From a virus: a stretch of 24,551 nt of DNA. The stretch is from IMG/VR virus record IMGVR_UViG_3300047497_000004, positions 1 to 24,551 of that record; one strand, 5' to 3'. Positions 1-24,551 of this stretch are shown here, in pieces (position 1 is the first letter of the stretch; each line of letters opens with the position of its first letter). Position numbers and translations under genes: made by a program. The notes below the pieces were generated by a model. That model was given only the letters and a program-made list of their open reading frames with translations. It was not told the origin of the DNA and did not search any database.

Positions 1-899
1 CCGAGATTTGGATAAAGCGATCCTTCGCTGATCTTCACGGCGAGTTCGGCGATGTCGACGCCATAGATCGAGGCCAGCACCGACGGGCTTTGCTGCTCAC
101 CCTGGCTGATCGCCGCGGGCAACACCGGCGGCGACAGCCGATCGACCGGCGTGCCGGGCGCGAGCTTGCCCGGATCGACGCCGATGACCCGGCGATAATT
201 GGCTTGCGAGGTGACGAAATTCGACATCGCACCGAGCAACGCGGATCGGCCGGCAGCCAGACGTGATTCGGCCTGGGCGACGTCGGTGCGGGTCACTTCG
301 CCGACATTGAAGCGATCGCGGGTCTGCTTGAGCTGTTCGGTCAACACTTCGACGTTGCGCCGGTTGAGGTCGAGGATGGCCTGATCGCGCAGCAAATTCA
401 TGTAGGCGGTCGCCGCATCGAGCAGAACCTGTTGCTCGGTAACGCGCAACGTCTCCCGGGCGCCCATGACTTGGCTGTCCGCCTGGCGCGTTCGGTTCGC
501 GGTCTGAAAGCCGTTGTACAGCGTCTGGGTGGCGGTGGCGCCGACGCCGCGGGTGCCGAAGTCTCTGGCGAGATTCGAATAGGACACGGAATTGGGAAAC
601 ACCGCCTGACTGACGGTATCGGATAGCGTGCTCGAATAGGTAAAGCCGTCGGTCGAGGTCACGGAAAGCTTTGGCCGATAGCCGGACAATGCCTGCGGCA
701 CATTTTCGTCGGTGGCCCGCAACGAAGCGCGCTGCGCATTGAGCGCCGGATTGTTCTGATAGGCCTGGACCAAGGCCCATTCGAGCGTGTCGGCGGTTGC
801 CACCCGGCATCCCATAGCAATCGCAGCGCCGCCCAGCATGAGGCGCGCCGCAACGCTGATCAGTGTCGGCAGTCTTCGTCTACCCGCGACGTAAGACAA
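1..899 (-). CDS. tolC: TolC-family outer-membrane efflux protein, N-terminal part (runs off left edge)
   Basis: The gene encodes the outer-membrane channel of a type I secretion or tripartite efflux system. Reading leftward from 899 gives about 299 residues without a stop. A basic, hydrophobic N-terminus followed by an A-T-A/D-T-L-E-W signal-peptide junction leads into the typical start of mature TolC (EWALVQAYQNNPALNAQR). Helical-repeat stretches follow, such as QTLYNGFQT, LLDAATAYMNLLRD and GEVTRTDVAQAESRLA, all characteristic of TolC coiled-coil and beta-barrel repeats. The start is a TTG at 897-899, chosen because a strong GGAGGAGG lies 9 bases upstream. An ATG within the signal peptide is a weaker alternative. 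The C-terminal half is outside the window. This is a host gene, not part of the phage. Confidence 0.9.
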   Translation of the reverse strand, partial: MSYVAGRRRLPTLISVAARLMLGGAAIAMGCRVATADTLEWALVQAYQNNPALNAQRASLRATDENVPQALSGYRPKLSVTSTDGFTYSSTLSDTVSQAVFPNSVSYSNLARDFGTRGVGATATQTLYNGFQTANRTRQADSQVMGARETLRVTEQQVLLDAATAYMNLLRDQAILDLNRRNVEVLTEQLKQTRDRFNVGEVTRTDVAQAESRLAAGRSALLGAMSNFVTSQANYRRVIGVDPGKLAPGTPVDRLSPPVLPAAISQGEQQSPSVLASIYGVDIAELAVKISEGSLYPNL

Positions 900-1163
900 C
901 GGTCCCAGCCTCCTCCAACCGCCCGCTACGGTGGCTATTTGCGACGCCAAATCCTACTCAGCCTCCGGCCACCTCAGACCGAAGACACGAAACAAGCAAC
1001 TCTATGCGGCTGGTGGAGTCGGTGGAACCCCAGACCTGGGGACGGCGTGCAGAAATCCGGGCATTGGCACATAAGCGCCACAGGTGACCGACGCATAAAC
1101 GGATCGCGTGGGCCCCAAGGGCTCGCGCGCCCGGTCATCGAGCCACTACAGCCGCTGCGTGTA
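900..1163. other. Host intergenic gap between tolC and the methyltransferase gene
   Basis: No convincing gene is seen here on either strand. It holds the GGAGGAGG ribosome binding site of tolC next to 900, and a small perfect hairpin at 1028-1041 (CCCCA, loop GACC, TGGGG). The hairpin has no T-tract on the minus strand, so it is not a clear terminator. A promoter for tolC probably lies here, but I cannot point to convincing -35 and -10 boxes. Confidence 0.5.
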
Positions 1164-1817
1164 TCAGAAGACGAATTCAGCTGGTGCGGCAAAACCTGGC
1201 AAAACCGGCGCTGCAGCGTCGAAAATGGGACGGCCCGCCAGCCGGCCCTCGACCAGACGATAGATCATCGCCTTGCAGATCGGCAGGCGACCAAAAATGC
1301 AGGCTAGCCGGCCGGTTGGCTTTAATTGATGACCTAATGTCTCGGGTAAGATTTCGGTGCCGCCATTGAGCAGGATGAAATCGTAGGGCGCCGCCGCCGG
1401 CCACCCCGCCGCGAGCGGCCCGGTAGCCACGGTCACCTGACCGGCACCGGCGGCGCCAAGCGCCGCCTTCGCCCGCTGCGCCAGGGACGCGTCCTGTTCT
1501 AGCCCCACCACAGAGCCCGCCAGCCGCGCCAGCACCGCCGAAGCATAACCGGTGGTGCAGCCGACATCGAGAACATGATCGCCCGGACCGATCAGCGCCG
1601 CCTGAATGAGCTTGGCGAGCACCATCGGCTTGAGCATCACCCGGCCGTCGCCGACCGGGATGTCGTTATCGGAATAGGCCTGCCCGACCTGCGCCGGCGG
1701 CACGAACAATTCGCGCGGTACCGCCATCATGGCGTCGATCAAATCGAGACTGGTGACATCGGCGGTGCGGACCTGACAGTCCACCATCACCCGGCGCGCC
1801 ATGGCGCTATCGAACAT
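1164..1817 (-). CDS. Protein-L-isoaspartate O-methyltransferase-like SAM methyltransferase
   Basis: This 217-residue host protein belongs to the PCMT family, which uses S-adenosylmethionine to methylate isoaspartyl residues during protein repair. Visible signs are the N-terminal family segment ending in MMAVPRELFVP, then GDGRVMLKPMVLAKLIQAA, and SAM motif I VLDVGCTTGYASAVL at about residues 80-95. The classic PCMT signature after GDG (TIS-Q-P) is replaced by RVMLKP, as in the divergent alphaproteobacterial paralogues, so the exact substrate is uncertain. The start ATG at 1815-1817 is chosen because homology begins there. The frame stays open further right, but that extension crosses the tRNA remnant and phage DNA. 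It lies upstream of tolC on the same strand. Confidence 0.82.
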   Translation of the reverse strand: MFDSAMARRVMVDCQVRTADVTSLDLIDAMMAVPRELFVPPAQVGQAYSDNDIPVGDGRVMLKPMVLAKLIQAALIGPGDHVLDVGCTTGYASAVLARLAGSVVGLEQDASLAQRAKAALGAAGAGQVTVATGPLAAGWPAAAPYDFILLNGGTEILPETLGHQLKPTGRLACIFGRLPICKAMIYRLVEGRLAGRPIFDAAAPVLPGFAAPAEFVF

Positions 1818-1931
1818 GTCTGAGGTTCCAAAATCGCGGTGATCGGTTTTGCGATACGGTGGAGCAAAACGCAAGCGCGCGACGACGGATACGGCTCGTC
1901 GTCGGTTGGAACAAGCGCTTCGCTGGGAATT

Positions 1932-1980
1932 TGGAGGCCACGCCCGGAATTGAACCGGGGTAAACGGTTTTGCAGACCGA
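1932..1980 (-). tRNA. 3' half of a tRNA-Cys(GCA) gene: probable left attachment site of the prophage
   Basis: On the minus strand this reads as the anticodon arm (loop CTGCAAA, anticodon GCA at 1971-1973), variable region, a perfect 5-bp T-arm (CCCGG, loop TTCAATT, CCGGG, 1943-1959), the acceptor 3' strand CGTGGCC, discriminator U73 (typical of tRNA-Cys) and an encoded CCA at 1932-1934. The matching 5' acceptor strand GGCCACG and a normal D-arm with GG are absent from the expected place to the right of 1980. The gene is therefore cut in the anticodon-stem region, as expected at an integration junction. The 5' half should lie at the far right end of the prophage, rejoined to a phage-borne copy of this 3' end. 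Confidence 0.8.
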
Positions 1981-2121
1981 CGTGTAACAGCAGCACACTT
2001 GCAATCTATCGAGTAAGTCCCTACAGCATCAGCAGGAAATTGCAGCACAGAGGGAATTATATTCGCTGTGTCATGCACTTAACCTTTTTTACGGTCGACG
2101 CTCCTAAGAAAGGCAGTCCCC
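1981..2121 (+). promoter_or_regulatory. Phage-side leader between the attachment site and the RNA polymerase gene
   Basis: This non-coding leader is the only sizeable untranslated stretch ahead of the replication operon, so a host-type promoter for the phage RNA polymerase should sit here. A TATATT box at 2058-2063 is the best -10 candidate, but no good -35 lies at the right distance. The eight-base word GCAGCACA occurs twice, near 1990 and 2042, and could be part of an operator. AAGAAAGG just before 2113 is the ribosome binding site for the polymerase start at 2122. Promoter and operator are inferences. Confidence 0.3.
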
Positions 2122-4611
2122 ATGATGGACAATCAAGCCCTAGAGTTACCCCTGGAGATCGAGAGGGCCTTCGAGACGGCCCAAAAGAAGAACCAGAGGG
2201 CAATCAAGACAGCTGGTCTCGGTGACAGCGATGTCGCCATGCAGATCACCAAGAGCTGCGTCGGCAAGGTTGCATCGTACATCAGGGAACAAATCGTTAC
2301 CCAGGAATACGAATGCACCCGGCTGATCCTCGACATCATCACCCTGGTAGGACATCTGCAGCCCGAGCTGCTGGCCTTATGTGGCCTGAACGCCTGCCTG
2401 AACGGTGTGGCCCAAAACAACTCCACTGCCGAGGTCTACCGCATTGCCGGTGAGAGTGTCCGCGCCGAGGTATGGGCTGCGGGCCTCTACAAGCAATACC
2501 CGGCACTCGCCCGCAGGATCGAGAAGGAAACCCGAGAGGCCTCCGGTGGCGTCAATCGTCGCCGAGAGGTCATGCGCCTTCGCGTCAACAAGGCGCTCAA
2601 GAAGGCCAAGAAGGAACGCTACCGCGCTGCCCCGTGGTCATCCGAGCAGCTGGTCAGCGTCGGCAACTGGCTGGTCAACATGGTCCTGGCGGCAACGCCG
2701 GGCCTCTTCGAGATCAGTCGGCCCGAGGGTGAGGCCTATCGCCTGTTTCTGTGCGCCGATGCGCTGCAGCAGGCCGAGGACGCGGTCGACGAGCTGGTCC
2801 TGAAGTACACGCCGTATCTGCCCAAGGAAACCAAGCCTGCCCCGTGGACCTCATGGGAACAGGTGATCGACGCCGAGCACTGCTTCTCGGTTTCGTTCCT
2901 GCGCACGCGGCACAAGGACATCATCGGTGCCTGCAAAGCCGCCATCAAGGACGGCTCCATGCAGCCTGCGCTCGACGCAGTGAACACCTTGCAGTCAGTG
3001 CCGTGGCGGATCAACAAACGCGTCTACGGCGTCCTGCGGGCCTGCATCGAGCGTCATATCGAGGTGCCTGGGCTCCCGCGTTACGTCGATCTGCCTGAGC
3101 CCGTGCTGGACAAGCCGTGGGAAGAGCTGACCGACCTTGAGAAGAAGCAATACGGGATCAAAAAGTCCGAAGCGAAACTCGTGAATGCCGAGCTGAACAG
3201 CGAACGCTTGATGCTCGTGCAGGACACGAAGATCGCCGAGAAGCTTCACGATGCCGAGTGCTTCTACACCGCTATGAATTGTGATTGGCGTGGTCGCGTC
3301 TACGCGCTGTCTCACTTCAACTTCCAACGCGAAGACCGCGTGCGGGCTCTCTTCGAGTTCGCGAACGGTGAGCCGATTGGCGAAGAGGGTCTGTACTGGC
3401 TCAAGGTTCACGTCGCCAACTGCGGTGACTTCAACAAGATCAGCAAACGGCCGCTGGCAGAGAGGGTGCAATGGGTCGACGACAACATCGAGACGATCAA
3501 GACGTATGCCGAGTTTCCTTTGAAAGAGCTTGGCTGGACGCACGCCGACAGTCCGTTCCTGTTCTTAGCAGCGTGCATGGAGTTGATTGCTGGTATTGCT
3601 CACGGCCCGACCTTTGTGTCTCGGTGCCCTGTCAGTTTCGACGGGAGCTGCAGCGGACTGCAACACCTGTCAGCGATGACACGCGATGCGGAGACGGCAG
3701 CGCTTGTGAACCTGACGCCTGGGGACAGACCTCAAGATGTCTACGGTGTCATTGCCGAGGACGTGAAGCATCGTTTGGAGAATGATGCCGACGAGCTGGC
3801 GCAGAAGTTCTTGGCGCTAGGCGTCGACCGTAAGCTCGCGAAGCGCAACGTCATGACCTACTCGTACTCTTCCAAAAAGTACGGCATGGCGTCGCAGCAA
3901 CAAGTCGACCTGATGGACGAAATGTACAAAGAGGTTGTACTAGGCAAACGCGAAGAGCATCCGTTTGGTCAGAACAAAAAGATCGGAGGCACGGCACCAA
4001 CAAAAGCCGCCCGCTACATCGCCTCGCACATCTTCGACGCAATCGAAGAGCGTATCCATCGGCCAGCACAGGCCATGAAGTTTCTGCAGGCCATCGCGAA
4101 AGCCATGGCTCACGAAGGCAAGCCTGTGATCTGGAAGTCTCCTGCGGGTATCCCGTGGGTCAACCGTTACCACGCCGCTGTCATCAAGACGCTTCGGCTT
4201 TGGATGCACGACCGTGGTGTCATGTCGCCGATCCGCACTGTTGTTGCTGTCGGATACGAGAGTGAGATCGACAAGGACAAAGCCGCCAACGGTGTTGCTC
4301 CGAACTTTGTTCACGCTCTCGATGCTTCTCATTTAATGCTCTCGGTGAACGCTGCAGCGAAGGTTGGGATCACCAACATCGCCACGGTTCACGACAGCTT
4401 CGGTTGTCTCGCCTCCCGAGCAACTGAGTTCAACAAGATCATCCGCGCCGAGCTGGTGCGTATGTACGAGACACGCGATGTCCTCTCCGAGGTCTTGGAG
4501 CAGGCTAAGCGTGACCTAACGCAGCACAATTGGCATAGGCTTCCAAGTGTGCCGCAATTCGGAACCCTCAATCTGAAGGAAATCGAAGATGCAACATACG
4601 CATTCGCGTGA
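2122..4611 (+). CDS. T7-like single-subunit DNA-directed RNA polymerase
   Basis: This 829-residue enzyme transcribes phage genes from phage-specific promoters without a sigma factor. All polymerase motifs are present. Motif A is FDGSCSGLQHLSAMTRD with catalytic Asp507 (T7 Asp537). The motif B O-helix is R570-KLA-K574-RNVMTYSY582 (T7 R627, K631, Y639). Motif C is VHDSFG with Asp758 (T7 Asp812). The C-terminus ends in YAFA, matching the conserved FAFA foot. T7 RNAP has 883 residues, so this one is about 54 shorter, mostly before motif A. The ATG at 2122 follows AAGAAAGG; an ATG at 2125 is equally possible. It is the first phage gene after the attachment site, with no T7-type early 0.x genes before it. 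Confidence 0.97.
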   Translation: MMDNQALELPLEIERAFETAQKKNQRAIKTAGLGDSDVAMQITKSCVGKVASYIREQIVTQEYECTRLILDIITLVGHLQPELLALCGLNACLNGVAQNNSTAEVYRIAGESVRAEVWAAGLYKQYPALARRIEKETREASGGVNRRREVMRLRVNKALKKAKKERYRAAPWSSEQLVSVGNWLVNMVLAATPGLFEISRPEGEAYRLFLCADALQQAEDAVDELVLKYTPYLPKETKPAPWTSWEQVIDAEHCFSVSFLRTRHKDIIGACKAAIKDGSMQPALDAVNTLQSVPWRINKRVYGVLRACIERHIEVPGLPRYVDLPEPVLDKPWEELTDLEKKQYGIKKSEAKLVNAELNSERLMLVQDTKIAEKLHDAECFYTAMNCDWRGRVYALSHFNFQREDRVRALFEFANGEPIGEEGLYWLKVHVANCGDFNKISKRPLAERVQWVDDNIETIKTYAEFPLKELGWTHADSPFLFLAACMELIAGIAHGPTFVSRCPVSFDGSCSGLQHLSAMTRDAETAALVNLTPGDRPQDVYGVIAEDVKHRLENDADELAQKFLALGVDRKLAKRNVMTYSYSSKKYGMASQQQVDLMDEMYKEVVLGKREEHPFGQNKKIGGTAPTKAARYIASHIFDAIEERIHRPAQAMKFLQAIAKAMAHEGKPVIWKSPAGIPWVNRYHAAVIKTLRLWMHDRGVMSPIRTVVAVGYESEIDKDKAANGVAPNFVHALDASHLMLSVNAAAKVGITNIATVHDSFGCLASRATEFNKIIRAELVRMYETRDVLSEVLEQAKRDLTQHNWHRLPSVPQFGTLNLKEIEDATYAFA

Positions 4612-4750
4612 CGACGCGTTCCGCATGGCTCGTGAAGACATCACGCGTCACGGACGCATCCTGATGATCACCGAGGCAATCCTGCAGGCCCGTGGCGTCA
4701 ACACGGCTGCTCTCGAACGCCGACTGTTGGCCGAGAGCAACAACGTATGA
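4589..4750 (+). CDS. Small hypothetical protein (53 aa)
   Basis: The start ATG lies inside the last codons of the RNA polymerase gene, and AAGGAAA sits 6-7 bases upstream, the same ribosome binding site used before the SSB gene. The stop overlaps the next start (ATGA). The product is basic, with a helical middle part (ITEAILQAR) and an ALERRLLAE tail. No family is recognised. The well-placed ribosome binding site and the coupling to both neighbours make it a credible gene despite its size. Confidence 0.6.
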   Translation: MQHTHSRDDAFRMAREDITRHGRILMITEAILQARGVNTAALERRLLAESNNV

Positions 4751-4965
4751 AGGACAAGTTCGCCCGCGAGATCATGCCGGGTGACGAGGTTGTCTATGCG
4801 GTGCGTGACGGTGATACCGCTGCGCTCCGCTACAGCATTGTCAACGAAGTGTTCGACGACAAGGTCCAGGTGCGAACGCAGGGCGGTGAAGGCTCGATGA
4901 CCTACATTCGTCATCCTGACCGCGTCGCTATCGTGTTCTCACGCCCGGTGCCATGCGAGGACTAA
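4747..4965 (+). CDS. Small hypothetical protein, predicted beta-rich (72 aa)
   Basis: Coupled to the upstream gene by an ATGA overlap. The sequence starts MKDKFAREIMPGDEVVYAV and alternates beta-strand-like segments (LRYSIVNEVFDD, KVQVRTQGG, DRVAIVFSR). PGDEVVYAVR followed by a short insert is a pattern seen in small phage proteins with an SH3- or KOW-like barrel. No catalytic motif is seen and function is unknown. Its place among the first genes after the RNA polymerase fits an early host-takeover role, which is inference only. Confidence 0.7.
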   Translation: MKDKFAREIMPGDEVVYAVRDGDTAALRYSIVNEVFDDKVQVRTQGGEGSMTYIRHPDRVAIVFSRPVPCED

Positions 4966-5165
4966 TCGTCTTCGCGCTGCTGATCCTCACGAGACCTGAT
5001 GGTCAACCGATCTGGATCAGCAAGGATGCCATCGCCCTTCTAACGCGTGGCACCCACGTTACCTGCCCACTCCCTAATTCCTCGCACGTGCAGCTGACCT
5101 CAGGGCAATCCCTGTGCGTCCGCAATTCACCCGAGGACATCATCAAACAAATAGGTAAGCAATGA
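4953..5165 (+). CDS. Small protein with a FlbD-like pattern (70 aa)
   Basis: Overlaps the preceding gene by 13 bases and the next by 4. After a hydrophobic start (MRGLIVFALLILTR) the protein reads L-T-R-x-D-G-x-x-I-x-I, a threonine-valine turn (GTHV), V-x-L-x-x-G-x-x-L-x-V, and an acidic-helix ending PEDIIKQI. That order resembles the small FlbD/Swarming-motility family fold. The resemblance is by eye, and the family is short and weakly conserved, so the match is tentative. It could simply be an unrelated small beta protein. The ribosome binding site is weak, so translational coupling is likely. Confidence 0.65.
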   Translation: MRGLIVFALLILTRPDGQPIWISKDAIALLTRGTHVTCPLPNSSHVQLTSGQSLCVRNSPEDIIKQIGKQ

Positions 5166-5344
5166 AGCGCAAGGCCAACATCGTGATCCGCATGGGTGCC
5201 AGCAAGTTCGAGGCGACCGTTCGCAACGGCGACAAGGTCTACCTCTACGATCTGCGCCGCATGACCAAGAAACAAGAGCACGACTTCCGCGTCGAGCTTG
5301 TTGCTCAGTTCCGTGAGGCCGGGCTTCAACAAAAGGCCGCATGA
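5162..5344 (+). CDS. Small basic hypothetical protein (60 aa)
   Basis: The start overlaps the previous stop (ATGA), with AGGTAAGCA upstream. The product is basic (MKRKANIVIRMG...), with a strand-rich first half (KFEATVRNGDKVYLYDL) and a helical second half (TKKQEHDFRVELVAQFREAGLQ). The VRNGDKVYLYDLRRMT segment could form a small nucleic-acid-binding fold, but no family is recognised. It sits in the run of small genes between RNA polymerase and SSB. Confidence 0.65.
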   Translation: MKRKANIVIRMGASKFEATVRNGDKVYLYDLRRMTKKQEHDFRVELVAQFREAGLQQKAA

Positions 5345-5376
5345 GCGAGAAGCTGAAGACAATCCAAGGAAACCAA

Positions 5377-5547
5377 ATGGACCCCGAGACCATCACGACG
5401 GAAACCTTCCGGGCTTGCCGGGACGAAGACGACAATTGGGTCATCGAAGCTGTGCGCAGGGAGGTCAAACTGATCTGCCGCTGCAGCGACGAGGCCGAAG
5501 CGAAACTCATCGAAATGTCGCTGAACGCCACAACGGAGCAACAATGA
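5377..5547 (+). CDS. Small acidic hypothetical protein (56 aa, or 68 aa from 5341)
   Basis: Two starts are possible. The ATG at 5341 overlaps the previous stop but has only AAAAGG close upstream. The ATG at 5377 has AAGGAAACCA directly before it, the phage's preferred ribosome binding site, and is chosen here. The protein is strongly acidic (CRDEDDNWVIEAV) and carries a cysteine pair in LICRCSDEAEAK. No known family is recognised. Its stop overlaps the next start at 5544. Confidence 0.55.
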   Translation: MDPETITTETFRACRDEDDNWVIEAVRREVKLICRCSDEAEAKLIEMSLNATTEQQ

Positions 5548-5726
5548 AGAAGCCGTCACAGGCCTACAAAGGCAACGGCAAGCACACGTGGGAGGCTGTT
5601 GTTGATCAAGACGATGACAACTCTTATCCGACACGACGTCTTCGCGTTCCTGGCGGCTACATCTATCGCCGGGCGAGCGCGATGGTATTCGTGCCGATGC
5701 CTGAGGTCGTGAAACACAAGGTCTGA
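5544..5726 (+). CDS. Small hypothetical protein (60 aa)
   Basis: GGAGCAAC precedes the ATG at 5544, and the TGA overlaps the next start at 5726. The product begins MKKPSQAYKGNGKHTWEAV and contains a charged turn of four aspartates followed by basic beta-like segments (RRLRVPGGYIYRRASAM). No recognised domain. The alternating charged turns and strands suggest a small beta protein. Confidence 0.6.
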   Translation: MKKPSQAYKGNGKHTWEAVVDQDDDNSYPTRRLRVPGGYIYRRASAMVFVPMPEVVKHKV

Positions 5727-6040
5727 TGTCTCCAGACTTGGCAGCGCGCCGCATCTTGGTCGCTGCCTACTGCTACTACGTGCTCGACACGTCACCCATG
5801 AGTGACGCTGAGTACGACAAGCTCTCGAACATCGTTGCGGATCATTGGGACGAGCTGCCGCCTGTAAGGCAATGGGCACTCGGTAATCCCACAGATACCC
5901 GAGCGAGCGGGAGCCACTTCAAGTTCACAACACTCACTGTCGACGCGGCGCGGCACCTCGTGAAAACCGAGCATCCGTACCCGTCGAAGTGGTCTTTCAA
6001 CAAAGAGCATCAGGTCCACTACGTGACCGCTGTGCTCTAA
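5726..6040 (+). CDS. Free-standing LigA Ia-domain-like protein (104 aa)
   Basis: Residues 8-33 match the NMN-binding Ia domain found at the N-terminus of NAD-dependent DNA ligases: YYVLDTSPMSDAEYDKL. The spacing of Tyr17, Asp27, Tyr30 and Asp31 is exactly that of E. coli LigA Tyr22, Asp32, Tyr35 and Asp36, the NMN-binding residues. There is no adenylation domain: no KxDG, OB fold, zinc finger or BRCT. The remainder (WALGNPTDTRASG, FTTLTVDAARHL) is not part of known ligases. It might bind NAD or NMN, modify the host ligase's use of NAD, or work with a separate nucleotidyltransferase such as the one at 16903-17499. All roles are inferences. Confidence 0.75.
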   Translation: MSPDLAARRILVAAYCYYVLDTSPMSDAEYDKLSNIVADHWDELPPVRQWALGNPTDTRASGSHFKFTTLTVDAARHLVKTEHPYPSKWSFNKEHQVHYVTAVL

Positions 6041-6051
6041 CAAGGAAACCT

Positions 6052-6678
6052 ATGGCTCAGAAAAAGCCGCGTATGATCCTTCCTGTCGGTATCGCCGTGT
6101 GGCCGCACCTCAACGAGATCGAGGTGTACCAGCCGGTCGACAAGAAGGGAAAGCCGAACGGCGCGCAGAAGCGCCACTTCATCACCAAGGTGCGCTACGA
6201 TTCCGCGCAGCTGTCGGCGATCAAGGCCGAACTTAAGAAGCACGCGCTCAAGCTTGGCGTCGGTGAAGACGAGATCGACAGCATCAAGCTGCCCTTCAAG
6301 AAGATCAAGGTCAAAGACAAAGAGGGCAACGTCACCGGCCACGAGTTCTTGCTGCAGGCGACCAGCGGAGAGAAGTATCGTCCCCCGGCGTTCGACGCGA
6401 AGAACAACAAGCTTCCGCCGAGCGTCACGATTGGTGGCGGCAGCAAAATCCGTCTCGATGTCACCGTGAACTATTACGATGGCTTCGGTGGTGGCATCAA
6501 TCTCTACATGAACGCCGTTCAGGTCATCGAGCTTGTCGAAGGTGGTCAGTTCCAGAACAACTTCGGCGAGGAAGAGGGCTTCGAGTACGGCGACGAGGAC
6601 GGTGAGGGTCACTCGTCGTTCGGCGACACGACCACCAGCGAAGAGAAACCGGACCCGAAGACGGCCTACGATTTCTGA
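6052..6678 (+). CDS. Single-stranded DNA-binding protein, T7 gp2.5-like
   Basis: This 208-residue protein coats single-stranded DNA at the phage replication fork and, in T7, contacts the polymerase and primase-helicase. Its place in the operon, basic N-terminal part, central OB-fold-like strands (VTVNYYDGFGGGINLYMNAVQVIELV) and very acidic tail (EEEGFEYGDEDGEG... ending AYDF with a terminal aromatic residue) match gp2.5. Length is close to T7's 232. The ATG at 6052 is chosen because AAGGAAACCT lies directly before it. An in-frame start at 5989 lies inside the previous gene and lacks a ribosome binding site. Confidence 0.88.
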   Translation: MAQKKPRMILPVGIAVWPHLNEIEVYQPVDKKGKPNGAQKRHFITKVRYDSAQLSAIKAELKKHALKLGVGEDEIDSIKLPFKKIKVKDKEGNVTGHEFLLQATSGEKYRPPAFDAKNNKLPPSVTIGGGSKIRLDVTVNYYDGFGGGINLYMNAVQVIELVEGGQFQNNFGEEEGFEYGDEDGEGHSSFGDTTTSEEKPDPKTAYDF

Positions 6679-6893
6679 TGCACACTTCAACCTTCGACTA
6701 CCTGAAGCCCACCGACGACCAAGTCAACCAGATGACCATCGTACGCGGCGCTACCGCTACGTACGCTGAGATTTTGCAGACGATACTCCACGACGGCCCG
6801 GACAAAACCTACGTGCTCCGTAAGCTTCGTGAAGTCGCCATGTGGGCTAACGTGGCTATCACCCGCCATGCGGATGGGTCGCCGAGGCAGTAA
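6678..6893 (+). CDS. Acb2-like small phage protein (DUF7681-type helical hairpin), possible anti-CBASS sponge
   Basis: The 71-residue helical protein shows the family pattern: an F-x-Y-x-x-P start (FDYLKPTDDQ), then M-x-x-V-R followed by an amphipathic helix, a short DGPDKTY turn, and the signature helix L-R-K-L-R-E-V-A-M-W-A-N-V-A-I-T-R ending the domain at about residue 63. Acb2 homologues sequester cyclic di- and trinucleotides made by CBASS defence enzymes. The family match is by pattern from memory; binding activity is inference. It overlaps its neighbours by 1 base (TGATG and TAATG junctions) between SSB and endonuclease I. Other members of this family have no assigned function, so the defence role is not certain. 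Confidence 0.75.
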   Translation: MHTSTFDYLKPTDDQVNQMTIVRGATATYAEILQTILHDGPDKTYVLRKLREVAMWANVAITRHADGSPRQ

Positions 6894-7354
6894 TGGGGAA
6901 ACCGGCTCTCAAGGACGCCCTTGAGAACGCCGAGATCGAAGAGGGCTACCGCTCACGTCTTGAGATCAAGGTGGCCAACCAGCTCGCGAGCGAAGGCATC
7001 AAGTTCGATTACGAGACCCTCGTGATCAACTATCAGGTGCCCGCTCGCGACGCGAGGTACACGCCAGACTTCAACTGCCCTGCGCACATCATCATCGAGA
7101 GCAAAGGGCGGTTTGGTCATCGTGGCAAAGGCGGTGCGGACGAACGCAAGAAGCTGATCCTCGTGAAGGAACAGCATCCGCATCTCGATATTCGGATCGT
7201 TTTCCAGAACGCCAAGACACCGATCTACAAAGGCAGCAAGACAACCTACGCCAAATGGGCAGAGGACCACGGGTTTATGTGGGCCGATAAGGGGGTCGTG
7301 CCGCCAGCGTGGATTGCTGAAATGAAACAAGCACAATCAAGGAAGCAATCATGA
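6893..7354 (+). CDS. Endonuclease I, Holliday-junction resolvase (T7 gp3-like)
   Basis: This 153-residue nuclease cuts branched DNA and, in T7, helps degrade host DNA and resolve concatemer branches before packaging. The T7 active-site set is complete: YRSRLE24 (T7 Glu20), YTPD59 (T7 Asp55) and the pair E69-x-K71 in IIIESKG (T7 Glu65 and Lys67). The KVANQLASEGIKFDYE segment after the first glutamate is also diagnostic. Length is near T7's 149. TAATG and ATGA overlaps couple it to both neighbours. Confidence 0.95.
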   Translation: MGKPALKDALENAEIEEGYRSRLEIKVANQLASEGIKFDYETLVINYQVPARDARYTPDFNCPAHIIIESKGRFGHRGKGGADERKKLILVKEQHPHLDIRIVFQNAKTPIYKGSKTTYAKWAEDHGFMWADKGVVPPAWIAEMKQAQSRKQS

Positions 7355-8043
7355 AGTTCTACAAAGGTCAGATCGTCGAGCTGCAGGCTAAGACGCGCTG
7401 TTACAATGCACCGAAAGGATCACGGGCTGTTGTCGTGAACCCTGAGCTGCAGTCCAAATTCAGCAGCGCAGTATGGCTCGACGTGAAGTGGTTGGGTGAA
7501 TTTGATCAGAACGATGGTGGCTACGAACGGACGGACTTCATTCCCGTCGCGACCAAGCCTGCCGATCTGAAAAAGGGAGACCGCGTGGTGATCCTGTCGT
7601 CCTACGACGAGCGCATTATTGGTGCGCTAGGCACCATGATTGGTCACATCTTGGTCGAGATGGACGAGAACTTCCATCAGTTCGACGTTGGCTATCGTGG
7701 GTCGAACGGCAAGACCATTAAGACACTCGGCGGCATCACCAAAGCATCCCGCATCGACAACGAAGCACCGGCGACTGTTGCCGTAGCTCCCGAAGTCACC
7801 GTTGGTGCCACCGTGACGATGGCCGACGAACTGCAGCTCAAGCCTCAGGCCCGCAAAATCCTGGCGCACCTCAAGAGCGGCAAGACGATCTCGCCCGAGG
7901 AAGCCCGCACGGTCTACGCGGTCTACCGCCTCGCCGCGAGCATCCACGAAATCCGTCAGATTGGATACAAGGTCAAGACGACGAACAAAGAAGACGCTGC
8001 CGGTCATCGCTATGCCCGGTACGAACTGAAGCTCGCCGCCTGA
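7351..8043 (+). CDS. Phage protein with beta-rich N-terminus and C-terminal HTH domain (HTH_39-like)
   Basis: This 230-residue protein looks like two parts. Residues 1-140 are beta-rich, with two barrel-like units each opening similarly (MKFYKGQIVELQAK and LKKGDRVVILSS). Residues 150-230 carry the phage winged-helix pattern: Q-A-R-K-I-L-A-H-L-K, then T-I-S-P-E-E-A, VYRLAASIHEIRQIGYKV, and a closing Y-A-R-Y-E-L wing. This matches the phage-encoded helix-turn-helix family I know as PF14090. It may bind DNA or RNA; the target is unknown. An ATGA overlap links it to endonuclease I. Confidence 0.72.
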   Translation: MKFYKGQIVELQAKTRCYNAPKGSRAVVVNPELQSKFSSAVWLDVKWLGEFDQNDGGYERTDFIPVATKPADLKKGDRVVILSSYDERIIGALGTMIGHILVEMDENFHQFDVGYRGSNGKTIKTLGGITKASRIDNEAPATVAVAPEVTVGATVTMADELQLKPQARKILAHLKSGKTISPEEARTVYAVYRLAASIHEIRQIGYKVKTTNKEDAAGHRYARYELKLAA

Positions 8044-8192
8044 TGTACTTAATCGACGGCATCTTACTCATTGCGTCGTGGATCATCGGCGGTATCAGTG
8101 CGTTGGTTGTTGTCATCGCAGTGTTCACCGTCGCCACTATCTTGGTGATGCTTGTGGCAGACGCAATCTGTCGGTTCTTCAACATCGACTGA
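8043..8192 (+). CDS. Small membrane protein (49 aa)
   Basis: The ATG overlaps the previous stop (TGATG), and the stop at 8190-8192 directly abuts the primase-helicase start. After MYLIDG the protein is almost entirely hydrophobic (LLIASWIIGG, ALVVVIAVFTVATILVMLV), then ends AICRFFNID. One long or two short membrane helices are likely. Function is unknown. It lies between DNA-metabolism genes and far from the lysis cassette, so it is more likely an early inner-membrane effector than a holin. Confidence 0.65.
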   Translation: MYLIDGILLIASWIIGGISALVVVIAVFTVATILVMLVADAICRFFNID

Positions 8193-9836
8193 ATGAGTGA
8201 GTTTGTAGCTCATGAGGCGTGCCCGAAGTGTGGTTCGCAAGACAACCTTGCGCGCTATGACGACGGGCACGCCCATTGTTTCGGCTGTGACTACCACGAA
8301 CCTGCAACAGGAGAAACGAAACGGGTGGATGAAACACCTAAGGATTGGCGACCGATCAGCGGCAACTATCAGGACCTGATTGATCGCGGGATACGCGAAG
8401 AGACCCTGAAGTTCTGGAAGTACCAAGTCGGGACCTACAAGGGCAAGCCTGCCCACATCATGAACTGGCGCGACGAGACAGGTGATCTCGTTGGTCAGAA
8501 GTTCAGACAGCCGGGCAAAGAGTTCAGCTGGCTTGGTGAGGGTACCGATCTGCTCTACGGCATGTGGCTGTGGGGCAAAGGCAAGAGCATCACCATCACC
8601 GAGGGTGAACTTGACGCCCTGTCGGTGAGCCAAGCGTTCGGCAACAAGTGGCCTGTGGTCTCACTGCCGAACGGCTCGAAGTCGGTCAAGAAGGTCATCA
8701 AGCGTTGCTACGACTACCTGATGAACTTCGAGAAGATCGTCCTCATGTTCGATCAGGACGAGCCAGGGCACGCTGCGGTATCCGAGGCTGTCGATCTGCT
8801 CCCTGCGGGTAAGGTCTACATCGCCACGCTGCCCGAGAAGGACGCCAACGAAGTCCTGAAGAAGCACGGACCCGGCAAGATCACTGACGCCTTCTGGAAC
8901 GCCAAGCCGTATCGGCCTGACGGTATCATCAGCGGCGCGGACATCAGCCTGGACGAGCTGCGCACTGCGAGCACCAAGGGGTACAACCTTCGCCTCCCTG
9001 ATCTGAACAATCGGCTGCTTGGGCTCCGTAAGGGTGAGATCACCCTTTGGACCGCAGGGTCTGGCATAGGCAAGTCAACGATGCTGCGTCAGCTCTTCTA
9101 CGAGGTCCACCAAGACTACCCGGAGCTGACGTTTGGAAACGTGTTCCTCGAAGAGAACAACAAGAAGACTGCGCAGGCTTACATCGCGCTGGACAATAGC
9201 GTTCCTCTTGGACGGCTACGTTACAATCCAGAAATCATTACCCCCGAGCAGTGGCAGTCGTCGTACGACCGCGTCGTCAAGGAACGCATGTGGTTCTACA
9301 ACCACTTTGGTTCGCTTGAGAGCGAGCGTCTGATCAGCAAGCTGCATTACATGGCGACGGTACTTAAGGTCGACTTCATTGCACTCGACCACATCTCGAT
9401 TGTTACCTCCGGTTTGGAGAGCAGCAGTGAGGGTGAGCGTAAGGACATCGACATTCTGATGACCCGCTTGCGCCAACTGGTCGAAGAGACCGGCGTAGGC
9501 ATACAGGGCGTCGTCCATCTGAAACGCGTGAAGGACAAGAACTTCAATGAGGGTGGCGCTGTATCGCTTACCGATCTCCGTGGCTCTGCTTCTCTTGAAC
9601 AGCTGTCTGATAACGTCGTGTCACTAGAGCGCGATCAGCAGGGTGACAAGAAGGACGTGTCATTGATCCGCGTGCTCAAGTGTCGTGAGACAGGCGACAC
9701 CGGAGAGAGCGACACCGTGCTCTACAAGCGGGACACAGGGAGACTTGTGTTGACCGAGGCCGAGCAGGCGTTCCCTGAGATCAAGACGGAAGCCGTCGAC
9801 AACAAAGGCAACCCTATCGAACCCGAGGTGTTCTGA
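8193..9836 (+). CDS. Primase-helicase, T7 gp4-like
   Basis: This 547-residue replication enzyme unwinds DNA and makes RNA primers. An N-terminal zinc ribbon uses C10-x2-C13 and C29-x2-C32. The TOPRIM primase domain shows ITEGELDALS, with its metal-binding glutamate, and MFDQDEPG. The RecA-like helicase has Walker A WTAGSGIGKST (T7 GSGMGKST), Walker B FIALDHISIV, and a late motif LRGSASLEQLSDNVVSLERD. Length is close to T7's 566. The start ATG at 8193 directly follows the previous stop; ATGAGTG gives a second in-frame choice only further in. Confidence 0.96.
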   Translation: MSEFVAHEACPKCGSQDNLARYDDGHAHCFGCDYHEPATGETKRVDETPKDWRPISGNYQDLIDRGIREETLKFWKYQVGTYKGKPAHIMNWRDETGDLVGQKFRQPGKEFSWLGEGTDLLYGMWLWGKGKSITITEGELDALSVSQAFGNKWPVVSLPNGSKSVKKVIKRCYDYLMNFEKIVLMFDQDEPGHAAVSEAVDLLPAGKVYIATLPEKDANEVLKKHGPGKITDAFWNAKPYRPDGIISGADISLDELRTASTKGYNLRLPDLNNRLLGLRKGEITLWTAGSGIGKSTMLRQLFYEVHQDYPELTFGNVFLEENNKKTAQAYIALDNSVPLGRLRYNPEIITPEQWQSSYDRVVKERMWFYNHFGSLESERLISKLHYMATVLKVDFIALDHISIVTSGLESSSEGERKDIDILMTRLRQLVEETGVGIQGVVHLKRVKDKNFNEGGAVSLTDLRGSASLEQLSDNVVSLERDQQGDKKDVSLIRVLKCRETGDTGESDTVLYKRDTGRLVLTEAEQAFPEIKTEAVDNKGNPIEPEVF

Positions 9837-10060
9837 TGCCGCAAGCAAGTCAAGCGCAGCACAATCTAATGGAGCAGTGGTTCGGCGACCCAATCGATGA
9901 AGCCGGGCCGTTTCTGTTCCTGATGGCTCGCGGTTGGAGTTTCCCAGGAGGCTTATGCGTTCCTCCGGTGCCTCACTACAACCCGTCTTGGTACGAGTTG
10001 GAGTGCGTGTGGTTCCTCTGCGACGAGTGGGACTATGGCTACGAAGGGGTGAAGAGGTGA
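9836..10060 (+). CDS. Small tryptophan-rich hypothetical protein (74 aa)
   Basis: TGATG overlap with the primase-helicase stop and GTGA overlap with the next gene. The product is rich in aromatic residues (EQWFGDP, GPFLFLMARGWSF, NPSWYELECVWFLCDEWDYGY) and has two cysteines near its end. No family is recognised and no membrane segment is clear. Its place between helicase and polymerase suggests a replication-associated accessory role, which is inference. Confidence 0.65.
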   Translation: MPQASQAQHNLMEQWFGDPIDEAGPFLFLMARGWSFPGGLCVPPVPHYNPSWYELECVWFLCDEWDYGYEGVKR

Positions 10061-10236
10061 TCAATCCGATGTGCCCTGTCTGCAGGGAGTTCGACGAAGA
10101 GTGCTTCAAGAAGTCCTTCGTCGCTGGCCGGGCGGTCTGCAGCAAACAACTCGAACTGCCGCTGTGTATGCCGAGTAGCGGCGTGCCGCGCATCAAACAG
10201 AAGGAAGTGTATGAACCGTCTGCTCTTCGATACTGA
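10057..10236 (+). CDS. Small zinc-ribbon-like protein (59 aa)
   Basis: A GTG start at 10057 overlaps the previous stop (GTGA), with GAAGAG just upstream. The first half reads M-C-P-V-C-R-E-F-D-E-E-C, then AVCSKQLELPLC, so paired and later cysteines could bind a metal. An ATG at 10069 is the alternative start. The end overlaps the DNA polymerase start by 26 bases. No known family. Confidence 0.55.
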   Translation: MINPMCPVCREFDEECFKKSFVAGRAVCSKQLELPLCMPSSGVPRIKQKEVYEPSALRY

Positions 10237-12301
10237 GAGCAACGGCCTCCTAGATACCGCAACCAAAATCCACTGTGTCGCTGCGATTGATGTTGATACC
10301 AAAGAGCGCCTCGATTGGAAGCCCGATGACAACGGGTACCTCGAAGCGCTCGACAAGGCCGATGTTCTGATCGGCCACAACATTCAACGCCACGACATTC
10401 CACTGATCACCAAGCTGACCAGTTGGAAACCGCGCCCCACCGTGAAGCTTCGCGACACGATGATCATTGCGCGCTTGGAGCACCCGAACGTCAAGGACAC
10501 TGACAAACAGCTGATCCAGACGGGCAAGATGCCAGCCGGAAAGAAGTACCAGGGCAAGCACACGCTTGGAGCCTGGGGCTATCGCCTGGGCTGTCACAAG
10601 GGTGACTACGCGGACATCAAGGAAGCCGAGTGGCTCGATCTGTATCCGAACCTCGCCAAAGAGCTGCCTGAAGACAAGCTCAAGGAACGGATACTGGAAT
10701 ACGTGTGGGGCACCTGGAGCCCCGAGATGCACGCCTACATGCTGCAGGACCGCGAGACCAACTTGGCCCTGTGGGACTTCCTGCAGGTCGACGAGTATTC
10801 CCAGGACGCCATCGACCTTGAGCATCGCATCGCCCGCGTGTGTGACCTTATGGAGCGCGCTGGTGTGCCGTTCGACGTACCGGCTGCTGGTAAGCTGCAG
10901 GGCGAGCTGCTGACCGAACGGGACAACATCGAGCGTGCGCTGGTTGCCAAGTTCGGCTTCTGGTACGCGCCGGTCAGCCCGAACCCCGACAAGGCGACCT
11001 TCTATCCCAAACAGACCAGCAAGACTTCCACGTTTGTTGGTTGGGAAGACGGTGTGCCGCAATGGAAGGGCTCAGGCTACACCGAAGGCTGTCCTGCGAC
11101 GAAGCTGAAGCTCGTGCAGTTCAACCCCGGCTCTCGCGACCACATCGCCAAGGTGTTGCTTGCGAAGGGTTGGGAGCCGACCAAGATGACGGAGGGCGGC
11201 AAGCCGCAGATCGACGAAGAGACTGTTGAGGCGATTGTTGCTCGCTATCCCGAGTTCGATGGTCTCGGTCGATACCTGATGCTTGAGAAGCGGCTGTCTC
11301 AGCTCGCTGACGGCAAGCGTGCGTGGCTCGCAGAGGTGAAAGATGATGGCCGTATCCACGGCGTCATCAATCCTATGGGGACCACGACGAGCCGTGCGTC
11401 TCACATGTACCCGAACCTTGGACAGGTGCCGAACGCTGCGAGCCCTTATGGCCCGGAGTGCCGTGCTTTGTTCTACGCACCGAAAGGATGGTCAATCGTC
11501 GGCGCTGACCAACAAGGTTTGGAGCTGCGCGGTCTCGCTCACTATTTGGTCCCGATGGATGGCGGCAAGTACGCCAAGGTCGTGCTCGAAGGTGATCCTC
11601 ACTGGCTCCATGCGCAAGTCATGGGCCTCGCCGAGGGTGAGCGAGACAAGCACAACAAGCTGCACGTCATCATCCGCGAAGACGGCTCGAAGCGCTTCAT
11701 CTACGCGTACGTCTATGGCTGTTGGGATGAGAAGGCCGGTGAGATCATCTACACCTGTCTGCTCAAGGCCATGCGTGAGTGTGGCGACATCGGTGGCAAG
11801 GAGCTGTACGTCAAGTTCTTCGGTGACGGGCAATTCCCTACGAAGCGTAAGCTGATCAAAGTCGGCAACACGGTTCGCAGCGCGTTCCTCAATCGCCTGG
11901 AAGGCTTTGGCAAACTCAAAGAGAAGCTGACCAAACAAGTCGATCAGTTTCATTGGGTGCCTGGGCTCGACGGGCGGCGCATCCCTACCCGCTCCGATCA
12001 CTCGGCGTTGAACTTCCTGATCCAAAGCGCAGGCGCGATTGTCTGTAAGCGATGGGTCGTGGACGCGTTCGACGCAATGTGCGCGGCGTTTCGCTATGAC
12101 TTCGACAACCCCTGGAATGGAGAGTTCGTATTCGGACTTTGGGTACACGATGAAATCCAAGTGTGGGTCCGCGAAGGGCTCGAAGAGAAAACCTGCGCCA
12201 TCCTCAAGGCGACCGCGAGCAAAGCTGGCGAGCCGTACGGGTTCCGCGTGCGTCTCGATGGCGAAGCAAAAGTCGGCAAGAACTGGAAAGACACCCACTG
12301 A
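10211..12301 (+). CDS. DNA polymerase, family A (T7 gp5-like) with proofreading exonuclease
   Basis: This 696-residue replicative polymerase is near T7's 704. The 3'-5' exonuclease is intact: ExoI LLFDTESNGL, ExoII IGHNIQRHDIP and ExoIII YMLQDRETN all keep the catalytic acids. The polymerase domain has motif A IVGADQQGLELRGLAHY (T7 Asp475), motif B REDGSKRFIYAYVYG (T7 Arg518, Lys522, Tyr526) and motif C WVHDEIQVW (T7 Asp654). The thumb segment before FNPGSRDHI, where T7 has its thioredoxin-binding insert, is of similar size but different sequence (DKATFYPKQTSK), so dependence on host thioredoxin is open. AAGGAAG precedes the ATG. Confidence 0.97.
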   Translation: MNRLLFDTESNGLLDTATKIHCVAAIDVDTKERLDWKPDDNGYLEALDKADVLIGHNIQRHDIPLITKLTSWKPRPTVKLRDTMIIARLEHPNVKDTDKQLIQTGKMPAGKKYQGKHTLGAWGYRLGCHKGDYADIKEAEWLDLYPNLAKELPEDKLKERILEYVWGTWSPEMHAYMLQDRETNLALWDFLQVDEYSQDAIDLEHRIARVCDLMERAGVPFDVPAAGKLQGELLTERDNIERALVAKFGFWYAPVSPNPDKATFYPKQTSKTSTFVGWEDGVPQWKGSGYTEGCPATKLKLVQFNPGSRDHIAKVLLAKGWEPTKMTEGGKPQIDEETVEAIVARYPEFDGLGRYLMLEKRLSQLADGKRAWLAEVKDDGRIHGVINPMGTTTSRASHMYPNLGQVPNAASPYGPECRALFYAPKGWSIVGADQQGLELRGLAHYLVPMDGGKYAKVVLEGDPHWLHAQVMGLAEGERDKHNKLHVIIREDGSKRFIYAYVYGCWDEKAGEIIYTCLLKAMRECGDIGGKELYVKFFGDGQFPTKRKLIKVGNTVRSAFLNRLEGFGKLKEKLTKQVDQFHWVPGLDGRRIPTRSDHSALNFLIQSAGAIVCKRWVVDAFDAMCAAFRYDFDNPWNGEFVFGLWVHDEIQVWVREGLEEKTCAILKATASKAGEPYGFRVRLDGEAKVGKNWKDTH

Positions 12302-12305
12302 GGCA

Positions 12306-12512
12306 GTGGCACGCCTGCACGATCTAATCGTTCGTGTGTGGCGTCACCACGTCAGTGTGAAGTCCGACTACGCCCGCGAGAACGCGCAGATCGTTGGGAT
12401 GGCCGCGTCGTTACAAATGATCACCACGAAGGTCGGCCGGTCTACCTACGCAAACGCGTGGCACGTGACCAGACAAGGGCTGACGTGGCTTCACGATCAG
12501 GACAACAAATGA
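12306..12512 (+). CDS. Small hypothetical protein (68 aa)
   Basis: A GTG start at 12306 lies 4 bases after the polymerase stop; the ribosome binding site (TGAGG) is close and weak, so re-initiation is likely. The product is basic and helical (LHDLIVRVWRHHVSVK, ENAQIVGMAASLQMIT) and ends WHVTRQGLTWLHDQ, which resembles the end of a small helix-turn-helix, without a firm match. The stop overlaps the next start (ATGA). The reading frame stays open upstream into the polymerase gene, so the start is uncertain. Confidence 0.55.
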   Translation: MARLHDLIVRVWRHHVSVKSDYARENAQIVGMAASLQMITTKVGRSTYANAWHVTRQGLTWLHDQDNK

Positions 12513-12949
12513 AAATCTATATGGCTGGTCCGCTGTTCACGCGGGCCGAGCAGGACTTCAACACGAAGCTCGCTGACCGCCTGCGCCAGATCGGGTTCAA
12601 GATTTGGCTCCCGCAGGACTTCGAGCAGCAGCAGACGACTGCCAAGGCCATCTTCGACATCGACGTTCAAGGTGTTGATTGGTGCGACATCGTCCTGGCG
12701 AACATGGACGGCTCTGATCCTGACAGCGGTACCTGTTGGGAAGTCGGGTATGCCTACAAGCGCAAGCACATAATCCTGTATCGCACGGACATTCGGTCTG
12801 AGAGTGATCCTCTCGGTCCCTATAACCTGATGATGCATCAATCGGCTGACGCGGTGGTCGACTGTAAGGGTATGGCGTTCGAGGCGATGCTGCAGGAGAT
12901 ACTCAAGGCACTCTACGCTGCCGTGAAGAAACGGATGGAGACGAAGTGA
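12509..12949 (+). CDS. Nucleoside 2-deoxyribosyltransferase-like protein
   Basis: This 146-residue protein belongs to the fold that swaps or hydrolyses the N-glycosidic bond of deoxyribonucleosides (transferases and the DNPH1-type hydrolases). It starts with the family's first strand MKIYMAGPLF, has WCDIVLANMDGSDPDSGT in the middle, and the catalytic glutamate is Glu78 in CWEVGYAY. This D-x-D-x-G-T-x-x-E-x-G-Y-A arrangement is characteristic. It probably recycles or alters deoxynucleosides for phage DNA synthesis; hydrolysis rather than transfer cannot be excluded. ATGA and GTGA overlaps join it to its neighbours, just before the exonuclease. Confidence 0.82.
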   Translation: MKIYMAGPLFTRAEQDFNTKLADRLRQIGFKIWLPQDFEQQQTTAKAIFDIDVQGVDWCDIVLANMDGSDPDSGTCWEVGYAYKRKHIILYRTDIRSESDPLGPYNLMMHQSADAVVDCKGMAFEAMLQEILKALYAAVKKRMETK

Positions 12950-13713
12950 AGTCGACGATCCTTCTGATCGACGGCGACCAGTTCATCTTCAAGGCGACTG
13001 CAGCACTCGAAAAGGAAACCCGGTGGGATGACCAGAACCACGTTCTGTATTCCAACGCCGACGAGTGTGAGGCCAATCTCAACAGTATGCTTGAGCGCAT
13101 CTTCGAGCGCTTCAGCAGCCGTGAGCACGCCCTGTGCTTCTCTGCAGCACCAAACTTCCGCCGTGAGATCGACCCGACGTACAAGGCCGGGCGCTCGCCG
13201 CGCAAGCCTCTCTGCTATGCGGAGCTGCGGGAACGCGTGGAGGCGAAGTACAACTGTCTCGCTATGCCGGGCCTCGAAGCCGACGACGTGATGGGCATCC
13301 TGGCAACCAAGCCGAATGCTCAGACGAAGATCATCGTGTCCCAAGACAAGGACATGAAGGGCATCCCTGGTCAGGTATGGGACGGCAAGGACTTGGTGTC
13401 GGTCAGTCAGGCCGAGGCTGATTACTTCCATCTGTATCAGACGCTGATCGGAGACACGAGCGACGGGTACAAAGGTTGCCCTGGTGTCGGACCAAAGAAG
13501 GCCGAGGTGATCCTAAAGGGTCCTACGGTTGAGGGTGAGGTTGTCGACGAGAACTTCGACGCGTTGCCGTGGCAGCGCATTGTCAAAGCCTACGTCACCG
13601 CTGGTCTCACCGAGGAACACGCGCTGACCCAAGCACGGCTCGCGCGCATCCTGCGGTGGACTGATTGGGACGTGGAGAACAAGAAGCCGATCCTGTGGAC
13701 ACCGACCCGATAG
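12946..13713 (+). CDS. 5'-3' exonuclease, T7 gp6-like (PIN/FEN family)
   Basis: This 255-residue nuclease removes RNA primers and degrades DNA from 5' ends. Metal-binding motifs are visible: LLIDGDQFIF near the start, PGLEADDVMG at about residue 110, SQDKDMKGIPG at about 130, and the helix-3-turn-helix GDTSDGYKGCPGVGPKKAE at about 168-185, which grips DNA. The GTG start at 12946 overlaps the previous stop. It completes the T7-like replication set with polymerase, primase-helicase, SSB and endonuclease I. Confidence 0.94.
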   Translation: MKSTILLIDGDQFIFKATAALEKETRWDDQNHVLYSNADECEANLNSMLERIFERFSSREHALCFSAAPNFRREIDPTYKAGRSPRKPLCYAELRERVEAKYNCLAMPGLEADDVMGILATKPNAQTKIIVSQDKDMKGIPGQVWDGKDLVSVSQAEADYFHLYQTLIGDTSDGYKGCPGVGPKKAEVILKGPTVEGEVVDENFDALPWQRIVKAYVTAGLTEEHALTQARLARILRWTDWDVENKKPILWTPTR

Positions 13714-13859
13714 TTCAAGAAGCAATCGCCGAGCTGAACGAAGAAGCCCGGCGTCAAGCCGTTGAAGACATGAAGGCCATCCTGAGGGCACACCAACTGC
13801 GTCGTCCCTGGTGGCACTACGTAATCCCTTTCACCATCAAAATCGAATGGAGAACCTAG
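13695..13859 (+). CDS. Small hypothetical protein (54 aa)
   Basis: The GTG at 13695 lies inside the exonuclease end; a TTG at 13665 is an alternative. Neither has a strong ribosome binding site. The product has an acidic-basic helix (EAIAELNEEARRQAVEDMKAI) followed by RPWWHYVIPFTIKIEW, an aromatic amphipathic end that could touch the membrane. No family recognised. The stop TAG overlaps the next GTG. Confidence 0.5.
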   Translation: MDTDPIVQEAIAELNEEARRQAVEDMKAILRAHQLRRPWWHYVIPFTIKIEWRT

Positions 13860-14038
13860 TGTTCGACGTGAAGAAAGTTGAAGCCGAAGCCCGCGCTGAA
13901 ATCTCCAAGGAACAAGGCGAGGCTGCGAAGAAGAAGATCATCGGCAAGCTGCGCCAGATCGCCCAGGCCGAAGCCGTCGTCGCCAATCTGCGCCTCGAAT
14001 ACGAAGCGCTGCTGCGGGACATCGGCAGCGAGGCCTAA
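13859..14038 (+). CDS. Small coiled-coil protein (59 aa)
   Basis: The GTG at 13859 follows GGAG at 8-9 bases and overlaps the previous TAG; the ATG at 13847 is in frame but lacks a ribosome binding site. The protein is almost entirely charged helix (KKVEAEARAEISKEQGEAAKKKIIGKL... VVANLRLEYEALLRDIG), suggesting a coiled coil. T7 has a small gene (6.5) in the same position after the exonuclease, but I see no firm sequence link. Confidence 0.6.
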   Translation: MFDVKKVEAEARAEISKEQGEAAKKKIIGKLRQIAQAEAVVANLRLEYEALLRDIGSEA

Positions 14039-14661
14039 TGGGGCCGCTGTATCCCGGCCAGTATTACACTGGTCCTGACAGCATCACCCAACGCCTGCTG
14101 TCGGCACCCATCAAGCTCCATTGGGCCGGATGGGAAGCGACGACGTACAGCCTGCAGCAGGCAGGGTGGCAGCTGAGCGCGCAGCAGGACATGCAGTACG
14201 GGTCAATGCGGATTGCGATGAAGCACGAAGACCAACAGGTATGGGGCCTCACCGACCGCGTTGACTACGACTACATGACCGCGCTGCACGACCCATACGG
14301 ACACTTTCGCAACATGGTGATCCCCGTGCGCGCGATGGCGAACCGTATAATGATCCAGCTGATCGAGCCTGTGACGGCAATGGCGAACTTCTCTCCTATC
14401 GACTGCACGCCGCAGCTCGACATGCGTCAGATCAAAACGCTGGAAGACCTCGCGCACTTTGCGCCTCCCTTGGTTCGCACCAAGGAAATCATACTGCCTG
14501 AAGAGGACGTGCCAGCGTTGCTCACCCGCATCCTTGAGCTGCAGAAGCCCGCCAGGGACGAATACTTCAAGCAGCAGATCAGGGCCGAGCGAGACGGCAT
14601 GATGATCGACGCACACCCGCGTCAGAAATTCCACGCGCAGATACTCAGTATCGCCGCGTAA
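14038..14661 (+). CDS. Hypothetical protein (207 aa)
   Basis: TAATG start overlapping the previous stop. The protein opens MGPLYPGQYYTGPDS, has an aromatic region (LHWAGWEATTYSLQQAGWQL), a possible core strand set (SMRIAMKHEDQQVWGLTDR), then a mixed helical end with LLTRILELQKPARDEYF. No catalytic motif or known domain is recognised. It is the largest unassigned gene of the replication module and looks like a real folded protein rather than a random frame. Confidence 0.75.
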   Translation: MGPLYPGQYYTGPDSITQRLLSAPIKLHWAGWEATTYSLQQAGWQLSAQQDMQYGSMRIAMKHEDQQVWGLTDRVDYDYMTALHDPYGHFRNMVIPVRAMANRIMIQLIEPVTAMANFSPIDCTPQLDMRQIKTLEDLAHFAPPLVRTKEIILPEEDVPALLTRILELQKPARDEYFKQQIRAERDGMMIDAHPRQKFHAQILSIAA

Positions 14662-14676
14662 CCACAGCAGGAAAAT

Positions 14677-15036
14677 ATGAGCTGGTGGAAACCCTTTAAT
14701 TGGCGGCGTGCTCGTCCCGTTGTTGACCTGCACGACCTTGCTGACGCCATCAAAGACATCGAGCCTACCAATACACCGCTTCTCAAGAGCATCGAACGCA
14801 AAGCCGAGCTGCGCAAGCTTCCCGGCAAATACGAGGAAGTGTTCTACAAGGGAGCATGGTTCACGTTCAAACAACTGAGCGTCGTCTATGTGGTCCCTGC
14901 TCACATCTTACGGCAACGGATCAAGGATCATAACTGGTCCGTCGAAGACGCTATCAACACACCCGTGCGAGCCAGGACTCGTAAGCAGAGGACTGTCTAC
15001 GATTACGCTTTGAGGAACGGACCAACGAACGACTGA
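14677..15036 (+). CDS. Small protein with phage HTH-like segment (119 aa)
   Basis: CAGGAAAAT precedes the ATG, after one of the few true gaps in the operon. Residues 55-97 contain the pattern Y-K-G-A-W-F-T-F-K-Q-L-S-x-x-Y-x-V followed by LRQRIKDHNWSVEDAINTPV. The ending W-S-V-E-D-A-I-x-T-P is typical of small helix-turn-helix segments attached to phage homing nucleases and DNA-binding proteins. No nuclease domain is present here. It may bind DNA; target unknown. Confidence 0.65.
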   Translation: MSWWKPFNWRRARPVVDLHDLADAIKDIEPTNTPLLKSIERKAELRKLPGKYEEVFYKGAWFTFKQLSVVYVVPAHILRQRIKDHNWSVEDAINTPVRARTRKQRTVYDYALRNGPTND

Positions 15037-15530
15037 TGAAACACCGACGCCTCTACCTCGACATGGACGGCGTGCTCGCCAACTTCGACAAGAGAGCCGA
15101 AGCAATCCTGGGCACGAACAACATCTACAAGTACGAGTTCATTTGGGGTCCTGAGAAGTTCTGGACGGAGATCAACAAGCACGAAGATTTCTTCCTGAGC
15201 CTCGAACTGATGCCCGACGCGTACGAGCTGTACACTGCGGTCTACCATCTGGACCCGGTGATCCTCACGGCACTCCCGAAGACCGGCGCAGAACGCGTGC
15301 GGTCACAGAAGGAAGCCTGGGTCGAACTGAACCTCTCGATCAACGGAAAGGTCCCGAAGGTCATCGCGTGCAAGACGCACGAGAAGCCTTTGTACTGCCT
15401 CCCTGAGGACGTGCTGATCGACGACCGTGCGGTCAATCGTGACGCGTGGCGCAAGGCCGGTGGGCACTACATCGTCCATCGGAATGCCAGCGAGAGCCTG
15501 CAGCAACTAGAATACCTGGGGGTTATCTGA
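15036..15530 (+). CDS. HAD-family 5'(3')-deoxyribonucleotidase-like protein
   Basis: This 164-residue protein carries the HAD nucleophile motif LYLDMDGVLANFDKR (Asp9 and Asp11). Motif II is present as DPVILTALPKT, and the late acidic motif as EDVLIDDRAVNRDAW. The cap region with EFIWGPEKFW fits the deoxyribonucleotidase branch (5' nucleotidase, deoxy C type). It would remove phosphate from deoxynucleoside monophosphates. It sits 4 genes from DUF5664 and MazG homologues, consistent with control of nucleotide pools. TGATG overlaps on both sides. Confidence 0.82.
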   Translation: MKHRRLYLDMDGVLANFDKRAEAILGTNNIYKYEFIWGPEKFWTEINKHEDFFLSLELMPDAYELYTAVYHLDPVILTALPKTGAERVRSQKEAWVELNLSINGKVPKVIACKTHEKPLYCLPEDVLIDDRAVNRDAWRKAGGHYIVHRNASESLQQLEYLGVI

Positions 15531-15727
15531 TGCCCTACTTGGTTCTTGCCAAGGAAACTCAGTCGATCCTCGCGAGCAACATCGTGACGTATGAGAGCGC
15601 GCAGCTGACTGCCGAAGACGCAGCGGCACGTGCTCCCCTGGCTACCTACGAAATCTACTCTATGGTTGCCATCACGAACACTCGCGTACCGAAGCCGACA
15701 ACAGCAAGGATGGAAGTCGTTAAGTGA
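15530..15727 (+). CDS. Small hypothetical protein (65 aa)
   Basis: The ATG at 15530 overlaps the nucleotidase stop. The product starts MPYLVLAKETQSILAS, has a helical middle (QLTAEDAAARAPLATYE) and ends in strand-like IYSMVAITNTRVPKP. No known family. The stop overlaps the next gene's GTG (GTGA). Confidence 0.6.
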   Translation: MPYLVLAKETQSILASNIVTYESAQLTAEDAAARAPLATYEIYSMVAITNTRVPKPTTARMEVVK

Positions 15728-16185
15728 ACCCGAAAGACAAGATCGGCGCGAAGAAGGTCAGCACCTGGGTTATCCCTACTGCAGCGATCTACCACCTCGC
15801 CACAGCCCTTATGGACGGCGCTCGTAAATACGGCGCGTACAATTGGCGTGACGAGCCTGTGCAGTGCTCGATCTATCTGGACGCCATGCAGCGTCACAAG
15901 GACCTGTATGCGGCTGGTCAGGACAAGGCAGCTGATAGCAAGGTGAAGCATCTGGCTCACGTGATGGGTTGCTGCGCAATCCTGATCGACGCTGAGCTGC
16001 ACGGCAAGCTGATCGACGACAGACGTAAGTCTCCTGAGTTCGTCGAGCTGATCGACACGCTGAATGACTTCGTGAAGCATCAAGCGGAGCCTCCGAAACC
16101 GCAACCTTCCGATGACGGACTACAGAACGCCAAGGGTACCCCTGGTGGTCTGAGTTACGTGCCTATGGTGCCGTACTACAAATAA
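15724..16185 (+). CDS. dATP/dGTP diphosphohydrolase-like protein (DUF5664 family)
   Basis: This 153-residue protein shows the family pattern from its first residues: NPKDKIGAKKVS, PTAAIYHLATALMDGARKYG, YNWRDEPV, YLDAMQRHKDLY, SKVKHLAHVMGCCAILIDAE. The paired acidic and histidine residues resemble the metal-binding site of MazG-type all-alpha pyrophosphohydrolases. Relatives annotated as dATP/dGTP diphosphohydrolase occur in phages that alter nucleotide pools, including 2-aminoadenine phages. No PurZ-like gene is visible here, so base modification is not supported. GTG start at 15724. Confidence 0.82.
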   Translation: MNPKDKIGAKKVSTWVIPTAAIYHLATALMDGARKYGAYNWRDEPVQCSIYLDAMQRHKDLYAAGQDKAADSKVKHLAHVMGCCAILIDAELHGKLIDDRRKSPEFVELIDTLNDFVKHQAEPPKPQPSDDGLQNAKGTPGGLSYVPMVPYYK

Positions 16186-16442
16186 TGCCCTGCACGAAGC
16201 AGTCTGACGAGCACAGCACTCTCTACCACGTTCCCGCCTTCGTACCTCAGATCAAAAATCTGAAGCACATGGTGCCCCGGCCTCCCATCGAAGTGTGGTG
16301 GGACCGGGACGCCAAGCGCAAGGACGACGAAGACCTTCTGATCCGTCAGGACAACGGCGACAAAGCCGATGTCATCACGTTAACCCTGGGCCAAGCGTAC
16401 GACCTGATCCACGCTCTAGGCTCCCTGATCATGGACAAGTGA
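16185..16442 (+). CDS. Small hypothetical protein (85 aa)
   Basis: The ATG at 16185 overlaps the previous TAA, and the stop directly precedes the MazG-like start at 16443. It contains VPRPPIEVWWDRDAKRKDDEDLLIRQ and ends with a helical VITLTLGQAYDLIHALGSLI. No known domain. Its position between two pyrophosphohydrolase-like genes suggests a linked role, which is inference. Confidence 0.65.
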   Translation: MPCTKQSDEHSTLYHVPAFVPQIKNLKHMVPRPPIEVWWDRDAKRKDDEDLLIRQDNGDKADVITLTLGQAYDLIHALGSLIMDK

Positions 16443-16814
16443 ATGCAGTTACCTCCTGAAATCGAAGCCCAGGCCAAGGCCATCCTCGAAGGCTTCAATC
16501 TGTACGCTGTGACGGTCGACAAGCACAACAAAGTCGACCCGAAGTTCGGCGTTACCGCTCCGTCCCTGGCGCTCGCCAGCGAGGCCGGTGAAGTCGCAGG
16601 CAAGGTCTACAAAATCCTCCGCGATGCGGACGGCCAGATCACCGACGAGGATCGTCTGGCAATCGCGTACGAACTCGGGGACACCCTGTGGAACCTCATG
16701 GCTGTCGCACGCGATCTGAAAATCCCGTTCGGCGTCGTGGCGCTCCTGAACCTCGTGAAGTGCGAGGACCGCGCGTCCCGTGGCGTCATCGCGGGGTCCG
16801 GCGATAACCGATGA
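16443..16814 (+). CDS. MazG-like nucleotide pyrophosphohydrolase
   Basis: This 123-residue all-alpha enzyme should hydrolyse (d)NTPs to monophosphate and pyrophosphate. The two MazG metal-binding pairs are visible: LASE47-AGE50-VAGK and YE77-LGD80-TLWNL, separated by the usual KILRDADGQ loop. It is a single-domain MazG, about the size of the phage forms. Together with the DUF5664 protein and the HAD nucleotidase it forms a dNTP-handling group. Its stop overlaps the next small gene (ATGA). Confidence 0.88.
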   Translation: MQLPPEIEAQAKAILEGFNLYAVTVDKHNKVDPKFGVTAPSLALASEAGEVAGKVYKILRDADGQITDEDRLAIAYELGDTLWNLMAVARDLKIPFGVVALLNLVKCEDRASRGVIAGSGDNR

Positions 16815-16906
16815 ACGTCCAAGAGGTAGCTGACGTGCTGCTTGGCTTCTTCATTGGGTTCGTCGGCGGCATCCTGTTCACTCTGTTCTACGTGGGGATC
16901 ATTTGA
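16811..16906 (+). CDS. Very small membrane protein (31 aa)
   Basis: A complete short gene between MazG-like and RNA ligase genes, with ATGA overlap at its start and a TTGA overlap at its end. The sequence begins MNVQEVADVLLG, then FFIGFVGGILFTLFYVGII, a single hydrophobic span with small glycine turns. It should be an inner-membrane protein. The overlaps on both sides argue that it is translated. Function unknown. Confidence 0.55.
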   Translation: MNVQEVADVLLGFFIGFVGGILFTLFYVGII

Positions 16907-17499
16907 TCTTCGAGCCGTTCCCTAAGCTCGCACGACTGTCCCGCGAATGCACCATCACAGAGAAGATCGACGGGACGAACGCACAGATCATCATTGTCGA
17001 TCCTGAGACGCTTGAGGGTTCTGAGTACGAAGAGGTCATCCAGGCTGACGCCCTCGCAGAGATCGAAGGTCTGCTTGTGTTCGCTGGTTCCAGAACTCGT
17101 CTGATTACCCCAGGGAAAGCCAAGGATAACTTCGGCTTCGCTGCGTGGGTCTACGAGAACACCAACGACCTCGTGAAGCTTGGTCCTGGCCGTCACTTCG
17201 GTGAGTGGTGGGGCAAAGGCATCCAGCGGGGCTACGGTCTCACCGAGCGCCGCTTCTCGCTCTTCAACACCCACGGCATCCAACACAAGCCAGACTGCGT
17301 CAGCGTGGTGCCTACGATCTACCAAGGACACTTCAGCACGTTCCAAGTCTACCGCGCTATGCTCAAACTTGGACGCGATGGATCAGTAGCTGCCCCAGGT
17401 TTCATGAAGCCCGAGGGCATCGTGATCTGGCACTCGGCCGCGCGGGTCGCCTTCAAGAAAACCTTCGAACACGACGAGAAAGGAAAGGAAGCTGCGTGA
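16903..17499 (+). CDS. RNA ligase family protein (nucleotidyltransferase domain only)
   Basis: This 198-residue protein is a covalent nucleotidyltransferase of the RNA ligase family (PF09414 type). Motif I is TEKIDGTNAQI with nucleophile Lys21; a motif III-like segment is HFGEWWGKGIQRGYG (99-111); motif IV is EGIVIWH with Glu171; motif V is FKKT with Lys185/186. There is no separate C-terminal domain, as in the smallest family members. It would seal RNA ends; use on nicked DNA is possible but less likely. The TTG start at 16903 overlaps the previous stop and has GGGGA upstream; no better start exists in frame. Confidence 0.85.
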   Translation: MIFEPFPKLARLSRECTITEKIDGTNAQIIIVDPETLEGSEYEEVIQADALAEIEGLLVFAGSRTRLITPGKAKDNFGFAAWVYENTNDLVKLGPGRHFGEWWGKGIQRGYGLTERRFSLFNTHGIQHKPDCVSVVPTIYQGHFSTFQVYRAMLKLGRDGSVAAPGFMKPEGIVIWHSAARVAFKKTFEHDEKGKEAA

Positions 17500-17666
17500 A
17501 CAAGCTCCGTCTTGTTGAACAAGTCACTGCTCTCGTTAACTCCAAGGTCCCGCCGTGTGCGGTTGACCTTCGGATCAACACCGACAACATCGAGTACCTG
17601 CATCCGACGAAGGGTTGGAAGCGGGTGGCGTTTCGGCGCTTCGGTGTGAAGGCCTACGCTGCGTGA
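17496..17666 (+). CDS. Small basic hypothetical protein (56 aa)
   Basis: GTG start at 17496 with AAAGGAAAGGAAG upstream, overlapping the ligase stop, and GTGA overlap at its end. The product is basic (MNKLRLVEQVTALVNSK, then PTKGWKRVAFRRFGVKAYAA) and may bind nucleic acid. No family recognised. Very strong ribosome binding site for its size. Confidence 0.62.
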   Translation: MNKLRLVEQVTALVNSKVPPCAVDLRINTDNIEYLHPTKGWKRVAFRRFGVKAYAA

Positions 17667-18109
17667 CCTACAAGGTTCGCCGGGTTGAGCCTTTCGAGGA
17701 CCCGGTAGCCGAAGAGGACATCACTGAGCTGCACCGCCAGACCTTCGGCAAAGGGGCACCGTTCGTCAACCTGATGATCGGTCAATGGTGGCTGGTGTAC
17801 CTCAAGGACGAGCCTGTGGCTTTCGCAGGACTCCATCCATCCAGCCAGTTCTTCGACTGCGGCTATCTCGTGCGAGCTGGTGTCCGTGAGGATCACCGGG
17901 GCCACGGGCTGCAGCTGAAGCTGATACGAGCACGTGAGCGTGTCGCTCGCACCCTCAAGTATCGTGCGTTGTTCTGTGACTGCACGGACAACCTCGCAAG
18001 CGCCAACACTCTGATCAAGGCTGGCTACAAGCTGTACCAGCCAGAGGTCCCGTGGGCGTTCAAGAACACCCTCTATTGGCGCAAAGTCCTACAGGAGAAA
18101 CATGGCTGA
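17663..18109 (+). CDS. GNAT-family N-acetyltransferase
   Basis: This 148-residue protein transfers an acetyl group from acetyl-CoA to an amino group. Strand-rich WWLVYLKDEPVAFAGL is followed by the CoA-binding motif A VREDHRGHGLQLKLI, with Arg79-x-His-Gly82, and by the late NLASANTLIKAGYKLY helix-strand. The substrate is not evident. Phage GNATs sometimes modify host proteins or toxins, but nothing here singles out a target. The GTG at 17663 overlaps the previous stop; an in-frame ATG at 17615 lies inside the previous gene and is unlikely. Confidence 0.8.
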   Translation: MTYKVRRVEPFEDPVAEEDITELHRQTFGKGAPFVNLMIGQWWLVYLKDEPVAFAGLHPSSQFFDCGYLVRAGVREDHRGHGLQLKLIRARERVARTLKYRALFCDCTDNLASANTLIKAGYKLYQPEVPWAFKNTLYWRKVLQEKHG

Positions 18110-18266
18110 AGGCCAGAGACACTACGACGTGAACAACCTCCCGCAGACCGTGGAGCAGCGTACGCTCGACTCGTTGCTGCGGATTGAGAAGATGCTCAAT
18201 CTGTACCTGTCTCAGAAGCAGGCGCAGCAGACATACGGCGACAGCAAGAACAAGAAGACCAAATGA
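18102..18266 (+). CDS. Small basic-helical hypothetical protein (54 aa)
   Basis: CAGGAGAAAC precedes the ATG at 18102, inside the end of the acetyltransferase gene. The product has a helical LDSLLRIEKMLNLYLSQKQAQQ segment and a lysine-rich tail, suggesting a small coiled coil. Stop overlaps the next start (ATGA). No family recognised. Confidence 0.62.
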   Translation: MAEGQRHYDVNNLPQTVEQRTLDSLLRIEKMLNLYLSQKQAQQTYGDSKNKKTK

Positions 18267-18454
18267 AGAAGCTGCCGATCTACGAGATCAAGGAACTGCT
18301 GCGCTTCCACACGGCTGTCGTCCTGCGGGTTCTGAACGACGTTCCTGCGAACAGCTTGAGCAAGCGTGTGTTGCTTCGGTCCCTCAAGGACGAGGCTGTC
18401 CGCATCTATCAGCTGCTCGATGAGATCGAGCCTGATGAAGAACCGTTGAACTGA
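18263..18454 (+). CDS. Small helical hypothetical protein (63 aa)
   Basis: Translation-coupled to the previous gene. Mostly helix (IYEIKELLRFHTAVVLRVL, NSLSKRVLLRSLKDEAV) with an acidic end (DEIEPDEEP). No family recognised. The proportion of leucine and charged residues suits a dimerising helical protein. Confidence 0.6.
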   Translation: MKKLPIYEIKELLRFHTAVVLRVLNDVPANSLSKRVLLRSLKDEAVRIYQLLDEIEPDEEPLN

Positions 18455-18464
18455 AAGAGGAAGA

Positions 18465-18641
18465 ATGATTAAGGTCGAAGGAAACGATGTTGAGTTCTCG
18501 CTGCTGAGCCAGATGATCGACATGGCGGTCAAGCACAGCGGCATCGGCGTTGCCGAGGTTGCCCTGCACTGGACGAGGAAGATAAGCGAGGCGATCAAGG
18601 CCGCGAAGGAAGCTGATGGGGATAGTCCGAAAAACGTATAG
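18465..18641 (+). CDS. Last gene of the rightward operon, small hypothetical (58 aa)
   Basis: The ATG at 18465 has AAAGAGGAAGA directly upstream, a near-ideal ribosome binding site. The 58-residue product (MIKVEGNDVEFSLLSQMIDMAVKH...) is helical and ends DGDSPKNV. It is the final plus-strand gene before the terminator. Its stop codon lies within a short hairpin at 18625-18652. No family recognised. Confidence 0.62.
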   Translation: MIKVEGNDVEFSLLSQMIDMAVKHSGIGVAEVALHWTRKISEAIKAAKEADGDSPKNV

Positions 18642-18652
18642 CTCTTTCGGAC
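18625..18652 (+). other. Small hairpin at the end of the rightward operon
   Basis: GTCCGAAA (18625-18632) pairs perfectly with TTTCGGAC (18645-18652), leaving a 12-base loop that holds the stop codon of the last gene. There is no T-tract after it. It lies just before the main terminator and may protect the transcript's 3' end or assist termination. Confidence 0.5.
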
Positions 18653-18668
18653 ACCCGACAGTGAACTG

Positions 18669-18726
18669 AAAAAAAACCGATGGCGACCCTGGGGAAATCC
18701 CAAGGTTGTCATCGGTATTTTTTTTT
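18669..18726. terminator. Bidirectional intrinsic terminator between converging modules
   Basis: A long hairpin pairs ACCGATG near 18676-18682 with CATCGGT at 18710-18716, extended inward by GACC/GGTT and a TGGG-gaaa-TCCCA tip. Eight A residues lie before it (18669-18676) and nine T residues after it (18718-18726). Transcripts from either side would therefore form the stem followed by a U-run. It sits exactly where plus-strand and minus-strand gene sets meet. Confidence 0.92.
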
Positions 18727-18730
18727 GAGG

Positions 18731-18943
18731 TTAGCGCTTCTGGTGTTGGAAGCTGTTCACTGCGGCGTTGTTGATGTCGGCCACTGATAGTGGACGAGAC
18801 GTGCCGCTGTACGCCGCAGGAGCCACAGGGGCAGCTGCAGGCACCGGCGCTGCAACAGAGGCAGCTTTGAACTTCGCAACGATCAAACTGAACGCCGCGA
18901 GAACCTGCTGTTCCTCTTCGTCGGTGAAGGTAATGGTGGCCAT
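18731..18943 (-). CDS. Small alanine/proline-rich phage protein (70 aa)
   Basis: Last gene of the leftward late module, with AGGATAACAT before its ATG and its stop next to the terminator. The N-terminal helix (FTDEEEQQVLAAFSLIVAKFKAA) is followed by an alanine-proline-rich linker (APVPAAAPVAPAA) and a short polar tail. No family recognised. Position after the lysis genes could suit a small virion or packaging protein, but that is inference. Confidence 0.65.
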   Translation of the reverse strand: MATITFTDEEEQQVLAAFSLIVAKFKAASVAAPVPAAAPVAPAAYSGTSRPLSVADINNAAVNSFQHQKR

Positions 18944-18946
18944 ATG

Positions 18947-19180
18947 TTATCCTAGGTGAAGCCCGAGGGCCGCAGCGATAACGCTGGACTTGGTCAATGC
19001 GCAGAAGACTGCAGCACCACCCCAGGCGTACCACTGTTTCTTTTCGACCGCCCGCAGGCGCTCGTCGTACTTCTCGTGAGCCTTTAGGAGGTGCTTTACG
19101 TCCGTGTGGATTTCAGCGATCAGATACGGCGTGGACGTAGTGATGTCACCGCCGTGATCCTGCGCCGTTACTTCTTCCAT
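18947..19180 (-). CDS. Holin-like small membrane protein (77 aa)
   Basis: An N-terminal charged helix (LIAEIHTDVKHLLKAHEKYDERLRAVEKKQ) is followed by one hydrophobic segment (WYAWGGAAVFCALTKSSVIAAALGL). A coiled coil before a single C-terminal membrane helix recalls XhlA-like and gp17.5-like phage holins. Its place directly after the spanins and endolysin supports a lysis role. The ATG at 19180 is preceded by TGGAAG; a GTG at 19189 is the alternative. It overlaps the end of the o-spanin gene. Confidence 0.62.
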   Translation of the reverse strand: MEEVTAQDHGGDITTSTPYLIAEIHTDVKHLLKAHEKYDERLRAVEKKQWYAWGGAAVFCALTKSSVIAAALGLHLG

Positions 19181-19446
19181 GGCTTCCACTTCGGATCGTT
19201 GACGCAGAGACGCACGCCAGCGGCGTTGTTCTCCACGACTTGCTTCACGGTCTGCGAGGTGTCCTTGTGTGACCAGTGGACAGGATTGAAAGCCTGACAG
19301 GCCACCTCAGGGGTCTTAATCTCGGGCGAAGCCGTCCGATCCGTGATGCACCCGACCAACGACGCCGCGAGGATGGGCATCAAACCGGCCAGCGTCAAAT
19401 TTCTTATCAGCCGCTGCGCGAGCGGCGAGAGCGTGCGCAACCGCAT
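19168..19446 (-). CDS. o-spanin (Rz1-like outer-membrane lipoprotein)
   Basis: Starting at the ATG at 19444-19446 the 92-residue product opens with basic residues, then a hydrophobic stretch ending in lipobox L-V-G-C at Cys33 (LMPILAASLVGC). The rest is a short periplasmic segment. This is how Rz1-type o-spanins look: they are lipidated and pair with the i-spanin to fuse inner and outer membranes at lysis. The gene overlaps the i-spanin gene by 131 bases in another frame. An earlier in-frame start at 19536 would spoil the signal peptide and is rejected. Confidence 0.85.
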   Translation of the reverse strand: MRLRTLSPLAQRLIRNLTLAGLMPILAASLVGCITDRTASPEIKTPEVACQAFNPVHWSHKDTSQTVKQVVENNAAGVRLCVNDPKWKPWKK

Positions 19447-19771
19447 CGGCGGTCTCCTGTTTGTTTTCTTTGATGATCTCTTGGAAAGCTTTGGTGTCGA
19501 TGGCCTGCTGCCGGTGTCGACCGTGAACGTCGCCATAGATCATGACGGCGAACAGCAGGGCGACGAAGGCAACCGCGAGGGCCACATACTTCACCAGGGG
19601 GCCGAGAAGCGTCCCCACGAAGGTCGCGAGCACCGTCCCTACCGGACCAAACAAGGCCGGGAAGAGCGCGCCGATCCGCGAGAACGCGGAGGCGACCTTG
19701 GGGAGCATCGAGACCACCTTGGGAACCAAGCCCATAGCGAAGGCTGTGGCTTCGGTCAGTAGGTTCTTCAT
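19316..19771 (-). CDS. i-spanin (Rz-like) candidate, inner-membrane lysis protein
   Basis: This 151-residue protein has hydrophobic, glycine-rich segments at about residues 33-56 and a clear membrane helix at about 58-80 (KYVALAVAFVALLFAVMIYG). A charged helical part follows (TKAFQEIIKENKQETADAVAHALAARAAADKK), as expected for a periplasmic coiled coil. It starts with AAGGAACCCA before the ATG, overlapping the endolysin stop (ATGA). The o-spanin gene lies in another frame within its 3' part. More than one hydrophobic segment is unusual for an i-spanin, so a combined holin-like role is possible. Confidence 0.75.
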   Translation of the reverse strand: MKNLLTEATAFAMGLVPKVVSMLPKVASAFSRIGALFPALFGPVGTVLATFVGTLLGPLVKYVALAVAFVALLFAVMIYGDVHGRHRQQAIDTKAFQEIIKENKQETADAVAHALAARAAADKKFDAGRFDAHPRGVVGRVHHGSDGFARD

Positions 19772-20766
19772 TGGGTTCCTTGCGCCGCTGCGAGCAGGCG
19801 CTTGTACTTTCGGTGGTCAGCCCACACGAAGGCCGCACAGGCGACCATGGCGAACGGCAGGAGCACCGAGGGGTGATGGAAGAGCCACACGGCAACGTCG
19901 GCCGCGTGCAGCTCACTGAGGTTGAACTTGGCAATCGAGAGCTTCGAGGCGATGTCGTTCGCCTTGTCGAGCAAGTCGGCCGCGCCCGAGCTTCCCAGGA
20001 ACACTGCGGCCCATCCGGTCTTCGATTTGAGCATCGAGGGCGGCTTGGGAGCCTCAGGAGACGTGGGGGGTACTTGGGTAGCGGGCTGCTCGTTTTGACG
20101 AACCACGGACTCGCTCTGTGGCTCGTTTTTGGGCTTATCGGGCTCCAAAACGCACCGAGCGCCAGGATGCGGGTCATCCCCGCCGTAAGCCTTACCGGCC
20201 AGATCGGGGCCGCAATAGTGAGCACTCGGGGCGAGCGTCGGGTGTCCTTCGGATGCAAGGTGTTCGCTGTAGGAGCGCACCGAGGCAACCCGAGGCGTCC
20301 AACCGCGACCGTAGGTGCCCCAGGTCGGCAGGTGCCGCAGGAACGCCATACGCTCGTCGTTGATCGCATCGACAACGTGGACAGGATTGACGTGCCGTAG
20401 CGTCTCGATGACCTCGTCAGACACGCGCCCGTCTCCAAGGGGTAGACCAAGCACGCGGCGAAGCACGTGAGCTGACCGAGCGATACCAGAGTGAACCCCA
20501 TAATCGAGCACAGTGTAATCGACACCGGCAGGCAACTCGTCGCACCGAAGTGCGGCCCAATACTTCGACTGAAAGATAGAGACTGCGACGGAGCGCGGCA
20601 TGTTGCGCACGTCTTCAGCGGTGGCGTCTGCTTTCCAATGGAGCCGCGCGTCCCGAAGTGTAATCCCCATGTTCGTGGGGCCACCAGGGTCGCGCGGGTC
20701 ATTGACGTAGCCGCCCTCGCTCAGCAGAACGCGTCGTACGCATTCCGCTTCATCGAGCGTAGCCAA
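19768..20766 (-). CDS. Endolysin, GH108-type muramidase with C-terminal membrane anchor
   Basis: This 332-residue enzyme should cleave the peptidoglycan backbone. The N-terminal GH108 motif is LLSEGGYVNDPRDPGGPTNMGIT with catalytic Glu17, followed by the PG-binding-3-like part (YTVLDYGVHSGIARSAHVLRRVLG, DGRVSDEVI). After about residue 205 comes a proline-glutamate-rich linker, then a C-terminal hydrophobic span near 295-315 (SVLLPFAMVACAAFVWADH) ending with basic residues. Such an anchor is uncommon for a released endolysin. The TTG start at 20766 is used because AAAGG lies 10 bases upstream and the family motif begins right after it. Confidence 0.88.
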   Translation of the reverse strand: MATLDEAECVRRVLLSEGGYVNDPRDPGGPTNMGITLRDARLHWKADATAEDVRNMPRSVAVSIFQSKYWAALRCDELPAGVDYTVLDYGVHSGIARSAHVLRRVLGLPLGDGRVSDEVIETLRHVNPVHVVDAINDERMAFLRHLPTWGTYGRGWTPRVASVRSYSEHLASEGHPTLAPSAHYCGPDLAGKAYGGDDPHPGARCVLEPDKPKNEPQSESVVRQNEQPATQVPPTSPEAPKPPSMLKSKTGWAAVFLGSSGAADLLDKANDIASKLSIAKFNLSELHAADVAVWLFHHPSVLLPFAMVACAAFVWADHRKYKRLLAAAQGTQ

Positions 20767-20789
20767 GAGATAGAACCTTTCGGTTTAAG

Positions 20790-21317
20790 TTATTGCCAAT
20801 CAATTTCGGTAACGCACCACAGCTGAGTTCCGAGGTTGGTGAAGCCGCTTCCAGATAAGACTGCAGCGCTGTTGGTTGTTACCAACGCACCGCTTTGTGA
20901 AGCAGCAACGGTGCCGTAGGTGATGTTGCCTGAGCTGACGTAGAACGACACGACAAGCGGCACGGTGTTGTTCAGAGAGAAAGCACACCAATCACTCAAC
21001 ACTTGAGTTCCGGCCGGGATCGTAACACCAGCACTTCCTGAGAACGCAAGCGCGTTCAGAGACGAGGCGGTGAAGTTGCCGCCACCATACGTGCCACTCA
21101 AGGGACCTACGTAAGCAGCCCCGAGAACAAGAGAACCGCTAGGGCCAGCTTTGAAGCCGACCCTAATACGCGAGGTTCCTGATGCAGGAAAGTTTGACGT
21201 AGCAAACGTCGCCTTGATGGTATAAGCGCCGGGGGTCGAGTTTGATCCTAGAGTGAAGTTCACCGTATTCAGTGGACCTAAGCCGCCCGCAAACACCATA
21301 GCGAGGCCAGGGATCAT
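20790..21317 (-). CDS. Small beta-sandwich phage protein, tail-associated (175 aa)
   Basis: The ATG at 21317 overlaps the fibre gene's stop (TAATG); an upstream start would lie within the fibre gene. The protein is beta-rich and low in charge: SRIRVGFKAGPSG, VLGAAYVGPL, LAFSGSAGVTIPAGTQVLSD, PLVVSFYVSSG. The run G-V-T-I-P-A-G-T-x-V-L-S-D followed by a V-x-F-Y-V strand is what I know from the beta-sandwich domain that precedes SGNH/GDSL esterase domains. The esterase domain itself is absent. Likely a receptor-binding or fibre-tip protein. Confidence 0.7.
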   Translation of the reverse strand: MIPGLAMVFAGGLGPLNTVNFTLGSNSTPGAYTIKATFATSNFPASGTSRIRVGFKAGPSGSLVLGAAYVGPLSGTYGGGNFTASSLNALAFSGSAGVTIPAGTQVLSDWCAFSLNNTVPLVVSFYVSSGNITYGTVAASQSGALVTTNSAAVLSGSGFTNLGTQLWCVTEIDWQ

Positions 21318-23191
21318 TAGGCCATCCCTTGACTGAAGAAGCACAGGATCATGGTGGACGACACGACCTGATATGAAATCACGTCAGTAGCACCGGCTGC
21401 TGTAGACAGCGTTGGCTTCGTGCCTCCAGGGAACTTGTAGTACGAGCCCCACGAGGTAATCGTGAAGCCGCCACCAGTGTTCTGTACGACCTGTATCGTT
21501 CCCGTCTGGCCGACCTTCATGTTCGTCGGGTTAGCCAAGGTTCGTCCTGTGGCACCAATCGTCCACTGGAAATTCCAGGCGGTCGAGAAGTCAGGCGTTA
21601 CGGTTGCCGCGTCGGTGAGCGTCTTGACCGCTGCGTCGTTCCAGATGTCGTTGACCGAAGGAACAACAGAGGCCGTGTTGGCCGCGATGTTTCCCGAGGC
21701 AGCGATGCAGCCGAGCTGCGCGAACGAAGCCGTTCCAGAAAGATTGCTGAACCCAGGCTGAGACAGCTGCGGGACACCAGAGGTGTTGATCGAGCTGACC
21801 CACTGGTTCGCTACGGCGTTGACAGCCTGAACACCACCGAGAGCCGAGGTCGTCGGGTTCGGAAGTTGCGTGGCAGCAACGGTGCCTGAAAGGTTTGCGA
21901 ACGTTGGTTGGGCGAGATGCGGAACACCACTCGTGTCGACATACTGCACCCACTGGTTCGGTTGGTAGCTGACAGCCTGAATGCCACCGAGAGCCGAAGT
22001 GGTCGGATAAGGAAGTTGTGAAGCCGCCACAGAGCCGGTGATGTTAGAGAACGCCAGCTGACCAACAGTTAAAGCGGCACCAACAGAAGACTGTTTAACG
22101 ACTTGTCCAGAGCCGCCTGTGGTGGTGAAGTCCGTGTTGCCAACCGGGAACACAATACTGCTTCCACCCGCTACCGCAGGAGCAGACAGCGTAAGCGAAC
22201 CGGACGTAGAGCCATTCAGCAGCAAGCTTGACGCCAATTGCAGTTGGCCCGCAGGGGTCAAGGACATCAACAACTTTGCTGCTGACGTCCCGGTCATTTG
22301 GTACCAAGTGAACGAGTTGGTAGCTCCGGTGTAGGTGTTCCAGAAGTTACTTTCGCCCTGGCCTTGCGTGTGGTTCCAGCTTAGAGCAAGACCCCAATTG
22401 GTTGTTATTGGGTATGTAGCTGTGTTGAACGTGCAGTAAGCAAAATTAGCGAACACCTCTGCAGCAGTGAACGTAAACGAGGTGCTGTTTGCCTGCGCCG
22501 CCGCAATCGTTCCAGCAAGGTCCGAGAAGGACGGCTGAGACAACGACGGCACACCGCTGGTGCTGATCGAGTTGATCCAGTTGCTCGCGACCGGGCTGAT
22601 CGCCTTGACGCCGCCAAGGGCCGACAGGGTCGGTGCGGGCATCTGAGCGTTCGTGATAGTTCCGGTCAGCTGAGAGAAGTTGTAGTCACCCGAGGCCGGG
22701 GAGACAGCGCCTACGCGACCGTTGAAGCTGGACACACCAAAGGCCGCAGAGGCAACGGCGATCCACGCCGAGCCGCTCCAGATTTGAGCCTGTGACAGCG
22801 TCGTATTGAAGTACCAGTTGCCTGCGACGATTGCTCCACCCTGGAAGTTCGTCGTTGGGGCAGAAGCAGAAGCGCCGAGGTAAACGTCCTCGAACGCTGC
22901 AAGCGACGCAGCAGCAGCTGACGCAGAGTTGGCGGCGGCTGTTGCATAGGTGCTTGCGTTCGTCGCGCTGGTGGCCGCAGCAGATGCGCTAGAGGCGGCT
23001 GCTGTCTGGCTAGAGGCAGCACCTGACGCGCTCGTCGAAGCGGCGGTCGCACTAACAGCAGCTGCGTTTTGGCTCGCGAGAGCCGCAGCGGCCTCCGCAG
23101 TCATTTCAGCCAGGATGGCGTTGGCCTGCGTGACCAGATCGGGAGGCGTATAGCCGTTAACAAAGAACGAGCCAGATGTTTCGCTACCCAT
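21317..23191 (-). CDS. Tail fibre protein with alanine-rich stalk and 50-residue repeats
   Basis: The 624-residue protein begins MGSETSGSFFVNGYTPPDLV, then an alanine-serine-rich helical stalk (about 27-98), typical of trimeric phage fibres. Three 50-residue repeats start near residues 183, 392 and 442, each running from Q-[LM]-P-x-P-T-x-S-A-L-G-G to a T-S-G-V-P-x-L-[SA]-Q-P core. A larger non-repeat part separates the first from the other two. The C-terminal domain (LTDAATVTPDFS, TIGATGRTLANPTN, YYKFPGGTKPTLST) is common in rhizobial phage tail proteins. ATG at 23191 overlaps the previous stop. It should bind the host cell surface. Confidence 0.87.
   Translation of the reverse strand: MGSETSGSFFVNGYTPPDLVTQANAILAEMTAEAAAALASQNAAAVSATAASTSASGAASSQTAAASSASAAATSATNASTYATAAANSASAAAASLAAFEDVYLGASASAPTTNFQGGAIVAGNWYFNTTLSQAQIWSGSAWIAVASAAFGVSSFNGRVGAVSPASGDYNFSQLTGTITNAQMPAPTLSALGGVKAISPVASNWINSISTSGVPSLSQPSFSDLAGTIAAAQANSTSFTFTAAEVFANFAYCTFNTATYPITTNWGLALSWNHTQGQGESNFWNTYTGATNSFTWYQMTGTSAAKLLMSLTPAGQLQLASSLLLNGSTSGSLTLSAPAVAGGSSIVFPVGNTDFTTTGGSGQVVKQSSVGAALTVGQLAFSNITGSVAASQLPYPTTSALGGIQAVSYQPNQWVQYVDTSGVPHLAQPTFANLSGTVAATQLPNPTTSALGGVQAVNAVANQWVSSINTSGVPQLSQPGFSNLSGTASFAQLGCIAASGNIAANTASVVPSVNDIWNDAAVKTLTDAATVTPDFSTAWNFQWTIGATGRTLANPTNMKVGQTGTIQVVQNTGGGFTITSWGSYYKFPGGTKPTLSTAAGATDVISYQVVSSTMILCFFSQGMA
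21719..22018 (-). repeat. Two tandem 150-bp repeats in the tail fibre gene
   Basis: Copies run from 22018 to 21869 and from 21868 to 21719, each encoding 50 residues starting Q-L-P-x-P-T-T-S-A-L-G-G. The words GCCACCGAGAGCCGA and CACCACCGAGAGCCGA recur 150 bases apart on the plus strand. A third, more diverged copy lies at 22496-22645. They are likely to be repeating units of the trimeric fibre shaft. Confidence 0.85.
22496..22645 (-). repeat. Diverged first copy of the fibre repeat
   Basis: Encodes Q-M-P-A-P-T-L-S-A-L-G-G through T-S-G-V-P-S-L-S-Q-P, aligning over 50 residues with the tandem pair at 21719-22018. It is separated from them by a stretch of unrelated fibre sequence of about 480 bases. 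Confidence 0.75.
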
Positions 23192-23814
23192 CAGTAATGT
23201 TCAAACTCCCAATCGGGTGGCATGACGTGACAAGGCTGGACAACGGCAGCGCCGTTCTCGTCGTCCTCGTCGGATTGATCTTGAAGATCGTTTAGGATCG
23301 TCTGGTACTGCTCTTCCCAATCGTCCTTGCGCATATCTTTGTAGTAGATGGCCGCTTGGACTAGAGCCGCATAAACGATGATGTCCCAGGCCATCAAAGA
23401 GATGACGTTGGTGTCCGTGGGGTTCACCAGGGCGGGAAGACCGGCGTAATAGTCGATCTGAATAACGTCGCCGATGTTCGGCGCAGGACCGAGTACCCAC
23501 TTGGCACCCTGACGACAGTACACATCAGGGTTTCCGTTCACCTGAGCCTTGACCAGCGCCTTCGTTATGTCGGTCTTGGTCAGCTTCAGGTACGTGTTGA
23601 GTGGGTAGATGTCGATCAGCTCAAGGAAGTCGTTCGGGATCAACAGACCACTATACGGAGCAGAGATGGTGACTTGCACACTCTCTTCCATAGCGGGGCA
23701 CCGAAGCTCCCGTTGGATACGCATGATGAAGGTCGTCTGTAGAGCCGTGTTGGCCGTGAAGTCACGACGGTTCATCAACCCGGTTACTTGGGCCTGAATT
23801 TCACTGAGTTGCAC
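23191..23814 (-). CDS. Phage adaptor-like (head-tail connector) protein
   Basis: This 207-residue protein has the look of the podoviral adaptor/connector group: an N-terminal helical part with R-R-D-F-T-A-N, then FIMRIQRELRCPAMEES, PNDFLELIDIYP, and a long helix (NVISLMAWDIIVYAALVQAAIYYKD) followed by acidic residues near the end (LNDLQDQSDEDDENG). Such proteins bridge portal and tail. The GTG at 23814 is the only reasonable start; AAGG is rather far upstream. It precedes the fibre gene with a TGATG overlap, matching a structural operon. Confidence 0.7.
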   Translation of the reverse strand: MQLSEIQAQVTGLMNRRDFTANTALQTTFIMRIQRELRCPAMEESVQVTISAPYSGLLIPNDFLELIDIYPLNTYLKLTKTDITKALVKAQVNGNPDVYCRQGAKWVLGPAPNIGDVIQIDYYAGLPALVNPTDTNVISLMAWDIIVYAALVQAAIYYKDMRKDDWEEQYQTILNDLQDQSDEDDENGAAVVQPCHVMPPDWEFEHY

Positions 23815-23826
23815 GGCAAAGAAACC

Positions 23827-24240
23827 TTATGCGAGAATGGATGCGCCCCCGGTCGCGGTTACAGACGGGCCGGTGCCAGCAACAACTGTCTCAACGAACC
23901 ACTTAGCGGGAAGCTCTGCATTGGCAGAGGCGTTCGCGGTAACAGGTGCGCCAGGGAATATCGTGAGAAGCGTGAAGCCGACCGCAGTCAGCGCCGCGCT
24001 CGACAGGATCAGATAGGACTGACCGCTTGCCTGATCGACGCCGAAAACCTTGACGGTGAGGGACGGAGATGTACCAGAGATAGCACTGATGTTGATACCA
24101 ATCTCAACACCTCGACCGCCAAGGTTCTCCTGATGAGTACCAATAACGGTTCCGGCACCATCCGCCGCCAGAGTAATGAGCGCCCCTACATCGCCAGGAG
24201 CAGTACGCGTAACGTTTGAGCCAGAAACCGTATGGGTCAT
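23827..24240 (-). CDS. Phage structural protein (137 aa), probably tail or head decoration
   Basis: ATG at 24240, immediately after the previous gene's stop. The product is glycine/threonine/alanine-rich and beta-rich (TAPGDVGALITLAADG, GRGVEIGINISAISGTSPSLTVKVFG, LSSAALTAVGFTLLTIFPG), with no catalytic motif. Similar small beta proteins in rhizobial prophages are virion components, but I cannot name the exact position in the particle. Placed directly before the adaptor gene. Confidence 0.65.
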   Translation of the reverse strand: MTHTVSGSNVTRTAPGDVGALITLAADGAGTVIGTHQENLGGRGVEIGINISAISGTSPSLTVKVFGVDQASGQSYLILSSAALTAVGFTLLTIFPGAPVTANASANAELPAKWFVETVVAGTGPSVTATGGASILA

Positions 24241-24241
24241 A

Positions 24242-24532
24242 TTAAACTCGTTTGTTGGTCACAATGAATGCGTCGAGCCCCCGAGCGTGCAATCGCTTCA
24301 GAGTTTCCTTGTAGGGCTCGCGTGTCATGTCGTAGCCTTCCTTAAGCCAAGCCAGATGGATGGCGACAGGAACGGCAGCGACGTGCATGAAGTCTTTCTC
24401 GCGGACCTGAGTGCTTTCGATCTTCTGCTTCTTCAGGTTCGAGACGAAGTCTTCGGGAATTTCTTGCTGGTACCGGAACGCTAGTTCGCCGACATTCTCG
24501 ACGACGTTCGTACCTACGTCCAAAATTTTCAT
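24242..24532 (-). CDS. Conserved-looking small phage protein (96 aa)
   Basis: ATG at 24532 after AACGGATCAA. The protein starts MKILDVGTNVVENVGELAFRY, has a helix (QEIPEDFVSNLKKQKIES), then DFMHVAAVPVAIHLAWLKEGYDMT and ends with a short helix-strand. The well-formed mix of helices and an HLAW-x-x-x-GYD segment suggests a conserved protein, but I recognise no named family. It is the first late gene visible; the structural operon continues off the right edge. Confidence 0.65.
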   Translation of the reverse strand: MKILDVGTNVVENVGELAFRYQQEIPEDFVSNLKKQKIESTQVREKDFMHVAAVPVAIHLAWLKEGYDMTREPYKETLKRLHARGLDAFIVTNKRV

Positions 24533-24551
24533 TTGATCCGTTGGAAAAAAG

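Follow-up and report, generated by a model that had tools for sequence, protein, structure and literature searches.

The polymerase-side attachment junction of a probable temperate T7-like prophage in a tRNA-Cys gene, with an integrase expected at the far end

Introduction

T7 serves as the textbook example of a strictly lytic phage; by what means its temperate relatives hold so potent an RNA polymerase in check is unsettled. The temperate T7-like group is reportedly treated in "Sheep in wolves' clothing" by Boeckman and colleagues. Among the described systems closest to the locus presented here, the T7-like Rhizobium phage Pasto (MT708545) carries an HTH gene and a tyrosine integrase upstream of its RNA polymerase, with a tRNA between integrase and polymerase. 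In the Pseudomonas phage LUZ100 (OP329100) a MarR-like gene, the integrase and the polymerase lie on one strand, and MarR-based control of the polymerase has been proposed; its authors obtained no stable lysogens (PMC10134795). The T7-like cyanophages P-SSP7 and S-TIP37 have an attP directly downstream of the integrase that matches a host tRNA gene, and their integration has been shown experimentally (PMC8776855). A comparable principle comes from the integration-dependent immunity of mycobacteriophages such as BPs, where attP is positioned such that integration affects regulation, the attachment site being linked to the repressor gene (PMC4557955).

The stretch of DNA analyzed here, henceforth the window, is the entire IMG/VR record IMGVR_UViG_3300047497_000004, a linear metagenome-type fragment of 24,551 bp; the other half of the prophage lies outside this record. 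We interpret the window, with a probability of about 0.85, as the polymerase-side att junction of a temperate T7-like (Autographiviridae-type) prophage lodged in the anticodon stem-loop of a tRNA-Cys(GCA) gene, with its integrase expected at the far end.

The junction and its host side

A preliminary description made from the letters of the window had noted only the 3' half of a tRNA-Cys(GCA) at the junction, a phage RNA polymerase about 140 bases away and no integrase in its vicinity. All three observations, coordinates included, are borne out. The remnant comprises the 5' strand of the anticodon stem, the anticodon (1971-1973), the T arm, the acceptor and CCA; ARAGORN detects no whole tRNA anywhere in the window, and an intact tRNA-Cys spanning the site, looked for as a counter-indication, was not seen. 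The complete polymerase ORF starts 142 bp to the right of the remnant, and the PF00589 profile detects no tyrosine integrase in the whole window. The 48-mer occurs a single time (0 matches across 100 shuffles) and is identical to the 3' half of the intact tRNA-Cys genes in four genomes (L095, L099, L100 and L102) of the genus that has the most similar protein-L-isoaspartate O-methyltransferase-like (PIMT) protein. The window PIMT shares 72% identity with its best relative, and a TolC gene adjoins PIMT in the relatives as well. Thus, host genes and half of a host tRNA-Cys stand at the junction, as befits integration at a tRNA gene of the host chromosome.

On the phage side (Table 1), the window codes for its own single-subunit RNA polymerase, followed by the T7-type replication order of gp2.5-like SSB, endonuclease, primase-helicase, DNA polymerase and exonuclease, all recognized by PHROG matches. 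The primase-helicase is 76% identical to its counterpart in G001. The layout is not confined to a single strand: the late genes for lysis, tail-fibre and head proteins (18731-24551) lie on the minus strand opposite the replication genes, unlike in T7, and the same is seen in the genomes G393, G001 and G002. Because of this departure from the T7 strand layout, we file the phage as T7-like rather than as a formal member of Autographiviridae.

Table 1. Features of the window, with coordinates, strand and the basis of each assignment
Feature	Coordinates	Strand	Basis
Host TolC-type outer membrane efflux protein, truncated by left edge	3-950	-	PF02321, E 2.6e-36
Host protein-L-isoaspartate O-methyltransferase-like (PIMT)	1164-1805	-	PF01135, E 1.4e-29
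Orphaned 3' half (48 nt) of host tRNA-Cys(GCA); polymerase-side attachment junction	1932-1979	-	plus-strand letters TGGAGGCCACGCCCGGAATTGAACCGGGGTAAACGGTTTTGCAGACCG
Predicted last integrase codons of free phage, TVLQTDV*, overlapping core	1964-1987	+	G393 frame and stop position
Predicted crossover core, anticodon stem-loop CGGTCTGCAAAACCG	1965-1979	-	G393 att comparison
Phage attachment arm and polymerase leader	1980-2121	+	comparison with G393 arm
T7-type single-subunit RNA polymerase, 829 aa	2122-4611	+	PHROG 414, E 1.6e-187, nearly full length; PF00940
gp2.5-like ssDNA-binding protein	5989-6678	+	PHROG 112
Endonuclease (T7 gp3 position)	6893-7354	+	PHROG 945
T7-type primase-helicase	8193-9836	+	PHROG 239
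Family A DNA polymerase	10211-12301	+	PHROG 17; PF00476
Nucleoside 2-deoxyribosyltransferase-like gene, between DNA polymerase and exonuclease	12338-12949		PF05014
Exonuclease	12946-13713	+	PHROG 107
5'-3' deoxyribonucleotidase	15036-15530	+	PHROG 2643
RNA ligase	16903-17499	+	PHROG 548
Endolysin (glycosyl hydrolase 108)	19768-20766	-	PHROG 315; PF05838
Tail-fibre-like protein	21317-23191	-	PHROG 38058, E 4.5e-10
Virion structural (adaptor) protein	23191-23814	-	PHROG 2941; PF24175

Complete prophages and an empty site in relatives

A search with the polymerase over 392 genomes of the host family returned eight genomes with a match. The most informative is G393, an 8.74 Mb chromosome with a prophage (also present as the IMG/VR record IMGVR_UViG_2922425934_000002) inserted in tRNA-Cys near tRNA-Asn, PIMT and TolC. 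This prophage is collinear with the window: one strand bears the genes for the RNA polymerase, SSB, endonuclease, primase-helicase, DNA polymerase, exonuclease, RNA ligase and an acetyltransferase, and the late genes lie opposite. Its polymerase adjoins a 48-nt tRNA-Cys 3' half (49130-49177 of the joined stretch L149-L151), and its far end displays a MarR-like gene, an integrase (PF00589) and an intact, hybrid tRNA-Cys (4785-4858) that abuts the integrase. From core to core the insert measures 44.3 kb. A second full tRNA-Cys prophage in G189 shows the same arrangement, with the remnant by the polymerase and the integrase by the intact tRNA-Cys. The preliminary description had expected an integrase and a repressor at the far end, together with a repeat of the tRNA half; the anatomy of G393 and G189 supports this, both carrying a second att copy there, and the window's own far end, outside its record, is by analogy probably built in the same way.

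The crossover is predicted to lie in the anticodon stem-loop, the remnant end being visible in the window and the rebuilt-tRNA end only in G393 and G189. Both att copies of the G393 prophage share a mismatch-free stretch around the crossover only across the anticodon stem-loop region, which defines the predicted core. Beyond it, the phage-side half and the host half are 79% identical over 48 nt and share the acceptor end, so that the tRNA rebuilt on integration is a hybrid. This hybrid is the sole complete tRNA-Cys match in G393 (next to the one remnant), and the phage-free genome G438 has one uninterrupted gene in its stead. The comparison with an uninfected relative that had been proposed at the outset is thus provided by G438, the flanks of which meet exactly where the G393 prophage inserts: the left flank, 95.6% identical, extends through tRNA-Cys to its end and the right one picks up at the remnant, marking an empty site. 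Of the 11 bases with which the phage arm begins in the window, 9 agree with the G393 arm, and the stretch is unlike the tRNA 5' half; an exact search of viral contigs with the attachment arm returned no match.

Integrase, attP and polymerase

Among the viral loci that hold both genes, the integrase is directly upstream of the polymerase on the same strand in 27/27, and 17 of the 27 have a MarR-like ORF just upstream of the integrase. The window itself contains no MarR-like gene. MarR-like ORFs also occur in the prophages of G393, G189, G116, G224 and G056; in these five, as in the IMG/VR records G032, G037 and G038, the integrase and the polymerase are at opposite prophage ends. The invariant gene order, combined with the prophage ends in G393 and G189, leads to the conclusion that the attachment site lies between integrase and polymerase. 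Hence, integration places the two genes at opposite ends and the polymerase comes to be outermost at the junction, which reconciles the "integrase upstream" of temperate T7-like phages with the "polymerase first" of the window. Queries of the viral contigs with the RNA polymerase protein gave no matches, and with the helicase they did; the sole match to the G393 integrase was a record of 100% identity, presumably its own. A complete tRNA-Leu gene was also observed between integrase and RNA polymerase in the T7-like viral contigs L014, L030, L034, L037, L040 and L053.

We propose that the free circular phage would carry, on one strand, the MarR-like gene, the tyrosine integrase, attP and the RNA polymerase. 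The integrase would recombine attP with the host tRNA-Cys at the anticodon stem-loop, opening the circle between integrase and polymerase, such that the polymerase would land against the orphaned host 3' half, giving the junction of the window. The MarR-integrase module would land at the other end (44 kb off in G393), beside a hybrid tRNA-Cys predicted to combine a 5' half from the host with a 3' half brought by the phage. A short stretch in the window is supportive of this scheme: the G393 integrase ORF crosses the tRNA 3' half in antisense direction and has its stop codon shortly beyond the core, so that it ends in TVLQTVA* in the lysogen and would end in TVLQTDL* in the free form (the phage arm being joined by script), and the corresponding TVLQTDV* of the window may be read as a trace of its integrase.

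The orientation of the host genes led us to consider an assembly chimera, whereby a contig of free phage would have been merged with one of the host via the tRNA sequence they share, the individual phage not being integrated. The origin of the record as a metagenome-type fragment would permit this, and the 3' end of tRNA-Cys in the window faces PIMT, the two genes being co-directional, whereas they are divergent in 63/63 sampled family genomes having both nearby; nor was the arrangement of the window found in its own host genus among the sampled genomes. However, a join through shared sequence preserves orientation and would leave the flipped tRNA unexplained. Moreover, the co-directional order is present in six phage-free genomes of the G393 genus (L260-L265), so that such rearrangements occur naturally and no chimera is required; with the related prophages of G393 and G189 truly inserted in tRNA-Cys near PIMT, we regard a chimera as very unlikely. 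About equally unlikely is an insertion without integrase, be it through host-driven recombination or as a defective remnant that lost the gene. The window does lack an integrase and the second half of the prophage is beyond the record, but the crossover position, the attachment arm and the integrase-frame tail match the G393 integrase system, and the window genes are intact and collinear with those of a complete prophage. The suggestion in the preliminary description that another mechanism might insert the phage finds no support.

Two side observations concern the same neighborhood. The tRNA-Asn/tRNA-Cys block flips its orientation among Bradyrhizobium-like genomes, and in L269 an extra tRNA-Cys 3' half is found ~1.4 kb downstream of the intact tRNA-Cys, likely the trace of another small element.

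Prophages in tRNA-Leu and repeats near att

T7-like prophages were also found in tRNA-Leu(TAA), namely in G224 (L161 6579-6753, L163 8942-8986), G116 and G056. In these, the host tRNA-Leu is split at the anticodon, its 5' half being found at the polymerase end and its 3' half at the end with the integrase; a complete tRNA-Leu carried by the phages adjoins the integrase. This pattern, named tRNA-dependent lysogeny in actinobacteriophages (PMC10865867), is here present in alphaproteobacterial prophages of the T7-like type. The att core is bordered on one or both sides by GGTGACA repeats, commonly spaced by 12-13 bp, in G189 (11038, 11146, 53447-53504) and, near att, also in G224, G116 and G004. 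These are candidate arm-type integrase sites, some of which overlap promoter-like -35 boxes.

How the polymerase might be kept silent

Integration would detach the polymerase from the read-through of the integrase-side operon, the neighboring host genes reading away from it, and the MarR-like protein encoded at the far end would repress any leftover promoter activity. This joint action of separation and a MarR-like repressor is our preferred explanation of silencing, held at near even odds against the repressor alone. Indeed, the host genes beside the polymerase read away from it in both the window and G393. In LUZ100, polymerase synthesis is proposed to begin through limited read-through from the MarR-integrase unit, the MarR-like protein acting as the repressor (PMC10134795). 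Our scan of the region between att and polymerase, a weak one that covered sigma-70 only, found no consensus promoter in the 142-bp leader (1980-2121) of the window or in G393 but two promoter-like sites in G189, and its result is therefore not decisive. A search for a phage promoter motif common to the leader and other genes returned words of at most three copies, barely above controls and resembling coding background. In the tRNA-Leu prophages, furthermore, the 5' half of the host tRNA reads towards the polymerase. Given this direction of reading and the promoter-like sites of G189, separation alone cannot be claimed as a general mechanism.

A MarR-like protein might, on the other hand, suffice by binding the leader between att and polymerase, with the position of attP devoid of any regulatory role. 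We see this as possible, at somewhat below an even chance: MarR-like ORFs lie directly upstream of the integrase in many relatives, the MarR-like regulator of LUZ100 is proposed to repress the polymerase via promoter-flanking sites (PMC10134795), and G189 does have promoter-like sites in this interval. It sits less well with the scan of the window and G393, weak and sigma-70-only as it is, or with the proposal that the first polymerase transcripts of LUZ100 arise by read-through of the integrase operon (PMC10134795), which would be lost on integration at the attP described here. With attP located between integrase operon and polymerase gene, one could go further and regard integration itself as a genetic switch, in which insertion would cut the polymerase off from its sole host-driven transcript and excision would reconnect it, topology being the main agent and the MarR-like protein a helper; we consider this stronger version rather doubtful. 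The recurrent integrase-attP-polymerase order and the opposite-end prophages together yield a simple hypothesis that is testable in culturable soil bacteria. For annotators, the same arrangement is a warning that an integrase should not be presumed absent from a T7-like prophage when none lies beside the polymerase at its border.

Comparison with known systems

Among the closest counterparts of the window is the G393 prophage, with which it shares the target gene, the neighborhood, the collinear genes, the polymerase by an orphan tRNA-Cys 3' half and the late genes on the opposite strand; the G393 prophage differs in having a polymerase of only 46% identity, a host of a different genus and a complete extent in which the MarR-integrase end is visible. 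Pasto, for all its similarity of layout, has a complete tRNA-Leu rather than half of a tRNA-Cys, and several genes between integrase and polymerase. The LUZ100 polymerase is 31% identical, and that phage has a tRNA-Leu of its own between the MarR-like gene and the integrase. P-SSP7 and S-TIP37 share the attP next to the integrase at a tRNA, but their target is tRNA-Leu and neither a repressor nor stable lysogens have been found for them, whereas the alphaproteobacterial relatives studied here are resident prophages. With integration-dependent immunity there is a likeness of principle only and not membership: the attachment site here is between integrase and polymerase, and that of G393 is at the 3' end of the integrase and not in the MarR-like gene. 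Thus, the phage of the window joins the known temperate T7-like phages, such as Pasto and LUZ100, and its general layout is ordinary rather than new; what is particular to its lineage are the tRNA-Cys site, the late module on the opposite strand and the host group.

Follow-up and report, generated by a model that had tools for sequence, protein, structure and literature searches.

A T7-like prophage carries a block of small genes in the place of T7 genes 1.1 to 2

The polymerase-to-SSB interval in T7, in temperate relatives and in the window

In T7 (NC_001604), the small genes 1.1, 1.2, 1.4-1.8 and 2 lie on one strand between the RNA polymerase (gene 1) and the single-stranded DNA-binding protein (SSB, gene 2.5), and are followed by SSB and endonuclease I. 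In LUZ100, a temperate T7-like Pseudomonas phage (PMC10134795), the integrase lies upstream of the polymerase, as in the relatives considered below; one annotated gene, gp14 of the superfamily termed A in this work, stands between polymerase and SSB, where the present locus has seven genes. In Rhizobium phage Pasto (MT708545), which has been described as T7-like and possibly temperate, the integrase also lies upstream of the polymerase, gp16 of the D family (E 4e-6) lies directly behind it, and gp19, an A-superfamily protein, precedes SSB. Pasto differs from the present locus in its order, D then A, in its other neighbours and in its low identity; gp16-gp19 are annotated as hypothetical.

The window analysed here is the whole 24,551-nt stretch of IMG/VR record IMGVR_UViG_3300047497_000004, and its reading as a T7-like prophage is supported. 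All features lie on the plus strand, except the tRNA half described below. The T7-like single-subunit RNA polymerase gene (2122-4611, 829 aa; tblastn matches in 2584 phage records, e.g. LUZ100 at 31%) is directly followed by six densely packed open reading frames, A-F, which make up the box 4589-5726 delimited in an earlier note. All six start with ATG, and neighbours overlap by 4 (A/B), 13 (B/C), 4 (C/D), 4 (D/E) and 4 nt (E/F); the polymerase gene and gene A overlap by 23 nt. Gene G (5726-6040), which overlaps F by 1 nt, is a seventh member of the chain outside that box. The gp2.5-like SSB gene (6052-6678; phrog_112, E 1.9e-16), gene H and a T7 endonuclease I homologue (6893-7354; PF05367, E 4e-45) follow. 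The gene at 7351 gave NCBIfam matches below threshold only.

With small genes on one strand between polymerase and SSB, the block sits where T7 has its genes 1.1-2, not where it has its 0.x genes, which lie upstream of the T7 polymerase. At the sequence level, no significant relation to A-H was found among 15 T7 proteins (best pair D and gp1.1, E 0.027); furthermore, the window genes here include no ligase and no kinase, and the overlap of the polymerase with the first small gene leaves no promoter gap. In the T7 and LUZ100 records, promoters of the phage polymerase are annotated just downstream of the polymerase gene, either ahead of the first small gene or at it. No promoter-like repeated motif was recognised in the window among the 20 listed of 41 repeat families, and consequently the timing of expression of the block is borrowed from T7 and LUZ100. 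Gene A opens within the polymerase gene, and every later gene begins before its predecessor has ended; the small genes would therefore be produced together with the polymerase, in lytic growth, and the block is probably made from the polymerase's own transcript.

The presence of six short, overlapping genes behind the polymerase, as the earlier note had described, is confirmed by coordinates, overlaps, shuffles and codon scores. A chain of seven ATG-started frames of at least 50 aa was reached in none of 2000 dinucleotide shuffles, the longest shuffled chain being four (in four shuffles), and for all seven genes the annotated frame outscores the other five in codon usage, C being weakest at 0.06 nats/codon. 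Three genes show a dN/dS under 1 among relatives, pooled over non-independent pairs: D at 0.37, A at 0.28 and F at 0.36; the medians obtained when polymerase distance is not restricted are higher (D 0.60, A 0.51, F 0.38), and single D and A pairs exceed 1. That the frames are spurious, as their shortness, the weak ribosome-binding sites of some, the low score of C and the weak sole relative of E might suggest, is hardly credible: beyond the shuffle and codon test, which rejects it, relatives in the interval exist for A, B, C, D, F and, weakly, E, and the dN/dS values are judged to refute it for A, D and F. The ribosome-binding motif AAGGAAA, said to precede several of the genes, is indeed present, the two strands of the window together holding 12 copies against 2.1 expected, but it stands at only two of the six: one copy (4576-4582) precedes gene A and another (5366-5372) precedes an internal ATG of gene E at 5377, while a third nearby (6042-6048) belongs to the SSB gene.

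The left prophage end and the 0.x genes

The polymerase gene starts 142 bp from the 3' half of a tRNA-Cys, anticodon stem to CCA (1932-1979, minus strand), which is apparently the attachment half-site at the left end of the prophage. Approximately this segment is the part that matches at 80-94% in the tRNA-type matches listed, and a 1021-base query covering it found at least one match in 202 of 297 genomes. ARAGORN called a tRNA-Cys in all five matching places that were fetched and no complete tRNA in the window. The orientation of the half tRNA relative to a PCMT gene differs from that at four of five places with a PCMT match beside the tRNA, one of the matches being short.

In all 12 relatives with an integrase found, this gene lies upstream of the polymerase within about 1.5 kb; the adjacency was worked out by hand from coordinates and holds only across contig ends for two of them (G009 and G025). 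In the three relatives inspected, small genes stand in a row ahead of the integrase. This arrangement suggests that the 0.x genes of the present phage probably lie at the other end of the prophage, beyond the truncated record; because the record ends before that point, the upstream early region is inferred for this phage from its relatives.

The earlier note had proposed that the block is a displaced T7 0.x region, in which host-shutoff and anti-defence genes were moved behind the polymerase. Small genes of strong turnover do adjoin the polymerase, and only host-type sequence is left of it in the record, which speaks for such a displacement. Nevertheless, this view is improbable, as T7 has its own small genes, 1.1-2, in the same place, and a separate small-gene run is kept upstream of integrase and polymerase in the three relatives inspected, in LUZ100 and in S-CBP3. 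The half tRNA, moreover, explains the missing left region by integration. None of the six proteins matched PADLOC, although this is a library of defence and not of counter-defence genes, and a comparison of T7 gp0.3-gp0.7 with the A-H profiles gave at best E 0.076 among 15 T7 proteins, such genes being fast to diverge.

Kept and exchangeable families in the interval

Relatives were found through endonuclease I and through a polymerase alignment; a plain polymerase query returned no relatives in either collection, probably owing to peptide patterns in variable parts. After removal of identical intervals (138 to 125), and with loci lacking a match to the polymerase C-terminus dropped (e.g. L065), the set comprises 43 intervals from D searches, one (Pasto) from a D match and 81 others, window included. 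Genes of the relatives were predicted with a home-made program. The clade of the window holds 37 phages, of which only eight were not found via D.

Gene D (5162-5344, 60 aa) encodes a basic protein with a predicted beta-beta-beta-alpha fold (model pLDDT 83), and its family lies between polymerase and SSB in 59 of 125 intervals, 15 of these among the 81 not found through D. Viral contigs were also searched with two sub-alignments of D relatives: in 62 of 62 new loci (59 distinct contigs, two already in the set) SSB lies downstream, and the polymerase lies upstream in all 53 that hold a polymerase match. Net charge ranges from +2 to +19 in all 59 members listed. Within the clade D occurs in 34 phages, and in five of the eight members found by other routes. 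On the polymerase tree (113 of the 125 intervals, FastTree, with long-branch warnings), D changes six times against 37.7 in shuffles, which near-copies make look worse than due. In 66 of 125 intervals, among them those of the close relatives L014, L016 and L017 inside the clade, no member of the family was found, which indicates that D is dispensable.

Searches with D gave no significant relatives in Pfam, PHROGs or PDB; none of 102 Foldseek matches reached E 0.001, and VIA Z was at most 3.5. Against gp2, the T7 inhibitor of the host polymerase, hmmsearch gave E 1.5 among 15 T7 proteins, and the E 0.027 to gp1.1 noted above is not significant over nine profiles. Three further phages, Atu_ph02, Atu_ph03 and Alfirin, gave D-like matches at E 0.006 to 0.1, which lie away from any annotated polymerase and were left out of the counts.

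Gene A (4589-4750, 53 aa) belongs to a helical-hairpin-like family present by HMM in 40 of 125 intervals. Single-linkage clustering extends this to a superfamily in 69 of 125 (27 of the 81 not found via D), the two parts of the cluster being joined by hhalign (prob 94, E 1e-7); the basis of the superfamily is this one profile comparison together with single linkage at E 1e-4. It includes LUZ100 gp14 and Pasto gp19, which its profile matches by construction, both being in it. No D match was found in the 12.7 kb of LUZ100 searched. The A superfamily occurs in 32 of the 37 clade members. In 33 of its 69 intervals a member directly follows the polymerase, and in 16 a member stands immediately ahead of SSB. 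Relative to the polymerase, dN/dS is about 1.7 times as high for A and 1.9 times for D. Like D, A has no significant match in Pfam or PHROGs and, on the sequence searches made, the two are undescribed families with members between polymerase and SSB.

The other genes of the block are rarer at this place. Gene B (4747-4965, 72 aa) was found in two of 125 intervals, window included, and has a weak match to PHROG 2251 (E 0.0024). Gene C (4953-5165, 70 aa), with a hydrophobic N-terminus and a homologue in L065 only, comes nearest of the six to a known family, scoring 22.5 bits against FlbD/SwrD (PF06289), under the cut-off of 24.7. Gene E (5341-5547, 68 aa) may truly start at the internal ATG 5377, giving 56 aa; its one possible relative is in L052 (tblastn E 0.011; profile built from the two), and its NCBIfam matches are sub-threshold only (PIN family, 15.2 of 29.15 bits). 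Gene F (5544-5726, 60 aa) was found by HMM in 10 of 125 intervals, in nine of these within a longer predicted gene (129-155 aa), and matches L065 at 55-57%; its 15-phage cluster takes in longer genes and could be a product of chaining. Gene G (104 aa) is a stand-alone domain related to the N-terminal NAD+-binding domain Ia of LigA (PF22745, 38.5 bits, cut-off 27), without the catalytic nucleotidyltransferase domain of that ligase, and reaches 15.1 bits against the NCBIfam LigA cut-off of 369.

The statement that none of the six has a clear family holds at the curated cut-offs of Pfam, PHROGs, PADLOC and NCBIfam, and no counter-defence match for A-F was found in Pfam, PHROGs or NCBIfam. PADLOC was also without a match when G was included. 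The interval itself shows strong gene turnover, as anticipated: in the 37-phage clade it holds 77 gene families, 35 of them in one phage and 52 in at most three, and of 174 gene families counted, 101 were seen in a single phage only. High conservation of every gene, the outcome named in the earlier note as refuting its inference, was not found; A and D, however, belong to families kept there, and change is not uniformly fast across the block.

Candidate functions and meaning for temperate T7-like phages

The only nearby gene with a match to an anti-defence family is H (6678-6893, 71 aa), which starts 952 bp past the box, between SSB and endonuclease I. It scores 38 bits against the Acb2/Tad1 hairpin family PF24729 (cut-off 27), and its predicted fold is a helical hairpin, as in Acb2, T4 Vs.4 and Tad1. 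The top Foldseek match is T4 Vs.4 with cGAMP (7uq2; prob 0.89 but E 0.63), and the VIA comparison with the Acb2/Vs.4 fold (Z 7.0, 64 residues, 3.1 A) is tied with unrelated helical hairpins; H and its profile matched no Acb2 or Vs.4 chain among PDB sequences up to E 1. PF24729 was found in none of 34 relatives, a search that is by itself no proof of absence as 14 control genomes were silent too, and plain tblastn of H gave nothing below E 0.5 in 160 loci. H looks imported, since none of its 80 fetched relatives lies near T7 core genes. Of 105 phages, the window among them, 10 have an SSB-endonuclease slot of 150 bp or more, which in Pasto carries a cytosine methyltransferase. By its sequence, H is a candidate anti-CBASS or anti-Thoeris gene in the T7 gene 2.8 slot, and the best candidate of the neighbourhood: it would sequester the cyclic-nucleotide signal of CBASS or Thoeris, and the dedicated counter-defence gene here is rather more likely H than a gene of the box.

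The best overall explanation, modestly favoured, is that the prophage is temperate and T7-like and that the block is its 'gene 1.1 to gene 2' region. Comparison of the intervals reveals a mosaic of two layers, one formed by A and D, small families that recur between polymerase and SSB across many relatives, and the other by the rarer, exchangeable B, C, E, F and G. Functions for the box genes are inferred from place, size and charge. The mechanism put first is that D, a small basic protein seen to date only in the polymerase-SSB module, might bind an RNA polymerase or nucleic acid and so help transcription pass from host to phage, A being its small helical partner; in this specific form the proposal is somewhat unlikely. 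The exchangeable genes would act on host targets, some perhaps in counter-defence, and it is a tentative suggestion that at least one of B, C, E and F does so.

Two other assignments of function deserve comparable, tentative weight. A and D could serve the replication or transcription machinery of the phage itself, for example as partners of SSB, polymerase or helicase, with only the extras acting on the host. Their linkage to the polymerase-SSB-endonuclease module, the preferred positions of the A superfamily at the two ends of the interval and purifying selection agree with this, whereas neither was found in many otherwise similar modules, and dN/dS values above that of the polymerase are more like those of host-facing genes. 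It is also conceivable, at a similar level, that the exchangeable genes serve mostly in counter-defence or superinfection exclusion and that the interval is a general accessory hotspot. The many single-phage families, the seemingly imported neighbour H and the occasionally enlarged SSB-endonuclease slot, with its methyltransferase in Pasto, point in this direction; on the other hand, no box gene has a counter-defence match, and turnover by itself shows no function.

A bolder and rather unlikely proposal is that D, with A as partner, is a dedicated, undescribed regulator used by integrase-bearing T7-like phages on an RNA polymerase, tying the polymerase burst to the decision between lysogeny and lysis. 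If true, this would explain why D is kept at the polymerase while the surrounding genes change, and why it is kept in Hyphomicrobiales prophages in both halves of the polymerase tree, T7 being without such a need. The LUZ100 study asks how the polymerase of that phage is first switched on (PMC10134795). D and A matter to the wider problem of how a phage with a self-amplifying polymerase can persist as a quiet prophage, since both adjoin that polymerase across many relatives and their small size makes them directly testable. The unassigned small genes at this place are of two kinds: conserved helpers on the one hand and exchangeable extras on the other, each calling for experiments of its own.

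Small-gene chain behind the polymerase

Between the T7-like RNA polymerase gene (2122-4611) and the gene for the gp2.5-like single-stranded DNA-binding protein (SSB, 6052-6678), seven ATG-initiated reading frames form a single chain: A (4589-4750), B (4747-4965), C (4953-5165), D (5162-5344), E (5341-5547), F (5544-5726) and G (5726-6040). The first 23 nt of gene A lie within the polymerase gene, and an ATGA spans four of the six junctions between successive genes of the chain. The chain is beyond chance, since seven linked reading frames were reached in none of 2000 dinucleotide shuffles, the longest shuffled chain having four. Furthermore, the annotated frame is the best of the six in codon use for all seven genes, with a small margin for C. 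The earlier note's six chained small genes behind the polymerase are thereby borne out; of the AAGGAAA sites it placed before several of them, two are present, the remaining four genes being without.

The order in the window (polymerase, small genes, SSB, one gene, endonuclease I, helicase-primase at 8193-9836, DNA polymerase at 10211-12301, the last two named from matches to genes so annotated in phage LUZ100) parallels genes 1, 1.1-2, 2.5, 2.8 and 3 of the T7 record. T7 genes 4 and 5, next in order, match the helicase-primase and DNA polymerase. In the T7 record the 0.x genes precede gene 1, and T7 has small genes of its own past gene 1, including gp1.2 and the host-polymerase inhibitor gp2. 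Consequently, the counterpart of the block is T7 1.1-2, and its earlier interpretation as 0.x genes shifted behind the polymerase is not supported. In contrast to T7, which runs in a single direction, the lysis and tail-type genes of the window (19168-24550, minus strand; tail-type reading by eye) oppose the replication genes; a glycosyl hydrolase 108 gene lies at 19768-20766 (minus strand), and the record ends at this group.

Recurrence and turnover between polymerase and SSB

The comparison covered 125 distinct polymerase-to-SSB intervals, reduced from 138 and including 44 reached through D. With the window included, profiles detect D in 59, A in 40, F in 10, B and E in 2 each, and C and G in 1 each, the counts for B, C, E and G going little beyond the sequences used to build those profiles. 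Of the 81 intervals not reached through D, 15 have D and 27 a member of the A superfamily. This superfamily unites window A, LUZ100 gp14 and Pasto gp19, its two halves being linked by profile comparison (probability 94), and occurs in 69 of the 125 intervals. Interval length ranges from 12 to 4955 bp, with a median of 2472 with D vs 498 without. The 691 called genes cluster into 174 families, 101 of them seen in one phage only. Exceptions to this turnover are D and the A superfamily, the sole two families above 80% (34/37 and 32/37) among the 37 phages of the window's clade, where 29 members were found by D and five of the other eight also have it; 35 of the 77 families in this clade were seen once. 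With dN/dS values of 0.37 for D (polymerase 0.19), 0.28 for A (0.17) and 0.36 for F (0.095), selection on these genes is purifying and weaker than on the polymerase.

Two alignments of D relatives, each used to search viral contigs, recovered 58 and 10 loci. SSB lies downstream of D in all 62 new loci (59 contigs), and the polymerase lies upstream in all 53 new loci with a polymerase match. On the polymerase tree, D occurs in both halves, and its presence needs 6 changes vs 37.7 in shuffles. The named hosts of D loci are Rhodopseudomonas palustris, Mesorhizobium loti, Chelatococcus sambhunathii and one Rhizobiales isolate; phage Pasto likewise carries D. The listed proteins are 51-79 aa long, basic in 59 of 59 cases, with the patterns I-x-I-R-M-G-A and F-D-L-x-x-M in common. 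The window D model comprises three strands and one helix (pLDDT 83). Structure searches found no significant relative of this model, 18 D members gave no Pfam or PHROG match better than E 0.001, and the D profile had no match among PDB sequences. The related literature includes the LUZ100 paper (PMC10134795), the Pasto announcement (PMC8407765) and a further paper (PMC10127595); nothing on A or D turned up among the papers listed for this topic and, the families being nameless, absence from print is not claimed.

Genes G and H and other window genes

Gene G encodes a relative of the NAD+-binding LigA domain Ia (38.5 bits, Pfam) that stands alone, without a ligase domain, and possibly acts on NAD+ or host ligase. 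G-like forms occur at other places in T7-like phages (loci L027, L067 and L071) and in a further locus, L332, where no T7 core gene was detected across the 9 kb examined.

Gene H (6678-6893, 71 aa) occupies the position of T7 gene 2.8, flanked by SSB and endonuclease I, and scores above the Pfam cut-off for Acb2_Tad1_hairpin. Ten of 105 phages, counting the window, have 150 bp or more in this slot. Viral contigs hold at least 164 H relatives (up to 73% identity); none of the 80 fetched has a T7 core gene within the flanking DNA examined, and H was therefore apparently imported from unrelated phages. The H model (pLDDT 92) has T4 Vs.4 with cGAMP as its best Foldseek match, which is not significant. 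H is an anti-CBASS or anti-Thoeris candidate.

Farther along, 7351-8043 encodes a winged-helix protein (PF14090); many relatives carry a counterpart of its C-terminal part next to endonuclease I or ahead of the helicase. A nucleoside deoxyribosyltransferase, an NT5C-like nucleotidase, a dATP/dGTP diphosphohydrolase N-domain and MazG (12509-12949 and 15036-16814) form a nucleotide metabolism set that may point to altered nucleotide pools. An RNA ligase domain protein (16903-17499; PF09414, 32 bits, cut-off 27) possibly repairs tRNAs cut by host defence. A short reading frame at about 17499-17666 contains a YLHPTKGW-like stretch, found by eye also within the first gene past the polymerase in three related loci (L053, L054 and L055), perhaps the same family in different places.

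Probable left prophage end and proposed working of the block

The 48 bases at 1932-1979 correspond to the 3' half of tRNA-Cys; approximately this stretch is covered by the listed tRNA-type genome matches (80-94% identity), 202 of 297 genomes having matched some part of the whole query (tRNA or PCMT). A tRNA-Cys gene is present in all five matching places fetched, and the polymerase starts 142 bases past the tRNA half. One discrepancy concerns orientation: in the window the tRNA half and the PCMT gene (1164-1820) share a strand, whereas the two genes are divergent at all four fetched sites where PCMT was also matched, in one case by a short match.

A search of 15 virus records for an integrase was positive in 12 and negative in the window and in two others (G001 and G029). 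Each of the 12 integrases lies on the polymerase strand, at most about 1.5 kb before the polymerase, this adjacency existing in two of them only across contig ends. In three loci with the upstream 10 kb read (L053, L057 and L064), the integrase is preceded by a run of small forward genes, and the LUZ100 and S-CBP3 annotations likewise have small genes ahead of it. Integration would take place between integrase and polymerase, which would leave these two regions at opposite ends of the prophage, the polymerase at one and the early genes at the other, and would account for window DNA without phage genes left of the polymerase.

The block would be co-expressed with the polymerase when the prophage is induced or a cell is infected. 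No result for A to F points to counter-defence. Because of its small size, basic charge and linkage to the polymerase module, D is tentatively read as a polymerase-facing factor; a role in replication is nearly as likely. D and A would aid the switch to phage transcription or some adjacent core process, and the exchangeable extras would face the host.
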